A stretch of DNA of 64,000 bases, taken from positions 1 to 64,000 of the forward strand of contig JAFWNG010000041.1 in the NCBI GenBank assembly GCA_017510405.1, in the 5' to 3' direction. The notes beneath the pieces were generated by a model. It was not told the origin of the DNA and searched no databases. It worked only from the letters and a program-made list of their open reading frames with translations. Position numbers and translations under genes: made by a program. This stretch comes from Solobacterium sp. GTDB lineage: Bacteria > Bacillota_I > Bacilli_A > Erysipelotrichales > Erysipelotrichaceae. Within the stretch, counting starts at the first letter, position 1. Every line of letters starts with the position of its first letter. This document shows, piece after piece, positions 1-64,000 of this stretch.

Positions 1-599
1 GTATATATGTATGTGCATTCATTGACAGCATAATATTTCCCGGCAGCATGAAGCGCCTTCACGAGGAAAACAGGATCTTCAAAAACACTTCTCTCCGGGA
101 AGAAAACATTATTTTCCAGCAGGCATGCCCTCTTATAAATGAATCTGCTGAATCCATAGTCAATTTGTTCTTCTTTTACCGGAAAAAAGCCTTCCCGGGA
201 GAACTTCCGGAACGCATCTCCATCCAGATTTCCGTTTGAGCAGATATAACCGCCGCAGATATCCGCATTATTATTCTCAGCTGTTTCATACAGAGTTTTT
301 AATACAGAGTTACCCGGGTATAAATCATCCGCATCCATAAATGCGATATATTTCGCTTCCGAAGAACGTATGCCGTCATTTCTTGCCGCTCCGGCTCCCT
401 GATTCTTTTTATCAATTACCTTTATCCGGTCGTCTGCTTTTGCAAATCTATGAAGGATTTCACTTGAGCTGTCAGTCGATCCATCGTTTACACAAATGAC
501 TTCAATGTCTTCGAGCGTCTGCTTCAAAATACTGTTTAAACAGTTATCTATGTATTTTTCGCCGTTATATACCGGCACAATAACTGAAATTGTTTTCAT
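1..599 (-). CDS. Glycosyltransferase family 2, C-terminus beyond window edge
   Basis: The reading frame starts with ATG at 599 and stays open to the left edge, so about 199 N-terminal residues are visible. It begins MKTISVIVPVYNGEKYID, the usual GT-A start. The nucleotide-binding VNDGSTDSS segment follows near residue 40, and the metal-binding FMDADD motif near residue 88. Family 2 enzymes transfer a sugar from a nucleotide-sugar to a growing, lipid-linked glycan at the cytoplasmic membrane. It is the most distal visible gene of the exopolysaccharide operon, 29 bp after the preceding family 2 gene. Donor and acceptor cannot be told from sequence. Confidence 0.9.
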   Translation of the reverse strand, partial: MKTISVIVPVYNGEKYIDNCLNSILKQTLEDIEVICVNDGSTDSSSEILHRFAKADDRIKVIDKKNQGAGAARNDGIRSSEAKYIAFMDADDLYPGNSVLKTLYETAENNNADICGGYICSNGNLDGDAFRKFSREGFFPVKEEQIDYGFSRFIYKRACLLENNVFFPERSVFEDPVFLVKALHAAGKYYAVNECTYIY

Positions 600-628
600 A
601 AATCCACCACCCGAGTCTTATTTGACCA

Positions 629-1588
629 TTACTGCCGTTTTATTCGGATCCGCTTTTTCAATAAACTGCCGATCCACTGACTGTCTTCTTTATGCCATTC
701 ACCGTTTACCATCATTTTTAAAGCGTTTTGACCAATCATTTTAAAGTCATGAAAGGAAATACCAGTATAGAACAGCTCCCGATAATACTTTCCAAGATAC
801 TTCTTCTTGTAATAAGCATTCTCTTTTTCAGACATCCGGATTCGATCCAGGGTATTGAAAACGATATCTTTGTATTCGTTATACCTTTTTACGTAATCAG
901 ACTTTTTTACATCCGTTCTTGACATGCTGTTCTGATATTCGATGTATGCATATAACGGTTCATCCAGAAAAATCTGTTCATAGTGATAATACATTGGCAA
1001 AAGTAGCTGCCAGTTCTGTCCTCTTCTTGCAGGATATATGTCGCGGCCGGGAATCGCTTCATCAAGATACCGAACTCTTATCATATGGCAGCCGGCACAG
1101 AAAATAGCTTTCCCTAAAAGCATATTCTCAAACTGTCTTTTTTCTTCCATATGTTTATTCCTGCTTTCTTTCCGGACCGGCGTTTGCAAATCGGAAGAAT
1201 AATACACATTTGCGTCACTGGAAACAACTCCGACTTCAGGATGTTCTTCCATTACTTTCAGTCGTTTCTCTACAGACTCAGGAAAAAGAAAATCATCCGG
1301 ATCTACCCAGCATAAGTACTCACCGGTAATATGTTTTAAGCCTGTATTGATTGCACCGCCCAAGCCCTGGTTTTCTTGAAAAACATATTTCAGGATCATT
1401 TGATTCTTCTCGAAAACCGGCTGGTAATTTTGGATAATCTGTTCCGAATGATCCGTAGAACCGTCGTTAACTACGACCAGTTCAATGTTTTTATAGGACT
1501 GATCCAGAATCGATTCCAGACATCTCTCTACGGTCGTTTCCGCATTATAGCAAGGCATTATGATGCTGACTAAACTATTCTGATTCAT
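629..1588 (-). CDS. Glycosyltransferase family 2
   Basis: A 319-residue GT-A fold transferase. The N-terminal strand reads SIIMPCYNAETTVERCLESI, followed by VNDGSTDHS near residue 40 and the DxD-type WVDPDDF near residue 95. Family length is normal. Its start overlaps the stop of the preceding pyruvyl transferase gene by 4 bp, which suggests translational coupling. It probably adds one sugar to the exopolysaccharide repeat unit on the inner membrane face. The substrate is unknown. Confidence 0.9.
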   Translation of the reverse strand: MNQNSLVSIIMPCYNAETTVERCLESILDQSYKNIELVVVNDGSTDHSEQIIQNYQPVFEKNQMILKYVFQENQGLGGAINTGLKHITGEYLCWVDPDDFLFPESVEKRLKVMEEHPEVGVVSSDANVYYSSDLQTPVRKESRNKHMEEKRQFENMLLGKAIFCAGCHMIRVRYLDEAIPGRDIYPARRGQNWQLLLPMYYHYEQIFLDEPLYAYIEYQNSMSRTDVKKSDYVKRYNEYKDIVFNTLDRIRMSEKENAYYKKKYLGKYYRELFYTGISFHDFKMIGQNALKMMVNGEWHKEDSQWIGSLLKKRIRIKRQ

Positions 1589-2751
1589 TCTTCGAATACC
1601 TTCCTTAATTCACGATCAACTGTTTTAGAATATAATTCCGTTTTGTCTGCCAATACATTTTTTATTTCGTCGCTATGATTCATGATCCATTCAAACCGAT
1701 TCCAGACATCATCTTCTTTCTTCAGTTCATTTACTGCAATAACATATCGCTCATAATCGCCAAAAAGATCTTTTGCAATGCCTTTTGATTTGATTGAGTA
1801 CCCTACGACCAATGTCGGAATTCCGCTTGAATATGCTGCGATAGTCGAATGGGTTCTTGCCCCTATAAAAAAAGAGCAGGTTGAAATAATGAACTTCAGT
1901 TCTTCACAGGAGCAGTCATTTATAAGCGTAATACGGTTTGTGGATGAAAACTCCTCATACAGAACCCGCAGCGGAACACTGTCATCATTGTTGTTCCAGC
2001 TCACATGAGGTACCAGAGTGATTGCATAATCAGTAGTTTCGAGCAGATGCCGAATCAGAAAACGATAGTTATTCATTACAATTTCTGAGTTCGCATTCCG
2101 TTTCATTACCAGCGGGCTTAAGTTGATTCCGACAGATTCCACTTCGGAAGCCGCAATACCAGGTTGTTTTTTTGCTAAAGTAAATGCACTGTCCGGTATC
2201 AGCCGGACGTTTTTGATTCCGTTTTTATTCAGCAGCTCATACGTCATCGATTCCCTGGCTGTTATGAAATCGTATGTTTTTAAATCTTCTGTGAACCTTG
2301 GATCATCAAACAGTTTTTCTTCCAGAGAGCAGCCGATCAGAAGTGTCTTCTTTGCCTTTTTCCGAATCAGTTTATGGATTGCTATATACAGGGGATAGTT
2401 GTCATAGCAATATACATCTCCCCCGATAGACAGTGCAAGATCATAATCATTCCGGATACTCTTTATCGCAGCCTCATATGGCAGTAAATCCATAGGAAAA
2501 TAATCTTTTGTCAGTTTCAGATGTACATATGCCTTTATAAAAGCTGCATGATTTTTTCCGTCTGATCGTTTTGACGGCAGAATTTCATTCACGATCTCGT
2601 TTATTCCGTATCCGGCATCTTCCTCCGGAGCATCGGACAAAAGAGTAATAAATGAATCTTCCGGCAAATGTGCTGCGATCGTTCTGACCAGGGCTTCGCA
2701 CCCATGATTTCTGCTTCCGGAATGATTATAAATCAGTATTCTTTTTCCCAT
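1585..2751 (-). CDS. Polysaccharide pyruvyl transferase family protein
   Basis: A 388-residue protein of the polysaccharide pyruvyl transferase superfamily. Family hallmarks seen are the N-terminal NHGCEALVRTI segment, SIGGDVYC near residue 110, the ITARESMTYELL segment, and the C-terminal GARTHSTIAAYSSGIPTLVVGYSIKSKG written here as a span near residues 295-325. Known members move pyruvate from phosphoenolpyruvate onto a sugar as a ketal, adding negative charge to the polymer. Some relatives act differently, so the exact reaction is inferred. The gene overlaps its upstream neighbour by 26 bp and its downstream neighbour by 4 bp inside the exopolysaccharide operon. Confidence 0.85.
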   Translation of the reverse strand: MGKRILIYNHSGSRNHGCEALVRTIAAHLPEDSFITLLSDAPEEDAGYGINEIVNEILPSKRSDGKNHAAFIKAYVHLKLTKDYFPMDLLPYEAAIKSIRNDYDLALSIGGDVYCYDNYPLYIAIHKLIRKKAKKTLLIGCSLEEKLFDDPRFTEDLKTYDFITARESMTYELLNKNGIKNVRLIPDSAFTLAKKQPGIAASEVESVGINLSPLVMKRNANSEIVMNNYRFLIRHLLETTDYAITLVPHVSWNNNDDSVPLRVLYEEFSSTNRITLINDCSCEELKFIISTCSFFIGARTHSTIAAYSSGIPTLVVGYSIKSKGIAKDLFGDYERYVIAVNELKKEDDVWNRFEWIMNHSDEIKNVLADKTELYSKTVDRELRKVFEE

Positions 2752-3757
2752 GCTTCAGCCTCCTGTATAACGTTCTGACGATCGTCCTGAAATAAAACAG
2801 TCTTTTTATGCCAGCTGTGTTTTTCTTTCCCAATTCCTTCACAATACGAGCGGGAAAGCCCTTCATTGACTCCGCAGACAAATATTCAGCAATATCATGC
2901 TCAGCGTATAGTTTTGCTGTAAGTGCATCTATTGATACCCTTTCATCGTTTCCTTCAAATAGAATAGCATATGCATACTCACTGATTCTCTTTTTTATCA
3001 AGGCAGTATCTTTCGGACGATCCGCATCATCGGTTATCCATGTCAGAATCCTTTTCTGGATCTCGATCTGGATATCATAATCAACCTTTTTTCGGAACAG
3101 GTAATTCGCCTCCGTATTCAGGTATTGATAGCCGGATCCGTCCCATATCAATCCACGGTTCATTTTCTCGTAAACCTGGACCATAAATAACAGATCTTCC
3201 GCAAGAGTTACTCGCTTATCAAACCGAATATGATTCTTCTGAATAAGTTCGGCCATAATGAGTTTATTTGCCAAAAAGCCAAAATAACCATTAGCATACT
3301 GATATTGGAGAAAAAGATCTTTCAGACCATCCCGTGAAATAAACTCATCTTTATGACCTATGGTTTTTACGCCTGTTCTGACATATTCTTCATTTAATAC
3401 ATCAATGTCAGAAAAAACTACATCTATATCATTTTCTTCTGCTAAAGCTACTGCTTTCGCCAAATATTCCGGACAAAGCATGTCGTCAGCGTCCAGAAAC
3501 TGAATCCAGTCACCGTTTGCATGATCCAATCCAACATTTCGTGCGTTTGATACACCTCCGTTTGGAATAGTGATATTGTGAATTCGACTGTCTTTCTCAG
3601 CATATTCCCTTAATATACCGGAGGATCCGTCTTTCGAACCATCATCGACGCATATTATTTCATAATCCCGAAACGACTGCTTCAGAACAGAATCCAGACT
3701 TTTCCGCAGATACTTTTCTTTATTGTATACCGGTATGATAACTGATACTTTAGCCAC
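2726..3757 (-). CDS. Glycosyltransferase family 2
   Basis: A 343-residue family 2 transferase. It starts SVIIPVYNKEKYLRKSLDSV and has VDDGSKDGSS near residue 40 and the metal-binding FLDADDML near residue 92. The C-terminal third is basic and may dock to the membrane. It overlaps the upstream gene by 8 bp and the downstream pyruvyl transferase by 26 bp. It is expected to add one sugar to the lipid-linked repeat unit; donor and linkage are unknown. Confidence 0.9.
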   Translation of the reverse strand: MAKVSVIIPVYNKEKYLRKSLDSVLKQSFRDYEIICVDDGSKDGSSGILREYAEKDSRIHNITIPNGGVSNARNVGLDHANGDWIQFLDADDMLCPEYLAKAVALAEENDIDVVFSDIDVLNEEYVRTGVKTIGHKDEFISRDGLKDLFLQYQYANGYFGFLANKLIMAELIQKNHIRFDKRVTLAEDLLFMVQVYEKMNRGLIWDGSGYQYLNTEANYLFRKKVDYDIQIEIQKRILTWITDDADRPKDTALIKKRISEYAYAILFEGNDERVSIDALTAKLYAEHDIAEYLSAESMKGFPARIVKELGKKNTAGIKRLFYFRTIVRTLYRRLKHGKKNTDL

Positions 3758-4763
3758 GATGCGATCTCCTTTTTACCATCTTATCCAATAAAGAAACCTG
3801 CTTTGTTCTCATCAGCATAAGCTGCAGCTTCAGTTTCCAGTGGACCTGACCGAGTTCTGCTTTCTTTAATGCTTCATTGAGTTTTTTGTTATTCACAATG
3901 TATGAGATTTCATTGATCCGGTCGTTCTCTTCCAAAGACGCAGTTTTACTGATGCAGTTGCACGCGTAATACAGTAAATGACACCTCAGCTGATTCCTGA
4001 AATCATAGTCCTTTCTGGAAGAGAAGAAATCATCCAGAATAGAATTCATTTTTAAATAGACATCCCAGGCGCCTTTTTTATAACTGGTCGTTATTGTTCC
4101 CTGATTCTGATAGTAATGATATAAAGCCTCGTTCTTCATATAATAAAAACTGTCAGCGTAATATCCGGCAAACGCACTGAAAAGGTTGTCTTCAGACCAT
4201 TTGACGCTTTCTTCAAAATACAGCTGATGTTCATCAAGGAAACTCTTGCGATATATACAGTGCCATACAGAAAGCAGCGGGCCGTAATCGATATTCGTTC
4301 CCATGATCAGTGATGGGTAAATATCCGTGATTATTTTCTCTTTATCGTATTTTCCAGGGGTGATATTTAATGATTTCAGATATGAATGACCATTCGATAA
4401 TACTCTTTTGTAATCACTCATGACAAAGTCAACATTCTCCCTGTCAGCGATGTCTGCCATCCGTTCATACATGTCTGCTTCTACATCGTCATCACTGTCA
4501 ACAAAGCCAATGTATTCGCCTTCTGCCACTCTCATTCCCGCATTGCGGGCGGAACTCAATCCGCCGTTTTTCTTATGAACGATTTTTATGCGGCTGTCTG
4601 TTTCTGCCAATTCTTCACACATTGCTGGACAATTATCGGGAGATCCGTCATCAACAAGAATAATCTCTATATCTTTCAGGGTCTGATGAATAAGACTGTC
4701 AACGCAGCGTTTGAGATACTGTTCTGTTTTATAGATCGGGACTACAATACTGACCTTTGTCAT
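3750..4763 (-). CDS. Glycosyltransferase family 2
   Basis: A 337-residue family 2 transferase that opens VSIVVPIYKTEQYLKRCVDS. VDDGSPDNCP lies near residue 40 and FVDSDDDVEADM near residue 92. The basic C-terminal tail ends KMVKRRSHRG. It sits 31 bp after the family 4 transferase gene and overlaps the next family 2 gene by 8 bp. Its role is one step of repeat-unit assembly; specificity cannot be read. Confidence 0.9.
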   Translation of the reverse strand: MTKVSIVVPIYKTEQYLKRCVDSLIHQTLKDIEIILVDDGSPDNCPAMCEELAETDSRIKIVHKKNGGLSSARNAGMRVAEGEYIGFVDSDDDVEADMYERMADIADRENVDFVMSDYKRVLSNGHSYLKSLNITPGKYDKEKIITDIYPSLIMGTNIDYGPLLSVWHCIYRKSFLDEHQLYFEESVKWSEDNLFSAFAGYYADSFYYMKNEALYHYYQNQGTITTSYKKGAWDVYLKMNSILDDFFSSRKDYDFRNQLRCHLLYYACNCISKTASLEENDRINEISYIVNNKKLNEALKKAELGQVHWKLKLQLMLMRTKQVSLLDKMVKRRSHRG

Positions 4764-4794
4764 ACCAGCCTCCAGAATACTTCCATTCGTATAA

Positions 4795-5985
4795 TCAGCA
4801 TTCGTTAATTATCTGATATACCTTCTGAATTTCCTCTTTTTTTGTATAATCCTTCGAATTCAAAGTCGACAGGATCGTGTCTTGAATACTTTTATTGTTT
4901 ATCGTGTCTATAATTCCTGCCGCCAGTTCCTTATTATCCAAGGAAACGATAACGCCGTCTTCGCCGTCTGTGATCTGTGCAGGAGCTGTCGGATAGTTTG
5001 TTATAATAACAATCTTTTTTAAAACCTGCGCTTCTCTTACGGAAATGGACTGACCTTCAAATCGGGACGGCTGAACATAATAATCACACCATTTAATATA
5101 TGGATACGGGTTCTCTTTTTTTCCCAGCAGGATGACATGGTCTTCCATATGCCAGGCTTTTATCTTATTCCTGATCAGTTCTTCATCCCTGCCGTATCCA
5201 ATGATATACCAACAGATATTCACTCCTGAATTGAGTATCATCGAGCATACTTCGGGAACATTATCAAAGTTCTTAGCGGTCGTGTATCTTCCGATCGATA
5301 ACAGTTTGATTCGATTGTCTTCTAATTCGATGGTTTCCTCAGCCTGTTTCATCATCAGCTTATAAGGAAGTATATTCTCGATCACACATGTTTTTTCTGC
5401 CAGTCCGGGAAATACCTGAATAAATGAGTTTTTCACGCCATCAGATACAGCTGCCAGAACATCATATTGATTCCAAATACTCTCTTCCTCTATTCTGTCA
5501 CCTGCTATTTTTGTGTAATCCGTATGGATCCAGGCAATTCGTTTTTTCGCATTAACCTTCTCTACCGGGATATAGTACGGAAAAGTAAACGCAATAACCG
5601 CGTCGTAGCATTTATCGCTTATTTGGGGCAGCGCATTTTTTGTGTATTTATAACTGTATTGAATTCCTACAGAGTTCATTCCCTTTATGCCGTGTCTTTT
5701 TTTGTAGATTCCGGCTTTGAGTTTTCCGATCATTCGGCCGATCAAAACTCTGTACTGATGTTTTTTGAGTACATCTGCCATAGGAACCGCAAGGGAAGAA
5801 TACTTCTCATTCTGCGGCAGTAAATGAATGGAATCCGGGATTGCAGACATGAACGGTCCCTGATGTTTCAGTAAAAACAAATCGACATGATACATTTCTG
5901 TATCAATCTCATTCAGAAGTCCGATCAGTGCTCTTTCAGCTCCGCCGATTTCCATGTCATTCGCAATAATCAAGATATTTTTCAT
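4795..5985 (-). CDS. Glycosyltransferase family 4 (GT-B fold)
   Basis: A 396-residue GT-B transferase. The N-terminal Rossmann half begins with a hydrophobic strand and the acceptor-side motif GGAERALIGLL. The donor-binding C-terminal half contains LLSIGRYTTAKNFDNVP near residue 230 and PSRFEGQSISVREAQVLKK near residue 320, which matches the retaining-enzyme E-x7-E element. The start overlaps the stop of the DUF6625 gene by 4 bp. It is part of the exopolysaccharide operon; the sugar transferred is unknown. Confidence 0.88.
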   Translation of the reverse strand: MKNILIIANDMEIGGAERALIGLLNEIDTEMYHVDLFLLKHQGPFMSAIPDSIHLLPQNEKYSSLAVPMADVLKKHQYRVLIGRMIGKLKAGIYKKRHGIKGMNSVGIQYSYKYTKNALPQISDKCYDAVIAFTFPYYIPVEKVNAKKRIAWIHTDYTKIAGDRIEEESIWNQYDVLAAVSDGVKNSFIQVFPGLAEKTCVIENILPYKLMMKQAEETIELEDNRIKLLSIGRYTTAKNFDNVPEVCSMILNSGVNICWYIIGYGRDEELIRNKIKAWHMEDHVILLGKKENPYPYIKWCDYYVQPSRFEGQSISVREAQVLKKIVIITNYPTAPAQITDGEDGVIVSLDNKELAAGIIDTINNKSIQDTILSTLNSKDYTKKEEIQKVYQIINEC

Positions 5986-6953
5986 AGTTTTATCCTGCGC
6001 CTGATACGATAAACAATACTGCTTATCTTTCTCGGTTCATACAGAAAGCGTAATATATCACGTTTTATACTATCTTTTCTTTCTGCTTTTCCTGAATAAT
6101 ATACATCTGATTCTTTACTGATCTTTTCCCAGAAACTATCATCCGGAACAGTATTCTGTAATGTATCTATTGTATTTGGATAAATGATGATCTCATCCAG
6201 GCTGTTGGTCTTGACTTCCATTTTCCGCTTCTGCAAATGAAGATACATCATTTCTTCAAGTTTGTTCTGTCCGTCAATATTCTTCAGACAGTAAAGTTTT
6301 CCTTTTTTATAAATAAATGAAACAGGAGTTTTATCATTTCCAATGATATAAAAAGGAAAATGCCGGAAATCTATATCTGCGATCTTTGAACTGTCATTAT
6401 AAAAACGATATCCGCTTTCAAGCAATTCACCGGCAAATCCCAGATGGAATCCTTTTACGGATTCATCATACCCATAAATGACCGGAGAATGGATTACCGT
6501 TTTATATGTCGGGTACCTGAAGAAGTTTTCCGAGATTTCTTTTTTATTGCGAACAAAGCACAAATGACCGGTTCTTAATAATTTGTCATATTCACTGAAG
6601 ATATCATCCGTTAAGAACGACAGAATATCCCCAAATATAACATCGCAGTCACAGTATCCCCAAAAATCATATTCCGTTAGATATTCTGAAAAAATATAAC
6701 CGTAATATGGTTTGTAGTCACAGAGTTTATAAGGTCTGTTAAGGCAGGCTTTCTTATCAAACTTATCTTCCAGTCTCTTTTTCATGTCTGAAAAAGTCAT
6801 GTAAACATATTTCATGTTCACAGGCAGATCATCAAGTATCTGATCGGTAAACAGGAGCCAGTCAATATCCCTGTTATTTCCGCACGACTGCTTCCATAAA
6901 TGAAAATAACTATTAAATGTTCCAAAATAAGGAATAATAACGCATAACTTCAT
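5982..6953 (-). CDS. DUF6625-like protein, probable sugar-transfer enzyme
   Basis: A 323-residue protein whose start MKLCVIIPYFGTFNSYF and central YCDCDVIFGDI resemble the family called DUF6625 in capsule and EPS clusters; I recognise it by eye only. The D-C-D-V segment near residue 102 looks like a DxD metal site, so a glycosyltransferase role is plausible. It lies between a family 32 and a family 4 transferase, 1 bp after the former and overlapping the latter by 4 bp. No membrane span is evident. Function is unproven. Confidence 0.7.
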   Translation of the reverse strand: MKLCVIIPYFGTFNSYFHLWKQSCGNNRDIDWLLFTDQILDDLPVNMKYVYMTFSDMKKRLEDKFDKKACLNRPYKLCDYKPYYGYIFSEYLTEYDFWGYCDCDVIFGDILSFLTDDIFSEYDKLLRTGHLCFVRNKKEISENFFRYPTYKTVIHSPVIYGYDESVKGFHLGFAGELLESGYRFYNDSSKIADIDFRHFPFYIIGNDKTPVSFIYKKGKLYCLKNIDGQNKLEEMMYLHLQKRKMEVKTNSLDEIIIYPNTIDTLQNTVPDDSFWEKISKESDVYYSGKAERKDSIKRDILRFLYEPRKISSIVYRIRRRIKL

Positions 6954-6954
6954 C

Positions 6955-7644
6955 TTAACGCTCTTTCTTCCGACTTTTCATTATCTTATGAAGCGGTTTT
7001 GTCAATACACTGCGCATTCTTTTCGATTTTGGCATCCAGCTTTTTGCGTACCAATGAATGGAGTATGTGTTCTCTGTTATTGACAACGTCCCTGTCGGAT
7101 CATCGTATGGGTTAAAATACTCTGCCGGAAAAACAACATAGTCTTCTTTACGCTGCATCGATCCATCACACTTCAGCCCCATTCTTATAAGCGCCGCAGT
7201 ATTTAATTTCGGGCATCCTTTATAGCCGTGCCTGCCATCTAAATACGTATCGTATTCCCTCAGCATTTCATACACAGCCTTATTCCCTTTTTCGGCTCCG
7301 AAACCCATTCCCGTGTTCACATATTCATTTGTTTCAAATCCGAAAAAAGCCGGCTCTTTCAGCAGATCGTCAAAAGATCTGACTGCCTCTACATCAACAT
7401 CAAAATACAGACCCCCGTATTCATATACTTTCTGGAGCCGGACATAGTCGCTTAAAAACGCATACTTTTTCTCGTTATATAAATATGTTGTATAGTCATT
7501 CTGATAAACATCAACGTTTTCTTCATTCCATTCAATGATCTGGTAATCCGGACAATACTTTTTCCAGCTTTCAATGCATTTTTGGGCTTTCTTGTTCATT
7601 TCTCCGTGTCCAAACCAGCAGTAATGTATTATTTTGGGAATCAT
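6955..7644 (-). CDS. Glycosyltransferase family 32
   Basis: A 229-residue protein starting MIPKIIHYCWFGHGEMNKKA, the typical family 32 (OCH1/capsule type) N-terminus. The DxD donor and metal motif is in GGLYFDVDVEAV near residue 77, preceded by KYAFLSDYVRLQKVYEYGG. The stop is 1 bp before the DUF6625 gene and the start directly abuts the preceding family 2 gene. It probably transfers a hexose or hexosamine from a nucleotide-sugar onto the growing EPS unit. Length is normal for the short bacterial members. Confidence 0.9.
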   Translation of the reverse strand: MIPKIIHYCWFGHGEMNKKAQKCIESWKKYCPDYQIIEWNEENVDVYQNDYTTYLYNEKKYAFLSDYVRLQKVYEYGGLYFDVDVEAVRSFDDLLKEPAFFGFETNEYVNTGMGFGAEKGNKAVYEMLREYDTYLDGRHGYKGCPKLNTAALIRMGLKCDGSMQRKEDYVVFPAEYFNPYDDPTGTLSITENTYSIHWYAKSWMPKSKRMRSVLTKPLHKIMKSRKKER

Positions 7645-8532
7645 TTATGATACTTTCCTCCGAATATACTGTTCCAGCAGTATTCCTGCGGGAAGCGCCG
7701 CTACTGTCATCCATTTCCTGGGTGATTCTTTAATATAGTGTCTGTTTCCGGCAAGTCTGCTCTCTGCAACATAGTGAACACAGACTTTGAATAATCTTTT
7801 TTTCGATATGGGATACTGCATCCGGATCGTTCTCCAGAAAGCAAATCCTTTGGGATTTTTATAATACTGCCTGAGCATTGTATTGCTTGACCCGTCCGGC
7901 TGATACTCTACCAGGCATAAGATTTCATTCAGTACGGCCATCTCATATTTTTCATCGATCAATCGATACTTATATGACAGAGGTACATATTTCTCCCCCT
8001 CAAAAACAGGGTACGGCGGATATTCATTAATCACATCTGTACGGTAGATCAGTTTCTTATCCCCTGCTCCTCCGGCGGCATAATAACCGGACAGCGTTGT
8101 TTTCTGAAATCCTTCCGGAAAACCTTTTCCTATCAGTTTTCCTGTATTCATATCGGCATCCAGCCCGATAATACCGGCGTACCCTTTATCCTTCACTTCA
8201 ATCCACTTTTTCAGAATGAGTTCTACAGCATTTTCCGGCATTGCATCATCTGAATCTACGCAGACGTTCAGAAGTGTATCAATGTTTTCATACGCCGTAT
8301 TGTGAGCAGTATGCATACCCCCGTTTTCTTTATAGATGTATCGAATATCAAAACCATTCTCCTGCGTTTTCCAGTTTTCCACTAATTCTCTGGTATTATC
8401 AGAAGATCCATCATCGATGATCATCCAGATAAAGTCTTTACATGTCTGGTTTTTCAAAGAACTGTATGTTCTTCCTAATGTATGTGCTCTGTTGAAAGAA
8501 GGAGTAAAAACAGTTAATAGTATGTCACTCAT
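7645..8532 (-). CDS. Glycosyltransferase family 2
   Basis: A 295-residue family 2 transferase beginning LLTVFTPSFNRAHTLGRTYS. IDDGSSDNT is near residue 40 and the metal-binding CVDSDDAMPENA near residue 91. Segments such as KLIYRTDVINEYPPYP and a basic C-terminus are typical of a subfamily common in Firmicute EPS loci. The start overlaps the preceding gene by 8 bp. Donor sugar is unknown. Confidence 0.9.
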   Translation of the reverse strand: MSDILLTVFTPSFNRAHTLGRTYSSLKNQTCKDFIWMIIDDGSSDNTRELVENWKTQENGFDIRYIYKENGGMHTAHNTAYENIDTLLNVCVDSDDAMPENAVELILKKWIEVKDKGYAGIIGLDADMNTGKLIGKGFPEGFQKTTLSGYYAAGGAGDKKLIYRTDVINEYPPYPVFEGEKYVPLSYKYRLIDEKYEMAVLNEILCLVEYQPDGSSNTMLRQYYKNPKGFAFWRTIRMQYPISKKRLFKVCVHYVAESRLAGNRHYIKESPRKWMTVAALPAGILLEQYIRRKVS

Positions 8533-9637
8533 GATGATTCCCTGCCTTCAGATAAAAACTCTGCAGTTCCGCCGCAACATCTTTAATGTCGAAACCTTTA
8601 TCCTTAACCTGCTGCGTGTATGATGTCCTGATATATTTTGACAACTGAATTGCAGTATCTGCCCACTGCTCTGCTCCGGCATCAAGCGGAAGCGGATGAA
8701 CAAGATCCGTCACATAACAGTCTGAAGATACTTTATCCGAACACAATACAGGAAGCCCGCTTGTCTGAGCTTCCAGTGCAGCAATGCCAAATCCTTCATA
8801 TAAGGAAGGAAAAACAAATACATCCATGCTCTGAAGCAATTCACTGATATTTTCCCGGACACCAAGAAACATAACCTTATCCTTCAGAGAATAACTGTCT
8901 GCTTTTTCTTCGATTTCTTTTCTTAAATGACCGTCACCCACCAGCATCAAAAGACAATTTTCATTCTTTTCTACCATTTGTTTCATAATCTCAATCAAAA
9001 AAACATGGTTCTTTTGCTTTGAGAATCGTCCAACATGCCCTAAAACACAGGTATTCTCATCAATTCCCAATTCTTTACGGACGGATCGTCTGATACTTTC
9101 ATTAAAAGCAAAAGACGTTGTATCAATTCCGTTATTTATCACCTTAAAGTTCACTTTTTTCCCAAATCTGGAGATTCCCGCATCCTCAGAACAGGCAAAA
9201 AAGGAATCCGCAATAAATCGGGTCGGAAAAGACATTACGCGATAAGGAAACTGTCTCAAGTTGAAAGAATCATATGTATTATGGCTGTGCGCAATCGTGT
9301 GCAGCCCGTATTTTCGGGCAATTGACAGATATATAGCTGCCGTACTGCCGATATGACCATGAACTGCTGTATATTCAGAAGCGTGCTCATTAAAAAAGTC
9401 GATCCACCATTTTCGATAAACAAGGTAGTTTTTACCGTTAAAGCGGGGACAGCGGTATATTCTTCCGCCCAGTTCCATGATTTCCTGATCAAAAACTGCT
9501 TTGGCGGAACTGCCTTCTACAAAATCGAACTGTACTTTTGTTCGGTCTATACAACGATAAAGATTCATGATCAGAGTTTCCGCTCCGCCACGATTCATAA
9601 TTCCTATTACGTGTAAAACTCGAATTGGCTTTGACAT
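8525..9637 (-). CDS. Glycosyltransferase family 4, EpsF-like
   Basis: A GT-B transferase of about 370 residues. The chosen start is the ATG at 9637, where MSKPIRVLHVIG follows AGGTG by 7 nt. An in-frame ATG at 9661 lacks such a site. IGIMNRGGAETLIMNLYR is the acceptor-side motif, and LGHVGRFSKQKNHVFLIEI plus FPSLYEGFGIAALEAQ form the donor half with the E-x7-E element. It resembles EpsF-type transferases encoded near EpsG. It follows the polymerase gene by 30 bp and overlaps the next gene by 8 bp. Confidence 0.88.
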   Translation of the reverse strand: MSKPIRVLHVIGIMNRGGAETLIMNLYRCIDRTKVQFDFVEGSSAKAVFDQEIMELGGRIYRCPRFNGKNYLVYRKWWIDFFNEHASEYTAVHGHIGSTAAIYLSIARKYGLHTIAHSHNTYDSFNLRQFPYRVMSFPTRFIADSFFACSEDAGISRFGKKVNFKVINNGIDTTSFAFNESIRRSVRKELGIDENTCVLGHVGRFSKQKNHVFLIEIMKQMVEKNENCLLMLVGDGHLRKEIEEKADSYSLKDKVMFLGVRENISELLQSMDVFVFPSLYEGFGIAALEAQTSGLPVLCSDKVSSDCYVTDLVHPLPLDAGAEQWADTAIQLSKYIRTSYTQQVKDKGFDIKDVAAELQSFYLKAGNHHE

Positions 9638-9667
9638 ATAAACACACCTGCTTCCGATCATAGAATA

Positions 9668-10771
9668 TTAGAATAATCCGCTTTGTACATGCATCTGATA
9701 ATAATAGAAAGCCAGATAACTGACATACAGAGCAATCATCATTATGTCAGCGCTTTTTTTATTAAAAATATGCTTTATTTCCCAGGGAAGTAATATGTAA
9801 TTAAACAATGAGGTATAGATCGGCAGTCTGCCGATGAAAATTCCGCTGGTCACCATTGAAACAAGGTACAGACCAGCTGTTACGATCGACATATTCGTAG
9901 AAATATTGATCAGCGTATTATTCTCATATCTGATAATTTTTCTGCCAAAAAACGAAATAACTGCCGGCACACTATATACCATGACTCTGAACGGATTGGT
10001 ACCGTCATCCTTCCATGCTTTCCAGTCGGATACAACATTTTCATATTGTGTTTCTTCCAGAATATCATCCAGAAGATTGGTGAACACTTCCACATATGCA
10101 ACAATCAATAATGTGAGTATTAATAACAGAATTGTTTTTTTATTCCACGCTTCACCGCTGGTGATGTATATTACGGGAAGCATAATTAATGCGGATCGAT
10201 GCATCGTTGAGGCAAGAAGAATCAATATGGAATACAGCAAATACTTCTTTTCCAGCAGCCATACTGTCCCGGCGAAAATAATAGTGACTGCGGTAAACTG
10301 CCGCACTCCGTTGCACATCCAGGAAATATAATCGGTGGAGGCAATAAACAGGAAGATACTCATAATATAGTCAGCGGACAGTTTCCGATAGATCTGTACA
10401 AGGGAAAAAATCTGAATCGCAGCCAGAATATAAAAATATGCTCTGAAATCAGCCTTTGTCAGAACTTTGATAAACCCGATGAAGTACCAAAATCCCCTGT
10501 CTTTACCGATATTTGAAGCGTATGACATCATAGCAGAAAACGTACTTGGAATACCTTCGTACCCTTTTCTATAGTTGTATGTATCTCCGATATTTCCTCT
10601 GCTGCCGACAATATATACAATCGGAATAACAACAAGAACAGCAGCCCATAAGGAAGTTCCCACCTCATCTTTTCCCAGGATTTTCATTGTTTCTTCCACT
10701 TGTACAAAATGGAAAAAGAGGGCCATCACGCCCATCCAGAGAATAATGAAAACAAACTCATTAAGCTCCAT
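9668..10771 (-). CDS. EpsG family O-antigen/EPS polymerase
   Basis: A 367-residue polytopic membrane protein with roughly ten hydrophobic segments. The YNYRKGYEGIPSTF stretch near residue 67 and SWMCNGVRQFTAVTIIF near residue 150 match the EpsG family, in which the NG-x-RQ motif is characteristic. EpsG proteins are the proposed polymerases that join lipid-linked repeat units outside the membrane. The gene overlaps the upstream family 4 transferase by 11 bp. No flippase gene is visible here; it may lie left of the window. Confidence 0.85.
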   Translation of the reverse strand: MELNEFVFIILWMGVMALFFHFVQVEETMKILGKDEVGTSLWAAVLVVIPIVYIVGSRGNIGDTYNYRKGYEGIPSTFSAMMSYASNIGKDRGFWYFIGFIKVLTKADFRAYFYILAAIQIFSLVQIYRKLSADYIMSIFLFIASTDYISWMCNGVRQFTAVTIIFAGTVWLLEKKYLLYSILILLASTMHRSALIMLPVIYITSGEAWNKKTILLLILTLLIVAYVEVFTNLLDDILEETQYENVVSDWKAWKDDGTNPFRVMVYSVPAVISFFGRKIIRYENNTLINISTNMSIVTAGLYLVSMVTSGIFIGRLPIYTSLFNYILLPWEIKHIFNKKSADIMMIALYVSYLAFYYYQMHVQSGLF

Positions 10772-11852
10772 AAAGAACCTCGGAAACTATGTAAGACATA
10801 CGGGATACGACACCGTTGCGATCAAACTCGTTTTCCATCTTTATTCGCGCATTTCTGCCAAGTGAAGCACGTTCTTCTATGGAGAGAGTCAGGAAATGCT
10901 TCATGGCATTATACAGACTCTGGGTATCCCTTGGCCGTACCAGATAACCGGTAATGCCCTCATCTACAGAGTTATTGCAGCCCGGAATATCCGTTGTAAT
11001 GACCGGACGGCCAAGAGCAGAAGCCTCCAGATTTACATTCGTCATTCCTTCATGGTAGGAAGGCATGACCACACAGTCGCTCGCCACATAGTAAGGAATA
11101 GGATTTTCCTGAAATCCATGGAATACCGCAATTCCCTTCTCTACGAGATCTTCCACACGTGCTTTATACTCATCCTCGTAAAAACCGATGATATCAAGAA
11201 CGATATTCTGACTTTGATTCAGCCGTTCTGCTGCGTCAAATAACTCGCCGACGCCTTTCTCCTTCATGATCCTGCCCACGAAAAGGAAATGTACCGGATC
11301 ATTTCCCGGGAATTCATGATAGGTATACTCACTCAGATTAACACCGGCACCCTGCATGACTTCAATGTCTTTCCGCTGAACGATTCTACGTTCAACAAAT
11401 ACCTGCGCATCCCCGTCATTTTCGAAAATCACTTTATACGCCTTACGCAGCCCGTGCTTGTACATCCGGGATACCACTGCTGCCATCTTCGGACTTTCAA
11501 AGGCAGTCCCCAGTCCCTGTACATTCGCAATGTACGGGACACCGTACATTGCACACAGGGATCCCATATAAATATTCGGCTTAATGGAATAGGTGATGAC
11601 AAGATCCGGAGCCTGCTCTTTCAGGATCGAACGGTACTGAGCGATCAGTTTTGCATCTTCTGCAGGATTCATGCCTCTGCGGTTGATCGGTGTTTCGATC
11701 AGTGTATAGCCGCAGTCACGGAAGTCATCCTCATGACCGACGAAAGGAGTGCAGATCACGATCGTACTGTAATTTGACAAACGCGAAAGGAGTTCCTTCC
11801 GGAACCGGTACAGCATATACGAATGGTTCGTTACGATCATGATCTTTTTCAT
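10761..11852 (-). CDS. Glycosyltransferase family 4
   Basis: A 363-residue GT-B transferase starting MKKIMIVTNHSYMLYRFRKE. It has TYSIKPNIYMGSLCAMYGVP near residue 90, then HFLFVGRIMKEKGVGELFDA near residue 185. The retaining-enzyme E-x7-E element is in MPSYHEGMTNVNLEAS near residue 272. This subfamily (CapM/WbnK-like) often adds the second sugar of a repeat unit. It lies 3 bp after the second BY-kinase gene and is the first transferase of the operon. Specificity is not readable. Confidence 0.88.
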   Translation of the reverse strand: MKKIMIVTNHSYMLYRFRKELLSRLSNYSTIVICTPFVGHEDDFRDCGYTLIETPINRRGMNPAEDAKLIAQYRSILKEQAPDLVITYSIKPNIYMGSLCAMYGVPYIANVQGLGTAFESPKMAAVVSRMYKHGLRKAYKVIFENDGDAQVFVERRIVQRKDIEVMQGAGVNLSEYTYHEFPGNDPVHFLFVGRIMKEKGVGELFDAAERLNQSQNIVLDIIGFYEDEYKARVEDLVEKGIAVFHGFQENPIPYYVASDCVVMPSYHEGMTNVNLEASALGRPVITTDIPGCNNSVDEGITGYLVRPRDTQSLYNAMKHFLTLSIEERASLGRNARIKMENEFDRNGVVSRMSYIVSEVLYGA

Positions 11853-11855
11853 ATA

Positions 11856-13268
11856 CTACTCTTCCTTATTCTCTGCTTCTTTCTGATAGCTTGTATAACC
11901 ATAACTGCCGTAGCCGTAGTTATGATGTTTGCCGCCGTTCAGAACACAGCCGGCAATCTTGACACCGGCCTCATTCAGTTCCGTGATTCCTCTCAGGATC
12001 ACCGGCCGTCTTGCATAATCACACATGATGACATACACGGCAAGATCCGCATTTTTCACCATTAACATCGCATCTGCCAGCATCGCAGACGGCGGTGTAT
12101 CCAGGATAATGACATCTGCCTTTTCCCTCAGCATGGCAATCAGTTTGCGCATCTGTTCGGATCCAAGAATCTCGATATGCTCGGACGGATCCTGTGCTCC
12201 GAGCAGACACAGAAGGTCAAAACCGCGGTCCTCGTAGGAATACAATGCATCAGACAGTTTGACTTCACCGGATAGTACCTTTTCAAGTCCCGGATAGTCT
12301 CCCTTGATATTCAGTACTTCCTGCTGCGATGGGTTACGGATATCACAGTCCAGAAGAATGACTTTCTTTCCCTGACCGGCAAATGAAATTGCTAGGTTTC
12401 CCGCCACCGTGGATTTTCCTTCACCCGGAATCGAACTGGTTACCATAATGACCTTCCGGTCCGTACCCTTCATGCGCCGTTCAAGACGCGTTCGCACCGT
12501 ACGTACCGCTTCCAGATAGTCCTGCTGTACATTCTCTTCCAGAATACTGATGCCGGAGTCGCCGTCACCGCGCTTTTTCTTCCGATACACCGGAAGTGTT
12601 CCAAGATACGGTGTATTGACCATTTCACTCAGATCTTTATGATTGCGCACCGTACGTTTTGTGACCATGAACAGGAAAACATACAATAAACCTGCCGCCA
12701 GACCGGCTCCGGAATATTTCAGGATAGACCCCCGCATGGAAACAGCTTTTCCGGAATCCTCCGGTACGCCGCTGTCTTCAATGATTTCAAACTGCGTCTC
12801 TCCGACAACATACCTGGCTATCGACGGATATACCCGGATCACTGTCTGAAGCTCATTATAGACATCCAGTGCATTTTTACCGGTCACACTGATCGTCAGG
12901 AAGTTCGTCCCGCTGACGTTCGTCACCTTGATCGTACCGGGAAGACGGGAAACTCCCATATCTTCCGCAATCCGATCGGATAATATACCCGATGTAAGAA
13001 TTGCCGGGAAAGTTCTGGAGATCTGCCCGGCTGTCAGTTTACTGTCGTTGCCGGGTGTAGACGTAGAAACCGAAACGGTGCATTCCGCTTTATACTGAGG
13101 GGTATAACTCGTAGATACACGGAACCAGGAAAACAGCCCCAATATCAAAGCAAGCAGAACCGGTATGATCCATCTCTTGCGCAATGCTGTCAGATAATCA
13201 TCCAGAAATACCGTAATATCGATCTTATCCGGCGTTGTATCACTGCTTCTGTAAGTGGAATTACTCAT
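11856..13268 (-). CDS. Wzz-BY-kinase fusion (CpsC/CpsD type), second copy
   Basis: About 470 residues from the ATG at 13268. This start overlaps the upstream stop codon by 8 bp; a longer reading from 13418 would only translate the neighbour's tyrosine-rich tail out of frame. The N-terminus is a Wzz chain-length domain with membrane spans near residues 34-50 and 186-203. The C-terminus is a bacterial tyrosine kinase: Walker A SIPGEGKST at 279-287, Walker A' ILLDCDIRNPS near 304, Walker B VIILDTPP near 386, and a C-terminal tyrosine cluster around GYGSYGYTSY. Such kinases autophosphorylate and set EPS chain length with the CpsB phosphatase. Confidence 0.9.
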   Translation of the reverse strand: MSNSTYRSSDTTPDKIDITVFLDDYLTALRKRWIIPVLLALILGLFSWFRVSTSYTPQYKAECTVSVSTSTPGNDSKLTAGQISRTFPAILTSGILSDRIAEDMGVSRLPGTIKVTNVSGTNFLTISVTGKNALDVYNELQTVIRVYPSIARYVVGETQFEIIEDSGVPEDSGKAVSMRGSILKYSGAGLAAGLLYVFLFMVTKRTVRNHKDLSEMVNTPYLGTLPVYRKKKRGDGDSGISILEENVQQDYLEAVRTVRTRLERRMKGTDRKVIMVTSSIPGEGKSTVAGNLAISFAGQGKKVILLDCDIRNPSQQEVLNIKGDYPGLEKVLSGEVKLSDALYSYEDRGFDLLCLLGAQDPSEHIEILGSEQMRKLIAMLREKADVIILDTPPSAMLADAMLMVKNADLAVYVIMCDYARRPVILRGITELNEAGVKIAGCVLNGGKHHNYGYGSYGYTSYQKEAENKEE

Positions 13269-14799
13269 CAGAACTGTCCTCCTTTCCGGAAGACGACTTC
13301 TTCCTCTGGTACGGACCGTACTTGCCGTAATATTTGCCGTATCTGCCGTACTTGCCGTACCGGCTGTAGCGGCCGTAGCCATAGCCGTAGCCATAACCAT
13401 AGCCGTATCCATAGCCATAACCGCCGGTCACAGAACCGGTACCCGGCAGACTGCGTACATCGTTCAGGATACATCCGGCAATACTTGCCCGGCACGTTTT
13501 CAGTTCGTCAATCGCATCGTTGATATCCGCCGACAATACACGGTCATACTGTACGACCAGGATTGCGGTATCTGCTATGTTGGCAAACGCTTCAGCATCC
13601 GCCATCGCAGACATCGGCGGTGAATCGATAATAATATAGTCAACGGAATTCCGCAGTGCTTCCAGATATTCCCGCATCTGCGCGTTTCCGATGATCTCTG
13701 TGGAATTCGGATAGGAATGTGACGACAGGATCATACGCAGTCCGGTGTGTTCTTCGAACTTCAGTATTTCCGGGAAACGCACAGTTCCATCTATAAGATC
13801 CGGAAGTTCTTTTCCCTTCTCTGTTTCTATGTCGAATAGTTTTGCAAGAGACGGTCTGCGAAGGTCTCCGTCGATCAGAAGCACTGTATGACCCTGTTCC
13901 GCCAGCGTTAAGGCAATGTTCGCTGACACCGTAGATTTTCCCTCATGTTCCTGAACACTCGTCACCAGAATGATATTACTGCCGTCCTTGCGCGACTGGT
14001 TGACGATCGACGCTGCGATTTTCTTGTATTTTTCTACAAAGGAGAAACTGGCAGTCACATCCGTGATCAGTATTCCCTCTTTTTTTCCTTTAAACCGTTC
14101 AAACACTGTCTTATACAGCTTTTCATGATGGATGACACCAAGTGATTTGGCATCGAGCTTTCGTGTCAGATCCTTTTCTGATTTAATCGTATCGTGCTGC
14201 AGAGACATCCATGCAAACAAAACAAGTAATGCCCCGAACGCAATCATGAAAATCCGCCGCGCACCTGCAAAAATCGAGAACGAGGAATCCGGACGCTGAG
14301 GCATTCCCGGTTCTGCAAGCACCGTCATGACCTTATCATTCGTTACATACTGCGAAAGATTCGTATAGTTGTTCATGATGGAGCGCATGATCTTATAGGA
14401 AAGCTGAGGAGAGTCCGCGGTCACTCTCAACGTAAGAAGATTCGTATTCTTTATGATGGATGCTTTAGTGACTGCATTATATGTTTCCAGCTCCAGATCC
14501 CTGCATACCTGTTTTTTCAGAACATCACTGTTCAGGATATTCGAAAAAGTCTCTGCCATTTTGGAAGCCGAGTTCAGATTGTTATTTACGTAGTTGCTGT
14601 AATTCTTAGACATGACCACAAATGTAGCTGTCGTAGTATATTTTTCCTGGTATTTTGATTCGTTATACAGACTGAATGCCATGGTGATCGCCAAAGCGCC
14701 CGCCAGTATGGCAGGAATGCTGCGTAAAAGATCCCTGAGAAGGCTGTATGGTTCGATATCATCCAGAAAACTGAATCTCTTGTACCGTGTCTCACTCAT
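13261..14799 (-). CDS. Wzz-BY-kinase fusion with long Tyr-Gly tail, first copy
   Basis: A 512-residue fusion of a Wzz domain (membrane spans near residues 27-45 and 188-205) and a BY-kinase. The P-loop reads SVQEHEGKST, with EHEGKST where the family usually has PGEGKST; Walker A' is VLLIDGDLRRPS and Walker B YIIIDSPP. The tail holds eight consecutive Tyr-Gly pairs followed by R/K-Y repeats, sixteen tyrosines in all, at about 13306-13426. These are the likely autophosphorylation sites. It follows the Ig-like protein gene by 1 bp and overlaps the second kinase by 8 bp. Confidence 0.9.
   Translation of the reverse strand: MSETRYKRFSFLDDIEPYSLLRDLLRSIPAILAGALAITMAFSLYNESKYQEKYTTTATFVVMSKNYSNYVNNNLNSASKMAETFSNILNSDVLKKQVCRDLELETYNAVTKASIIKNTNLLTLRVTADSPQLSYKIMRSIMNNYTNLSQYVTNDKVMTVLAEPGMPQRPDSSFSIFAGARRIFMIAFGALLVLFAWMSLQHDTIKSEKDLTRKLDAKSLGVIHHEKLYKTVFERFKGKKEGILITDVTASFSFVEKYKKIAASIVNQSRKDGSNIILVTSVQEHEGKSTVSANIALTLAEQGHTVLLIDGDLRRPSLAKLFDIETEKGKELPDLIDGTVRFPEILKFEEHTGLRMILSSHSYPNSTEIIGNAQMREYLEALRNSVDYIIIDSPPMSAMADAEAFANIADTAILVVQYDRVLSADINDAIDELKTCRASIAGCILNDVRSLPGTGSVTGGYGYGYGYGYGYGYGYGRYSRYGKYGRYGKYYGKYGPYQRKKSSSGKEDSSDE
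13306..13426 (-). repeat. Tyr-Gly coding repeat in BY-kinase tail
   Basis: Degenerate 6-bp units (TAY GGN) encode eight Tyr-Gly pairs, followed by eight more tyrosines spaced by Gly, Arg, Lys or Pro. Alternating TAT/TAC and GGC/GGT/GGA codons make slippage less likely than in a perfect repeat. Confidence 0.85.
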
Positions 14800-14800
14800 A

Positions 14801-15649
14801 TCAGTATTCCTCCACGATCAGATACATGTATGATGATCCTCTTGAGTATCCACCTGACTGAAGCGTATAGATCACCGGATATGTTCCCGGTGTGTAGTAA
14901 TCCACTTCTGAATCATCAATCATAACCATATCTGATGAATACGGTGCATCTTCGTCCATCTGATCAAAATCTGTTGTTTTCCCGTTTCTCCAGATGCCGC
15001 GAATATTTTCTCTTAGAGCCGGTTCTACCCCGACCGAAGTATACATAATGTAGGTCGTCAGTCCGGGTGACGGCGTGTTGTAACTGTCACTGTCATCTGC
15101 CAGCAGATTGATGAGGATACTCGCTGTATCTCCGGCAGTATTGGTAACTTCCAGCGTAACATTCGTACCGATATTGCTGTTGGCTGTGATTGCACGGATG
15201 CGGTTTGTGATATCCCCATCAAAAACGTCAACTGCATGTACGCCGGTGAGTACGCTGTATCCGGAACGGTTCAGGTAGCGGAACGGCTGAGACGCAGAAA
15301 AGCGCGGTGAAATGTAATCTACATACCGCACACGTCTGGTATATGTCGCTACATTGTTGTGGGAATCAAATGCCGCATAGTTGACTTTCACGAGGCCGCG
15401 CGACAGAAACTTGGAACGTGACACTACCAGAAGAGAATCTGTCACATCGCCGTCTACGTTATCCTCCGCGTGCAGCCCCTGCAGCAGATCTGCATCTGAT
15501 GCACCTACACTGACTTCGATGTATTCCAGATCATCCGTAATAACAGGTGCTGTTTTATCCCTGTCTTTCATCCGCGTATACTGGTCTATTCCGAATACCG
15601 CAGCAACGATGATAAATAGTGCATATAATACGAGTCTTAATCTTCTCAT
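14801..15649 (-). CDS. Membrane-anchored protein with two DUF5011/Ig-like domains
   Basis: A 282-residue protein with one N-terminal membrane span (about residues 4-22) and an extracellular remainder. Two related segments, LHAEDNVDGDVT near residue 60 and VHAVDVFDGDIT near residue 140, match the D-x-x-D-G-D-[IV]-T signature of DUF5011 and other bacterial Ig-like domains. The last 90 residues are unassigned. It overlaps cpsB by 4 bp and precedes the first BY-kinase by 1 bp, so it is made with the EPS control proteins. A role in polymer export or in attachment at the wall is inference. Confidence 0.75.
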   Translation of the reverse strand: MRRLRLVLYALFIIVAAVFGIDQYTRMKDRDKTAPVITDDLEYIEVSVGASDADLLQGLHAEDNVDGDVTDSLLVVSRSKFLSRGLVKVNYAAFDSHNNVATYTRRVRYVDYISPRFSASQPFRYLNRSGYSVLTGVHAVDVFDGDITNRIRAITANSNIGTNVTLEVTNTAGDTASILINLLADDSDSYNTPSPGLTTYIMYTSVGVEPALRENIRGIWRNGKTTDFDQMDEDAPYSSDMVMIDDSEVDYYTPGTYPVIYTLQSGGYSRGSSYMYLIVEEY

Positions 15650-16410
15650 TCGTAATCCTCATCTGAAATATATGGAATCGGGTCATACCCGACCAGTACT
15701 CTGCCGTCAAGAATCCGTCCCGGATTCTCTTCCAGCAACATATAAGTATACTCCTCTCCGAAGTTCTTTTCCAGTTCCTGCGTGATGGTATCCATGTTGG
15801 GCTCACGCCATCCCATGCGGTGCGCGTCACTTGCCACGCAGTGTACAAGGCCGTGCCGGAGCAGACTCAGAGCACAATCCTGACACCGTTTGCCGTTCGA
15901 ACCGAGGATGCTGCCTTTATTCAGCTGGATGCCGTATCCTTTCTGATACCAGTCATACACCAGCTGCGGGTCTGCCTGTACAAAGGAATATCTTGCCGGA
16001 TGAGCAACGATCGGCCGATACCCGGCATCGTAGCAGTCCGCCAGTATTTCGTTTACGAAGTCGGGTTCCTCATGGAAACCAAATTCGATCAGAATATACT
16101 TTGTGTGATTCAGAGTCCACAGTTTTTTTCTTTTCAGAAGTGAAACTGTATCTTCCGTACCGTAGATCTCCATGCCTCTGTACAGACGCAGCGGAATGCC
16201 CTGTGCCCGCAGTGCTTCTTTCAGTCCGTGGTACTTCGCCTCCAGACGCTCCCCGGCATAGTTCTCATATAAGCCCGGATAAGAGTGCGGAGTGACGATC
16301 ATATGATCCACACCGGTTTCATAGGCCATTCTTGCCATGGCCAGCGACATCTCCAGGCTTCTGGATCCGTCATCCACACCCGGTATGATATGAATATGTA
16401 TATCGATCAT
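15646..16410 (-). CDS. cpsB: CpsB/CapC-type tyrosine-protein phosphatase
   Basis: A 254-residue PHP-fold, manganese-dependent phosphatase. The metal-binding N-terminus is MIDIHIHIIPGVDDGSR, followed by MIVTPHSYPG near residue 40, the ILIEFGFHEEPDF region, PIVAHPARYS and CVASDAHRMG near residue 197. The family dephosphorylates the tyrosine tail of CpsD-type kinases. It is the first gene of the operon, behind an extended -10 promoter and a GAGGGAGG ribosome site. Length matches the family. Confidence 0.93.
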   Translation of the reverse strand: MIDIHIHIIPGVDDGSRSLEMSLAMARMAYETGVDHMIVTPHSYPGLYENYAGERLEAKYHGLKEALRAQGIPLRLYRGMEIYGTEDTVSLLKRKKLWTLNHTKYILIEFGFHEEPDFVNEILADCYDAGYRPIVAHPARYSFVQADPQLVYDWYQKGYGIQLNKGSILGSNGKRCQDCALSLLRHGLVHCVASDAHRMGWREPNMDTITQELEKNFGEEYTYMLLEENPGRILDGRVLVGYDPIPYISDEDYE

Positions 16411-16429
16411 CTCTGCCTCCCTCGCAGGG

Positions 16430-16438
16430 ATTATATCA
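16430..16438 (-). promoter_or_regulatory. Extended -10 promoter of the EPS operon
   Basis: The minus strand reads TGATATAAT, a TGn-TATAAT extended -10 with a perfect hexamer. No good -35 is found at 16-18 bp, as is usual for extended -10 promoters. The predicted start is near 16423, leaving a leader of only about 13 nt that holds the ribosome site. Confidence 0.6.
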
Positions 16439-16537
16439 TAAACGCCACTTTGTTACTGTAATCCATTTACATTCCGATTACTCCACATATTTACCGGCAG
16501 GTATCATCTTTCAGCAACATCCGGTGTTTTCTAAACA

Positions 16538-16560
16538 TCACAATGCAGAATATATTGTGA
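16538..16560. promoter_or_regulatory. Inverted repeat TCACAAT-N9-ATTGTGA
   Basis: A perfect 7-bp inverted repeat with a 9-bp spacer lies about 105 bp upstream of the EPS -10 element and downstream of the acyltransferase stop. It has the geometry of a dimeric regulator site. The regulator is unknown. Confidence 0.4.
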
Positions 16561-16613
16561 CATCATGGAACTCAGATGTCCTCGGAATTAAGATATAACG
16601 GAAGTGTTTCTTC

Positions 16614-17744
16614 TTACTTGATTCCTAATACATACTGTTTTATCCATCCGTTTTTATCCAGATCACGGATCCATTTGATTTTATCTAAAGTGATAATAAT
16701 CACAACCGAGCCCAGAAATGACAGCAGTTCCAGGAATAGGAATCGGTATAAATATGTAATATTCCATCCGGTATAATCGAGAACAACTACCAGGCCTTCC
16801 ATGATGCAGATATGTATAAAATATATGCCAAATGAGATACGGGCCAGTTCAGCAGTGATCTTTTTGATTATTGCCGAATAGTTACTGCGCTGCAGCAGCT
16901 CAAACACACAAACCGAGACCAGCATGGGAAATATGCTATTATAACCTATGGTGTAATCATACTCTTTTGTAAAGATCCAAAACTGAAACAGACAATATGC
17001 AGAGAAAGATAAAATACCGAAACATATTATTGTTTTTGTTTTGAACCGTTTTAATCCGGAAAGGTGTACAAGGTAATATCCAAGCAGCAGATAGACAACA
17101 TACATGGAAAACACATGTTTTGATGCAAGTGAAAAGGTCAGGGTCATCGAAACTCCAAGTGCACCGAGCAGACCATTGACATCCGGAATAAGGAAACTCC
17201 CGATAACTACAAGCAGTGCAGGATAAATAAAGTATTTCCTGTTTATGTGTTTTAATCCTGTTGAAATGATCGGAATAACAAGGTAAACGCACAAAATCAT
17301 GTACATATACCACATACTGTACATGTCCACCGGATTCAAGAATAATAACGTCAATATAAACCGATACAAACAGGTCGTGATTCCCGCTGAAGATAATATC
17401 GACCCGGGAAGAAGCTGCTTATACCAAAACATGATTACAAGCCAGATTTCAGTTGTTATAAACAGATTCAGCCAGTTATGCTTTAAAAACTGAAAAGGTT
17501 TTTCCTCATAATCTCTGTGCAGCAGCAGTGCTCCGGAGATCATAACGAATAGAGGAACACCAATTCGACTGAGCACATAGACTACAGTCTTGAAAATCGT
17601 AAGTGAAACAGGAATTGTCAGGTATTCTGTAATTTGATCATAAGAAATATTGAAGCTTCTGTTAATTGCATGGTTTAAAGATATGGAGATTATGGCTATT
17701 GAACGTGCAGCGTCAAGCCATATGATTCTGTTAGATTTTTGCAT
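16614..17744 (-). CDS. Acyltransferase family 3 membrane protein
   Basis: A 376-residue polytopic protein with about ten hydrophobic segments. It starts with IIWLDAARSIAIISISLNHA, the conserved R/D/H N-terminal region of acyltransferase family 3. These enzymes move acetyl or other acyl groups onto extracellular glycans. The gene is AT-rich, lies just upstream of the EPS operon on the same strand, and is preceded by AGGTG 5 nt from the ATG. O-acylation of the exopolysaccharide is plausible but inferred from position. It could instead modify wall polymers. Confidence 0.85.
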   Translation of the reverse strand: MQKSNRIIWLDAARSIAIISISLNHAINRSFNISYDQITEYLTIPVSLTIFKTVVYVLSRIGVPLFVMISGALLLHRDYEEKPFQFLKHNWLNLFITTEIWLVIMFWYKQLLPGSILSSAGITTCLYRFILTLLFLNPVDMYSMWYMYMILCVYLVIPIISTGLKHINRKYFIYPALLVVIGSFLIPDVNGLLGALGVSMTLTFSLASKHVFSMYVVYLLLGYYLVHLSGLKRFKTKTIICFGILSFSAYCLFQFWIFTKEYDYTIGYNSIFPMLVSVCVFELLQRSNYSAIIKKITAELARISFGIYFIHICIMEGLVVVLDYTGWNITYLYRFLFLELLSFLGSVVIIITLDKIKWIRDLDKNGWIKQYVLGIK

Positions 17745-18117
17745 ACCGGCACCTGTTCTTATGTTATTGATGCTATTACTGATGAGGCTATGAGGATTTT
17801 CCGGCAGATTAGAATATCCTGTGTTACGAGTTTAAGAAGGTGCCTGACTGCCTGATTCTGAAACAGTCCGGGAAATCATTGTCTAATATATAGGGCATAC
17901 TGTCCGGCATGTCAAATAGAGGGCAGAACTGTCTGTCTTTTTTTCAGGTTCATCAGAGAACCGCTGTCTGAATATGACTGCTGTTCTTTCATTAAACCGG
18001 CATCATTTGACAAGAACCCTGAAAGCCGATTAAATTCCTGTGTTCCCTTCAGATATCATATGATTATTCGACAGATATACTCTTTTGATTATTTCCCACA
18101 CTTTCACATACTTGTTT
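17745..18117. other. Intergenic region without a recognised gene
   Basis: This AT-rich spacer separates the divergent acyltransferase and ftsH genes. I see no credible coding frame, RNA gene or terminator in it. The 3' side leads into the ftsH control region. A promoter for the acyltransferase must lie at the left end but could not be pinned down. Confidence 0.5.
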
Positions 18118-18144
18118 TTAGCACTCTTATAAATAGTGTGCTAA
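18118..18144 (+). promoter_or_regulatory. CIRCE operator upstream of ftsH
   Basis: The sequence TTAGCACTC-N9-GTGTGCTAA matches the CIRCE consensus TTAGCACTC-N9-GAGTGCTAA with one mismatch. CIRCE is bound by the heat-shock repressor HrcA. A TATAAA hexamer lies inside the spacer at 18128-18133, so bound repressor would cover the promoter. The ftsH start is 54 bp downstream. Confidence 0.8.
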
Positions 18145-18197
18145 ACTGTACAGCAGATGCATATACCCGGTATGTGCATGAAAGAAGGTGATTCCGA

Positions 18198-20042
18198 TTG
18201 AATAATAACAACAATAACAACCGAAATAATCTGCCTGAAAAGAAACCGATCATTTACTACTATGCCGTAGTCATGCTGGTGCTGGCATTAATGAATCTGT
18301 TCATGGTGCCGATGCTGAACCAGGCAGAGATACAGGAAACATCGTACAGTACATTCCTGAAAGAAACGGAAGAAAACAAGATCGAAAAAGTACAGGTCAT
18401 GACCAATCAGATCCGATATAAGAAAGTCGGTGACGAGACGGTCTATAAGACCGGTCTCATGGACGATCCGAATCTGGTGACACGTCTGACGGAACACAAC
18501 GTGGAATTCACTTCCCAGATCATCGAGCAGCAGTCGCCGTGGATCTCGTTTTTCGTCAGCTGGATCTTCCCGATCGTAATGGCAACGTTCCTGCTGCGCA
18601 TGATCATGAACCGCTCCGCCAAGGGAGGCGGCATGGGCATGTTCAACATGGGCAAGGCCAATGCCAAGGAATATGTGAAGTCAACGACCGGCGTTACATT
18701 CGCGGACGTTGCCGGTGAGGATGAAGCGAAGGAAGCACTGCAGGAAGTCGTCAACTACCTGCACGATCCCGCCAAATATAAGGATATCGGCGCCAACATG
18801 CCGAAAGGCGTGCTGCTGGTAGGCCCTCCGGGTACCGGAAAGACTCTGCTGGCAAAAGCCGTTGCCGGTGAAGCCAACGTACCGTTCTTCTCCATCTCCG
18901 GTTCGGAGTTCGTGGAAATGTTCGTCGGTATGGGTGCTTCCAAAGTACGCGACCTGTTCAAGACAGCCAAGGAAAAAGCGCCGTGTATCGTGTTCATCGA
19001 TGAGATCGACGCTGTCGGCGGAAAGCGTAATGCCGGCAAGTTCGGAGGCAACGACGAACGTGAACAGACCCTCAACCAGTTACTGACCGAGATGGACGGT
19101 TTTGAGGGCAATACGGGCATTATGATCCTTGCCGCGACCAACAGGCCGGAAAACCTGGACGACGCCTTGCTGAGGCCGGGACGCTTCGACAGACGTGTTC
19201 CGGTAGAACTGCCGGACCTGAAAGGACGTGAGGAGATCCTGCGCGTCCACGCAAAACGCGTCAAGACGGATCCGGACATCGACTACACCACGATCGCCCG
19301 CATGGCATCCGGTGCCTCCGGTGCAGAACTTGCCAACATTATCAACGAAGGTGCCCTGCGCGCCGTCCGCGAAGGCCATCCGCGCGTTACCCAGCGGGAC
19401 CTGGAGGAAAGCATCGAAGTCGTCTTTGCCGGCTACCAGAAGAAAAACGCCATCCTCACCGATGAGGAAAAGCGCGTCGTTTCCTACCACGAAGTCGGTC
19501 ATGCTCTTGTGGCTGCTCTGCAGACACACTCTGCTCCGGTCCAGAAGATCACGATCATCCCGCGTACCAGCGGTGCTCTGGGCTATACGATGCAGATCGA
19601 AGAAGGCAACCACTACCTGTATACCAAGGAAGAACTGGAAAACCGCATCGCCACGCTGACCGGCGGACGCGCTGCCGAAGAAGTCGTCTTCGGCCAGATC
19701 ACGACCGGTGCCTCCAATGATATCGAACAGGCGACCCGCGTAGCCCGCGCCATGATCACACGCTACGGTATGAGCGATGAGTTCGACATGGTCGCCATGG
19801 AGACGGTCAACAGCCAGTACCTGAGCGGCGATACCACCCTTGCCTGCTCCGATGACACGGCAGCGAAGATCGATGCCAAGGTCACGGAACTTGTCCAGAC
19901 ACAGCACAACAAAGCGAAGAAGATGCTGACGGAACACCGTGCCGACCTCGACCGCATCGCCCAGTATCTCTACGAGAAAGAAACGATCACCGGTGACGAG
20001 TTCATGGCTATCCTGAACGCAGCGCCGGCAGAAGCAGAATAA
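18198..20042 (+). CDS. ftsH: ATP-dependent zinc metalloprotease FtsH
   Basis: A 614-residue membrane AAA protease starting at TTG 18198, 7 nt after GAAGGTG. An asparagine-rich N-terminus leads to a span at about residues 18-40, an extracytoplasmic domain, and a second span at about 115-137. The AAA domain has Walker A GPPGTGKT at 209-216, Walker B VFIDEIDA near 265, and the second region of homology [20 protein letters not shown]. The zinc protease site HEVGH is at 431-435. FtsH degrades misfolded membrane proteins and selected regulators as a hexamer. A CIRCE operator precedes it and a terminator follows. Confidence 0.97.
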
Positions 20043-20052
20043 CGATCCCGGT

Positions 20053-20085
20053 AAACGGCTCCGTAAATCACAGGAGCCGTTTTTT
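20053..20085 (+). terminator. Rho-independent terminator of ftsH
   Basis: Stem ACGGCTCC / GGAGCCGT (extendable to ten pairs) with a ten-base loop, followed by a run of T. It starts 11 bp after the ftsH stop. Confidence 0.9.
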
Positions 20086-20120
20086 ATCGTTTCCGGCCGT
20101 ATTTCTCTGTATGATTCCTC

Positions 20121-21068
20121 ATGTCCGTTAATAACTGTTTTCGGTTATCAGCAGGATCGTTTTCATCTTTTAAACTGAAGGAGATGACAAAGAAGTATTA
20201 CAGAAGCAGAGGGCTTGCCAGCATACCTTATGAGGCGGAAGAAAAAGATATCATCTTTGAAACACCGGACGGCGATATCCGCAGTTCCTGGTCGCTGAAC
20301 GAGTTTCACCGTGTTCCCGGTGAAGAAGTATCCCGTATCCCCAAACACTGGCACCGCGCCCTGGAAATCATTATTCCGGTATCTGCCAATGCGGAAGTAT
20401 GGATCAGCAGCAAGCGACACATCGTGGAGCCGGGCAATATGATCATCGTGAACTGCGGTGTGATCCACGAAAGCCGCCGGCAGGACTATTCCCTTGCCTA
20501 CTATGGTTATGCACTGCAGTATTCCCGTGACTTTCTGCAGTCCATGGTCGACGATTTTGATATGCTCAGTTTTCCGGAAGAGCCGCTTCCCCTGCCGGAC
20601 GGACTTCTGGATAATATCAGAAACGCACTCTCATCATCCCGTCCCCATGACGAATACGACAGACTGCGCACCTCTCTGCTCATGAACCGTTTTCTTCTCT
20701 TTCTGCTGGAAAACTATGCCCGGCGCTCTGTCGACGCTGTGCCGGAAGCAGAACGGGATATCGTATATCTTGCCATGTCCCGTATTGAAGCGGAAGCGTA
20801 TACCGAACTGAGTCTGCAGAATCTTGCGGATGCCCTTCATGTATCGTATGCGTACCTTTCCCGCCGTTTCCGCAGCCGCATGGGCATGACGATGCTGGAA
20901 TACCGCGACCGCATCCGCATTGAGACTGCGCGCCGTCTTCTCACCACCGGCGAACCGCTGGAATCCATTGCCCGCAGCCTTGGCTACAAAGGGTATACCC
21001 AGTTTTCACGTACCTTTCAGCAATACTGCAGCTGTACCCCTGCAGCCTACCGGAAAAACAAGTCATAA
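20121..21068 (+). CDS. AraC family transcriptional regulator with cupin sensor
   Basis: A protein of up to 315 residues. The N-terminal half is cupin-like (IPKHWHRALEIIIPV and the following EPGNMIIVNCGVIHES), the usual ligand pocket of sugar-responsive AraC regulators. The C-terminal 100 residues form the two HTH motifs, with LSLQNLADALHVSYAYLSRRF and ESIARSLGYKGYTQFSRTFQ. The start is uncertain: the ATG at 20121 lacks a ribosome site, while the ATG at 20184 is preceded by AAGGAG with no spacing. It lies upstream of the secreted esterase gene on the same strand and may regulate it. Confidence 0.88.
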   Translation: MSVNNCFRLSAGSFSSFKLKEMTKKYYRSRGLASIPYEAEEKDIIFETPDGDIRSSWSLNEFHRVPGEEVSRIPKHWHRALEIIIPVSANAEVWISSKRHIVEPGNMIIVNCGVIHESRRQDYSLAYYGYALQYSRDFLQSMVDDFDMLSFPEEPLPLPDGLLDNIRNALSSSRPHDEYDRLRTSLLMNRFLLFLLENYARRSVDAVPEAERDIVYLAMSRIEAEAYTELSLQNLADALHVSYAYLSRRFRSRMGMTMLEYRDRIRIETARRLLTTGEPLESIARSLGYKGYTQFSRTFQQYCSCTPAAYRKNKS

Positions 21069-21174
21069 TCCGTTCACATGAAGTCACGAATCAGCATTTC
21101 GGCGAACATGCCGGAATGCTATTTTTTGTTTAGTGAATGCTTTTCGCATACCGGAAAGAAAGGAGAATATCATT

Positions 21175-24100
21175 GTGAACCTGAAGAGACTTGCCGCATT
21201 ATTTGCGGCCTCCTCTACCCTGATCGCAGGTCTTCATACACCTGTGATCGCCGAAGAGCCGGATGTTTCCGAAGAACCGGAGATCACTGAAGTTTCAGAG
21301 ACTCCTGAGATCACTGAAGAGGAAGAAATCAAAGAGACCGAAGTGATCGAAGAAGCGGAAGAACCAGAAGTGTCTGAAACAGCTGAGACTTCGGAAGAAG
21401 GTGAACCGGAGCCGGAACAGCCGGGTGAACCCGCTGATCCCGAAGAACCGGAGGAACCGGAAGAACCCGCTCAGTCTGCCGTGATCCAGTCGATCACTGC
21501 CGACACACGCGCCGGTGACGGCGGCCGGGAGGTGTGGTCATTTGTGATCACAGTCGATGACGCTGCCAAGATCGCAGATCTCGCAGCTGAAGACTTCGAC
21601 ATCCTCAACAACAGCCATTCCCACTACTACAGTGGGGATAACTCCATCGGAGTTCCGTACGATGATGACGGCATCACCCTGACTGTGAATGATGCAGTCA
21701 TCACGATGAACGTCAGGCCGTTCCGCTATGACGGCATGGTCAAGGCAGACTTCAGCGCCGTTCCATGGGAAGTCGTATGCGCCAGAGATGCAGGACTGTC
21801 CTTCACGGCGGAAAATGTCACCACGGTCAAAACGAACATCCTGGACGAGGCTGCCCGCAAAGAGATCACATACGCCGGCCTGACCCGCAAATATGCTCTC
21901 TATGTACCGAAAGACGACCGCGGCAATCCCAAAAAGAATGTTCCCCTGGTCATCTGGAACCACGGCGGCGGCGAATACAACATCGACATCGAAGCTACGC
22001 TGCTTGCCAACCGCGGCCTGACCGCCTGGAATGAACAGGGTTATGAGTGCGCAGTCCTTGTCATGCAGGTTGCCAATCCCAACTACAGCTACGGCGCTGC
22101 CAATGATGAGAACAAGAAGAAACTCATTGACCAGAACAATGCTGTACAGGCAGAGATCATCCGCCGGCTGATCCACGAAGGCACTGTCGACCCGACAAGA
22201 GTCTATGTGACAGGCGCTTCCTCCGGCGGCGGCGCAACGATGCGCTTCCTGATGCAGTACCCGGAACTGTTCGCCGGCGCGATCGCCATGTGCTCCATGG
22301 ACCCGATCGTCTGGATCCACCACAATAGTAATTTCGAGTATGCAGCGGCTGTATCCGGGTTCGAAGAAGCCTGGAAAGGCAGTGTGTATACATGGGATGC
22401 AGAAGCGGAAGCGATGGTTGAAAAGAACGTAAATACACAGGCACTGCTGAATGTACCGATCTATTTCACCCATGCAGAAAACGATCCGACCTGCTCCGTC
22501 AACTCCTCGAAGACCATGTACGACGCCTTCAAAAACCTCGGCGACACAAACAATAAGATCAAAATCTACTCTGACGAAGACATGGCCGCGGCTGACATCG
22601 GAAGCGCTCTCGGCTACGCTCTGTATCACTGGAGCTGGTGCAATGTCTTCAACGAAGTGAAGTACGGCGGTGAAGAAACGCCGATGCACTGGCTGTTCCA
22701 GCAGAAGAAGGAACTCACAGCCGTTGAAGTCGAATCCATCGAAGCACTCGCAAAAGTCGGCGACGGCGCAGTCGAAGTCAGCACATTCAGAATCACTGTA
22801 AAAGAAGGATATGCAGACAAGATCGCCGGCCTCACAGCAGCGGACTTCGAGATTTCCAACAACAGCCATTCGCATTACTTCAACGTCGACGGTTCCATAG
22901 GCGTCCCGTATGAAGACGATGAGATCGAAGTCTCCGTCGAAGGAAACGTCATCACCCTGAAGGCAAAGCCGTTCCGCTACAACGGAATGGTCTCAGCCAG
23001 CTTCGCGGATGTTCCGTGGGAGGTCAAATGCTTTGCCGTCGAAGGCCTGGATTTCAAGAAGGAAAACGTCACGTCCCTGAAGACGAACATTCTGGATGAA
23101 GCAGAACGCAAAGAGATCACCTATGCCGGTCTGACCCGCAGATACGCCCTGTATGTTCCGAAGGATGAAAACGGCGAACCGAAGAAAGATCTGCCGCTTG
23201 TCATCTGGAACCACGGCGGCGGTGAATACAACATCGACATCGAAGCTACTCTGCAGGCCAACCGCGGCCTCACAGCCTGGAACGAACAGGGCTATGAGTG
23301 CGCAGTCCTCGTCATGCAGGTCGCCAACGCCAACTACAGCTACGGCGCTGCGAATGATGAAAACAAGAAGAAGCTCATCGACCAGAACAACGCTGTCCAG
23401 GCAGAGATCGTCCGCCAGCTCATCGCAGCCGGCACGGTCAACGAAGACAGAGTCTATGTGACCGGTGCTTCCTCCGGCGGCGGTGCAACGATGCGCTTCC
23501 TGATGCAGTATCCGGAACTGTTTGCCGGTGCGATCGCCATGTGCTCCATGGACCCGATCGTCCATGTCCACCAGAACCGCCAGTTCAACTACAACACAGC
23601 TGTATCGCAGTTTGAAGACGCATGGCAGGGCACCGTCTACACATGGAGCGAAGATGAACAGGCCATGGTGAAGAAGTATGTCGATACGAATACACTCATC
23701 AATGTGCCGATCTATTACACGCATGCGGAAAAGGATCCGACCTGCTCTGTCAACTCCTCGAAGACCATGTATGACTCCTTCAAAAACCTCGGCGATGAAA
23801 ACGACATGATCCGCATCTACTCCGAAGATGACATGACCGCTGCCGGCATCTCCAGCGCCAGCAATTACGGCCTGTATCACTGGAGCTGGGTCAACGTCTT
23901 CAACGAAGTGAAATACGGCGAAGAAGAAACACCGATGCACTGGCTCTTCGAACAGGTACGCACCAAAGCGGAAGAAGATCCCGCCGCGGTAAAAGTAGAA
24001 AACATCGAAGCATTCGCCAAAGTTGGCGACGGCGCAGTCGAAGTATACAAGTTCGAGATCACCATTGCCGAAAAAGACGCCGCGAAGATCGCCGACCTCA

Positions 24101-25989
24101 AGGCTGAGGACTTCGACATCCTGAACAACGGCCACTCCCACTACATCGACCTCGACGGCACCGGCGGAAACCGCTATGAAGACGATGAGATCTCTGTAAC
24201 AGTCGATGGCAGCAAGATCACCCTGACGGCACGTCCGTTCCGTTATCCGGGCATCATCGAAGCCGACCTGTCCACCGTCACCCCGTGGGAAGTCGTCTGT
24301 GAGAAGATCCCTGCCCTGTCCTTCAATGAAAAGAAGGTCCTGAAGCTCCACACGAACATCCTGGATGAAGCGGAACGCAAGTCCATCACATATGCCGGCA
24401 TCACACGTCAGTATGCCCTGTATGTACCGAAGGATGAAAACGGCAATCCGAAGAAGGATGTCCCGTTAGTGATCTGGAACCACGGCGGCGGTGAATACAG
24501 AGTCAATATTGAAGTGACCCTGACCGCGAACCGCGGCATGACCGCATGGAATGAACAGGGCTATGAATGCGCTGTCCTCGTTATGCAGGTATCCAACGCC
24601 AACTACAGCTACCGGGCAGCCACCAATGAATCCAAGAAGAGACAGATCGACCAGAACAACGCTCTGCAGGCCGAGATCGTCCGCCAGCTGATCGAAGAAG
24701 GAACCGTCAATAAAGACAGAGTCTATGTGACAGGCGCTTCCTCCGGCGGCGGTGCGACGATGCGCTTCCTGATGCAGTATCCGGAAATGTTTGCCGGTGC
24801 GATCGCCATGTGCTCCATGGACCCGATCGTATGGGTACACCAGAATCCGAACTTCGACTATGACACATGTGTATCCGAGTTCGAAGAAGCATGGAAAGGC
24901 AAAGTATACACATGGGATGCGGAAGCCAATGCAATGGTCGAGAAGGACGTTGATACAGAAGCACTGCTCAATGTACCGATCTACTTCACACACGCAGAAA
25001 AGGATCCTACATGCTCTGTGAACTCTTCCAAAGCAATGTACGACTCCATGAAGAATCTGGGTGATGAAAACAACATGATCCGGATCTACTCTGAGGATGA
25101 CATGACCGCTGCAGGCATCTCCAACGGTCTGAACTACGGTCTGTATCACTGGAGCTGGGTCAACGTCTTCAACGAAGTGAAGTACGGCAGCGAAGAAACA
25201 CCGATGCACTGGCTGTTTGAGCAGACCAACGCAGCCACTCCGGAAGAACTGATCGAAGCATTCGTGACCCGTCTCTATGAACTCTGTCTGGACCGTGAAC
25301 CGGATGAGGAAGGATTCGAGACATGGTGCACACTGCTCAGCGACGGCAGGATCACCGCTGCCGAAGCAGTCCAGGGCTTCTTCAACAGTCCGGAAATGAA
25401 TCAGAAGGAACTGACGGATGAAGAATGGGTCGAAAAGTGCTATGAAGTCATTCTCGGCAGATCCAGTGACGGTGAAGAAGGCGCAGGCTGGGCGGAAACA
25501 CGCAGCAAAGGCGTATCCAACAACTACATCCTGAAGGGATTTGTGGAAAGCGAAGAATTCAAACAGATCGCTGCGGAATACGGCCTCGATCCGGGAAAGA
25601 TCGAACTGAACGAAGCACGTGACCAGAACCCGGACATTACCGAGTTCATCAGCCGCTGCTACACGGAAGCACTGGGAAGAAAAGGCGATCCTGCCGGCAT
25701 CAATACCTGGTGTGCAAAGATCCTGAGTGCAGCGAACAGTAAGCAGGCCGCGATCGAAACGGTGTCCAACGGCTTCCTCCACTCTCCGGAGTTTGTGAAC
25801 AGGAAAACGACCGATGAGCAGTATGTCACGATCCTGTACCGGACATTCCTGGGAAGAGATCCGGATACCGCCGGATACAACGGATGGGTAAACCGTCTCA
25901 AGTCCGGCATAAGCCGTGATTCCGTCATGATGGGATTTGCATATTCGAAAGAGTTTACCGATCTCATGGCAAAATACGGAATCAGATAA
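21175..25989 (+). CDS. Secreted triple-module esterase with DUF4214 repeats
   Basis: A 1604-residue secreted protein. The start is GTG at 21175, 8 nt after AAAGGAGA; this gives the signal peptide MNLKRLAALFAASSTLIAGL ending near VIA-EE. An acidic Glu/Pro linker (about residues 27-100) leads to three near-identical 415-residue modules. Each has an Ig-like subdomain and an alpha/beta-hydrolase esterase with LVIWNHGGGEYN, the nucleophile elbow GASSGGGATMRF, an acidic A-E-[NK]-DPTCS and histidine in YHWSW. All three catalytic sets are intact. Four 50-residue units with LGR-x-D and W motifs (two DUF4214 domains) form the C-terminus. No LPXTG is seen. A plausible role is de-esterifying host or plant glycans; the substrate is unknown. 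Confidence 0.85.
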   Translation: MNLKRLAALFAASSTLIAGLHTPVIAEEPDVSEEPEITEVSETPEITEEEEIKETEVIEEAEEPEVSETAETSEEGEPEPEQPGEPADPEEPEEPEEPAQSAVIQSITADTRAGDGGREVWSFVITVDDAAKIADLAAEDFDILNNSHSHYYSGDNSIGVPYDDDGITLTVNDAVITMNVRPFRYDGMVKADFSAVPWEVVCARDAGLSFTAENVTTVKTNILDEAARKEITYAGLTRKYALYVPKDDRGNPKKNVPLVIWNHGGGEYNIDIEATLLANRGLTAWNEQGYECAVLVMQVANPNYSYGAANDENKKKLIDQNNAVQAEIIRRLIHEGTVDPTRVYVTGASSGGGATMRFLMQYPELFAGAIAMCSMDPIVWIHHNSNFEYAAAVSGFEEAWKGSVYTWDAEAEAMVEKNVNTQALLNVPIYFTHAENDPTCSVNSSKTMYDAFKNLGDTNNKIKIYSDEDMAAADIGSALGYALYHWSWCNVFNEVKYGGEETPMHWLFQQKKELTAVEVESIEALAKVGDGAVEVSTFRITVKEGYADKIAGLTAADFEISNNSHSHYFNVDGSIGVPYEDDEIEVSVEGNVITLKAKPFRYNGMVSASFADVPWEVKCFAVEGLDFKKENVTSLKTNILDEAERKEITYAGLTRRYALYVPKDENGEPKKDLPLVIWNHGGGEYNIDIEATLQANRGLTAWNEQGYECAVLVMQVANANYSYGAANDENKKKLIDQNNAVQAEIVRQLIAAGTVNEDRVYVTGASSGGGATMRFLMQYPELFAGAIAMCSMDPIVHVHQNRQFNYNTAVSQFEDAWQGTVYTWSEDEQAMVKKYVDTNTLINVPIYYTHAEKDPTCSVNSSKTMYDSFKNLGDENDMIRIYSEDDMTAAGISSASNYGLYHWSWVNVFNEVKYGEEETPMHWLFEQVRTKAEEDPAAVKVENIEAFAKVGDGAVEVYKFEITIAEKDAAKIADLKAEDFDILNNGHSHYIDLDGTGGNRYEDDEISVTVDGSKITLTARPFRYPGIIEADLSTVTPWEVVCEKIPALSFNEKKVLKLHTNILDEAERKSITYAGITRQYALYVPKDENGNPKKDVPLVIWNHGGGEYRVNIEVTLTANRGMTAWNEQGYECAVLVMQVSNANYSYRAATNESKKRQIDQNNALQAEIVRQLIEEGTVNKDRVYVTGASSGGGATMRFLMQYPEMFAGAIAMCSMDPIVWVHQNPNFDYDTCVSEFEEAWKGKVYTWDAEANAMVEKDVDTEALLNVPIYFTHAEKDPTCSVNSSKAMYDSMKNLGDENNMIRIYSEDDMTAAGISNGLNYGLYHWSWVNVFNEVKYGSEETPMHWLFEQTNAATPEELIEAFVTRLYELCLDREPDEEGFETWCTLLSDGRITAAEAVQGFFNSPEMNQKELTDEEWVEKCYEVILGRSSDGEEGAGWAETRSKGVSNNYILKGFVESEEFKQIAAEYGLDPGKIELNEARDQNPDITEFISRCYTEALGRKGDPAGINTWCAKILSAANSKQAAIETVSNGFLHSPEFVNRKTTDEQYVTILYRTFLGRDPDTAGYNGWVNRLKSGISRDSVMMGFAYSKEFTDLMAKYGIR
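21478..22713 (+). repeat. Esterase module, copy 1 (direct repeat about 1.24 kb)
   Basis: First of three tandem in-frame repeats, each with an Ig-like part and an esterase part. It is highly similar to the next two at nucleotide level, especially across the nucleophile elbow at about 22200-22315. Confidence 0.8.
22714..23985 (+). repeat. Esterase module, copy 2
   Basis: Second tandem copy, starting near the codons for AVEVESIEALAKVGDG. The elbow region at about 23457-23570 is almost identical to copy 1. Confidence 0.8.
23986..25230 (+). repeat. Esterase module, copy 3
   Basis: Third tandem copy, starting near the codons for AVKVENIEAFAKVGDG and ending at MHWLFEQ. It is somewhat more divergent in the Ig-like half than copies 1 and 2 are from each other. 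Confidence 0.8.
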
Positions 25990-26002
25990 TATCCTGCGTT
26001 AC

Positions 26003-26037
26003 AGACCGGCAGAAAAGACTGCCGGTCTTTTCTTTTT
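26003..26037 (+). terminator. Rho-independent terminator of the esterase gene
   Basis: Stem AGACCGGCAG / CTGCCGGTCT with loop AAAAGA, then a T-rich tract. It begins 14 bp after the stop codon. Confidence 0.9.
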
Positions 26038-26055
26038 GCACCGCATCTGCGAAAC

Positions 26056-26084
26056 AGAAAAAGTCACCCGGTGTATCGGGTGAC
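26056..26084 (-). terminator. Rho-independent terminator of the channel gene
   Basis: On the minus strand, stem GTCACCCG / CGGGTGAC is followed by TTTTTCTGTTT. It lies 8 bp past the stop of the CASTOR/POLLUX-like gene. Confidence 0.85.
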
Positions 26085-26091
26085 TGCCGGA

Positions 26092-27912
26092 TCAGTGTTC
26101 GCCGAATACGATGAGACTGTCTGAGCCTTTAATCTCAGCCGTTTCATCAAGCGACGGATTGAACCGGTAACTGCCGTTATTTGTCATATAGCCGAGGAAG
26201 ATATATCCCTGCCTGAAGAGGATCTGCCGCAGCTGTCTGACGGTATAGGAACCGGTGCAGTTCAGGTTGGAAGCCCGCTTCATATACACTTCATTGCCTT
26301 CATTGGACAGGATCTCCCGGAAGGCGCCGAGCAGCTGCGGACTTTCCGCCAGCTGTGCCAGCAGCAGCGAAGACATGCTGGAGGCAACGATGAAGTCGGT
26401 ACGGTCGCCATAGGCGATCAGGGACTGGTTGCTCTCTTTGCGCATCTCGGCAGTGATATTGTAGTGCAGATGGTATTTATCCCGCAGTTCCCGCAGATTC
26501 AGCAGAAGGAAGATCGTATTCATATCGGCTTCTTCCTCGTCGCCGTAGTTGCTGAGGAGAATGATGTGTTCCGCGTTTCTTGTGATCTCCAGAAGCTTTC
26601 GTTCGTTCCTGGTGTCGCCTTCCGCCAGTTCCAGAACGATATCCCGTTCTTCGCAGATCGACCGGATCAGTTCCTCGTTGTAATGATCCCAGTTGACGAG
26701 CGTGACCTTGCGTACGTTTTCCGGCAGTTCCCGCAGTACGACTTTCAGACTGCTGCGGTTGCCGAAGACCAACGTCTCCGTGGTCCGCTCCGGCTTTACC
26801 GGCACATACTCCGCATCGTCCGAAAGAATATCCCCTTCTTCCCGCAGTACCGCGGAATCACTGTCTTCCGCAAATGCAAGAATGCGGTCGCTTTCCTGTA
26901 CAGTCATGTTCCCTTCCGGGTTCATATACATCTCATGATCATGCCAGATGCCTACCGGCACACCGCTGTCCATACGCCGCATCACTTCGGCAAACGTCAG
27001 CCCGGCAAATCCGCCGGCAGGGATCATGTACAGTTCAGAGCCTTCAAAATTGAAGATCTCCCGGAACACTTCGGAAAGACCGGTCTGTGTACAGGAGTGG
27101 GCAATGATCTTAGCCAGTGTATCGTTTGCCTGCAGTGTGATCACATTCAGCTTCTTCGCAAGCAGAGGCGGAAACCGGTTTTCTTCCTTGGAAAGGATCG
27201 CGTTGACACGCACGCTGCTTTTTCCCGTTTCATGGAGGAGAGACGATACTGCCAGCAGGATCTTGACCGTGGTGCTGTCATCGGTCGGACTGACCAGTAT
27301 GGTGCGGCATGTACGCACAGAAAGCTTTTCCATGGAGCCGGGATCGAAGGGATCGATCGTGCGGCAGATCACGCGCACATTTTTCGGAACATCCACATTG
27401 TCCGCGATATACTGCTCTGTTTCGTCACGCTCCATTTCCGCGCCGATCACGATCGTGCACGGATCATCCCCCGCTGCCAGGATCAGCTGCCTTAACAGCG
27501 TATATTCGCCCGGATAGAAGCCGATGAGGATGATATGTCCGGACTCGATCACGGCAGAGTTTCCCCTGCGCAGACCCACGATGCGCTCTTCGATCGCACT
27601 GGTCACGATACCGATGAGCACGCTGGTTACCAGGAGACCGGCAAACGCCGTCAGCGCCATGATGATCAGATAACCCGGTGAACCTTCCTCATAGGACGGC
27701 ATCCACGCATTGATGATCGTAGCGATACTGTTCCACAGCACCCCTGCCCCTTCCTGCTCTCCGTTAAAACCGAACAGCAGGATCAGTCCCGTCATCAGCA
27801 GTACAAACAATACAGAGAATATAACCAGTATGCGGATCAGACCGATACTCCCTCTGGACATATGCCGGTCAAACCAGTACCGTATCCGCTCTCTCAATGT
27901 CGGTGTTTCCAT
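26092..27912 (-). CDS. CASTOR/POLLUX-type ion channel protein
   Basis: A 606-residue membrane protein. Two spans lie near residues 22-47 and 79-104, separated by a re-entrant pore-like loop (GVLWNSIATIINAW). RCK-like nucleotide-binding domains follow, with SGHIILIGFYPGEYTLLRQL near residue 124 and further Rossmann segments near 370 and 440. The SAIEERIVGLRRGNSAVIESGH join is characteristic of the plant CASTOR/POLLUX and bacterial homologue family. The ion carried is unknown; calcium or potassium have been proposed for relatives. It is a single gene with its own terminator, divergent from the Rpn gene. Confidence 0.85.
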   Translation of the reverse strand: METPTLRERIRYWFDRHMSRGSIGLIRILVIFSVLFVLLMTGLILLFGFNGEQEGAGVLWNSIATIINAWMPSYEEGSPGYLIIMALTAFAGLLVTSVLIGIVTSAIEERIVGLRRGNSAVIESGHIILIGFYPGEYTLLRQLILAAGDDPCTIVIGAEMERDETEQYIADNVDVPKNVRVICRTIDPFDPGSMEKLSVRTCRTILVSPTDDSTTVKILLAVSSLLHETGKSSVRVNAILSKEENRFPPLLAKKLNVITLQANDTLAKIIAHSCTQTGLSEVFREIFNFEGSELYMIPAGGFAGLTFAEVMRRMDSGVPVGIWHDHEMYMNPEGNMTVQESDRILAFAEDSDSAVLREEGDILSDDAEYVPVKPERTTETLVFGNRSSLKVVLRELPENVRKVTLVNWDHYNEELIRSICEERDIVLELAEGDTRNERKLLEITRNAEHIILLSNYGDEEEADMNTIFLLLNLRELRDKYHLHYNITAEMRKESNQSLIAYGDRTDFIVASSMSSLLLAQLAESPQLLGAFREILSNEGNEVYMKRASNLNCTGSYTVRQLRQILFRQGYIFLGYMTNNGSYRFNPSLDETAEIKGSDSLIVFGEH

Positions 27913-28073
27913 GTCTGCCTCCCTCTCTATCCCGTGATTCCATTGTATTACGTAATTCCCTGATAAAACATGACCGGCAAAAAAGTAGTATGTTTACACC
28001 AATGTCTTCTTTCATTGAATGACCCTGCTTCATTTTTTTCTGTCTGCCTCTTCCTGTTCGCCCCATCCATTGT

Positions 28074-28091
28074 TATACTGTATTCAGTATA
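28074..28091. promoter_or_regulatory. Inverted repeat upstream of the Rpn gene
   Basis: A perfect TATACTG-N4-CAGTATA dyad lies about 75 bp before the start of the Rpn-family gene and 40 bp before the small leader frame. It could be an operator or part of the promoter (TATAGT overlaps it). No regulator is known. Confidence 0.35.
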
Positions 28092-28129
28092 GTACGTTTA
28101 TCCGTATATTCTGCTTTGCGGAGGTGATC

Positions 28130-28156
28130 ATGCTTTCTCTGGAATATATGCATTGA
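28130..28156 (+). CDS. Possible 8-residue leader peptide
   Basis: A tiny frame MLSLEYMH is preceded by GGAGGTGATC, a near-perfect Shine-Dalgarno 3 nt from its ATG. Its stop codon overlaps the ribosome site of the Rpn gene, so its translation could couple to or modulate that gene. There is no other support, and chance is possible. Confidence 0.25.
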   Translation: MLSLEYMH

Positions 28157-28167
28157 AGGGAGAGTAT

Positions 28168-29304
28168 ATGCTAAAGCCAAAGCTGATCAATATTCAGGAT
28201 ATGCGTCTTCTGGATGATGCATTCTTTGCCGCAGCCATGCAGAACTGTATTCCTGCTGCAGAAGCACTTCTGCATTGTCTATGCGGGGATACCAGCCAGC
28301 ACGTGATCCGCAGTCAGATCCAGGATTTTCTTCCAAATCTTCAGGGAAGAGCGGTCAACTGTGACCTGGTCATATACAGTTCTGACGGTACTGTCTGGAT
28401 CGTTGAAGTTCAGCGCAGCAGAAAAGGCGCCAGACCGCACCGTTCCCGCTATATCGCCAGTGCCTGGGATCATCAGAGTCTTCCAAAAGGAACACTGTGG
28501 AACAAACTATCAAGGCTTCGAATCGTCTTTATCACAGAGTCCGACTGCATCGGCAACGGGGAACCGGTCAATTATTACCTGCGGAAAAACCAGTTTTTCA
28601 ATGATATCCTTGCGGATGATCTTGTCGTTATGTATGTAAACTGTTCCTGTAACGGAAAGAAAAGATCCGGACTTGACGCACTGATCCACGACATGAAATG
28701 CAAAGATCCAGAAACAATGTATATTCCCGCATTACGGGACAGATGCAGTGAACTGAAAAATACAAGAGGAGGAAATACTATTATGTCTGAATACATCATG
28801 AGAGTGTATGGAGATGAGATCCGCATCAAAGCCGGCAATCTTGCCAGGGACATGGCGCAGGACATGGCGCAGGACATGGCACGAAACATGGCGCACGATA
28901 TGGCACAGGACATGGCACGAGATATGGCACAGGACATGGCACGAGATATGGCGCACGACATGGCACACGACATGGCACAGGATATGGCGCAGGACATGGC
29001 GCACGACATGGCACAGGATATGGCGCACGACATGGCACACGACATGGCACACGACATGGCACAGGATATGGTACAGGATATAGCCAGAAAAAAAGTACGC
29101 AAAGTAAAGCAGAAAGCCAGAAAGAGACTCAAAAAAAGACAGGGAAAACTAATTGTTTCTCTCTATGAATATTTACATAACGAAAAGCCGGGATTCTCTG
29201 TCACAGAGATCACACGGCAAATATCGGATATTTCAGGTATTTCCAGAGAACGTATCCTTCACACTCTGACCAAAAAGAAGCTGATTCCGCAGGAATCCGT
29301 GTGA
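28168..29304 (+). CDS. Rpn/PD-(D/E)XK nuclease-transposase family protein with DMAx repeats
   Basis: A 378-residue protein from the ATG at 28168, after AAGGGAGAG. Residues 1-220 match the Rpn (recombination-promoting nuclease, putative transposase) family. The nuclease core is D66 in NCDLVIYSS and E80-V-Q82 in WIVEVQRSRKG, followed by HRSRYIASAWDH. Residues 228-303 are nineteen tetrapeptides D-[MI]-A-[QHR], probably helical. A lysine/arginine-rich stretch and a 60-residue C-terminal domain follow. Rpn proteins cut DNA and some repeat-bearing members act in phage defence. The repeat makes length variation likely. Confidence 0.8.
   Translation: MLKPKLINIQDMRLLDDAFFAAAMQNCIPAAEALLHCLCGDTSQHVIRSQIQDFLPNLQGRAVNCDLVIYSSDGTVWIVEVQRSRKGARPHRSRYIASAWDHQSLPKGTLWNKLSRLRIVFITESDCIGNGEPVNYYLRKNQFFNDILADDLVVMYVNCSCNGKKRSGLDALIHDMKCKDPETMYIPALRDRCSELKNTRGGNTIMSEYIMRVYGDEIRIKAGNLARDMAQDMAQDMARNMAHDMAQDMARDMAQDMARDMAHDMAHDMAQDMAQDMAHDMAQDMAHDMAHDMAHDMAQDMVQDIARKKVRKVKQKARKRLKKRQGKLIVSLYEYLHNEKPGFSVTEITRQISDISGISRERILHTLTKKKLIPQESV
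28849..29076 (+). repeat. Nineteen tandem 12-bp units inside the Rpn gene
   Basis: Units of the form GAYATGGCRCRN (GACATGGCGCAG, GACATGGCACAC, GATATGGCACAG, GACATGGCACGA and variants) run without a break for 228 bp. A twentieth half-unit GATATAGCC follows. Because 12 is divisible by 3, gain or loss of units keeps the frame. Confidence 0.95.
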
Positions 29305-29333
29305 GCATGCTGCAGGATCTTTGTGTACTTCAC

Positions 29334-29361
29334 AAAAAGAAGCAGGCCTACACCTGCTTCT
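29334..29361 (-). terminator. Terminator of the PTS operon
   Basis: On the minus strand, AGAAGCAGG / CCTGCTTCT with a short loop is followed by TTTTT. The stem overlaps the stop codon of the 90-residue membrane protein gene. In the plus direction the tract is weaker, but it may also serve the Rpn gene. Confidence 0.75.
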
Positions 29362-29620
29362 TCCTTTCGCGTTCTGCAGCGTCCAGTATTTTTTCAACAT
29401 TGCGCCTGCCGTTGGTAATGCCTCTGTGCAGCGTCATGGCAATAAACATGGCTGCCACTGCCAGAAGCACACCGGCCGTGATATAAAAGCCATTGCTCTT
29501 GTATATGCCGAACCACGCGATCACAACACCGATTCCGGAGATCACGATTGCAATGGTGCGCCACGAGGCAATACGGCGAAGCGCTGCCGTCTGCATCTCA
29601 GCTTCTTTGATCAGATCCAT
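29348..29620 (-). CDS. Small two-span membrane protein at the end of the PTS operon
   Basis: A 90-residue protein with two hydrophobic segments near residues 21-39 and 45-66 and a charged C-terminus (NVEKILDAAERERKKQV). I do not recognise the family. It is the last gene of the PTS operon, 116 bp after the IID gene and separated from it by a strong hairpin. It may assist the permease, but nothing in the sequence shows this. Confidence 0.65.
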   Translation of the reverse strand: MDLIKEAEMQTAALRRIASWRTIAIVISGIGVVIAWFGIYKSNGFYITAGVLLAVAAMFIAMTLHRGITNGRRNVEKILDAAERERKKQV

Positions 29621-29646
29621 ATATTGTGCACCCCCTCATGGAAAGC

Positions 29647-29681
29647 GAACAGCAGATCTGTGCGGTGCAGATCTGCTGTTC
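29647..29681 (-). other. Strong intergenic hairpin in PTS operon
   Basis: A perfect 14-bp stem (GAACAGCAGATCTG and its complement) with a seven-base loop sits between the IID gene and the small membrane gene. It lacks a T tract, so it is more likely an mRNA processing or stability element than a terminator. Confidence 0.6.
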
Positions 29682-29736
29682 CAGCAAAGAAAAGAAACAA
29701 TAACAGAAAGAAAGGGGAACAATACGTTTTCTTTGC

Positions 29737-30579
29737 TCAGTATGTCAGACCCGGATCGAAGAATCCGACCAGAACACCGACGAAAGCAATGACAACGAGC
29801 AGCAGCATTACTTTGATCGGGGACAGTCTCTTCTTCGCCATGAGCCACCAGCACAGGATGACGAAGCATGCTGTGAGGATGCCTGGGAATACACTGTCGA
29901 GTTTTTCCTGCAGTACCATGTATGCTTCGCCTGCTTCATTGAACAGAGCAAAACTTGTCTTGACGCTTACCCATGTTGCGGATACGGCACCGATGACGAT
30001 TCCGCCCAGTGTCGTAACAGCTTCACGAATGGCTTCACCGATATCGCCGATCAGGAATTCAACTGCTTTTGTACCAAGTTCATAGCCCTTGAAGTACAGC
30101 ATCTTCATTCCGAAGTATGCGAACAGGTTCCAGACTACGATATAGAAGATCGGTCCCATCGGGCTTCCGCCGGAGGACATACCCATGGCGATACCGAGAA
30201 GGATCGGGATAACTGTACCGACGACCAGAGAGTCACCGATACCGGCGATCGGGCCCATAAGACCGGCACGCAGACCGTTGATGGTTTCATCGTCTACGTC
30301 TTCCTGTCCGTTTGCACGAGCCTCTTCCAGACCGGCTGTGATACCGACTACGACAGTACCGAGCTGCGGCTCAGTATTGAAGAATGCGGTATATGTGTTC
30401 ATCGCTTCAGCTTTTTTGTCATCGTTGCCTGCATACAGTTCATCTACCAGCGGGAGCATTGCGCACAGATAGCCGAATGTCTGCATGTGTTCCTGCGAGA
30501 AGCAGGTCAGATTTCCGTAGTACCAGTTATGGAAACTCTTGGTAAGAGCCTTTTTAGACAGTTTCTTAGCCTCTGTCAT
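29737..30579 (-). CDS. PTS mannose/fructose/sorbose family IID component
   Basis: About 280 residues from the ATG at 30579, which follows GAGGAGG by 9 nt and the IIC stop by 1 bp. The N-terminus LTKSFHNWYYGNLTCFSQEHMQTFGYLCAM is the IID family start, given here as residues 10-40. The central region has LMGPIAGIGDSLVVGTVIPIL near residue 110. The C-terminus has hydrophobic spans. IID pairs with IIC as the membrane sugar channel of a mannose-class PTS. The substrate is not certain; the 6-phospho-beta-glucosidase nearby hints at a beta-glucoside. Confidence 0.92.
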   Translation of the reverse strand: MTEAKKLSKKALTKSFHNWYYGNLTCFSQEHMQTFGYLCAMLPLVDELYAGNDDKKAEAMNTYTAFFNTEPQLGTVVVGITAGLEEARANGQEDVDDETINGLRAGLMGPIAGIGDSLVVGTVIPILLGIAMGMSSGGSPMGPIFYIVVWNLFAYFGMKMLYFKGYELGTKAVEFLIGDIGEAIREAVTTLGGIVIGAVSATWVSVKTSFALFNEAGEAYMVLQEKLDSVFPGILTACFVILCWWLMAKKRLSPIKVMLLLVVIAFVGVLVGFFDPGLTY

Positions 30580-30580
30580 G

Positions 30581-31429
30581 TCAGATATCCTCCTCATCAT
30601 CGTCAAAGTCCGCTGCTGCGCCTGCTGCGGCCGGCTTTCTCAGCTGGAGAAGCTTCAGCTTGTAGATCAGGATGGCGAACATACCTGCTACGACGGTAGC
30701 GGATACCAGGTTGATTCCCATGGATGCTGCAAGTGTGAATCCGAACAGATACGGAATGAAGTCTGCAGCGTTCCGAACGATCTGCTTAAGCAGAATGGCA
30801 ATACCTACACACGGTAAGAGGGAACCGACTGTGAACAGTGTCTTCATTGCAATGCCGTCCATCGGCAGAGCAACTTTGATCGCGTCAACAACATTTGCAC
30901 CGAGTTTGCACATGATGACTGTCGGGATCAGAGAGAAGCAGATATGGGAGATCCACGGATAAACCATGTCTACCATGTAGAGCTGCTTGTAATTGCGCTT
31001 TTCAACAGCTGTCCAGCCGATGTGCTGCCATAACAGGTTCATCGTAGCTGTGCCGTAGAACAGAACGGTACCGATCGTACCGACCATGGTACCGAAGGAT
31101 GTAGCCAGAGCTGCGCCGTCAGCGGAAGCAGCGTCGAGGCCGTAGCTCTTAAGAGCTACCATTGCGAGAGGAATACCGATATAGGATACGGCACGTACGT
31201 CCGCAGATACCGTTCCGCCCGGAGTGACCAGTGCGATATAAACGACCTGCATCGCCGCACCGACCATGACACCGGTCGCTATGTCACCGAGAATGATTCC
31301 GCAGACAAGTCCGCCGACGAGCGGTCTTCCCAGCGTATAGTTACCGATGGAAGTGCCGCCCATACCGGGCATACTTGAAAGGGATGCAAATAAACCAAGC
31401 AGGATAGCCTGCAGCCAGCTGATTGTCAT
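30581..31429 (-). CDS. PTS mannose/fructose/sorbose family IIC component
   Basis: A 282-residue polytopic permease subunit. It starts MTISWLQAILLGLFASLSSM, then GRPLVGGLVCGIILGDIATG near residue 34 and MVGAAMQVVYIALVTPGGTV near residue 55, as in the IIC family. The acidic tail DFDDDEEDI is unusual but short. It translocates the sugar together with IID while IIB phosphorylates it. It lies 22 bp after the IIB gene. Confidence 0.92.
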   Translation of the reverse strand: MTISWLQAILLGLFASLSSMPGMGGTSIGNYTLGRPLVGGLVCGIILGDIATGVMVGAAMQVVYIALVTPGGTVSADVRAVSYIGIPLAMVALKSYGLDAASADGAALATSFGTMVGTIGTVLFYGTATMNLLWQHIGWTAVEKRNYKQLYMVDMVYPWISHICFSLIPTVIMCKLGANVVDAIKVALPMDGIAMKTLFTVGSLLPCVGIAILLKQIVRNAADFIPYLFGFTLAASMGINLVSATVVAGMFAILIYKLKLLQLRKPAAAGAAADFDDDEEDI

Positions 31430-31451
31430 ATTCTATCTCCTTAATTATCTT

Positions 31452-31949
31452 TTAGTCCTTGAATCCGAACTGTCCGCGGAATTTTCTCCAGTTGCCGATC
31501 GCTTCTTCTTTCAGCAGTGCGAATTCCACTTCGTAGCCGGCTTTCATGATTGCTTCGAGAGCCTCAGCCTCTTCCTGTGTGATGGACTGGTTGTTGCCGA
31601 GCTTGACAGCACCCGGACGGTCGTTGCACGGTCCGATAATGACTGTCTTGACGCCCGGCTTGAAGCCCTGGTCAACAAGCAGCTTCTTCATGTCCACCGG
31701 GTTCTTGGTGATCAGGAAGTAGTTGTCTTTGCTGGCGAGAACTTTTTCGCACTTTGCCTGGAACTCGTCGAGGGACCAGACGAAAGTCTTCTTGCCGCTG
31801 GCGCTCTTGTAAGCCGACTTCAGGACCGGGTTCTTAGCCGCTGCATTATTTACGGCGATCAGTCCGTCGCACGGATACTCCAGTGCCCATCTGGTGCAGG
31901 TCTGACCGTGGATCATACGGTCATCTACGCGAATGAATGATACTGACAT
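31452..31949 (-). CDS. PTS mannose/fructose/sorbose family IIB component
   Basis: A 165-residue cytoplasmic subunit with the phosphorylated histidine at H14 in VDDRMIHGQTCTRWA. It receives phosphate from IIA and passes it to the incoming sugar. The later SKDNYFLITKNPVDMKKLL region is typical of the family. It sits 18 bp after the IIA gene; length is normal. Confidence 0.93.
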   Translation of the reverse strand: MSVSFIRVDDRMIHGQTCTRWALEYPCDGLIAVNNAAAKNPVLKSAYKSASGKKTFVWSLDEFQAKCEKVLASKDNYFLITKNPVDMKKLLVDQGFKPGVKTVIIGPCNDRPGAVKLGNNQSITQEEAEALEAIMKAGYEVEFALLKEEAIGNWRKFRGQFGFKD

Positions 31950-31967
31950 GATGTGTTTTCTCCTTTC

Positions 31968-32399
31968 TCAGATGTCATCTTCCGATTCTTCAACAGCCAC
32001 CTGGAATTCCTGGATCATCTCTCTGGATTCCGGAATAACGCTGCTGCGGATGTGCTCTTTCAGGTCTTCCGCATAGTCTTTGGACAGAACTGTGTTCAGA
32101 ACGATCGGCAGATTCATGCCTCCGACCATAATTGTCTTGCCCAGAAGACCTGCTTCACCGAGTACATTAGCTGTCGTTGTCAGCGGTGAGCCGCCCACGA
32201 TGTCTGCAAACACGGCAATTTCATCTTCAGCAGTGATGTTCTTGATGACTTCGCGCAGATTTACCGCGAATTCATCGGCACCCATGCCGTTTTTGAGGCT
32301 GGTGGAAAGAATGTCTTCTCTGCTTCCCGCCAGCATTTCAATTGCCTTGTGCAGTCCCGGAGCGAATTCCCCATGACTGACCAGTAGGACATATCTCAT
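31968..32399 (-). CDS. PTS mannose/fructose/sorbose family IIA component
   Basis: A 143-residue subunit from the ATG at 32399, which follows GAGGAGGTTCCATC. The phosphorylated histidine is H9 in MRYVLLVSHGEFAPGLHKA; IFADIVGGSPLTT, given here near residue 60, is the second family motif. It takes phosphate from HPr. A terminator-like hairpin ends only 30 bp upstream of this start, so expression of the PTS genes may depend on read-through or a promoter overlapping that hairpin. Confidence 0.93.
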   Translation of the reverse strand: MRYVLLVSHGEFAPGLHKAIEMLAGSREDILSTSLKNGMGADEFAVNLREVIKNITAEDEIAVFADIVGGSPLTTTANVLGEAGLLGKTIMVGGMNLPIVLNTVLSKDYAEDLKEHIRSSVIPESREMIQEFQVAVEESEDDI

Positions 32400-32428
32400 G
32401 ATGGAACCTCCTCTATCTGTCAAAATGA

Positions 32429-32458
32429 TAAAAAAAAGCACCTGTTGTTTTCAGGTGC
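32429..32458 (-). terminator. Terminator or attenuator between sensor and PTS genes
   Basis: On the minus strand, GCACCTG / CAGGTGC with a seven-base loop is followed by eight T. It lies just 30 bp before the IIA start. TATCAT at the end of the T tract (32425-32430) could serve as a -10 for the PTS genes. Confidence 0.8.
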
Positions 32459-32477
32459 AAAATGTCATGTATTACAT

Positions 32478-32489
32478 TGACAAATGTCA
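32478..32489. promoter_or_regulatory. Palindrome TGACA-AA-TGTCA before PTS operon
   Basis: A dyad TGACAAATGTCA overlaps the stop codon of the binding-protein gene, about 80 bp before the IIA start. A further TGTCA half-site lies at 32463-32467. The same element, TGACAATTGTCA, occurs before the sensor operon at 36827-36838. It is a candidate site for the LuxR-type regulator encoded between them. Confidence 0.5.
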
Positions 32490-33791
32490 CTTGTTTTCAC
32501 TTAGAAACTCATTGATTTCACGCTGAAGTGACAATAGTCCATCGCCCCGGGAACTGTCATTTTCCGCTTCTTCGCGCACGCCGTTTTCCGCCATCATGAG
32601 GGCTCTGTCATAGCCCGGGAAACGGTGTACTTCGACAGCCGAAGTCATGATCCGGTGGATCACTTCGGCATCGAATTCCGTTGTGCCGGGAATGTCTTTC
32701 TGCAGCAGCTCCACGATGCCGCTGTTTTCTGCGATCTCGGCGATCGGCGAGATGCCGCGGGAATATTTGTACAGATCCAGCTGGATCTCCCGGTCGTAGC
32801 ACAGCAGCTTCAGGAATTCCCATGCCAGTTCGGGATGATCCGCCCGGGAGCTCATCCCCATCAACATCGTCTGCAGTACGGATACGTTGTCCCCATCCGG
32901 TCCGGCCGGCATCGGCAGGCCGTCCCACTCAAAGTTCGTATACTTTTTAACGCGCCACGGAAACGGCTGGTACATCCGGTATTCGGAATACAGGAACGGA
33001 CGGAACACCACATTGCCGAGGTCGAAATCACGGGATGTCACGATGCGTCCGTGATTCATTTCCTCCAGGCGCGATATAAAGCGGATCGCATCCCGGATAT
33101 TGCTGTCGGTCAGGCTGCACGAATCCCCGCGTTCGGAGAACAGCGACGCATTGTTGGCATACAGCGCGTCGTTCCACGAATAGTCATAGGTGCTGTACGC
33201 TTCCGGGATCCTCTCCGTCACCTGCTGACAGATGTTCAGGCAGTCATTCCATGTCCAGTCCGCCGCCGGCATATCGATGCCAGCCCGCGACAGCAGGGTC
33301 TTATTGACGAACATGATCGTCGGCACGCTTTCCTGCGGCAGAGCATACTGGATGCCGCCGCGCCTGCCGGCCGAAAGACACGGTTCATAGTACGCTTCCG
33401 TGTCAAACGATCCGTCCAGGAGGATCAGATGATCCAGCGGGGCCAGCGCGCCGGAAGTTACCAGCAGGTCAAAGTCCTCCGGCAGTACGAAATACACATC
33501 CGGCTCCCTGTCCATCAGGATCTGCTCTGTCAGCCACTCACTGTAGTCCGCCGAGCCGATCCCGCTGACATATTCCACCTTCACACCCTCATGTTCACTC
33601 TCAAAACGTTTGATCGCCTGGTCGAGGATCCGGTAACAGTCCCCGTTCGGCGAATCCCAGTAGCTTCCCGCGTATACGCCGACACGCAGCGTCACGGTCC
33701 GCTTATGCGTAAGATCCACCGTTCCCCAGATCATGATCAGAAACGTCATGAGGATCACAAACCAGCCGATATTTTTCTCCGCTTTATCCAT
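32487..33791 (-). CDS. Membrane-anchored extracellular solute-binding protein (family 1)
   Basis: A 434-residue protein with an uncleaved-looking N-terminal span (residues 8-26) and a family 1 sugar-binding fold: FESEHEGVKVEYVSGIGSAD, a QILMDREPDVYFV segment, VNKTLLSRAGIDMP and late WEFLKLL. There is no lipobox cysteine and no ABC permease or ATPase gene nearby. The start overlaps the regulator stop by 8 bp, so it belongs to the sensor operon. It probably senses or delivers a sugar to the neighbouring two-component system or PTS; this role is inferred from context. Confidence 0.85.
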   Translation of the reverse strand: MDKAEKNIGWFVILMTFLIMIWGTVDLTHKRTVTLRVGVYAGSYWDSPNGDCYRILDQAIKRFESEHEGVKVEYVSGIGSADYSEWLTEQILMDREPDVYFVLPEDFDLLVTSGALAPLDHLILLDGSFDTEAYYEPCLSAGRRGGIQYALPQESVPTIMFVNKTLLSRAGIDMPAADWTWNDCLNICQQVTERIPEAYSTYDYSWNDALYANNASLFSERGDSCSLTDSNIRDAIRFISRLEEMNHGRIVTSRDFDLGNVVFRPFLYSEYRMYQPFPWRVKKYTNFEWDGLPMPAGPDGDNVSVLQTMLMGMSSRADHPELAWEFLKLLCYDREIQLDLYKYSRGISPIAEIAENSGIVELLQKDIPGTTEFDAEVIHRIMTSAVEVHRFPGYDRALMMAENGVREEAENDSSRGDGLLSLQREINEFLSENK

Positions 33792-34461
33792 TCCAGTCGC
33801 TGTCCTGCATCGCCATGCCGTTCTGCACTGCCCAGATCGCCAGCTGCGTGCGGTCTCTGAGACCGAGCTTCAGAAGAATATTGCTGATGTAGTTGCGTAC
33901 CGTCCCTTCCGACAGATACAGCTTGCCGGAGATCTCCCGGTTCGACATGCCGTGTCCGACCGCCTTGATGATCTTCCGCTCGTTGTCATTGAGATCCGCT
34001 GCCGAAGCTTCATCCACGTGGATCACTTCGTTTCCCTTGGCCATCGCCGAAAACTGGCTGATCACCTTGGTGGCGATCCCCGGATTGATCAGTGCTCCGC
34101 CGCCGTAGGCAATGCGTATCGCCGACGCCAGTTCGCCGATGCTGGATCCCTTCAGAATATATCCGCTGGCGCCGTATTTCAGGGCACCGAACACATATTC
34201 ATCGTCGTCAAATGTCGTCAGTACGATGACCTTGATCTCTGGCCAGCGGCTCTTGATCAGCCGCGTACCCTCCACACCGTCTTTTCCCGGCATGCGCATA
34301 TCCATCAGAACAACATCCGGCTGTTCCGCTTCCATCATCTGCAGCGCTTCCGTTACACCGGACGCGCAGCCGAGCACATTGATATCACCGGAAGACTGAA
34401 TAAGAATTTTCAGACTTTCCCGGAACATTTCCTGATCATCCACGATTACTGTCTGGATCAT
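33784..34461 (-). CDS. NarL/LuxR family response regulator
   Basis: A 225-residue regulator. The receiver has the acidic pair D8/D9 in VIVDDQEMFRES, the phosphorylated D54 in VVLMDMRMPGKDG, and the conserved T and K in VIVLTTFDDDEYVFGALKYGASGYILKGS. The C-terminal LuxR HTH runs LNDNERKIIKAVGHGMSNREISGKLYLSEGTVRNYISNILLKL (residues about 160-205). It follows the kinase gene by 1 bp and is its evident partner. Its likely targets are the sensor and PTS operons, which share a palindrome. Confidence 0.95.
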   Translation of the reverse strand: MIQTVIVDDQEMFRESLKILIQSSGDINVLGCASGVTEALQMMEAEQPDVVLMDMRMPGKDGVEGTRLIKSRWPEIKVIVLTTFDDDEYVFGALKYGASGYILKGSSIGELASAIRIAYGGGALINPGIATKVISQFSAMAKGNEVIHVDEASAADLNDNERKIIKAVGHGMSNREISGKLYLSEGTVRNYISNILLKLGLRDRTQLAIWAVQNGMAMQDSDWNG

Positions 34462-34462
34462 G

Positions 34463-35770
34463 TCAATTACCCCCTTTGATACTGCGAACCGGAAGACTGG
34501 CGATCACATAGAATCCTTCCTGGCCGTCCCCCGGATCATCTTTCCGGTTGCCGTACGTGACGGAACCGCTCAGCAGATCCAGCCTCTCCCGCATATGACG
34601 CAGGCCGAAGCCTTCCTTTATATCCGCGCTTCCCCTTCCGTTGTCGCGGATATCGATCAGCAGCGCGCTTTCCTGCTGGCGGATGGTCACGCAGATGGCA
34701 TCCGCATGGCCGTGCCGCACAGCATTCGTCAGACACTCCTGTACGATCCGGTACAGTGCGTCTTCTTCATCACTTGCAAAATATAAGTCGCCGGCTTCCT
34801 GGCGGAAATCCACTTTCACCGAAGTCGCGGCTTCGAACTTTTTGATCATTTCTTCCAGCGCCTGCTGCAGCGTATGCTTTTCCAGCGTATCCGGACGCAG
34901 TGCCCGGATCGACTGGCGTACGTCGCTCAGGCCGTCCCTCGCCGCTCCGGCAACTGCTTCAAGCCGCTTTCTCGCTTCTTCCGGCTGCCGGTCAAACAGC
35001 GCCAGAGACGCTTCACTGGCCATGATGATGCCGGTCAGCGTGTGGCCGAGCGTATCATGGATCTCCCGCGCCAGACGGTTTCTTTCCCGGATCTCCGTCA
35101 TGCGCTCCAGTTCGGAATTTGCTTTTTTCAGCTGGTCATACAGAGAGCGTATGCGTTCTTTTTCCGCCGATTCCCCGTTGAACAGCAGGACCATATAGTA
35201 CACGAACAGCAGGATATTCGCCGATACCAGCACGCTTTCGATCGCGGACAGGTATCCCTGGATCTTTGCGTCATAGAAGGAAAGATAGACCGAAAAGGCC
35301 ACTTTCCCAGTCTGCGCGGAAATAACTTCGTAGCGTCCGAAGGCAAAGATGAATACCAGGATCACCAGAAGCAGCACGCGCACTTTGTTGTCGCGTATAT
35401 AGTTGACAAGATCCGCCAGCACCAGCAGCGCGATCCCGGTGTAGTAGAAATTCAATGACCAGATGATGCCGATGCACAGAATGATCTCCGCAAAGCATAC
35501 GAATCCCGCATTCCTCGGAACGCCGTTTTCATCCGTCTGCTTGCGCAGGCTTACCGCCGTCAGAAGCGCGAACTGCGTCAGTGCGCCCAGCGGCACCATG
35601 AGCGGATTCTGCGGGATCGTTCCCGCCGCGGAAAGAAACTCATATGCCTGCAGGGAACGACAGATCCGGAATGTCGTGACCGGACAGATGATCCCGTAGA
35701 ACAGTATGACCGCAAAGTTGACCGCCAGCATGAGCATGGACGTATCCAGCACGCGTTTCTCAGTCCCCAT
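34463..35770 (-). CDS. Sensor histidine kinase (HisKA_3, NarX/DesK type)
   Basis: About 435 residues from the ATG at 35770, which shares a base with the upstream stop (TAATG). A GTG nine bases earlier is the alternative. Five or six membrane spans fill the first 195 residues with no large external domain. A coiled linker leads to the dimerisation helix with the phosphorylated histidine in LAREIHDTLGHTLTG (near residue 238). The HATPase domain has LTNAVRHGHA and IRDNGRGSADIKEGFGL. Lacking its own ligand domain, it may read the two binding proteins encoded on either side. Confidence 0.93.
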   Translation of the reverse strand: MGTEKRVLDTSMLMLAVNFAVILFYGIICPVTTFRICRSLQAYEFLSAAGTIPQNPLMVPLGALTQFALLTAVSLRKQTDENGVPRNAGFVCFAEIILCIGIIWSLNFYYTGIALLVLADLVNYIRDNKVRVLLLVILVFIFAFGRYEVISAQTGKVAFSVYLSFYDAKIQGYLSAIESVLVSANILLFVYYMVLLFNGESAEKERIRSLYDQLKKANSELERMTEIRERNRLAREIHDTLGHTLTGIIMASEASLALFDRQPEEARKRLEAVAGAARDGLSDVRQSIRALRPDTLEKHTLQQALEEMIKKFEAATSVKVDFRQEAGDLYFASDEEDALYRIVQECLTNAVRHGHADAICVTIRQQESALLIDIRDNGRGSADIKEGFGLRHMRERLDLLSGSVTYGNRKDDPGDGQEGFYVIASLPVRSIKGGN

Positions 35771-36744
35771 TACTGCCACCCGGTCAGATCAAACTCCGAC
35801 ACATTTTCCGCTGTGATCAGCTTTACCGGCACGATCACTTCTTTTTCCACCTGTTCGCCGGCCAGCACCCGGTATGCGATCTCCGCAGCTCTCTGCACCG
35901 CTTCATACGGAAACTGCGCGCACGTGGCGGTCATCAGCCCGTCGTGGATCAGTCCCTTCGCTTCCGGCGAACCGTCCACGCTGTATACCTGGAATGACTC
36001 CATACGGCCGCTTCCCTCGATCGCCGCCAGCGCGCCGAACGCGCTCGGATCATTCAGCGCCATGACCGTATCCGCCTCCGGATGATCGTCCAGCAGTCTT
36101 ACCATGACAGGCATGGCATTTTCGATCTGACCGTCGGATTCCCCGATCGCGACCAGCTCGAAGCCTTCGTGCCCTGCCAGTGTTTCGACAAAGCCCTGAA
36201 TACGCTGGGTGCCGGACCTCGCCGATGTATGTTCCAGAAGGATCACAGACGCACTTGTACGGTGCTTCAGAAGGTGCTGTGCGCACAGTACGCCTGCCTG
36301 GTAGTTGTCCGAAACGACGGTACATGTCACAAGGCGGTCGTCTTTCACCGGCGCGTCCACGACGATCACCGGCACATTCGCCCTGGCAGCCGTCTGCAGC
36401 GCTTCATCCACCGTATCCCATTCCACCGGTGTAATGAAGATCACTTCCGCGCCGGCGTCGATCAGATCTTTCACTTCCTGATTCTGCCGGTCCTGGTTCA
36501 TTGCGGCATCCCGCGTCAGAAGCACATCTCCGTGTTCCTCGATCACCGCCCTCAGCCGGCTGTCCAGCATGGAGTAGTACGGGTTGTTCATGGTCATATA
36601 CGTTGCCCCGAAAACATGCCTGTCTTCGTTCTGTTCCGCCGTGATATCCTCCGGCCAGAAAAACAGGACATATACGGTCAGACACACGCATAATGCCGTG
36701 AGCACAAGTCCGATGCGTTTGTATAAGTCACGCCAAAAATCCAT
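35770..36744 (-). CDS. Membrane-anchored type I periplasmic sugar-binding protein
   Basis: A 324-residue protein with an N-terminal span (about residues 11-29) and a RbsB/LacI-like binding fold. Fold markers are HVFGATYMTMNNPYYSMLDS, a DAGAEVIFITPVEWD segment, ANVPVIVVDAPVK, VVSDNYQAGVLCAQHL and the C-terminal VYSVDGSPEAKGLIHDG. There is no lipobox. It is the first gene of the sensor operon and overlaps the kinase by one base. Together these suggest a ligand receptor for the kinase, as in other binding-protein/kinase/regulator triplets. Confidence 0.88.
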   Translation of the reverse strand: MDFWRDLYKRIGLVLTALCVCLTVYVLFFWPEDITAEQNEDRHVFGATYMTMNNPYYSMLDSRLRAVIEEHGDVLLTRDAAMNQDRQNQEVKDLIDAGAEVIFITPVEWDTVDEALQTAARANVPVIVVDAPVKDDRLVTCTVVSDNYQAGVLCAQHLLKHRTSASVILLEHTSARSGTQRIQGFVETLAGHEGFELVAIGESDGQIENAMPVMVRLLDDHPEADTVMALNDPSAFGALAAIEGSGRMESFQVYSVDGSPEAKGLIHDGLMTATCAQFPYEAVQRAAEIAYRVLAGEQVEKEVIVPVKLITAENVSEFDLTGWQ

Positions 36745-36768
36745 ACCGCCTCCAAAACGCCATACTTC

Positions 36769-36774
36769 ATTTTA
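36769..36774 (-). promoter_or_regulatory. Possible -10 of the sensor operon
   Basis: The minus strand carries TAAAAT 25 bp before the ATG, without a convincing -35, as expected if an activator is needed. The upstream palindrome centres about 58 bp further up. Confidence 0.3.
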
Positions 36775-36825
36775 CCCGCTGTGATAATCGAAAAAAACAG
36801 ATGGACTCCCGTCCCTTTCAAAAAT

Positions 36826-36839
36826 ATGACAATTGTCAT
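36826..36839. promoter_or_regulatory. Palindrome ATGACAATTGTCAT before sensor operon
   Basis: A perfect 14-bp palindrome, about 88 bp upstream of the binding-protein gene. It shares TGACA-N2-TGTCA with the site before the PTS operon. Confidence 0.5.
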
Positions 36840-36850
36840 TTTGGCATAAC

Positions 36851-36891
36851 AAAAAAACTGCAGTATACGTTTATTCGTACGTATTCTGCAG
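36851..36891 (-). terminator. Rho-independent terminator of lgt
   Basis: On the minus strand, CTGCAGAATACG pairs with CGTATACTGCAG around a short loop, followed by seven T. It lies 7 bp beyond the lgt stop. Confidence 0.88.
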
Positions 36892-36897
36892 TCTCTC

Positions 36898-37653
36898 TCA
36901 ATGGATCATTTCCGTTTTCTTCTGTCTCTGCCAGATGAGCCACGCGCCGCCCAGGAACAGGAATACCGATATGAACTGCGACGTGGACAGCGGTCCCACG
37001 CTTCCCCGCATATCGCCGCGCAGGAACTCGACCAGGAATCTTCCCACACTGTACAGGATCATATACATTCCCGCTGTATCTTCCGGATGTTTTCCTTTCA
37101 TGAGATTCCGGTACAGTACCGCAAAGATGATGAAATCCCCGATACTCATGATCAGCTGGGTCGGGATCACCGGTGTTCCAACGGGACACAGGGAATCCGT
37201 TGGGAATGTCACACCGAACGGTGACGTCGTCGCCTTTCCGTAGCAGCAGCCGGCAAAGAAGCAGCCGATCCGCCCCAGGCCCTGTGCCAGCGCCATGGAG
37301 GGAAACAGCAGATTTGCATACGTCATGAAATCCCAGTTCTGTTTTTTGCAGTACACCCAGGCCGCAAGAATACCGCCCAGTATGCCGCCGTATACGACCC
37401 ATCCGCCGCTGCCGAGCACCGACAGGGGATCTTTCAGAAACTGCTTGTATTCAACGATACAGTACAGCAGTTTCGCACACACATATCCGAATATAATAAT
37501 GCAGAAGATCAGGTTATCGATCTTATCGTTTTCCAGTCCCAGTTTTTTCGCGTTTCTTTCCGACAGCCAGAACGCGGCCAGTATGCCGAGCGCGATCATG
37601 ACGCCGTACCCATGCACGGTCACCGGGCCGATCGTCAGCCAGTCATTGTACAT
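36898..37653 (-). CDS. lgt: Prolipoprotein diacylglyceryl transferase
   Basis: A 251-residue membrane enzyme from the ATG at 37653, 5 nt after GGGAGG. It transfers diacylglycerol from phosphatidylglycerol to the lipobox cysteine of prolipoproteins. Seen are the N-terminal VHGYGVMIALGIL, GGWVVYGGILGGILAAW near residue 85, and the Lgt signature as GRIGCFFAGCCYG near residue 127. The C-terminal GRFLVEFLRGDMRG also matches. The Cys-Cys variant of the signature is seen in a Firmicute subfamily. It stands alone between the sensor operon and the glucosidase gene. Confidence 0.93.
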   Translation of the reverse strand: MYNDWLTIGPVTVHGYGVMIALGILAAFWLSERNAKKLGLENDKIDNLIFCIIIFGYVCAKLLYCIVEYKQFLKDPLSVLGSGGWVVYGGILGGILAAWVYCKKQNWDFMTYANLLFPSMALAQGLGRIGCFFAGCCYGKATTSPFGVTFPTDSLCPVGTPVIPTQLIMSIGDFIIFAVLYRNLMKGKHPEDTAGMYMILYSVGRFLVEFLRGDMRGSVGPLSTSQFISVFLFLGGAWLIWQRQKKTEMIH

Positions 37654-37688
37654 AGTTGCCTCCCGATAATGCCTACAGTCTACTATGA

Positions 37689-39242
<1,554 letters not shown>

Positions 39243-39254
39243 TCGATCCGCACA

Positions 39255-39286
39255 GATGAGGGAGTAAATACTCTCTCATCTTTTTT
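39255..39286 (+). terminator. Rho-independent terminator of the glucosidase gene
   Basis: Stem GATGAGGGAG / CTCTCTCATC (near perfect) with a short loop and six T, 13 bp after the stop. Confidence 0.88.
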
Positions 39287-39445
39287 ATACGGTAATCCGT
39301 ATATTTATCGCTGCATCTGCCTTTTGTCGTGTTATTATAAAAATGAAGAAAGACGATCGGAGTGACAGTCTTCCCTTTAATATTAACGAAAATGATCGCT
39401 GATGCTTACCGGGCAGGCGATCGTTTTTCGTCTGGGTCAATTCTT

Positions 39446-39676
39446 TCAGTCCGTTTCCTTTTTCAGGGCGATCCGGAACAGTTTTGCCATCAGCGGCACA
39501 TAGGTCGCCGCAAATACGGCAGAAGATGCACAGATCACCGTCTTCCGGTGTTTCTTCGGAACAAACGTGCCCGCAGCCAGTCCCATGGCAAACAGGCAGA
39601 ATTTAACAAGGGCAAAATCTTTCCAGGTGCTCTGTTCCGCATAGCGGTCACCCAGCTTCAGTAATTCTCTGAACAT
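39446..39676 (-). CDS. Small membrane protein, function unknown
   Basis: A 76-residue protein with two hydrophobic segments (about residues 25-41 and 47-68), preceded by GGAGG. Short proteins of this pattern are common in Firmicutes and are often labelled, without evidence, as phosphate ABC permease fragments. No domain is recognisable. It is transcribed divergently from the TerY-like operon. A weak hairpin with GATCGC arms follows at about 39392-39422. Confidence 0.7.
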   Translation of the reverse strand: MFRELLKLGDRYAEQSTWKDFALVKFCLFAMGLAAGTFVPKKHRKTVICASSAVFAATYVPLMAKLFRIALKKETD

Positions 39677-39720
39677 TATTTATATACCTCCGGTCTCAGA
39701 AACCTCTTTTCCTATCTCTA

Positions 39721-39734
39721 TTCTATATATAGAA
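39721..39734. promoter_or_regulatory. Palindrome TTCTATATATAGAA before the TerY-like operon
   Basis: A perfect 14-bp palindrome lies between the divergent small membrane gene and the vWA gene. It contains TATATA sequences usable as -10 in either direction. An operator role is plausible but untested. Confidence 0.4.
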
Positions 39735-39792
39735 CACGGAGATGATAATGACCGTACAGAGATATGACAGATACACCGTTATGCTTTTTACC

Positions 39793-39816
39793 CCCTCTCA
39801 CAGAGAGGGTTCTTTC
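39793..39816 (+). other. Leader hairpin before the TerY-like operon
   Basis: CCCTCTC / GAGAGGG with a three-base loop, followed by TTCTTTC, ends about 40 bp before the vWA start. It could be a weak terminator used as an attenuator. Confidence 0.4.
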
Positions 39817-39856
39817 GTATGCAACACTATGTTCGTACAGCAAAGGAGGAAAAAAC

Positions 39857-40576
39857 ATGGGTGTACGTGATGGAATCATCACAAAAGATGAACTGAACCT
39901 GATACTGATTCTTGACAATTCGTATTCGATGGTAAACGGGAGAATCGCCCAGCTCAACAGCGCGATCCCTACATTGAAAAACAGTCTGATCAAAGTAGCC
40001 AGGGAAAATAACGTCGATCTGAAGATCCGCATCATTGCCTTCAGCGATGAAGCAAAGTGGGTCATCGGATCCGAAAAAGAAGGTGCGGACATTGAAACGA
40101 TCACCTGGAAAGATCTGACTGTCGTTGGCGGAACTGCCACCAATAAGGCGATTCGAGCCGTCAATAAAGCACTTTCCAAAAAGAATCTCGGCGGCGACCA
40201 CATCCTGCCTCCGGTCGTCATCCTGGTGACCGACGGCAACTGCAACCGTGAAGATCACGATGACTACCTGAAAGCAATCGAAGAGCTCAAAAAGCGTCTC
40301 GCCGGCAACACCGGGAAAGAAAAAGTTACCCGCATTGCCATCGGCGTAGAAGGCTACAACCGTACAGAGCTTGAGGAATTCGCTTCTGTAGGACGCATCG
40401 CTGATGTTGAGCAGCCGCTGATCTTCGACGTTGACAAGGCAACCGACCTTGGCAAGGTGATCAACTGGGTCACTGTCACTTCCATCATTTCCAGCATCGC
40501 TGAAGAAGAGGATATCATCGATCTCGGCGATCCGGACTGGGGCGATGATGAAGATGACGACGACAGCATCAAATAG
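39857..40576 (+). CDS. TerY-like von Willebrand factor A protein
   Basis: A 239-residue protein from the ATG at 39857, 7 nt after AAAGGAGG. It is a single vWA domain with a full metal-ion site: D-x-S-x-S in ILDNSYSM (D20, S22, S24), threonine in VVGGTATNKAI, and aspartate in ILVTDGNCN. The tail is very acidic (GDDEDDDDSIK). TerY-like vWA proteins work as scaffolds beside a PP2C phosphatase and a kinase in Ter-linked stress systems. It is the first gene of a six-gene operon, 65 bp before the phosphatase. Confidence 0.9.
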   Translation: MGVRDGIITKDELNLILILDNSYSMVNGRIAQLNSAIPTLKNSLIKVARENNVDLKIRIIAFSDEAKWVIGSEKEGADIETITWKDLTVVGGTATNKAIRAVNKALSKKNLGGDHILPPVVILVTDGNCNREDHDDYLKAIEELKKRLAGNTGKEKVTRIAIGVEGYNRTELEEFASVGRIADVEQPLIFDVDKATDLGKVINWVTVTSIISSIAEEEDIIDLGDPDWGDDEDDDDSIK

Positions 40577-40641
40577 CGTTCACGCAGGATCTGACGGGAG
40601 TCATCCGCATGGATACTCCCGTCTTTTAAAGGAGAACCGCC

Positions 40642-42192
40642 ATGGAAAAACAGCATACAGAATACAGAACGATCGTGTGTGATACCGCACGCAGACGGGG
40701 CAGAGGGCACATTGCCAAAGAGACGCCCTGTCAGGATTACTGTCTTTCATTCCCTGCAGGTGAAGGGCTTTTTGTGCTTTGCGCAGCTGACGGACACGGC
40801 GGCGACGAATATATCTACAGTGATCTGGGTTCTGAGCTTGCCTGTACGACGCTGAAGACCGCGGTGGAACGCTTTGCCTGCGGACAGGATCTGTCGGTAT
40901 TCCTCGGACTGGAATTCCGCAGAGCCCTGCTGGACAGCTGGAAACGCGCCGTACTGGACTTCCACGGTCCGGACAGCGAAAGTGATCTGCGCATCGCCCG
41001 CCGCTACGGCACAACGCTGCTCTACGCGATCGTTTCCGATACGGAAATGGTGCTCGGCCAGCTCGGCGACGGCGCCATCCTGATGTTCAACGACGACGGC
41101 GTATGGCAGCTGTTCAAGCGGCATGAGCCGAAGAGCGGTTCATCCACTTCTTCCATGGTCTCTTCCCGGGCCGTATATGCCCTGCATACAGAAAAATATT
41201 CCCGTTCCCTGTTTCCCCACGTGCTGCTTTCCACGGACGGCATCTATGACAAGCTGGACCACGGCGATTCCTTTCTCCGCTACGGGATGGGACTCCTGCA
41301 TGACACAAGAAGCCACGGGGAACTGACGGAGCCGTTCACGGTGGAAGGCATCGATGTCTTCGAAGAGACTCACGACGACTGTTCGATCGCCCTTCTGACT
41401 TCCCGCACAGGCTCTTCCCTGGAAATTCCCGAAGGCATGTCCTTTGTCCGGGCATGGGACGGCATCACCGTGTGCAGTGACGGCACGCATGAAGCACATA
41501 GCACCGGCAGACCTGCATCGGAAGTGATTCCCGATTCCTGCGCGTTTCATGTGCTGCCAGCGGAAGGCACCGATCCGTATCTCTATACTGTCCCGGAAGA
41601 TTCCGTGATGATCAGCGAGCTGATCGAGGAAGGAGAACACCTCTTCAAAAAGAACCGGGATGACGACGATGAAAGTCCGTGGACCAACAGTTTCTGGCTG
41701 GACCTCTGGACCCGGATGCACCGGGTGCGCGATCAGCTGCGCAGAAATCAGTGCATGCCGGAAGAGCATCTGCTGAAGACCGCCCGGGTCACGCCCGACG
41801 GCAGTCTCTGGTTCTTCCGTGACGCATTCTGCGGCCGTCCGTATGACGAAGCAGCCCTGAACGCACTGTTTGAGCGCTTCTTTGAACGCTTCAGTTTTAT
41901 CGGCATTCTTTCTCTCGGCGACCGCGTATGGCCGCTCACAGAGACCGGAAGCCGTTCTCAGATATTCACGTTCCGGAACGAGCCTCTCTGCCGTCTGGTC
42001 CGCAACAGCGACAGCGGTCAGTACGGCCTCTGGAACCTGACGGAAACACCATGGATCATTCCGGCGACCGGAAAGATCATCGCACCGAACAAGGTGCTGA
42101 AACTGCCGGAAGAGCATCCGGCGGACATCGGAGATACGGAGCACACGACGCTGAGTGCCGTGATCTTCGGGAAAGGAGAACTGCCATGCTGA
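40642..42192 (+). CDS. PP2C-family protein phosphatase with C-terminal extension
   Basis: A 516-residue protein. Residues 1-255 are a PP2C phosphatase: AADGHGGDEYIY (D50), LGQLGDGAILMF, LLSTDGIYDKLD and the final metal site THDDCSIALL. This removes phosphate from Ser/Thr residues using Mn or Mg. Residues 255-516 match nothing I know; they include an acidic linker (KKNRDDDDESPW) and WP/WII segments that may form a beta-rich domain. It overlaps the kinase gene by 7 bp, so the pair is probably made in equal amounts. The kinase, Hsp70 or vWA protein may be substrates. Confidence 0.9.
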   Translation: MEKQHTEYRTIVCDTARRRGRGHIAKETPCQDYCLSFPAGEGLFVLCAADGHGGDEYIYSDLGSELACTTLKTAVERFACGQDLSVFLGLEFRRALLDSWKRAVLDFHGPDSESDLRIARRYGTTLLYAIVSDTEMVLGQLGDGAILMFNDDGVWQLFKRHEPKSGSSTSSMVSSRAVYALHTEKYSRSLFPHVLLSTDGIYDKLDHGDSFLRYGMGLLHDTRSHGELTEPFTVEGIDVFEETHDDCSIALLTSRTGSSLEIPEGMSFVRAWDGITVCSDGTHEAHSTGRPASEVIPDSCAFHVLPAEGTDPYLYTVPEDSVMISELIEEGEHLFKKNRDDDDESPWTNSFWLDLWTRMHRVRDQLRRNQCMPEEHLLKTARVTPDGSLWFFRDAFCGRPYDEAALNALFERFFERFSFIGILSLGDRVWPLTETGSRSQIFTFRNEPLCRLVRNSDSGQYGLWNLTETPWIIPATGKIIAPNKVLKLPEEHPADIGDTEHTTLSAVIFGKGELPC

Positions 42193-43583
42193 AAAAGGGA
42201 CAGATCATTACTGACGAAAACGGCACTGCCTATACGCTTGTAAAGAAACTCGGTGCCGGCGGCCAGGCAGTCGTCTGGAAAGTCCGCGACAACAGAAGCG
42301 GAATACATTACGCCTACAAGCACTACCGTCACAACACCAGAAACGTCCGCTCCAATATCGAAGACCTGAAGAATATCGGTTTCTTCAAGGATAAGGACGG
42401 AAAGAAACTCGACTATGTCATCCTGCCGACGGCGATCGTCGAGGATGACGGCGACGCGTTCGGATACATCATGGAACTGGTCGACCTGAAAGACTTCACC
42501 ACCCTTCCGAAAGCATGGTGCGGCGAGTATCCCGATGCGAAAGTGATCTGCCGGATCCTCGGCAGTCTTGCGCATGTTTTCGAGACGCTTCATACCTCCT
42601 ACGGCATGTGCTACAAGGACGTCAATGAAGGCAATATCTTCTTTAATCCGAAGACCGGCGAGATCCGCATCATCGACAACGACAATATCGGCTACGCCTC
42701 CAAGTTCACGATCAAAGGCACGAGCCGCTACATGGCGCCGGAGATCTGCCTGGGTGAAAAGCCGACGCACAACTCCGACCGCTTTTCCCTTGCCGTCTAC
42801 GCGTTCCGTCTTCTGACCGGCGGCTATCCGTTCGACGGGCCGTACACCGAACGCTATTGCCGGGAACACAATATGCTGGCAAAAGACGCTGCGCCGGTCA
42901 TCTACGGCAGCGATGCCCGCTTTATCTGGAATCCTGCGGACACGTCCAATTCCATCGAAAACAGTACCGATCCGCGTCAGAAAGGACAGGTCGTCTACTG
43001 GAAGCGCATCCCGCAGCCGTTCAAGGACCTCTTCATCAGCACGTTCGTTACAAACCTGAAGCCGGACCGCAGAGCAGAGCGTCCCACAAACTCCGAGTGG
43101 ATCGATACCTGCCGCCAGCTGGAAGCGGAAACGGTCGTCTGCCGGCATTGCGGCACAGTGACATTCGGCACCGACGTATGTTTCGAATGCGGCAAGAAGA
43201 TCCGCAGAAAAACTGCGCCAAAGCCGACGCCCGCACCCGCCCCGGCACCGGTCACCGGACCTACGGCACACCGCCGCAGCGTAACGTTCCGCGTTCTGAG
43301 CGCCGGCGAAGCGAAGAAAGAGATCCGTCTCAACGTAGCGGATACCCGCAGCGGAAGCACGATCTCGAAAAATCTGCCGGACGGCGAGCTCTTCCGCATT
43401 CTCTACAGCAAGAAACAGAAGAAGCTCGGCATACGCAATCTCAGCAGTTCCGCATGGACGATCGTGCACGCGGACAAGACGAAAGCGACCTGTGCGCCGG
43501 GCGACGTACAGGCTCTGGAAGAGGGCATGATGATCCGCATCATCCCGAAGACCGCACAGCTTAATGTGCTTAAGATCGACTGA
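42186..43583 (+). CDS. Ser/Thr protein kinase with zinc ribbon and C-terminal beta domain
   Basis: A 465-residue protein from the ATG at 42186 after AAAGGAG. The kinase domain spans residues 1-310: glycine loop GAGGQAVVW (23-31), lysine K45 in YAYKHYR, catalytic D145 and N150 in YKDVNEGN, metal-binding IIDNDN instead of DFG, and MAPE at 183-186. The usual catalytic-loop lysine is asparagine here. A zinc ribbon (C319, C322, C332, C335) and a Pro/Ala linker lead to a 105-residue FHA-like or other beta domain. This is the layout of kinases in TerY-phosphatase-kinase triads. Confidence 0.9.
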   Translation: MLKKGQIITDENGTAYTLVKKLGAGGQAVVWKVRDNRSGIHYAYKHYRHNTRNVRSNIEDLKNIGFFKDKDGKKLDYVILPTAIVEDDGDAFGYIMELVDLKDFTTLPKAWCGEYPDAKVICRILGSLAHVFETLHTSYGMCYKDVNEGNIFFNPKTGEIRIIDNDNIGYASKFTIKGTSRYMAPEICLGEKPTHNSDRFSLAVYAFRLLTGGYPFDGPYTERYCREHNMLAKDAAPVIYGSDARFIWNPADTSNSIENSTDPRQKGQVVYWKRIPQPFKDLFISTFVTNLKPDRRAERPTNSEWIDTCRQLEAETVVCRHCGTVTFGTDVCFECGKKIRRKTAPKPTPAPAPAPVTGPTAHRRSVTFRVLSAGEAKKEIRLNVADTRSGSTISKNLPDGELFRILYSKKQKKLGIRNLSSSAWTIVHADKTKATCAPGDVQALEEGMMIRIIPKTAQLNVLKID

Positions 43584-43594
43584 GGAGGTGTCCT

Positions 43595-44539
43595 GTGAAC
43601 AGCCTTGAAATGTATAAATACCTTCTGAAAAACAGCTGGGACGATCATCCGCGCATCCGCGCCATGAACGCCGACCGGCTGATCCGGTGCATCGTTGAGG
43701 AACTGTACGTACCTCCGTATCTGCTGAAGAACTCGCCGTTCCTGACAGCGGCCGCCCAGGAACAGATCTGCGCCTTTGACGCTCTGTTTATGGTCATCGG
43801 CACAGAAAAGCGCCTCCAGGATTCGTCTTTCACGACCCTTGAGAACCGCAATGTGATCTACCTGTTCCGCGACATGCGCATGCACAGCGACGGCAAATAC
43901 CGCTCCGATACCCGCCGCATCCTGCGCCGGATCAAGCTGCTTCTGCCGAAGGAACCGGAAGAGAGCGCAAAGGATGAGTCGGAGCCGGTATCTGTCTCGG
44001 TATACGAAAAAGAGCGTCTGCGCCACCTGGCGGAACGTTCCCAGAACAACCAGGAGATCAGCGACGCCTGGCACCTTCAGCAGCGGGAACTGGTGGATAC
44101 CGTCAACGGCCTCGAACCGACGGTACGTGCGGTCACGACAGCGCTTACCGATCTGCGCGACCGCATCCAGGGATATACCGACACACGGTTTATCGAGATC
44201 CTGATCCGCCAGTACCACCAGATCGCCGACGCCTGGGATTACCATTTTGAAAAAGCAAGAAATTCGGATAATGAAGACTACTACAACGCAGTCCTCAACT
44301 ATTCCGATTTCATGTACGACATTATCGACTATCTTGCCCTGTTCGGGGTGGAGGAGATCCGCAGTGAACCGGGGACTCCCTTTGACGGCTCCATCCACAC
44401 CGTGCGGGGAACGAAAGAATTCTCGCCGCGCGAAACGGTCGTGCGCAGAAGCCTGCGCAGCGGATTCCGCCGCGGTGACACCGTTCTGGAAAAGGAACGC
44501 ATTCTGACGGAGGTGACACGCTATGAGAATCGGAATTGA
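43595..44539 (+). CDS. GrpE-like nucleotide-exchange factor with novel N-terminal domain
   Basis: A 314-residue protein starting at GTG 43595, after GAGGAGG. Residues 1-125 are an alpha-helical domain I do not recognise. Residues about 140-240 look like a coiled coil plus helical bundle. Residues about 250-310 match the GrpE beta-wing: LALFGVEEI, EPGTPFDGSIH, then SPRETVVRRSLRSGFRRGDTVL, compare the usual FGVEPI, GEPFDPNLHEAV and GYRLGDRVLRPA. GrpE swaps ADP for ATP on Hsp70. The gene overlaps the Hsp70 gene by 17 bp, which supports a private pair. The call rests on motif reading only. Confidence 0.75.
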   Translation: MNSLEMYKYLLKNSWDDHPRIRAMNADRLIRCIVEELYVPPYLLKNSPFLTAAAQEQICAFDALFMVIGTEKRLQDSSFTTLENRNVIYLFRDMRMHSDGKYRSDTRRILRRIKLLLPKEPEESAKDESEPVSVSVYEKERLRHLAERSQNNQEISDAWHLQQRELVDTVNGLEPTVRAVTTALTDLRDRIQGYTDTRFIEILIRQYHQIADAWDYHFEKARNSDNEDYYNAVLNYSDFMYDIIDYLALFGVEEIRSEPGTPFDGSIHTVRGTKEFSPRETVVRRSLRSGFRRGDTVLEKERILTEVTRYENRN

Positions 44540-46022
44540 CTTCGGCACATGTTTTTCTCTGCCGGCTTTACAGAGCGATGACCGCACCGTTTTCCTTCTG
44601 CCGCCGGGAGTCTACGGCATTCCCTCCCTGTTCTATTACGACGAATGGGAAGGCATCCAGACGGGAGAAGCCGCAAACAAAGCCGGTCAGGGCACTGACG
44701 CTGTCAATCTGAAGCGCGCAGTCAAGCTCAGCCTTCCGTCCACATTCACCGCTGACGGAAAAACATTCACCGGAAAGCAGATGGCTGCGGCCATCCTTGC
44801 CGGCGTCGTTTCTCAGGCGCAGTCGATTGCCCGCACGAAGCTGATCACAGAGCCGATCGATGAAGCCGTGATCTCGGTGCCGGCAGCCTTTACCCAGGCG
44901 GAAAAGCGCATCCTGCGGGAAGCCGCGGAAACCCCTGTAAAGGACGGCGGTCCCGGCATCAAAGTGATCGGCTTCATCAAGGAGCCGGTCGCAGCTGCCC
45001 TGTCCTACTTCCGCGATTCCATGAAGGACCATACCCGCATCCTGGTCTATGACCTGGGAGGCGGCACGTTCGACATCGCGATCGTAGAAGCCGACAGCCG
45101 GCTGCGGGAAAAGTACACCGTCATCGACTCTGCCACCCTGCGGATCGGCGGAAATGACTGGGATGCCCGGATCGAAGAGTACCTGGCTTCCATGCTGGAG
45201 AAAGAATGCGGCTTCGCAGTCTCTAACGATCCCGGACATATGGAAAAGATCCGCCGTGAAGCAAACAGCGTCAAGCATGCCTTCAGCGAAAACATCTGCG
45301 GTGCTTTCCCCCAGCGTGTGCGCGCCCGGATCGAGGTAAACGGCCGCAACCACAATATCCCCATGACCAGCCAGATGTTCGACGAACTGACCGGTGAACT
45401 GTTCCGGAAAACCGTCAAAGAAACAAAACGGCTGCTGGACGCGAATAAAGATCAGCCGGTGCAGGACATCATCTGTGTCGGCGGCAGTACCAATATGCCG
45501 CAGGTGCAGAACGGCCTGAAGAGTGAATTTCCGGATAAGAACGTACACTTCTATGAACCGGAAAAAGCAGTCGCTTCCGGCGCTGCGATCTATGCGGAAT
45601 ACTGCGACGGAAAAGAACCGTATCTGACGGATATCGCCGCTTTCTCCTACGGCACGGACTGCTATCCGGACTTTGAAAATGATCCGACACGCCGCGTCAT
45701 TATCAATCTGGTCCGCCGCGGCCAGCGTCTGCCGGTATCCTCGACCGACCGGTTCCGCACCGCTGTCAATAACCAGAGACACATGTACTTCGATATCTTC
45801 GAAACAGAGCAGGATGTCCGCGAATACGATTATAAAGACCGTGTCCGGCCGATCCTGTCCGCCGAGCTCGAACTGCCGGCAGGGCTTGCCAAAGGGACCC
45901 TGTGCAAACTGGATATGACGCTGAACAAAGACGGTCTTCTGGAGATCTGCGCCTCTTACGGAAACGACCTGAGATCCGAAGCGTCGCTGTATCTGTATGA
46001 CGACAATGGAACACACATATGA
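44523..46022 (+). CDS. Hsp70/DnaK-like chaperone without lid domain
   Basis: A 499-residue Hsp70 with a full ATPase domain: MRIGIDFGTCFSLPAL (phosphate 1), DEAVISVPAAFTQAEKR, KEPVAAALSYF, VYDLGGGTFDIAIVE (phosphate 2) and IICVGGSTNMPQVQ near residue 325. Residues about 365-499 form a shortened beta substrate-binding domain (INLVRRGQRLPVSSTD), and the helical lid of DnaK (about 640 residues) is absent. It starts after GGAGGTG within the end of the GrpE-like gene. It likely folds or holds clients tied to the kinase/phosphatase system. No J-protein gene is seen nearby. Confidence 0.92.
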   Translation: MRIGIDFGTCFSLPALQSDDRTVFLLPPGVYGIPSLFYYDEWEGIQTGEAANKAGQGTDAVNLKRAVKLSLPSTFTADGKTFTGKQMAAAILAGVVSQAQSIARTKLITEPIDEAVISVPAAFTQAEKRILREAAETPVKDGGPGIKVIGFIKEPVAAALSYFRDSMKDHTRILVYDLGGGTFDIAIVEADSRLREKYTVIDSATLRIGGNDWDARIEEYLASMLEKECGFAVSNDPGHMEKIRREANSVKHAFSENICGAFPQRVRARIEVNGRNHNIPMTSQMFDELTGELFRKTVKETKRLLDANKDQPVQDIICVGGSTNMPQVQNGLKSEFPDKNVHFYEPEKAVASGAAIYAEYCDGKEPYLTDIAAFSYGTDCYPDFENDPTRRVIINLVRRGQRLPVSSTDRFRTAVNNQRHMYFDIFETEQDVREYDYKDRVRPILSAELELPAGLAKGTLCKLDMTLNKDGLLEICASYGNDLRSEASLYLYDDNGTHI

Positions 46023-47025
46023 AAACGCGCTGGCCTGGCGCAGAAAACAGAGCCGGCGCGCCTGGCGGCCTTTCTTCCGCAGCGCATCCGCGGACGAAAA
46101 GAAATGCTATGAAGCCGTCTGGGAAGGACTGACCAGACGCGATGCCGTCATCCCCATGCCGGTGAACGATCCGGCGATTGCGGAAAAAGCGCTGCACCAG
46201 TGCCTGGATGACGACCCTGTCCTCTTCGATACCGGCCCGATCGAACTGGCCATTTCCGCCGCCGGCACAAATATGCTGGTTACGTATGCGATGGACGAAC
46301 AGCAGTTCACGGATACCATCATGGCGGTAAGGAACGCTGTCACGCAGCTGAAGCGTGCCTGCCGGAACAAAAGCCGCAGCGATTCCATCCGCTATCTGCA
46401 CGACTATTTCGTTCAGAACATCCGGTATGACCGGAGCGACGATCCTGCCGTTCACGAAGCCTGGCTTGTCTTCAAAGAGCACAGAGGCGTATGCGACGGC
46501 ATCTCCAAAGCCGTAAAGATCCTGCTGGATTCCTGTCATATTCCAAGCCGGATCATCAAAGGAAAATCGCAGGGAGAAGGCCACGAGGACGGTCATGCCT
46601 GGAATCTGATCGAGGAGAACGGCACCTGGTATCACTACGACTTCACGTTTGACAACACCCTCTCCGAGGGATCGGAAGACATCCACTATGACTACTACCG
46701 CCTCAGTGAAAGCCAGATCCGGCGCGATCACGAATACACGGACGTCCTGTCCGTGCCGCCGGCAGCGCAGGAAGACGACTGGTTCCGGCAGAACAACTGC
46801 TATTTCACAAGTAAAAAAAAGCTGCGGGAGTATATCCGCAGCTGTATGAACAGTCACCGGAAGTCGTTCACATTCCGTCTTCCGTATACCAAAGACCCGC
46901 TGGTCACCAGGGACAGCATCTGTACGCTCGTGAAAGAGGAGCTGGAAAAGACCGTACTCTTTACCACCGTGTACTCCGTCTCCTTCAATGAGAGACAGAT
47001 GGTCATGATGATCCGTCTTCAATAA
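45997..47025 (+). CDS. Transglutaminase-like cysteine protease domain protein
   Basis: A protein of about 340 residues whose start, ATG 45997 or 46006, lies inside the end of the Hsp70 gene. The transglutaminase/protease core has cysteine in HRGVCDGISKAV (C163 from 46006), histidine in DGHAWNLIEE (H197) and aspartate in WYHYDFTFDNT (D212), a complete Cys-His-Asp triad. The YLHDYFVQNIRYD helix before it is typical of bacterial members. There is no signal peptide, so it acts in the cytoplasm. The first 110 and last 80 residues are unassigned. It may cleave or crosslink clients handed over by the Hsp70; this is inference. Confidence 0.88.
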   Translation: MTTMEHTYENALAWRRKQSRRAWRPFFRSASADEKKCYEAVWEGLTRRDAVIPMPVNDPAIAEKALHQCLDDDPVLFDTGPIELAISAAGTNMLVTYAMDEQQFTDTIMAVRNAVTQLKRACRNKSRSDSIRYLHDYFVQNIRYDRSDDPAVHEAWLVFKEHRGVCDGISKAVKILLDSCHIPSRIIKGKSQGEGHEDGHAWNLIEENGTWYHYDFTFDNTLSEGSEDIHYDYYRLSESQIRRDHEYTDVLSVPPAAQEDDWFRQNNCYFTSKKKLREYIRSCMNSHRKSFTFRLPYTKDPLVTRDSICTLVKEELEKTVLFTTVYSVSFNERQMVMMIRLQ

Positions 47026-47051
47026 CACCGCACATCACTGCGGTGTTTTTT
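47024..47051 (+). terminator. Rho-independent terminator of the TerY-like operon
   Basis: Stem AACACCGCA / TGCGGTGTT with a six-base loop and seven T. It overlaps the stop codon of the transglutaminase-like gene and the end of the convergent HdeD-like gene. Confidence 0.88.
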
Positions 47052-47748
47052 CCGCTTCTTTCGTCTCCTCCGGTGCGGCCGGGTCTTCCGCCACTTCCGG
47101 TTCTTCCGGTTCTTCTTTCTTTTCGACTTCGATGAACTCGCCTTCGATCACGTCGTCGTCTGTATCCGCTTCTGCTGTGACGGTGCCGCCGTTTTCATAT
47201 TCCTTCAGGAACGCATTGAAGCGGTTCGCCAGGAACAGCGTTACAAACAGATCCGAGGCGCCGCAGTATACCAGTCCGCAGCCGATCGTAATAAACAGGA
47301 TGTCCGCCGCGGTCTTTCCGGGCATCAGGAACATGACGACCAGTCCGAGCACCACCGAGATCGCCGCAAGGATCAGATACAAAAGTGATTTCTGATAGCC
47401 GATGCGGTATGCCACAACACTCTGCTGCAGCTTTACAAGGCCGCTTGCCACGATCACAAGTCCCAGCAGGATCGGCACCAGGTCGATCAGCAGGGACTGC
47501 TTGTTCATGATCAGCAGACCGGATATGATCGAAGTCACGCCGATCATGAATTCATTCCGGTACAGCGTATCTTTCAGATCCAGCAGGAAGTACGAAACTA
47601 CATTGACGATACCGAACGCGATCGCACCGATCCCGATCACGCTGCAGATCACACTTGCGCTCAGTTTCGGGAAAACGATCAGAAGCACACCGGCCACGAT
47701 CAGTGCCGCTGACAGAAGCAGCGATCTCCATTTCAGCTGTTTTAACAT
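47035..47748 (-). CDS. HdeD/DUF308 family membrane protein
   Basis: A 237-residue protein with six hydrophobic segments in three pairs (residues about 10-185), the HdeD/DUF308 pattern, starting LKWRSLLLSAALIVAGVLLI. A very acidic tail follows (DDDVIEGEFIEVEKKEEPEE). HdeD of enteric bacteria is linked to acid stress, but the function here is unknown. It follows the LemA-like gene by 11 bp, and both converge on the TerY-like operon. Confidence 0.85.
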   Translation of the reverse strand: MLKQLKWRSLLLSAALIVAGVLLIVFPKLSASVICSVIGIGAIAFGIVNVVSYFLLDLKDTLYRNEFMIGVTSIISGLLIMNKQSLLIDLVPILLGLVIVASGLVKLQQSVVAYRIGYQKSLLYLILAAISVVLGLVVMFLMPGKTAADILFITIGCGLVYCGASDLFVTLFLANRFNAFLKEYENGGTVTAEADTDDDVIEGEFIEVEKKEEPEEPEVAEDPAAPEETKEAEKTPQ

Positions 47749-47759
47749 AATTGTTCCTC

Positions 47760-48302
47760 CTAGAATGCTACTTTATAATCCAGTACAAGATTCTCTTCCG
47801 TTTCAAATTCCGGCATGCGTGAGATCTTGAACCCTTCCGCCACGAAGTTATAGCCGAATGTATCGAGCAGAGTATTGAACTCCTCTGCTTTTTCATTATA
47901 CGGCCTGACTTTCATGCGCAGCACCGCAAGTTCCGCCAGCAGATTGGTGCGCACTTTCTGATACTCCGGATCTTCATAAATATACGGGTATGAATCCATC
48001 GATATGCTGAGTCCTTTCATCAGGATGCCCAGGGCGCTCTCAAGACTGACTTCCACCGAGATATTCTTATTCCAGTTCGGATATGCCAGCATCTCCCGTA
48101 TATGCTTCATCGTCTCTCTTTCCCTTACCGGGTACTTTTCCACTGCCGTCAGGAACTCTTCCGCGGCTTCCCGGCGGTGCTTTGCGCTTTCCCGCACTTC
48201 ATCCAGAAGCGCTTCGCATTCCTTCTGCGCACGTGAAAAGCGGATGCGTGCATATACCACGCCGGCGGTGATGACAGCGATAATGAAAGCCAGAAGAATC
48301 AT
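47760..48302 (-). CDS. LemA-like membrane protein
   Basis: A 180-residue protein with one N-terminal span (residues 2-20) and a long helical rest. The C-terminal RPYNEKAEEFNTLLDTFGYNFVAEGFKI segment (residues about 132-160) resembles the YN-x-x-V-x-x-FN signature of LemA proteins, so I place it in that fold with moderate confidence. The start follows AGGTG by 6 nt. LemA proteins are envelope proteins of unknown activity. Confidence 0.7.
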   Translation of the reverse strand: MILLAFIIAVITAGVVYARIRFSRAQKECEALLDEVRESAKHRREAAEEFLTAVEKYPVRERETMKHIREMLAYPNWNKNISVEVSLESALGILMKGLSISMDSYPYIYEDPEYQKVRTNLLAELAVLRMKVRPYNEKAEEFNTLLDTFGYNFVAEGFKISRMPEFETEENLVLDYKVAF

Positions 48303-48374
48303 ATATTACACCTGCATTCATTATACATCACCCGGCGTCTGTTTCATGGTACGATTATTCCGGAGGACACCTGT

Positions 48375-49310
48375 ATGAACATATTATTTGTTACCCCGAT
48401 CCCGGAAGACAAAAAGTCTCTTTTTACTGACATTCCCGGTGCCCGTATAACCTTCAAAAACCGCGCGGAAGTCACTGCGGCCGACCTGGAAGGCATCGAT
48501 GCCGTGCTCGGCAACCTTCCCGCAGACCTGATCAGTGCCGCTCCGTCCGTCCGCTGGCTCCAGCTTGACAGCGCCGGCGCCGATCCCTACCGCACTCTGC
48601 CGGAAACCATCGTTCTCACCAACGCGTCCGGCGCCTACGGCGAAGCGATCAGCGAGCATCTTCTTGCCTGCACGCTTGCCGTGATGAAGCGGCTGATGCC
48701 CTATCGGGAAATGCAGTCCAGACGGGAGTGGGAGAACCTCGGTTCCGTCGATACCGTCTCTATGAAAAACGTACTGTCCGTCGGTATGGGCGACATCGGT
48801 ACGGAATATGCCCGCCGCATGAAGCTGCTCGGCGCCCGTGTCAGCGGTGTCCGCCGCACGGTCCACGACAAGCCGGATTTCCTGGATGCTCTGTATTCCA
48901 TGGAGCAGCTGCCGGACATCATCGGTGAATTCGATATCGTTGCCCTGTCCCTGCCCGGTACGCCGGAAACAGCCGGTCTGTTTAATGAGGAAATGCTGCG
49001 GAAGATGAAAAAAGGCGCGATCCTGCTGAATGTCGGACGCGGTTCCGCCATTGTCATGAACGATCTTGTTCATGTGATGCAGGACAGACACCTTTCCGCC
49101 GCCTGCCTCGACGTGACCGATCCGGAGCCGCTGCCGAAAAACCATGCGCTCTGGAACACCGAAAACGTTTATATCACCCCGCACATCGCCGGCCGCTTCA
49201 ACGCCGCCGTCACCTACGACAAGGTACTCGGTATTTTCCGGGCGAATCTGATCCGGTTCCTTGCCGGTGAAAAGCTGGATAATATCGTAGATAAAAATCG
49301 CGGCTATTAA
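48375..49310 (+). CDS. D-2-hydroxyacid dehydrogenase family protein
   Basis: A 311-residue NAD(P)-dependent oxidoreductase. The cofactor domain has VGMGDIGTEYARRM (GxGxxG, near residue 139), LLNVGRGSAIV near residue 218 and the catalytic histidine in NVYITPHIAGRF. An arginine equivalent lies in VGRGSA, and the acid in DVTDPEPLP. It reduces 2-keto acids or oxidises D-2-hydroxyacids; the exact substrate is unknown. The ribosome site GGAGG is 7 nt upstream, and the next gene follows by 18 bp. Confidence 0.92.
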   Translation: MNILFVTPIPEDKKSLFTDIPGARITFKNRAEVTAADLEGIDAVLGNLPADLISAAPSVRWLQLDSAGADPYRTLPETIVLTNASGAYGEAISEHLLACTLAVMKRLMPYREMQSRREWENLGSVDTVSMKNVLSVGMGDIGTEYARRMKLLGARVSGVRRTVHDKPDFLDALYSMEQLPDIIGEFDIVALSLPGTPETAGLFNEEMLRKMKKGAILLNVGRGSAIVMNDLVHVMQDRHLSAACLDVTDPEPLPKNHALWNTENVYITPHIAGRFNAAVTYDKVLGIFRANLIRFLAGEKLDNIVDKNRGY

Positions 49311-49328
49311 GGGCGCGGAGGACAAACA

Positions 49329-50672
49329 ATGGCATCTGACTGGCTTTCCCTTGCACAGGAGGAAGGCATGACCCTCACGGATCTCTTTCTGAGGCTCCGT
49401 GACCTGTATGCCGGTCTCCTGCGTCATCTGTACAATAATCCGAAAGATATTCCGGATTTCATCATCCACTTTTCCGGCGAACGGCGGGAGATCGAGGACG
49501 GCGAAGCAAACGGCTGGCCGGTGATCAGCGTAACAGCACGTTCTCCCAAGGTGACGGAAAGTGTGATCCGGGACCTCACGGATATTGAAAACTTTGAGAA
49601 TTCCTATACGTGGTTCCGGGACAATAACTTTGCCGTATTTGATTTCAAAGCGGAAGGCATCTCCCCGCTGCAGTTCATTACACCGGTCTTTTTCCAGGAA
49701 CTGATGCGGCAGACGGAAGCCTTCGGACTGCGCAAGATCAAGATTTCGCACATGTTCGAACCGCTGATCTCTTCCGGTGTCTCGGAATTCATCTACAGTT
49801 TCTATCACCTGGACATCAATCTCCTGCATACGCTTTCCGGCATGACCTATGAAGGCGGCTTCATCAACTGTACCCTGCTGGTGCCGCGCTACGACATCCG
49901 TACCGAAAAGCGCACCCGCCGCAAAGGTCTTTCCGTAGCGTTTGATGAACCGGTGCAGTTCTCTGTCGAAAATCTGCGGCAGATCCGCAAAATGGTCGAG
50001 ATCTCGGACAAATATCTCGCACTTGTCATCAATCACGCCGGCAAGATCAGCGGACTGACCGAAGAAGACCGGTTTCCGAGTGAATGCAAGGTACGTCTGT
50101 GGGGACACCTGAGCTGGACGATCACCTATGAAGGCGGCGAAAAACTGTCGTATTACAACGGCAGCTATCACATCCACGTGACCGCCCGCCAGAAAGGCAA
50201 CGTCGGGATCCTGCTGCAGAGTCTGTTCCCGGCGGAAAATGAAGAAACGCTTGCCCGCATCGAGGATGTCATCCGCGGCGCCGCAAGACAGCGTCACGGT
50301 ACGATCATCCTGATCGGTTCACACGATACCGCCGTCACCGAGACCGAGCGTCTCTGCGATGTACGCAGTGCGATCGGCATCTCCCCCACCGACCTGGCGG
50401 AAAACGTGCATCTGATCCCGCGTCTGACCGCGATCGACGGCGCTCTGATCATGGATACTGCCTGCATCTGTTCCTGCATCGGTGCGATCCTCGACGGTGA
50501 TATCGTTTCCCGCGGCAGTCCCGCCCGCGGATCCCGCTTCAATTCCACCGTCAACTATGTCAAGCGCCGCAGCATGCTCGGACAGAAGTTCATCGGCATC
50601 GTTTTCTCGGAGGACGGTACGATCGACGCTGTCAGCGATACCCGCGTGCAGCGGCTGGATCTGGCAGAATGA
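49329..50672 (+). CDS. DisA_N/diadenylate-cyclase-like domain protein
   Basis: A 447-residue soluble protein. Residues about 360-440 resemble the DisA_N diadenylate cyclase fold: the DGA motif in IDGALIMDTAC (370-372), then SRGSPARGSRFNSTVNYV and FIGIVFSEDGTIDAV. Where active cyclases have R-H-R, this protein has R-F-N, so catalysis is doubtful and it may only bind nucleotides. The first 220 residues and the middle match nothing I know, though the layout recalls stand-alone nucleotide-sensor DAC proteins. It is co-transcribed with the dehydrogenase gene. Confidence 0.6.
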   Translation: MASDWLSLAQEEGMTLTDLFLRLRDLYAGLLRHLYNNPKDIPDFIIHFSGERREIEDGEANGWPVISVTARSPKVTESVIRDLTDIENFENSYTWFRDNNFAVFDFKAEGISPLQFITPVFFQELMRQTEAFGLRKIKISHMFEPLISSGVSEFIYSFYHLDINLLHTLSGMTYEGGFINCTLLVPRYDIRTEKRTRRKGLSVAFDEPVQFSVENLRQIRKMVEISDKYLALVINHAGKISGLTEEDRFPSECKVRLWGHLSWTITYEGGEKLSYYNGSYHIHVTARQKGNVGILLQSLFPAENEETLARIEDVIRGAARQRHGTIILIGSHDTAVTETERLCDVRSAIGISPTDLAENVHLIPRLTAIDGALIMDTACICSCIGAILDGDIVSRGSPARGSRFNSTVNYVKRRSMLGQKFIGIVFSEDGTIDAVSDTRVQRLDLAE

Positions 50673-50692
50673 GCGGTGCGCACAGCATCGCT

Positions 50693-50709
50693 TTTACATG
50701 AACTTTACG
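50693..50709 (+). promoter_or_regulatory. Pho-box-like direct repeat before phoP
   Basis: TTTACA and TTTACG are spaced 11 bp start to start, the period of PhoB/PhoP boxes. An extended -10 (TGTTATGAT, hexamer at 50719-50724) lies 9 bp further on. This suggests autoregulation. Confidence 0.5.
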
Positions 50710-50747
50710 TATGCCTGTTATGATTAATCCCGTAGTGGAGGTGCTGT

Positions 50748-51419
50748 ATGATCTATTGTCTCGAAGATGACAGCAGTATACGCGATCTGATGATATATAC
50801 ACTTACCGCCGCCGGATTTGAAGCGGCGGGGTTTGCCGAGAGCACAGCGTTCTGGGAAGCTGTCCGGACACGCATGCCGCAGCTCGTCCTGCTGGATATC
50901 ATGCTGCCGAAAGAAGACGGGCTGACCGTTCTGAAGAAACTGCGCAGCGATGCCCGCACCAGAAACATCCCGGTCATCATGGCGACTGCCCGCGGCAGTG
51001 AATACGACCGGGTGATCGGACTGGACCTCGGCGCAGATGACTATCTCAGCAAACCCTTCGGCATGATGGAAATGGTATCCCGGATCAAAGCCGTACTGCG
51101 CCGCTCCGGCAATGCCATGCAGAACACGGTGCTGGAATACGGTCCAATCCGAATGGATCCGCCCCGCCGCACCGTGTCGGTCAACGGCGAAGAGATCATC
51201 CTGACCCTGAAGGAATATGAACTGCTCCATGTATTTCTGGAACACCCCGGCATCGTCTTCACCCGCGACCAGCTGCTTTCCCTTGTCTGGGATATCAGCT
51301 ATGCCGGTGAAACACGCACGGTCGACGTTCATATCGGAACCCTCCGGACAAAGCTGAAAGAAGCAGGCGAACTGATCCGGACGGTCCGCGGAGTCGGCTA
51401 CCGGCTTGAGTCCATATGA
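50748..51419 (+). CDS. phoP: OmpR/PhoB family response regulator, PhoP-like
   Basis: A 223-residue regulator. The receiver has acidic ED in YCLEDDSSIRDL, phosphorylated D50 in LVLLDIMLPKEDG, and the T/K pair in IMATARGSEYDRV and DYLSKPFGMME. The C-terminal winged helix has LTLKEYELLHVFLEHPG and TVDVHIGTLRTKLKEAG. It overlaps the kinase gene by 4 bp. The Pho-box-like repeats before it and before the Na/Pi cotransporter point to phosphate control. Confidence 0.92.
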   Translation: MIYCLEDDSSIRDLMIYTLTAAGFEAAGFAESTAFWEAVRTRMPQLVLLDIMLPKEDGLTVLKKLRSDARTRNIPVIMATARGSEYDRVIGLDLGADDYLSKPFGMMEMVSRIKAVLRRSGNAMQNTVLEYGPIRMDPPRRTVSVNGEEIILTLKEYELLHVFLEHPGIVFTRDQLLSLVWDISYAGETRTVDVHIGTLRTKLKEAGELIRTVRGVGYRLESI

Positions 51420-52765
51420 GCCGCAAGATCTTCTGGTCGATCCTTACCGTCGCGCTTGCGGTCATGGTCATCTGTGTATCCGCCGCAACGCTTGCTCTGT
51501 ACAACCAGTTCACCGAAGAACATCTTCAGCAGCTCTGGAATGAAACACGGCTTGTCCGTCAGGCAGTCAATGGCCTCGGACTGGATTATTTTGCTGATCT
51601 GCGCACCAGTGATTTCCGTATCACGTGGATCACCGGCGACGGCCGCATCCTCTATGACAATGAAGCAGAATCCGCTTCCATGGAAAACCATCTGGAGCGT
51701 GAGGAAGTACAGGATGCCCTGAAATACGGTGAAGGTGAAAGCGAGCGCTATTCTTCCACCCTGGCTGCCCGCCAGCTCTACACAGCAGTGCGCATGGATG
51801 ACGGAAGCGTGCTTCGTCTTTCCATCACCCAGCCCGGCATCCCGGATATCGCAAAAGCCTTCCTGGTTCCCGGAATTCTTCTGCTGACGGGCGTGTTCTT
51901 CCTGTCGCTGTTTCTTGCCGGCCGTCTCTCCAGCCGCATCGTCAAGCCGATCAACGAGCTGGATCTTGACAACCCTCTGGAACAGCCGGATGCCTATCCG
52001 GAAGTCCGCCCCCTGCTGGAGCGTCTCGAAGACCAGCATGAGCAGATCCGGAAAGACAGCGAAGAACTGGAACGCATCTCACTGATCCGCCAGGAATTTA
52101 CCGCCAATGCTTCGCATGAGCTGAAAACACCCCTGCATATCCTGTCCGGCTATGCCGAGCTCATTGAAAACGGCATGGTGCGCAGCGAAGATATCCCGCG
52201 CTTTGCCGGACGCATCCGCACGGAAGCACAGCGCATGACAAAGCTGGTCGAAGATATTATCGATCTTTCCCAGCTGGACGGCGGCGGTGATGAGAGCCGG
52301 CGGGAAGACACCGATCTGTACCGGATCGCCGTCAATACCGCAGAAACACTGCAGGCAGCCGCTGACGAAGCCGGCGTACAGATCAGTGTACAGGGTACTC
52401 CTGCCGTCATAAACGGCATCCCTGACGTTCTTTACAGCATGATCTACAACCTGGCCGACAACGCCATCAAATACAACAATGCCGGCGGTCATATCACCAT
52501 CTCTGTGGAAGACAGTCCGCAGAATGCTGTCCTAACCGTAAAAGACGACGGCATCGGTATTCCCGAAAAAGACCGCGAGCGCATCTTTGAGCGTTTCTAC
52601 CGGGTCGATAAAAGCCGTTCCAAAGAGGTCGGCGGCACCGGTCTCGGCTTATCCATCGTGAAACACGGCTCCATGATCCACAACGCTTCCATCCGTGTCG
52701 ACAGTCAGGAAGGAAGCGGCTCAGTCTTCACGATCGAGTTCCCGAAGGTACACCGGGAAATGTAA
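51416..52765 (+). CDS. phoR: Sensor histidine kinase, PhoR-like
   Basis: A 449-residue kinase with membrane spans near residues 8-28 and 148-169 around an extracellular loop of about 115 residues. A HAMP-like linker (SSRIVKPINELDLDNP) leads to the phosphorylated H234 in FTANASHELKTPLHIL. The HATPase domain has the N box YNLADNAIKYN, VKDDGIGIPEKD and GGTGLGLSIVKH. It is the partner of the upstream regulator; direct phosphate sensing is not shown. Confidence 0.92.
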   Translation: MSRKIFWSILTVALAVMVICVSAATLALYNQFTEEHLQQLWNETRLVRQAVNGLGLDYFADLRTSDFRITWITGDGRILYDNEAESASMENHLEREEVQDALKYGEGESERYSSTLAARQLYTAVRMDDGSVLRLSITQPGIPDIAKAFLVPGILLLTGVFFLSLFLAGRLSSRIVKPINELDLDNPLEQPDAYPEVRPLLERLEDQHEQIRKDSEELERISLIRQEFTANASHELKTPLHILSGYAELIENGMVRSEDIPRFAGRIRTEAQRMTKLVEDIIDLSQLDGGGDESRREDTDLYRIAVNTAETLQAAADEAGVQISVQGTPAVINGIPDVLYSMIYNLADNAIKYNNAGGHITISVEDSPQNAVLTVKDDGIGIPEKDRERIFERFYRVDKSRSKEVGGTGLGLSIVKHGSMIHNASIRVDSQEGSGSVFTIEFPKVHREM

Positions 52766-52790
52766 CGTTTGTATTACTTTTGATATTAAA

Positions 52791-52818
52791 TTTACACGGA
52801 TTTTTCATTTCGTTCCCA
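52791..52818 (+). promoter_or_regulatory. Pho-box-like triple repeat before Na/Pi cotransporter
   Basis: TTTACA, TTTTCA and TTCCCA start at 52791, 52802 and 52813, exactly 11 bp apart. They lie about 70 bp before the transporter start, in the position of a PhoP activator site. Confidence 0.45.
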
Positions 52819-52887
52819 GTGATTTGATATTGCACTGTTAAGATATTCTGGAATAGCCATGTATTATGGCAAAGAAAAGAGGTCTGT

Positions 52888-54516
52888 ATGTCCCTGTATG
52901 ACACATTTACGCTTCTCGGCGGTGTCGGACTTTTCCTGTACGGAATGTCCCTGCTGTCCGACGGTCTGAAAAATGCCTGCGGCGAACGGCTGAAGGTACT
53001 GCTTGAAAAAGCGACTTCCAATAAGTTGACCGCAGTCGTGTCCGGTATTCTGGTCACAGTATTTATTCAGAGTTCTTCCGCCACTGATGTAATGGTCATC
53101 GGATTCGTTACATCGGGTCTGATGAAACTTACGCAGGCGGTCGGCGTTATCATGGGTGCCAACATCGGTACCACCGTCACTGCCCAGATCACCGCGTTCA
53201 ACATCGGCGCCATCGCACCGTTCATTCTGTTTATCGGTGCTGTGATCTGCCTGTTTGTCAAGAACCGCACGATCCAGTACTCCGGCATGGTCGTCCTCGG
53301 CTTCGGTATGCTGTTCCAGGGAATCACCCTGATGAAGTCCGCAATCATCCCGCTGTCGGAAACACCGGCGTTCATCGCCTTCATGTCAACGCTGTCCAAC
53401 CCGTTCATCACCGTGATCTTCGGCGTCCTGTTCACAGCACTGCTGCAGAGTTCTTCCTCCGCAACCGTCATCTTCCAGGCATTCGCCATTCAGGGGCTGA
53501 TCACTTACAACACAGCCGTTTACCTGATCATCGGTGCTGCCCTTGGTTCTGTAACACCGAACCTTCTCGCAGGTCTTACCGCCAACCGTGCCGGTAAGCG
53601 CTGCTCGGTACTGAACCTTCTGTTCAACCTGATCCGTGCCGTCTTCATCTTCACGCTGGTCACTGTATTCCCGCAGATCCTCAACTGGATCACCGCGCTT
53701 TCCCCGGGAAATATCGGCCGTCAGATTGCTAATACGCATACAATATTTGCAATCATCGCGGTACTGGTACTTCTTCCGTTCTCCGATTACATCGTCAAGC
53801 TTTCCGAAAAGCTGATCCCGAAGGATCGTTCGGAAAAGCAGCGCGAAGAAGACCGCCGTCTCATGTTCATGACCCAGACGGAAAATATCCCGGCTGCGCT
53901 TGCGGCTGATCAGGCACACCGTGAAGTTACCCGTATGGGTGAACTTGCGATTCGCAATATGAATGATGCTGTTCAGTGTTTCTTTGAACCGGATAAGAAT
54001 CTTCGTGCCAAGATCGAAGAGACGGAAGAAACGGTCGACTGGCTGTCCGAAGCAATTCTGGACAAGTTGATCGAGATTCGTTCCCTCACCTCTCTTCCGG
54101 AAGTTACAGACCGTGTCTATCACATGATCCGCGACGTTGATGACCTGGAGCGCATCAGCGACCACGCCATCAACATCCTGCGTTATCAATCCCAGATCAC
54201 AGACGGCAGTGCAGTCATTTCCGAAGAAGGCCTGAAAGACCTGCGCGAACTGTCAAACATCGCTCTGGAATCTCTCAAGTTCTGTCTCTTCGTATACAAG
54301 ACAAAGAGCGTCCGTGAACGCGGCGCAGCCGAGATCCTGGAAGACCGTGTCGACAAGATGAAAGACACTGTCATCCAGCGTCATGTCCAGCGTCTTTCAG
54401 TCCATACGTGTGATCCGCGCGGCGGCATCATCCTGACGGATATGGCGGTCGACCTGGAACGCTGTTCCGATCACGCGATCAACCTTGTGCAGTCCATTTC
54501 GAAAGATGCTCATTAA
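52888..54516 (+). CDS. Na/Pi cotransporter family protein with PhoU-like tail
   Basis: A 542-residue protein. The membrane part (residues about 1-305) carries the duplicated PNaS signature as FIQSSSATDVMVIGF near residue 55 and LLQSSSSATVIFQAF near residue 190. The cytoplasmic C-terminus (about 330-540) is a PhoU-like helical bundle with two E/D-rich repeats (DDLERISDHAINI and DLERCSDHAINLV). It imports phosphate with sodium. It follows phoPR behind a Pho-box-like repeat and ends in a bidirectional terminator. Confidence 0.93.
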   Translation: MSLYDTFTLLGGVGLFLYGMSLLSDGLKNACGERLKVLLEKATSNKLTAVVSGILVTVFIQSSSATDVMVIGFVTSGLMKLTQAVGVIMGANIGTTVTAQITAFNIGAIAPFILFIGAVICLFVKNRTIQYSGMVVLGFGMLFQGITLMKSAIIPLSETPAFIAFMSTLSNPFITVIFGVLFTALLQSSSSATVIFQAFAIQGLITYNTAVYLIIGAALGSVTPNLLAGLTANRAGKRCSVLNLLFNLIRAVFIFTLVTVFPQILNWITALSPGNIGRQIANTHTIFAIIAVLVLLPFSDYIVKLSEKLIPKDRSEKQREEDRRLMFMTQTENIPAALAADQAHREVTRMGELAIRNMNDAVQCFFEPDKNLRAKIEETEETVDWLSEAILDKLIEIRSLTSLPEVTDRVYHMIRDVDDLERISDHAINILRYQSQITDGSAVISEEGLKDLRELSNIALESLKFCLFVYKTKSVRERGAAEILEDRVDKMKDTVIQRHVQRLSVHTCDPRGGIILTDMAVDLERCSDHAINLVQSISKDAH

Positions 54517-54518
54517 TA

Positions 54519-54549
54519 AAAAGCTCACTTCAATGAAGTGAGTTTTTTT
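54519..54549. terminator. Bidirectional terminator
   Basis: CTCACTTC / GAAGTGAG with a short loop has seven T on the plus side and five on the minus side. It serves the cotransporter and the convergent MATE gene. Confidence 0.9.
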
Positions 54550-54552
54550 CGG

Positions 54553-55932
54553 TTAAGCACTCTGTTCCGCCGGTTTGGAAGCCCTTGACTTCCATGCGCC
54601 GCTGAGCAGATAGGTACCGCCGATGAAGAATGGTACAAGGCCGGATAATGCATTTCCATACCAGAAACCGCGGATGCCCCAGTTCCATACGATACCCAGC
54701 AGAAGCGCCAGGCCAATGCGGCATACGATGCCGTCCAGAAGCGCGACTGCCAGGTTCAGTTTGGAATTGCCCGAGCCGTTGATCAGCGCGAAGTTCGCCG
54801 GCCGCAGCATTGCGCCAAGATACTGGACCAGTGCGATCGGGATATAGGTAACTGCCATATCCAGTACCGCACGGTCGCTGGAGAACAGTCCGAACAGCCA
54901 TTCCGGATGGAATGCCGTGATCACTGCCATGATGCACGCCGGTATCGCTACGATCCACAGAGCATGGAAGACCACCTTCGGTACACGGTCTGTCTTTCCT
55001 GCGCCCAGTGCCTGCGCTACCATCGCGCCTCCGGCAGAAGAGATCGCCTGTGATACGACGCCGATCATCGTCTCCAGCTTTCTTGCGACACCGGTGACGG
55101 CAACGGCTGTCGTTCCGTACGTATTGACATAGGAATTGACAAACAGCATGGAGAATGTGATCGCGGCAGACTGGATGACCATGGGAATACCCAGGGACAG
55201 CAGCGGCCGGATCACGCCTCCGTATATGCGGAAATGATTCGGTTTGAAATCAAAGTGGATCTGTTCCCGGTTTCTGTACAGCAGCCGCAGGGCAAACAGG
55301 AAGCTCACACCCTGACCGATGACAGTCGCAAGCGCCGCTCCCATCGGTCCCATATGCAGCGGTCCGACAAACAGGATATCGAGAATGACATTGATGACAG
55401 ACGCAATGGCGATAAACTGGAACGGATGCCTGGAATCGCCCATGCCGCGCAGCACCGCCGACACGAGATTATATCCGTAGATGAAGAAGATGCCGTAGAT
55501 ACAGGTCACACTGTACTGTCTGGTATATTCCCAGATATCCTCCGGCGTATTCAGCCAGTTGATAATGCCTTTGTAGCTGAACAGGAAGATGATCATGATG
55601 ATGACCGCCAGACTCATCAGCAGCGTGAACAGGGTAGCAACCATCTCACCTACCCGGTCTCTGCGGTTCTCACCGACATAGCGTGAGATCAGGATCTGTC
55701 CTGCATTGGAGAATCCCATTGCCACAAATGTGATCAGCTGCAGCACTTCACCGCCGATGGATACCGCTGAAAGTCCCTGTGTACCCACAAATCTTCCGAC
55801 AACAATCATATCCACCATGTTGTAGATCATCTGCAGGAGTCCGGACAGCAGCAGCGGCAGTGCGAACCGGATCAGCGTACCCGGCACACTTCCTGTTGTA
55901 AGATCACGTATCAGTTCTTTTTCCTTCGCCAT
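54553..55932 (-). CDS. MATE family efflux transporter
   Basis: A 459-residue protein with about twelve membrane spans. It starts LTTGSVPGTLIRFALPLLLSG, then MVDMIVVGRFVGTQGLSAVS near residue 40, both typical of MATE/DinF exporters. A second half-repeat begins near LSLGIPMVIQSA (residue 235). It exports organic cations or drugs against sodium or protons; the substrate is unknown. It is monocistronic. Confidence 0.93.
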   Translation of the reverse strand: MAKEKELIRDLTTGSVPGTLIRFALPLLLSGLLQMIYNMVDMIVVGRFVGTQGLSAVSIGGEVLQLITFVAMGFSNAGQILISRYVGENRRDRVGEMVATLFTLLMSLAVIIMIIFLFSYKGIINWLNTPEDIWEYTRQYSVTCIYGIFFIYGYNLVSAVLRGMGDSRHPFQFIAIASVINVILDILFVGPLHMGPMGAALATVIGQGVSFLFALRLLYRNREQIHFDFKPNHFRIYGGVIRPLLSLGIPMVIQSAAITFSMLFVNSYVNTYGTTAVAVTGVARKLETMIGVVSQAISSAGGAMVAQALGAGKTDRVPKVVFHALWIVAIPACIMAVITAFHPEWLFGLFSSDRAVLDMAVTYIPIALVQYLGAMLRPANFALINGSGNSKLNLAVALLDGIVCRIGLALLLGIVWNWGIRGFWYGNALSGLVPFFIGGTYLLSGAWKSRASKPAEQSA

Positions 55933-55983
55933 ACGATTTCTCCTTATGCATCTATTGTACTGGACAATTTCCTGTTATGAGAC

Positions 55984-56011
55984 AAAAAAAGCATTCACGG
56001 GGGAATGCTTT
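55984..56011 (-). terminator. Rho-independent terminator of the CMD gene
   Basis: On the minus strand, AAAGCATTC / GAATGCTTT is followed by seven T, 9 bp after the stop codon. Confidence 0.85.
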
Positions 56012-56019
56012 CAGATGGC

Positions 56020-56787
56020 TTAACGGTACGCTTCGCTGTTTGCACCGTCGTATTTCGCGATCTGCATCAGTGCGGAAAGCGCGTACGGGAAGCCGGTATA
56101 CGGCATTGCCTGCACAACTGCCGCAGTGACTTCCTCCAGTGTATTGCCTGCTTTGACAGCACCGGCAATATGCGGCCGGATCTGTGTGGCGGCACCGATC
56201 GCGACGAGTGCGATCAGCGCATACAGTTCCTTGTCAGCATCGCTCAGTACGCCTCTTGTCGCATAATCGCCGAAGCCGCCTGCTGTCAGCATATGCGGAA
56301 CAAATTTTCCGAATTCACCCGGCAGTGACGCAAACACTTCTTTGACTTCATTGCCGTAGCGCGGAACCTGGATCTCTGCGCCTTTTTCTTCGCGTTCCTC
56401 ATATTTTACTGTTCCGGCAGCGGGCAGAGGCAGTTCAATACCGCGCTCTGTAAACACTTCGTTGACCGTGCTGACGGCATTCAGCGTACGCGGATAACCG
56501 ATGTACGGTGCGATCTGATAGATTGCCTCACGGATCTCGATCGGCTGGTTGCCGATATTCAGTGCAGCGTTTGCATGTGCTTTCAGCTGCGGCAGTGTCT
56601 GCAGACTGGAAAGAACAACTACGGTTACCATCTCCCGCTTCTTTTCGTCGATCACTCCGGTCGAGAATACTTCATCAAAGATCTGATTCTGCAGGATCTC
56701 ATACAGTTCCGGATCCTGCGGATGCGGACCAGGTTCGCCTCCGAATAACTTCTTCAGGTTCTCCTGTGCTTTTTTTGTGAGTGCCAT
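56020..56787 (-). CDS. Carboxymuconolactone decarboxylase family protein, two domains
   Basis: A 255-residue protein made of two CMD (AhpD-like) domains. The first has KREMVTVVVLSSLQTLPQLKAHANAALN near residues 50-78 and IGYPRTLNAVSTVNEVF; the second has ELYALIALVAIGAATQIRPHIAGA and TGFPYALSALMQIA. No cysteine occurs anywhere, so the CxxC peroxidase site of AhpD is absent. A lactone-decarboxylase-like or other enzymatic role is possible but not shown. The start follows AAGGAGAG. Confidence 0.9.
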   Translation of the reverse strand: MALTKKAQENLKKLFGGEPGPHPQDPELYEILQNQIFDEVFSTGVIDEKKREMVTVVVLSSLQTLPQLKAHANAALNIGNQPIEIREAIYQIAPYIGYPRTLNAVSTVNEVFTERGIELPLPAAGTVKYEEREEKGAEIQVPRYGNEVKEVFASLPGEFGKFVPHMLTAGGFGDYATRGVLSDADKELYALIALVAIGAATQIRPHIAGAVKAGNTLEEVTAAVVQAMPYTGFPYALSALMQIAKYDGANSEAYR

Positions 56788-56888
56788 TATTATCTCTCCT
56801 TACTTTTCTGTTATCTGTATTATAGCAAAAACAGGAAACAACATTCATCGTCTCCTGTCTATGTTTTGGCACATTCCAAAAGAAAAAG

Positions 56889-56961
56889 TGGAGGCTACAG
56901 GACTCGAACCTGCGACATCACCCCTGTGAAGGGTGCGCTCTCCCAACTGAGCTAAGCCTCC
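56889..56961 (-). tRNA. tRNA-Val (anticodon CAC)
   Basis: A complete cloverleaf on the minus strand: acceptor GGAGGCT / AGCCTCC, D arm GCTC...GAGC, anticodon stem CACCC / GGGTG around loop TTCACAG (U33, anticodon CAC), five-base variable loop, and T arm GCAGG-TTCGAGT-CCTGT. The discriminator is A and the CCA end is not encoded. It reads GUG codons. Confidence 0.93.
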
Positions 56962-56971
56962 GTGCCTGTAT

Positions 56972-56980
56972 ATTGTAGCA
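56972..56980 (-). promoter_or_regulatory. Extended -10 promoter of tRNA-Val
   Basis: The minus strand reads TGCTACAAT, an extended -10 ending 11 bp before the tRNA 5' end, in the right place for a short leader. Confidence 0.55.
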
Positions 56981-56990
56981 CATTATTGAA

Positions 56991-57023
56991 GGGACGGCAG
57001 AAAAACCGTCCCTTCTCTTTTTT
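56991..57023. terminator. Hairpin between rhodanese gene and tRNA
   Basis: GGGACGG / CCGTCCC with an eight-base loop. The plus-side tract TTCTCTTTTTT is strong. The minus-side tract is weak (TTCAATAAT), though the minus gene ending at 57023 is the one that needs it. Confidence 0.5.
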
Positions 57024-57757
57024 CACTCACTGTATACCAGCGTAAATTCCGTTTGCAGGCCGTTCTTTTCCAGCATATATTCACCGGAGTCGATGTCTTT
57101 TGCACCGGCAAGGCTGCATTTGATCTCTTTGGACTCCCCGGGTGCCAGTTCATAGGCGATCATGATCCACATGCGTTCCTCTTCCCATTCCACGCTCTTC
57201 CACTCAGATGCGTCTTTCCGGTACAGTTCAAACGGTTCTCCATAGGAGAATGGTTCACTGCTGTTATTTGTGATCACCGCAGTCAGCGCGTCTTTGTCAA
57301 AACCGGTGACTTCGAATACGATGCCGTTCTGCTCTTTCGCTTCTGTGCGGTCCAGCATAAGTACAGGATCGAATGCACTTTCTGTTTTACCGGTCCATGT
57401 CATGATCCCGCCGAATTCACGGATATCGGTATAACCCATGTCTGCCAGTTTCTGCGCTGCCTGTTTGGAGCGGTTGCCCGAACGGCAGTAAACAAGGATC
57501 GTCTGTGACTTGTCCGGCAGCTGTGACGGAGGTGTGGTATTGATATGTTCATTGGGAATACAGATCGCACCGGGAATATGACTTTCGTTATATTCATCCA
57601 GGGTGCGTACATCCAGCAGGATGTACCCGGTCTCTTCTTCCATGATGCGCATGGCTTCTTCCTGTGTGATCTGCTGGAAGGAAGCTGCGCTGCTCTTTGC
57701 CCCGGAGCAGCCTGCCAGCAGTGCCAAGGCCAGCAGTCCTGTAAAAGCCTTATTCAT
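57023..57757 (-). CDS. Rhodanese-domain lipoprotein with Ig-like C-terminus
   Basis: A 244-residue lipoprotein from the ATG at 57757, 8 nt after AAAGGA. The signal MNKAFTGLLALALLAGC ends in a lipobox (LAGC). A rhodanese domain follows (residues about 30-125), with LLDVRTLDEYNESHIPGA and the active-site loop YCRSGNRSKQAA. The last 100 residues resemble a bacterial Ig-like domain (AVITNNSSEPFSYGEPFEL). It is an extracellular sulfurtransferase-like protein; the substrate is unknown. It overlaps the HAD gene by 8 bp. Confidence 0.88.
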   Translation of the reverse strand: MNKAFTGLLALALLAGCSGAKSSAASFQQITQEEAMRIMEEETGYILLDVRTLDEYNESHIPGAICIPNEHINTTPPSQLPDKSQTILVYCRSGNRSKQAAQKLADMGYTDIREFGGIMTWTGKTESAFDPVLMLDRTEAKEQNGIVFEVTGFDKDALTAVITNNSSEPFSYGEPFELYRKDASEWKSVEWEEERMWIMIAYELAPGESKEIKCSLAGAKDIDSGEYMLEKNGLQTEFTLVYSE

Positions 57758-58580
57758 CGGACGGTTCCTTTCTGATGTACTCCCGCAGGAATATACCGAT
57801 GCCGTCTTCGTCATTGGACGGCGCTGTGTAGCGGCTTACCGCTTTGACGCGTTCATCGGCGTTGCCCATTGCCACACCGACATAATCCCGTATCATTTCA
57901 TAGTCATTCATCATGTCGCCGAATGTCATGATCTCTTCTTTGTCCAGTCCCAGTTTCTCCGCCATGATGGCGATGCCTCTGGATTTGGTCAGCTCCGGAT
58001 TGACGCATTCGCTGCGGTCGCCTGCCGAGCGGAACATGCGGTAATAGACAGGTGCCGGCATGGCTTCGTAATGCGCAGTAATGCGGTCCAGTTCCTCCGG
58101 TTCCGCAGTCAGGAGCGCTTTCGGCAGCTGCTGTGTCTCATAGCCTTTCAGACCATCCACCACCAGGGAGAAACGGTTGAGAAGCGCGGTCTTTTCCGAA
58201 CGTTCATCCTGGTAAAGCACATGGTAGGTCTCTTCGTCATAGATACCGAGATTAAACTGGAAATCCCGGAAGTTCTCCTGCATCTCGGTCAGCGCGCGGC
58301 CGTCCATGGCAAGTACAGAGGTCATTTCACCGGTACGGCAGTCAAGCACTGCAGCGCCGTTGAAGCCCATAATCAGATCTGTCGCATCCGCGATGCCCCA
58401 TTCATGGACAAGATGGCGGACAGCATAAGGGGATCTGCCGCTGGCAATACCGAACAGAATGCCCTGTTCACGCAGATACCCGATCTCTTCCCGAGTAACC
58501 GGCATGACGTTTTTCTGACTGTCCAGAAGCGTGCCGTCGACGTCCGCCAGGATCAGCCGGATGTTTTCTTTGACTCTCAT
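57750..58580 (-). CDS. Cof-type HAD-IIB family phosphatase
   Basis: A 276-residue HAD hydrolase with the nucleophile motif LADVDGTLLDS (D13, D15), the threonine/serine motif GIASGRSPYAV near residue 60, lysine in LTKSRGIAIMAEKLG, and the last acids in TFGDMMNDYEMI. It is of the IIB cap type and dephosphorylates sugar or nucleotide phosphates. It overlaps the rhodanese gene and follows a membrane protein gene by 22 bp. Confidence 0.93.
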   Translation of the reverse strand: MRVKENIRLILADVDGTLLDSQKNVMPVTREEIGYLREQGILFGIASGRSPYAVRHLVHEWGIADATDLIMGFNGAAVLDCRTGEMTSVLAMDGRALTEMQENFRDFQFNLGIYDEETYHVLYQDERSEKTALLNRFSLVVDGLKGYETQQLPKALLTAEPEELDRITAHYEAMPAPVYYRMFRSAGDRSECVNPELTKSRGIAIMAEKLGLDKEEIMTFGDMMNDYEMIRDYVGVAMGNADERVKAVSRYTAPSNDEDGIGIFLREYIRKEPSDE

Positions 58581-58602
58581 AAATCTCTCCGTTACATATT
58601 TC

Positions 58603-59253
58603 TTATATACGCAGTCCGGCAGTCATCAGGACAAGCGCAAACAGCACAAATCCCATTCCCAGCGGTCCGACGATCCGGAATCCCCGTTTTTTCAGGAAGT
58701 ACAGGATCAGTGTAGCGAATATCGGGTTGAAGAATGCCATGAACACCGGTACGTCCAGTGCACCGGCAAAGATCGCCCATGTCACGATGACCGTTGTACC
58801 GAAAATCAGGGACGCGGCACTGATCACGGACGGCAGCTGCGCATGTTTGCCAACTGCGTCCACCGCTGCAGAGGCATCCTGTTCACTGACTTTTCCCGCC
58901 ACTGCCCGGTATACCAGCGGTCTGGTACAGGCATCCGCATGGAACAGCAGTCCTGTATAGCAGCCGATCGCTGTATTGATCTTCAGTGCCAGCCCAAGAC
59001 CAGGCGCTTTCATGCCGATGAGTTCTCCCAGCATCCACATGGTCAGATACGTACCCGGCTGACCGAGGAAAGACAGCCAGAACGCAGTTGTAAAGTGGCT
59101 TTCCGGGACCTTTGTCCACCAGGGTGCGATCCGGCTGACATTATCCGAACCGGGATCCCCCTTTTCGCCGGAATACGCCAGCGGTACGTCCGCCAGCGCA
59201 CAGAGCAGTCCGCTGACCACACCGACGATCCCAATGATCACGTAACGATTCAT
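58603..59253 (-). CDS. Integral membrane protein of unknown function
   Basis: A 216-residue protein with five or six hydrophobic segments. The first loop (GEKGDPGSDNVSRIAPWWTKVPESHF) and a central HADACTRPLVYRAVAGKVSEQDA loop are polar and rich in conserved-looking W, H and C residues. I do not recognise a named family. It sits between the AmrS and HAD genes with tight spacing, so it is probably in one operon with them. Confidence 0.8.
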   Translation of the reverse strand: MNRYVIIGIVGVVSGLLCALADVPLAYSGEKGDPGSDNVSRIAPWWTKVPESHFTTAFWLSFLGQPGTYLTMWMLGELIGMKAPGLGLALKINTAIGCYTGLLFHADACTRPLVYRAVAGKVSEQDASAAVDAVGKHAQLPSVISAASLIFGTTVIVTWAIFAGALDVPVFMAFFNPIFATLILYFLKKRGFRIVGPLGMGFVLFALVLMTAGLRI

Positions 59254-59268
59254 GTCCTCACTCCGTTT

Positions 59269-60087
59269 CTAAACATTGCCAAGCAGCACAGTGTCCAGGT
59301 ATTCTTCCGCTGCCTTCTTCATTTCGCGCATCCGTACGATGTCCGTTGCCGGTATGCTGTACCGGTAGCGAGGAAAATACCGCGACAGGTGCAGAACGAT
59401 CTTCCGGTCCAGCGACGCCAGCCAGCGCGCTTCCTCGCGGATCCATTCCGTACGGTCGTTTTTGCCGGGAATGACCAGTGTCGTGACTTCCACATGACAC
59501 TTCTGCTGCGCACGTTCAATGGTATGTTTTACAGTATCATAATCACCGTGCAGTTCCCGGTAGAACGCTCTGTCTCCCTTCAGATCGATATTCATCGCAT
59601 CGACATACGGAAGCAGTTCTTCCAGTATATCTTCCGATACGCACCCATTCGTCACAAGAACGATCTTCTGTCCGAAGGGCTTTACCAGTTCCGCTGTATC
59701 ACGGATGTATTCCCATCCGATCGTCGGTTCATTGTAGGTAAATGCGATACCGATGCTTTCCGTATGCTTCAGAGCGATCCCGGCCAGTTCAGCAGGACTG
59801 ATCTCGTAATAGCTGCTGTCATTTTCCCCATGCATGGAGATCGTATGATTCTGACAGAACGGACAGGCAAAATTACACCCGAAGCTGCCGGCAGACAGGA
59901 TCCACGAGCCGGGATAGAAGTGTGCCAGCGGTTTCTTTTCAATTGGATCGATGGCAAGGGATGTCAGTTTTCCGTAATTCAGCGGTACACTCTGACCATT
60001 GCGGTTTCCCCGGGCTCTGCACGCACCGGTTCCCCCTTCCGGGATATGACAGTGGTGCGGGCATACCGGACAGATGATCTCAGACAT
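59269..60087 (-). CDS. amrS: AmmeMemoRadiSam system radical SAM enzyme
   Basis: A 272-residue radical SAM protein. The iron-sulfur motif is C71-x3-C75-x2-C78 in GCNFACPFCQNH. An extra N-terminal cysteine set (CPVCPHHC, then GACRARGNR) is typical of the family. FTYNEPTIGWEYIRDT and VTNGCVSEDILEELLPYVDAM are further markers. It overlaps the MEMO/AMMECR1 gene by 8 bp, the usual partnership. The physiological reaction is not well defined. Confidence 0.93.
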   Translation of the reverse strand: MSEIICPVCPHHCHIPEGGTGACRARGNRNGQSVPLNYGKLTSLAIDPIEKKPLAHFYPGSWILSAGSFGCNFACPFCQNHTISMHGENDSSYYEISPAELAGIALKHTESIGIAFTYNEPTIGWEYIRDTAELVKPFGQKIVLVTNGCVSEDILEELLPYVDAMNIDLKGDRAFYRELHGDYDTVKHTIERAQQKCHVEVTTLVIPGKNDRTEWIREEARWLASLDRKIVLHLSRYFPRYRYSIPATDIVRMREMKKAAEEYLDTVLLGNV

Positions 60088-61465
60088 GCCGGATCACCTC
60101 GAAGCGTTCCAGTACAAGATCATCGTCTGCGGGATCGATGCCTCCCTTGCGGCAGGCAATGCTGATCTGTTCCGCAATGGTATCCACGCCTTCCAGATCC
60201 GGCAGAAGCAGTCCCCGGCGTCCGCGGCATGTGCAGATGACCCCGTATTTCCGGACATCCAGATACGTTTCATCCGGGATGCGCTCCGGTTCCGTGAGTA
60301 CATCCACGCTGATCTCCAGCCAGGGGAGTTCATTCACGGTCACCGGGGAAAAACGCGGATCCCGCGCGCAGGCACTGATGCCGTTGCGGATGATCTCCTC
60401 AGCGATGCAGTCCTGCACCGGCAGGATCGTTCCGATACAGCCGCGCAGATCACCATGCATGTGCAGCGATACAAATACGCCTGCCTGCTTTTCCAGCATT
60501 TCTTCCGGCAGATCACGCGGGATCGGCAGAACGGTACGGGTACGTACCCAGCGCTCCACAGATGCACGCGCCAGTTTCACATAGGCATCGCTGTCCGCCG
60601 TTTTCTGTTCCAGCCGGGCAAGCTGTTCTTCCTCATACTTCTGCAGGAACCGCCTGTTTTCATCGGTTCCATCGATATCATAGGTAACGATGCCGTAGCC
60701 GACACCAAAGGTCGCTTCATGAGACAGCACATGCGGCGTTACCCGCATACCGTCCAGTATGCCTGCCAGGATAACAAATGCGCGATGGCCGCACTCCTGC
60801 GCCTGATGCAGGAATTCCGGAGAATATTCCAGCAGTTCACCAAATGCCGCGCTTCCCATCGTGCGCATGATCTTTTCATCGTATTCCGGTCCGGCCGGAT
60901 CCAGCCCGTACGGACCGTCTTCCTTCTGACAGTGGGAAAGATCTCCGCTCGCGATCACGGCAACGCGTCTTCCCAGCTGTTCCGCTGTCTTCGCAATGAC
61001 CTGGCCGAAGCGGTAGTGTTCGCTGAGCGGCTGTCCGCTGAGACCGATCCTTACAAGTTTATAGTCGGTATACAGCGGATCCAGGAAATACAGCGGCACC
61101 ATGGTTCCGTGGTCCAGCTGCGGTTCCCGGTCATAGTCCGTTCCGCCCGCGATCCCTTCTTCTTCCAGATTTCGGCTCAGTGTTTCAGTAAATACCTGAT
61201 CATATTCTTTGCGGAATTTCACCTGCCCGGCATGAAACTGCCGGAAGCTTCCTCTTCCCTCTTTTCCGGAAGAGATCTGGAAGTAATCCCGGTACATGAT
61301 GGCATGCGGAGAGAGTACGATGACCGTTTCCGGCTTCGCGTCTGCGATCTCTCTGCAGGCCTGTGTATAGGCGTCCAGTGTATCCTGTATCTCATATTCC
61401 CTGCCCATTCCGATCTCATGCACGGCAAGCGGCGGATGCGGCACCATGACAGCTTTTACGATCAT
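60080..61465 (-). CDS. MEMO1-AMMECR1 fusion (AmmeMemoRadiSam A and B)
   Basis: About 461 residues from the ATG at 61465, which follows GAGGG by 7 nt. Residues about 1-265 are a MEMO/DODA-type dioxygenase fold, with VPHPPLAVHEIG, VIVLSPHAIMYRD and IASGDLSHC. Residues about 285-455 are AMMECR1, with the signature FVSLHMHGDLRGCIGTILP. The two proteins are separate in many genomes. It precedes amrS in the operon, and its start lies 70 bp from the convergent-side terminator region. Confidence 0.93.
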   Translation of the reverse strand: MIVKAVMVPHPPLAVHEIGMGREYEIQDTLDAYTQACREIADAKPETVIVLSPHAIMYRDYFQISSGKEGRGSFRQFHAGQVKFRKEYDQVFTETLSRNLEEEGIAGGTDYDREPQLDHGTMVPLYFLDPLYTDYKLVRIGLSGQPLSEHYRFGQVIAKTAEQLGRRVAVIASGDLSHCQKEDGPYGLDPAGPEYDEKIMRTMGSAAFGELLEYSPEFLHQAQECGHRAFVILAGILDGMRVTPHVLSHEATFGVGYGIVTYDIDGTDENRRFLQKYEEEQLARLEQKTADSDAYVKLARASVERWVRTRTVLPIPRDLPEEMLEKQAGVFVSLHMHGDLRGCIGTILPVQDCIAEEIIRNGISACARDPRFSPVTVNELPWLEISVDVLTEPERIPDETYLDVRKYGVICTCRGRRGLLLPDLEGVDTIAEQISIACRKGGIDPADDDLVLERFEVIRHV

Positions 61466-61512
61466 TATCTTACCCTCACATCTTTCTTCCTTCATTGTAG
61501 CAGGAAGCCGGT

Positions 61513-61557
61513 AAAAAAGGCATGGGCCTGCAGCCTTACAGGCTGTGGATCCATGCC
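61513..61557 (-). terminator. Terminator at the end of the MerR operon
   Basis: On the minus strand, GGCATGG / CCATGCC encloses a second stem CAGCC / GGCTG and is followed by six T. The hairpin includes the stop codon of the hydrolase gene. Confidence 0.85.
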
Positions 61558-62456
61558 GCGATATCGCCGGTTACGTTGTCAGGTATATGCTTTTCTGTCC
61601 TCACATCTTTACTTGCTTTCAGGATCGTACGTGCTGTGGAGGGTACGAAGAGATGGCTGAGACCCGGATACAGACGGTATGTGACATTTTCCCGGTCCTT
61701 CAACACTTCTTTCCAGACCGCATAGTCTTTCGTCGCGGATACCTGGGCGTCGTTTTCTCCCTGCATGATCAGCAGCGGCTTCGCAGTCGCGTTGAGATAT
61801 TCCGCCGGGGAATGCAGTCCCATTTCCTTGAAATACCACAGGGTCGTACCACCGCCGAATTTCTTCTGCTTCGCTGTCTCTTCATCCATGGCATCCAGTC
61901 CACTCAGCTGTTTTTCGAACTTTCTGAGCTGTCTGCCGACGATCCACTTCATCAGGCCTCTGCTGTCGTCACGGATCTCACTCACCTGCCGCAGCAGCAG
62001 TTCTTCCATACGTCCGGGGATGCCTGCCATCATGATGATGCCGGCAAAGTCACCGCCTTCCGCGTCAATGCGTCCGGCAAGCATCGCACCCATGCTGTGG
62101 CCGATGATGAATACCTTCTGCGGGTCGATGCGGGGATCGTTTTTCAACAGCTGTGAAGCCAGGATGGCATCTTCGATCGTTTCTTCCTTTACAGTGATCA
62201 GTCCCGCTTTCATCATGCGGCGGGCATGTTTGTACGGACGCTTGTCATACCGCAGGGTCGCTACGCCATTCCGTGCAAGTCCGTATGCAATGTCCCGGAA
62301 CGGCCTGATCTTGCCGATCCTTTCGTCTTTATCGCTTGTTCCGCTGCCGTGTACCAGTACTGCGGCAGGGTACGGTCCATCACCGTCCGGTAATACCAGT
62401 TCCGCGGAAAGCGGATAATCCGTTCCTTCCCCGAGGATCAGTGCTTCAGTTTTCAT
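61536..62456 (-). CDS. Alpha/beta hydrolase, esterase or peptidase-like
   Basis: A 306-residue hydrolase. The oxyanion region is VLVHGSGTSDKDERIG near residue 33, the nucleophile serine is in FIIGHSMGAMLAG near residue 118, and the C-terminal acid and histidine lie in MQGENDAQVSATKD and PGLSHLFVPS. There is no signal peptide, so it is cytoplasmic. Its start overlaps the YbjQ-like gene by 11 bp. Substrate is unknown. Confidence 0.92.
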   Translation of the reverse strand: MKTEALILGEGTDYPLSAELVLPDGDGPYPAAVLVHGSGTSDKDERIGKIRPFRDIAYGLARNGVATLRYDKRPYKHARRMMKAGLITVKEETIEDAILASQLLKNDPRIDPQKVFIIGHSMGAMLAGRIDAEGGDFAGIIMMAGIPGRMEELLLRQVSEIRDDSRGLMKWIVGRQLRKFEKQLSGLDAMDEETAKQKKFGGGTTLWYFKEMGLHSPAEYLNATAKPLLIMQGENDAQVSATKDYAVWKEVLKDRENVTYRLYPGLSHLFVPSTARTILKASKDVRTEKHIPDNVTGDIAAWIHSL

Positions 62457-62772
62457 CGTCTGTCACAAAGCGTACCGCTGTTCCGTACGCCACCACTTCC
62501 GCAGCACCCTGCATCATCTGCGCAGAGCCGTAGCGCACGCCGATGACCGCGTCCGCTTCCAGTTCCATCGCTTCGTCCACCATCCGCTTCACAGCGATCT
62601 GTCTGGCTTCATTCAGCATTTCCGTATACGCGACGATCTCGCCGCCGACCAGTGTTTTCATACCGGCCATGAAGTCCTTTCCGAAATGCTTGGTCTGTAC
62701 GACCGCTCCTTTTACCATTCCGAGCGCTTCGATCTTCTGTCCCGGAATATAATCAATACTTAGCAGCTTCAT
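62446..62772 (-). CDS. YbjQ/UPF0145 family protein
   Basis: A 108-residue protein from the ATG at 62772 after AAAGGAG. The family pattern is clear: GMVKGAVVQTKHFGKDF, then MLNEARQIAVKRMVDEAMELEADAVIGVRY near residues 50-80, and VVAYGTAV at the end. Relatives form small oligomers of unknown function. It lies between a membrane MerR gene and a hydrolase gene, overlapping both. Confidence 0.93.
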   Translation of the reverse strand: MKLLSIDYIPGQKIEALGMVKGAVVQTKHFGKDFMAGMKTLVGGEIVAYTEMLNEARQIAVKRMVDEAMELEADAVIGVRYGSAQMMQGAAEVVAYGTAVRFVTDDEN

Positions 62773-63403
62773 CTTCTTCTCCTTTCCGGATCTCACGGAT
62801 CCTCTGAATCAGCACGGCGATCACACCGACAGTCACTGCCGCCGGTATGCAGAGAACAACGATCAGTACCGGAAGCGAAAGCGGATCCTGTGTATTTCCA
62901 TAAAGGATCAGCCCTGTCATCAGAGCCATGAGCAGGATCATGAGCAGTGCTCCGGCCACGGAACCCAATGTCTTCTTCCGGTGGATGTCCGTTACATTTA
63001 CATCCATGAATTCCATTCCTTTCTTTTCCATACGGACAAGATCTTCCAGACAGGTATCGATATCCAGGTCCGCCAGTGTCTTTCCCTGCTCCGCCCGTTC
63101 GATCAGACTGTCGGTCACAGCACAGAGCCCGTCCAGATTTCTTTTCTGCTGTTCGTATGCGTGTCTCTGCTTATGCAGGCACACTTCCAGCGTCTCACTG
63201 CCGTCCAGGACCCGGCGGATCTCTTCGATCGGCACAAACAGCCTGCGCAGGAATTTGATCTGTTTGAGCCTCTCGATATCTTCCGCGTCGTATTCCCGGT
63301 ATCCGTTCTCCGCACGTTTTACTGTCAGCAGTCCCTCTTCTTCATAGAAGCGGATATTCTTCCGGGTAATGCCGACAAGTTCTTCTACTGTCCGTATCTT
63401 CAT
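62753..63403 (-). CDS. Membrane-anchored MerR family regulator
   Basis: A 216-residue protein. The N-terminal MerR HTH starts IRTVEELVGITRKNIRFYEEEGLL and continues NGYREYDAEDIERLKQIKFLR. A coiled coil occupies residues about 80-130. Two membrane spans follow at about 148-168 and 178-200, which is unusual for the family. It heads an operon with YbjQ-like and hydrolase genes. The promoter has a 19-bp spacer and dyad typical of MerR control, suggesting autoregulation. Confidence 0.92.
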   Translation of the reverse strand: MKIRTVEELVGITRKNIRFYEEEGLLTVKRAENGYREYDAEDIERLKQIKFLRRLFVPIEEIRRVLDGSETLEVCLHKQRHAYEQQKRNLDGLCAVTDSLIERAEQGKTLADLDIDTCLEDLVRMEKKGMEFMDVNVTDIHRKKTLGSVAGALLMILLMALMTGLILYGNTQDPLSLPVLIVVLCIPAAVTVGVIAVLIQRIREIRKGEEDEAAKY

Positions 63404-63426
63404 ATAAATGCCCTGTCTTCATGCCT

Positions 63427-63457
63427 TTTATACAGCTTCCACCAACGGGAAGGTCAA
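63427..63457 (-). promoter_or_regulatory. MerR-type promoter with 19-bp spacer
   Basis: The minus strand has TTGACC and TATAAA separated by 19 bp instead of 17. The spacer holds the dyad CTTCC-N7-GGAAG (63436-63452). This is the classic layout of promoters untwisted by MerR proteins. Confidence 0.7.
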
Positions 63458-63527
63458 TACCATTCTGTAAAAATCATATCAAAAACTTCAGATTCCTTAC
63501 ACAGCAGCGTTGCAGGACGCGTGTTCA

Positions 63528-63556
63528 TTGACTCTGACGCTTTAGTGTAATAAACT
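63528..63556 (+). promoter_or_regulatory. Promoter of the aminotransferase gene
   Basis: TTGACT and TAAACT are spaced 17 bp. A hairpin GCTGATACAG-like dyad (CTGATAC / GTATCAG, 63556-63579) follows in the leader. Confidence 0.45.
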
Positions 63557-63594
63557 GATACCATTACAGCTGTATCAGCTGAAAGGAGACTGTC

Positions 63595-64000
63595 ATGATC
63601 AATAACACAATGAAAAACTATGGGAATAACCGTTCCGTCATCCGTGATCTGTTTGAATTCGGCAACCAGCGCAAAGCTGTCGTCGGCGCAGAGAATGTCT
63701 TTGATTTCAGTCTCGGAAACCCGAACGTTCCCGCCCCGGCGAAAGTCAACGCAACGATCCGGGAACTTCTGGATACGAAAAATGATATTTATCTGCACGG
63801 CTACACCTCGGCACAGGGTGACGCCGCCTGCAGAGAAGCCGTCGTAAAGGATCTGAACAAACGCTTCGGCACTTCCTTCCGTAAGGAAAACCTGTATATG
63901 ACCTGCGGCGCCGCGGCTTCGCTCAAGATCGTACTGACTGCTCTGTACACACCGGGTGACGAAGTTGTCGTCTTCACACCGTATTTCCCGGAATACCGCG
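63595..64000 (+). CDS. Pyridoxal-phosphate aminotransferase class I, C-terminus beyond window
   Basis: The first 135 residues are visible from the ATG at 63595, 5 nt after GAAAGGAGA. FDFSLGNPNVPAPAKVNATI, the HGYTSAQGDAACREAVV segment and MTCGAAASLKIVLTALYTPGDEV match class I/II aminotransferases. The cofactor lysine lies outside the window. Its specificity cannot be judged. Confidence 0.9.
   Translation, partial: MINNTMKNYGNNRSVIRDLFEFGNQRKAVVGAENVFDFSLGNPNVPAPAKVNATIRELLDTKNDIYLHGYTSAQGDAACREAVVKDLNKRFGTSFRKENLYMTCGAAASLKIVLTALYTPGDEVVVFTPYFPEYR

Follow-up and report, generated by a model that had tools for sequence, protein, structure and literature searches.

The window analysed here, a 64,000-nucleotide stretch of the genome (G000) of a rumen Solobacterium, contains a gene for a natural chain with three active sites, a number that differs between species, and the question it raises is how such a chain is kept at the cell surface and how its repeated modules arose. 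The protein ends in DUF4214 domains, on which the literature is sparse although they occur on dozens of proteins in this genome that appear to be secreted. We consider it likely that the product is an AraC-regulated, secreted triple-module esterase held at the wall by DUF4214, and that DUF4214 is an exchangeable, general module for non-covalent wall retention. The layout of the protein, its triads, the selection on the modules, the age of the array and the distribution and exchanges of the tail are results of computation; secretion, wall binding, catalytic activity, avidity and regulation by the adjoining AraC-family protein are features that we infer from sequences and structure models.

The gene is a single open frame on the plus strand (21175..25989; 1604 aa) that starts with GTG at 21175, 9 nt after an RBS-like AAGGAG read by eye at 21160..21165 (GGAG 21162-21165). 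It encodes, in order, a 26-aa signal peptide ending in VIA-EE (21175..21252; identified by eye in the translation, without a predictor), a Glu/Pro-rich acidic linker (21253..21480; limits likewise set by eye), three in-frame modules and four DUF4214 units. The modules (21517..22761, 22762..24027 and 24028..25242) form direct repeats with spacings of 1251 and 1266-1269 nt, and each comprises an Ig-like domain of ~118 residues followed by an alpha/beta-hydrolase domain; in module 2 the Ig-like part extends to ~23115. Ser (codons 22219-22221, 23470-23472 and 24739-24741), Asp (22483-22485, 23734-23736 and 25003-25005) and His (22627-22629, 23878-23880 and 25147-25149) are present in all three copies, the surrounding motifs GASSGGG, HAExDPTC and YHWSW are intact in each, and the triad residues are invariant across 12/12 aligned modules. 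All three modules are probably active. The 250-residue tail (25237..25986) matches DUF4214 (PF13946) with 168 bits (cut-off 23.2), in four stretches (25255-25404, 25372-25566, 25612-25755 and 25771-25965). The initial annotation had described three in-frame repeats followed by DUF4214 units, with the triad kept in every copy, and this layout stands. The array is unlikely to be an assembly artefact, since the copies have diverged too far for misassembly and an independently assembled relative (L009) carries orthologues of modules 2 and 3 and of the tail.

The window protein matched none of three patterns for sorting-type endings, its tail had no match to an anchor family, and the Pfam scan listed no choline-binding repeat family in it; the chain simply ends in DUF4214. 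Since a sortase is encoded in G000, a sorting route is available to this organism, which counts against an anchoring role for DUF4214. Across the genome, the tail profile and PF13946 together gave 121 DUF4214 matches in 30 ORFs, 29 of which were read; the thirtieth, at the start of contig C6, was left out. The DUF4214 block is C-terminal in 20 of the 29 and precedes the enzyme part in the other nine, and a pattern search found no LPXTG-like ending among them. By eye, 27/29 begin in a signal-peptide-like manner; of the remaining two, L052 has a hydrophobic core but no in-frame start codon and L051 is truncated where its contig stops. All 29 therefore look secreted, two of them lacking a full N-terminus. 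Their Pfam passengers include VanY, GH25, a C39-like peptidase, CHAP, beta-lactamase-like, transglutaminase, subtilase and class 3 lipase domains, as well as LRR_5, DUF285 and Big_2, the LRR/Big_2 chains being adhesin-like; several ORFs had no other Pfam match. Within the genus, DUF4214 was found in 6/70 genomes and in none of the other 64, with at least 23 matches each in G000, G213, G219, G240 and G241 and four in G237, in a survey whose scoring was limited to 70 places per genome for G000 and G219.

An indirect indication of what the tail does comes from homologous enzymes of relatives that carry a different C-terminus. Among 20 VanY loci, three (G000, G219 and G241) have four DUF4214 units each and two (G228 and G234) have at least eight choline-type repeats, while the remaining 15 lack DUF4214 and carry a single choline-type repeat or none. 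The VanY domains themselves remain similar to that of G000 (69% identity in G241, 68% in G228 and 66% in G234), and the tail assignments are far over the Pfam cut-offs (DUF4214 177-185 bits vs Choline_bind_3 253 bits in G228 and 209 bits in G234). Likewise, among 23 GH25 loci, DUF4214 is found in G000, G241 and G240 and at least three choline-type repeats in G235, G227, G236 and G237 (the G237 fragment having no GH25 listed by the Pfam scan at its threshold); of the rest, G102 has two choline-type repeats and the others none. The GH25 gene of G219 (L109) contains an in-frame TAG, indicating a pseudogene or an assembly error, and was left out of these classes. Among the four esterase loci with an assigned C-terminus, DUF4214 ends the protein in G000 and G219, a choline-type end is found in G232 and a sorting-signal-like end in G554. 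The G232 assignment is below cut-off (Choline_bind_3 24.9 bits vs 27; G232 as a whole has 76 matches to this family), and that of G554 rests on anchor models below their cut-offs. Judged from these sequences, replacement of DUF4214 by choline-binding repeats appears clear for VanY and GH25 and weak for the esterase.

Choline-binding repeats (PF19127, PF01473) are a non-covalent wall-targeting part that, like DUF4214, is present in multiple copies and occupies the same position in the VanY and GH25 relatives, whereas their sequence is unrelated to that of DUF4214, whose tail is predicted to be all-helical. The replacement of DUF4214 by such repeats or by sorting-like ends in relatives supports its identification as a wall-retention module, and the proposal of the initial annotation that the tail substitutes for a sorting signal in attaching the enzyme is thereby well supported, if indirectly. 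The exchanges also provide a direct test, as the same enzyme occurs naturally with either anchor. The two modules are not strictly exclusive, since 4/29 DUF4214 ORFs of G000 also carry one choline-type repeat, two of these over the Pfam cut-off. In the three genes of L061 and in L060:6998-8542, DUF4214 and one choline-type repeat lie ahead of the C-terminal part, and these genes are possible intermediates of anchor exchange. Mutual exclusion at the level of whole genomes was considered and rejected: none is shared between the five DUF4214-rich and the seven choline-rich genomes, as expected by chance (Fisher p=1), and when any copy is counted, with 136 first-look candidates rather than scored matches for G219, the overlap is three genomes (p=0.68). 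LicD-like genes, first named by eye and then confirmed, lie directly 3' of the choline-type VanY genes of G228 and G234, and a LicC/LicA-like gene, identified by eye, adjoins the DUF4214 VanY of G241 (L086, L092 and L085 being the loci of all three genomes). These neighbours suggested phosphocholine as the DUF4214 ligand, a candidate not supported by the occurrence of LicD in 2/5 DUF4214-rich genomes (G000 and G241) vs 7/7 choline-rich ones; it was not found in G213, G219 and G240, which are 70-85% complete.

A DUF4214 role in surface display has a precedent outside this genus. In segmented filamentous bacteria, DUF4214 is described as probably anchoring multiple proteins that are predicted to lie at the surface (PMC12780176), and peptides of DUF4214 proteins are reported from gut luminal fluid (PMC6034559). 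The proteins of segmented filamentous bacteria (PF13946) belong to other bacteria and are likened to ours by description; the evidence of exchange with choline-binding repeats comes from the genus studied here. Among publications judged mostly by title and the start of the abstract, we found none on this esterase or on DUF4214/choline-binding exchange; the surface-anchor role has already been proposed.

The AlphaFold2 model of the tail is all-helical (pLDDT 95.5), and its first half matches the phycobilisome linker 3pru (Z 11.7, rmsd 3.1 over 115 residues). Phycobilisome linkers are also the best PDB sequence matches of the tail profiles, at a weak E of 0.003-0.014, and some DUF4214 arrays of G000 match the linker family PF00427 over its cut-off. 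A DUF4214 pair shares the linker fold, but sits on secreted proteins of a Gram-positive lineage that has no phycobilisome; it is not known to share the function of the linkers, about which a common fold says nothing certain. The host is placed among Erysipelotrichia by way of its relative L009. RsaA, which we take to carry DUF4214 in InterPro, had no sequence match with the two DUF4214 profiles. A relationship to this S-layer anchor (PMC6978808) was accordingly rejected, the match of its lipopolysaccharide-binding domain to the tail (VIA-align Z 3.6) being too weak to weigh. A more specific version of the wall-retention reading holds that DUF4214 is a helical, linker-fold wall-binding module that constitutes a complete alternative means of display, and that lineages of the genus kept VanY, GH25 and this esterase but exchanged their anchors between choline-binding repeats and DUF4214, probably because the wall ligand changed; we put this forward tentatively, at somewhat less than an even chance. 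Phycobilisome linkers bind proteins and not glycans, which we count against wall binding, and the tail might instead be a protein-protein connector that builds an extracellular layer or complex. Linkers being its foremost structural and PDB sequence matches, and its presence on 30 ORFs, would suit such a shared scaffold. DUF4214 nevertheless stands where choline-binding repeats stand in VanY and GH25, as expected of a wall-targeting part, and we regard the connector as unlikely.

In the reading that we prefer, the AraC-family protein encoded next door would regulate the esterase gene and the enzyme would be inducible. The esterase would be secreted and then kept outside the cell wall by its four-unit tail, and three active sites on each displayed chain would increase activity locally against an ester-bearing polymer close to the cell. 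DUF4214 would be a lineage-wide part for non-covalent retention, interchangeable with the choline-binding repeats found in the homologous enzymes of congeners.

The three modules had been described as near-identical, and recent duplication or ongoing gene conversion had been proposed to account for this. We compared the window modules (W1-W3) with one another and with the last three modules (S1-S3) of the sister species Solobacterium sp. RGIG7085. W1-W3 are pairwise only 74-76% identical in both protein and DNA, with an NG86 dS of 0.85-1.07 and a dN of ~0.19. By contrast, W2 and S2 are 96% and W3 and S3 94% identical, and both pairings are supported at 99-100. Modules 2 and 3 therefore have positional orthologues in the sister species and the array is older than that split, so the proposed recent duplication is not supported, with dS between copies about 1. 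S1 resembles W1 (78% identity, dS 0.94) no more than paralogues do, which suggests turnover at the N-terminal end of the array, unless S1 is not the first module there. Since dN is far under dS, both between copies and between species (0.03 vs 0.29-0.52 for modules 2 and 3), all three modules are under purifying selection.

Evidence for gene conversion was obtained for the sister species and not for the window copies. At the sites where W2 and S2 differ, each paralogue was scored for agreement with one or the other: S1 agrees with S2 along an unbroken run of 13 out of 68 sites (p=0.0026), indicating one short tract between sister-species copies 1 and 2, whereas W1, W3 and S3 showed no long run in this labelled-site test (p 0.31-0.84), the longest runs of W1 and W3 being 4-5 sites. 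When the longest identical run was compared with codon shuffles, low p values were obtained for S1/S2 (0.002), R1/R2 (0.000), W2/W3 (0.004; 43 nt) and W1/W3 (0.024) and the other seven of 11 pairs were not significant; the long runs lie mostly in conserved stretches, which the codon shuffle does not model. A recent duplication of the array, or its homogenisation in this genome through gene conversion, would be consistent with the 43-nt W2/W3 run, the sister-species tract and the nucleotide identity of the blocks flanking the active-site nucleophile (76-84%, vs 68-71% in the Ig-like part), as well as with the start of a second module in G228 that is identical to the first at 57/60 nt. Against it stand the dS between window copies, the well-supported grouping of W2 with S2 and of W3 with S3, the negative labelled-site tests and a low core dS that is also seen between orthologues, so that constraint accounts for much of it. 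We therefore hold recent origin or homogenisation to be improbable, and for this genome already largely refuted.

The species genome collection yielded a single relative, the sister-species contig (L009, from sheep rumen), which shares 9000 identical bases with contig C68 of G219; because L009 begins inside a module, G219/RGIG7085 has at least three. Modules were found in 4/70 genomes of the genus: three copies in G000, at least three in G219, three in G232 and a single listed module in G228, where the second-module start described above lies at the contig end. A family-level sample yielded 2/195 genomes, G000 and G028 (at least two tandem copies, in masked sequence), and a phylum-level sample 2/392, G000 and G554 (one copy). 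The number of modules thus varies between species (one, at least two, three and at least three). The G232 protein (L076) resembles that of the window in its three modules and in the AraC regulator upstream but has a choline-type C-terminus in place of DUF4214, and its modules form a clade of their own (99/99), which implies that amplification occurred more than once or that the G232 copies were homogenised. In G554, from another family of the same order, the protein (L078) has the same Ig-like and catalytic module at 59-61% aa identity but in one copy, and ends in VKTGD, a hydrophobic stretch and Lys-Lys, an arrangement that resembles a sorting signal and scores below the NCBIfam cut-offs.

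These endings bear on a further alternative, in which the protein is freely secreted and the tail binds an external substrate, for example as a carbohydrate-binding part. Polymer-degrading enzymes often carry binding modules, and the esterase has no covalent anchor signal. Its homologues, however, end in cell-wall-binding or sorting-like parts instead, and DUF4214 is also attached to VanY and GH25, whose target is the cell's own wall, and to adhesin-like chains, which have no substrate in common; we hold free secretion to be improbable.

Both sequence and fold assign the catalytic modules to the same relative. By sequence, the solved protein nearest to the modules is Thermotoga maritima EstA (PDB 3DOH/3DOI; Levisson et al. 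2009, cited in PMC6182558 and PMC10189120), with an E of 6.8e-21 for the match to 3DOH. An AlphaFold2 model of module 2, built from a 12-sequence alignment (pLDDT 79.8), likewise has 3DOH as its top fold match (Z 24.7, rmsd 4.4, 315 residues aligned; Foldseek E 5.1e-16), with an alignment that covers model residues 1-399, the Ig-like part included. The alignment to 3DOH confirmed the GxSxG nucleophile and the Ser-Asp-His triad. The window modules share with EstA an Ig-like domain fused N-terminally to the alpha/beta-hydrolase, and their GxSxG, the Asp of HAExDP and the near-end His align with those of EstA, at ~25% identity; EstA differs in having one copy per chain (375-380 residues), where the window protein has three together with a linker and a surface tail. 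Ig-type esterases are already known, as are tandem catalytic modules in general. Acetylxylan, feruloyl and PHB esterases are also among the fold neighbours of module 2, the CE1-type and feruloyl esterases at Z 17-19 alongside many other hydrolases. The NCBIfam label for the whole protein, a secreted short-chain polyhydroxyalkanoate depolymerase of type 1 (NF050058; 185.8 bits, cut-off 150), has a fold neighbour of module 2 in its favour (PHB depolymerase 8DAJ, Z 19.1) but was rejected as very improbable, because the scores of three copies add up to that pass while each window module reaches 66.0-70.4 bits, under half of the cut-off, and a single-module relative 63 bits, and because both sequence and fold clearly match EstA best. 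HMM scores added over repeats can thus pass a cut-off missed by every single copy, a warning for the annotation of repeated proteins. Besides the AraC regulator, the genes read near the esterase gave no polysaccharide-locus clue to its substrate.

This regulator is encoded directly upstream on the plus strand (20121..21068) and has a cupin-type sensor domain (HTH_18 78.3 bits, AraC_binding 22.9 bits). AraC homologues are located directly upstream of the esterase genes of G228 (39.6%) and G232 (35.9%), so that the regulator is linked in all three loci of the genus whose upstream side is present (G219 and G028 are cut), whereas tblastn at 1e-3 detected none in the neighbourhood of the G554 gene. 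On the plus strand, one terminator-like hairpin separates the AraC gene from the esterase (21093..21120; 12 pairs and a T run, found by consensus scan) and another lies 3' of the esterase (26003..26028; 10 pairs and a T-rich tail); as eight such sites were found vs 6.8 expected, they are weak evidence of termination. No promoter-like site was found in the stretch that separates the two genes; the hairpin at 21093-21120 may reflect attenuation, or a promoter may have been missed.

Downstream, the region 26092-30606 corresponds to L009 4458-7616, and the ion-channel-like gene and PTS genes keep their order in RGIG7085, where there is no room between them for the gene at 28153-29304. This gene encodes a predicted PD-(D/E)XK-type transposase or nuclease, with a Pfam match below cut-off, and contains 19 tandem copies of a 12-bp unit (28848-29078), an array that is translated as a DMAx protein repeat and is likely to vary in length.

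Follow-up and report, generated by a model that had tools for sequence, protein, structure and literature searches.

The window, a stretch of 64,000 nucleotides from a Solobacterium sp. contig, likely encodes a self-contained two-receptor sugar sensor for uptake, which would respond to fructose or fructo-oligosaccharides and activate both a mannose-class PTS and its own operon. On this reading, the neighbouring sugar-uptake genes are probably switched on by the sensor when sugar is present outside the cell.

Gene content and conservation of the locus

Between positions 29348 and 36774, the window carries nine genes, all open reading frames on the minus strand and a few of them overlapping slightly. 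Four genes, here called the module, encode in this order an RbsB-like protein, a HisKA_3 kinase, a NarL/LuxR-type regulator and a family-1 protein, and are followed by EIIA, EIIB, EIIC and EIID of a mannose-class PTS. The RbsB-like protein (receptor 1; 35770–36744, minus strand; 324 aa) matches Peripla_BP_4 at 3e-42 (Pfam) and has its span at about residues 11–29, and the family-1 protein (receptor 2; 32487–33791, minus strand; 434 aa) matches SBP_bac_1 at 1e-22 (Pfam), with the fold starting directly after the span. As the initial annotation had proposed, both are membrane-anchored, each by one N-terminal hydrophobic span without a lipobox. Such tethering recurs in relatives: 73 of 78 RbsB-like proteins carry a span with a linker of 8–21 aa, and most family-1 proteins of module loci carry either a span or a lipobox, followed by a linker of 7–15 aa.

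The histidine kinase (34463–35779, minus strand; 438 aa; GTG start) is of the DesK type, with HisKA_3 (4e-21) and HATPase_c matches in Pfam. It had been described as lacking a sensor domain, which is accurate insofar as no periplasmic domain is predicted, but incomplete, as six N-terminal spans are predicted, with three loops of about 8–28 residues on the outer side, among them residues 35–59 and 154–181. DesK is the closest match to its cytoplasmic part; the idea that the membrane domain is a known sensor fold was rejected, as the best solved-structure matches span the cytoplasmic part only. The regulator (33784–34461, minus strand; 225 aa) combines Response_reg and GerE (Pfam), in line with the LuxR-type assignment made earlier, and its closest solved structures are VraR, DevR, NarL and DesR. 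The kinase gene shares its first 10 bp with the receptor 1 gene, an overlap that is identical in 48 loci, and the first 8 bp of the receptor 2 gene lie within the regulator gene.

The full PTS noted downstream is indeed present, with Pfam matches for EIIA (mannose class, EIIA-man; 31968–32399), EIIB (sorbose/mannose class, PTSIIB_sorb; 31452–31949), EIIC (sorbose/mannose class, EII-Sor; 30581–31429) and EIID (mannose class, EIID-AGA; 29737–30579), all on the minus strand; the four components together place it, at the class level, among the Man/Aga/Sor PTSs. A 90-aa protein with two spans and no NCBIfam family (29348–29620, minus strand) is kept after EIID in many loci. No ABC transporter gene lies within the window, consistent with the earlier remark that the binding proteins have no local ABC partner, and an RbsB homologue accompanied by ATPase and permease genes, the arrangement of a CUT2 (RbsABC-type) importer, occurs only in the basal relatives L136 and L138. 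Control of the operon by a riboswitch or other RNA was considered and discarded, since no Rfam match was found at the operon.

The same gene order, when sought in related genomes, proved to be kept across several orders, so that the arrangement is more than chance. It recurs in most module loci retrieved from the same order, as well as in Oscillospiraceae, Lachnospiraceae, Butyricicoccaceae and Selenomonadales. An occurrence throughout Bacilli was rejected, as the class and phylum samples show the module in this order only. Wherever the contig extends far enough, both binding proteins accompany the kinase and regulator. A PTS lies beside the module in 56 and an ABC transporter in 9 of 78 non-redundant loci; regular ABC linkage, which would speak against a receptor role, is therefore confined to a minority. 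Together with a neighbourhood dominated by the PTS, which needs no binding protein, and an operator common to the regulator's operon and the PTS, these data support the initial suggestion that the binding proteins act as receptors rather than transport subunits.

Operator palindrome

The palindrome TGACA-WW-TGTCA has exactly two exact sites in the 3.27-Mb genome (0.78 expected by chance), and both sit at the operon's two promoters, those of the receptor 1 gene and of EIIA. Operator 1, TGACAATTGTCA (as ATGACAATTGTCAT; 36827–36838), is an exact match upstream of the RbsB-like gene and a candidate autoregulation site. Operator 2, TGACATTTGTCA on the minus strand (32478–32489), also exact, lies upstream of EIIA and is followed 22 bp further on by a degenerate second copy, TGACATTTTGCA (32456–32467, minus strand). 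Judging from the spacing, the two copies may lie at about -65 and -43 of the PTS promoter, for which TATCAT (32425–32430, minus strand) is a candidate -10 element. The gap between receptor 2 and EIIA also holds a terminator-like hairpin, GCACCTG..CAGGTGC with a T-run (32429–32458, minus strand), by consensus match only.

In an unbiased count of palindromes with 5-bp arms, TGACA-WW-TGTCA was the top motif after the family-1 gene (31 of 71 regions; next best, 2) and was found in 30 of 44 regions preceding EIIA/B; it also lies upstream of RbsB in 12 of 77 loci, although operator copies are shared by descent and the loci are not fully independent. Extra copies in module loci occur at +20–23 and +44–46 bp, i.e., in 22-bp steps. 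The motif equals the published DesR motif, ATGACA-N2-TGTCAT, and the step is that of the pneumococcal RR11 motif, ATGACATTTGTCAT-N7-AGTGACA (both PMC11034029). Many other exact sites in relatives fall within coding sequence or precede unrelated genes. The locus thus combines a DesK-related HisKA_3 kinase, a NarL-type regulator and the ATGACA-N2-TGTCAT operator, as expected of a DesK/DesR pair, but departs from such pairs in having binding proteins and in placing its operators not at membrane lipid genes but at those for PTS, receptor, GH32 and further sugar functions.

Signal and proposed mechanism

Six sugar-contact residues (N13, D89, R141, N190, D215 and Q235) are retained in 22–23 of 23 RbsB-like proteins, and three further pocket positions are changed in all 23 (S9 to M, R90 to A/S/T and F164 to G), with residue roles presumed from E. 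coli RbsB. Because the pocket keeps the six but alters these three members of the ribose-contact set, ribose is an unlikely ligand for receptor 1, which also scores under the NCBIfam RbsB cut-off. We have moderate confidence that the ligand would be a hexose, and less that it would be fructose itself.

The external signal is most likely fructose or its polymers, which we favour over beta-glucosides because of the GH32 and fructokinase-like neighbours. GH32 genes lie in 7 non-redundant module loci, where 1.2 would be expected, and the operator precedes GH32 genes or GH32/transporter operons in four genomes (G037, G052, G026 and G032). At three ABC-linked loci, kinases have fructokinase as their best match, below cut-off. 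GH32 was present in every genome checked, three module-less genomes included. The beta-glucoside signal of the initial annotation was not supported. The window's sugar-gene neighbour is a GH1 of the 6-phospho-beta-glucosidase type, not a GH32, but it carries no operator there, GH1 genes adjoin only a few loci, and fructan hydrolases of family GH32 recur more often as partners. A study of fructo-oligosaccharide use describes PTS genes adjoining extracellular GH32 genes in Anaerostipes, with no mention of a histidine kinase or response regulator. That locus could not be equated with a module locus: the neighbouring protein of 821 aa in A. butyraticus L127 gives no Pfam match.

In the mechanism we propose, two binding proteins of different folds, held by their N-terminal spans on the outside of the membrane, would capture external sugar, likely free fructose for the RbsB-like receptor and fructo-oligosaccharide or sucrose for the family-1 receptor. 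The loaded receptors would contact the DesK-type kinase, at the short loops that its six spans leave outside, and so set its activity; the kinase would phosphorylate the NarL/DesR-type regulator, which would bind TGACA-WW-TGTCA arrays and activate, rather than repress, the promoter of the PTS as well as its own operon. Extracellular fructan breakdown would then lead the cell to raise PTS uptake. Gene content, tethering, conserved order and the position and uniqueness of the operators are read directly from sequence; docking, phosphotransfer, the direction of control and the ligand are inferred, with conserved linkage and tethering as the support for contact between receptor and kinase. More tentatively, one kinase might compute on two sugars, a monosaccharide via the RbsB fold and an oligosaccharide via the family-1 fold, through separate outer loops, in a cassette reused unchanged while its transporter was swapped from ABC to PTS and back.

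It is possible, if doubtful, that the same wiring reports another hexose (glucose, mannose or galactose), or any hexose, in which case the module would monitor sugars broadly for the main PTS instead of acting as a fructan switch. Mannose-class PTSs are broad, also transporting glucose, mannose and amino sugars; the window has a GH1 and not a GH32; the operator also precedes a GH1 gene in G026; and at some loci the module is paired with GguAB-ChvE, which transports multiple monosaccharides. The GH32 enrichment, the operator placement and the fructokinase-like kinases at ABC-linked loci argue instead for fructose. A rather unlikely variant makes the RbsB-like protein the sole receptor and the family-1 protein a scaffold, a PTS delivery protein or a modulator that has lost ligand binding. 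Consistent with this, the family-1 protein is more diverged (31–54% identity beyond the nearest genome), and its nearest solved relatives are oligosaccharide binders, whose ligands a PTS may not import; yet the protein is never absent where the contig is long enough, and many of its aromatic positions are nearly invariant.

The remaining alternatives question the wiring itself. That the palindrome is the site of another regulator, with the adjacent one working elsewhere, appears highly improbable: DesR-like motifs do accompany other DesR-type systems, and G044 has seven sites yet no close receptor 1 homologue, but the genome's two sites both lie in this operon, and in several orders the motif strongly tracks the module. 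About as improbable, in our view, is that the binding proteins belong to an ABC transporter encoded elsewhere, as relics or as working uptake subunits, while the kinase senses another cue, such as membrane state. DesK senses membrane fluidity without a binding protein, and basal homologues adjoin RbsA/RbsC; against this stand tethers of just 7–21 residues without a lipobox, genes that overlap those of the kinase and regulator, and an occurrence that strictly follows the kinase rather than ABC genes.

Relation to known systems and origin

From its gene content, the module is best read as a two-receptor variant of binding-protein-assisted two-component systems. Like other three-component systems, it encodes an extracytoplasmic binding protein beside kinase and regulator, but one receptor per kinase is usual, if not strictly defining, in described cases, and here there are two receptor folds per kinase. 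Among the solved-structure matches are 5xss, which we take to be XylFII, and the "sensor protein" 2x7x, most likely BT1754, of RbsB-type fold. XylFII-LytS-YesN of Clostridium beijerinckii likewise leads from a dedicated RbsB-superfamily protein through a membrane kinase to a sugar-uptake regulator, but has one binding protein, a LytS-type kinase and an ABC target (see also PMC10384115), compared with two binding folds, a DesK-type HisKA_3 kinase, a NarL-type regulator and mostly a PTS here. In CuaDSR of Ruminiclostridium cellulolyticum, a family-1 protein adjoining kinase and regulator is, as proposed here, a receptor and not a transporter (PMC10384115); that system differs in its single, lipoprotein receptor, extracellular kinase domain and ABC target. 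In Bacteroides thetaiotaomicron, the periplasmic domain of BT1754 detects fructose as the monomer and governs the use of fructan (PMC3404733). It would share the RbsB-type fold, if 2x7x is BT1754, and fructose sensing, but is fused to a hybrid kinase with AraC-type output, with neither PTS nor second receptor. GltB-GtrS-GltR of Pseudomonas aeruginosa also has a sugar-binding protein that activates a kinase controlling sugar uptake (PMC7927077). In that Gram-negative system, the single receptor, GltB, is encoded within the transport operon gltBFGK-oprB. DesK-DesR resembles the module in the cytoplasmic part of the kinase and in the operator motif, but DesK works without binding proteins, responding to membrane state, and the target is a desaturase.

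Mannose-class PTSs of Firmicutes are usually viewed as controlled intracellularly, by LevR-type activators and catabolite control. If our reading is true, the module reads outside sugar by two receptors ahead of uptake. A description of the four-gene set was not found in the open-access literature (subscription papers lay outside the search), and the sensor seems undescribed. It is widespread in gut and rumen anaerobes, with Thomasclavelia and Anaerostipes strains among the commensals that carry it, adjoins fructan hydrolases in several lineages and may help decide which bacteria use dietary inulin and levan; an obligate two-receptor kinase would also make signal integration directly testable.

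The module would further offer a readable example of an ABC transport subunit turned membrane-tethered receptor. Receptor 1 probably derives from such a subunit, because the earliest branches carry a lipidated or exported RbsB together with ABC genes (RbsA/RbsC). In L136 and L138, both basal, it is the RbsB homologue that resembles the ABC subunit, and the ABC-linked loci L074, L077, L128 and L134 encode a separate ChvE-type binding protein with the ABC genes. A C-terminal GWQ is invariant in receptor 1; it is not a by-product of the overlap with the kinase gene, as L128, L136 and L138 retain it without a kinase gene immediately after.

Gene order and conservation of the module

ORFs and profile matches delineate a nine-gene minus-strand operon at 29348-36744, transcribed in the order RbsB-like binding protein (receptor 1, 324 aa), histidine kinase (438 aa), NarL/LuxR-type response regulator (225 aa), family-1 binding protein (receptor 2, 434 aa), the four subunits of a mannose-class PTS (EIIA, EIIB, EIIC, EIID), and lastly a protein of 90 aa with two spans (29348-29620). 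The genes for receptor 1 and the kinase overlap by 10 bp, and those for the regulator and receptor 2 by 8 bp. The 90-aa protein matched no NCBIfam family and is kept 3' of EIID in many loci. Upstream of the operon lie a putative lgt, named by sequence inspection, on the same strand and, beyond it on the opposite strand, a gene for a GH1 enzyme of 6-phospho-beta-glucosidase type. An adjoining ORF (28153-29304) carries, near its C-terminus, a long (MAQDMAHD)-like repeat built of 12-bp tandem repeats, which could allow length or phase variation. Elsewhere in the window, 21133-25989 encodes a secreted protein of 1618 aa with three tandem esterase-like repeats plus C-terminal repeats, and successive plus-strand genes at 39764-47025 resemble a von Willebrand A protein, PP2C phosphatase, Ser/Thr kinase, HSP70-like and transglutaminase-like protein.

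The module, comprising both receptors, kinase and regulator, is real and widespread. Contig breaks aside, receptor 1, kinase, regulator, receptor 2 and EIIABCD were found in the same order in most fetched relatives, from two families of the window's own order. Among named relatives, the one nearest to receptor 1 (84% identity) comes from a sheep-rumen MAG labelled Solobacterium sp., so a rumen Erysipelotrichaceae is the probable source of the window. Scanning GTDB species genomes yielded 80 named module loci, from Erysipelotrichaceae, Coprobacillaceae (Thomasclavelia), Oscillospiraceae, Butyricicoccaceae, Lachnospiraceae (Anaerostipes, Hungatella, Enterocloster, Lacrimispora), Selenomonadales (Pectinatus, Megamonas) and one Sphaerochaeta. 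A mannose-class PTS adjoins the module, downstream or upstream, in 56 of 78 non-redundant loci, an ABC transporter in 9 and neither in 13, several of them cut by contig ends; because these counts rest on the window's 80 best matches together with relatives, ABC-linked forms are probably under-sampled. In genome G048, the PTS and its operator lie on a different contig from the module. Where at least 5.5 kb extends beyond receptor 1, the family-1 protein is present (62/62 loci) and the kinase was called in 60 of 62; in the exceptions, L071 and L113, a longer opposite-strand ORF occupies the expected position, so that the kinase was probably masked by simple gene calling, judging from the gene rows.

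A Cof-type HAD-IIB phosphatase gene recurs by the module in PTS and ABC contexts alike (L040, L096, L104, L119, L122, and also L127, L129, L134, L140, L143 and others); HAD matches occurred at 35/78 loci, and no Cof-type HAD-IIB gene was found near the window's module. Two rumen loci, L034 and L068, have no adjoining transporter and encode a protein of 618 aa with a match to Bmp/PnrA-like binding proteins.

Operator sites and the adjacent regulator

The candidate operator TGACA-WW-TGTCA has two exact matches, TGACAATTGTCA (36827-36838), 5' of the receptor 1 gene, and TGACATTTGTCA (32478-32489), 5' of EIIA; these are the only ones in the 3.27-Mb genome, with 0.78 expected anywhere by chance. 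Counting all palindromes with 5-bp arms and a central A/T pair, we found the TGACA-arm palindrome after the receptor 2 gene in 31/71 regions (next best palindrome, 2), before EIIA/EIIB in 30/44, and before receptor 1 in 12/77 (next best, 2). Across loci, TGACA is found again 20-23 and 44-46 bp past the palindrome, and in the window TGACATTTTGCA lies 22 bp past the EIIA operator. Relative to TATCAT, a candidate -10 of the EIIA promoter by consensus match, the copies would lie near -43 and -65, positions typical of activation.

The nearest solved relatives of the regulator are VraR, DevR, NarL and DesR, and the cytoplasmic part of the kinase is closest to DesK. The operator also matches the published DesR motif (ATGACA-N2-TGTCAT), and the motif of pneumococcal RR11 (ATGACATTTGTCAT-N7-AGTGACA) shows the same 22-bp step (PMC11034029); these data independently support binding by the adjacent regulator. 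In genome G044, where receptor 1 has no close homologue, TGACA-WW-TGTCA has seven exact matches, five of them on contig C120; the motif may there serve another DesR-type regulon.

Tethering and origin of the binding proteins

Both binding proteins in the window have one N-terminal span, called by hydropathy, and no lipobox, with the fold starting ~15 (RbsB-like) and ~9 (family-1) residues beyond it. Across the 78 non-redundant loci, again judged by hydropathy, 73 RbsB-like proteins have a span with an 8-21-residue linker, and the family-1 proteins mostly have a span or lipobox with linkers of 7-15 residues. The kinase outer loops measure ~8-28 residues; given the short linkers, both receptors therefore lie near the membrane, beside a short-looped kinase. 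Receptor 1 (gene 36744-35770) and its relatives end in a near-invariant GWQ, possibly a docking or lid element, which persists even in L128, L136 and L138, loci lacking the overlap with the kinase gene.

In a single-protein receptor 1 tree, built from a quick search with two ribose-binding proteins as outgroup, 75 proteins, nearly all with a membrane span, form one clade (96% SH-aLRT, quick method); Sphaerochaeta L138 (exported; RbsB immediately 5' of RbsA-RbsC) and L128/L136 (lipobox) branch outside it. By this branching, the tethered receptor 1 probably derives from an ABC-type binding protein. Some lineages within the clade have GguAB(-ChvE) ABC genes beside the module, with receptor 1 still tethered and receptor 2 bearing a span or lipobox; PTS/ABC labels require four changes on the tree.

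Candidate ligand and relation to known systems

The solved structures nearest to receptor 1 are ribose-binding proteins, and those nearest to receptor 2 are arabino-oligosaccharide and other sugar binders. In an alignment of 23 sequences, receptor 1 keeps N13, D89, R141, N190, D215 and Q235 (E. coli numbering), and S9 to M, R90 to A/S/T and F164 to G are changed in all 23; it should thus bind a sugar, probably not ribose. Genes for GH32 fructan hydrolases are found at 7 of the non-redundant module loci, where the GH32 density of 28 genomes from the order predicts 1.2 (P ~3e-4, loci treated as independent). Outside the module, operator copies precede secreted or lipoprotein GH32 genes in relatives G037, G052 and G026; G026 also has one ahead of a GH1 gene, and G039 and G041 have them ahead of PTS genes. 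In G026 and G032 a copy sits in the gap separating a LacI-type gene from a permease operon, and GH32 follows a few kilobases further. The remaining matches fall within coding sequence or ahead of unrelated genes and probably arose by chance. At three ABC-linked loci the sugar kinase has fructokinase as its best match, below the curated cut-off. The ligand might be another hexose; GH32 enrichment, operator placement and fructokinase-like kinases together make fructose or fructan the leading candidate.

NarL-type regulators receive phosphate from HisKA_3 kinases and bind to inverted repeats; a mannose-class PTS needs no binding protein to import and phosphorylate its sugars. Gene content, tethering, co-occurrence and operators are established at the sequence level; we propose that receptors loaded with these putative ligands would dock on the kinase outer loops, and that the regulator would activate, not repress, the PTS and the module itself. 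No earlier description was found in the open-access literature (subscription journals lay outside the search), and the module is apparently undescribed so far. Its working would be similar to that of the binding-protein-assisted systems XylFII-LytS, CuaDSR and GltB-GtrS-GltR and of BT1754, a fused fructose sensor; it differs from all of these in its two receptor folds per kinase, DesK/DesR-type core and PTS target.
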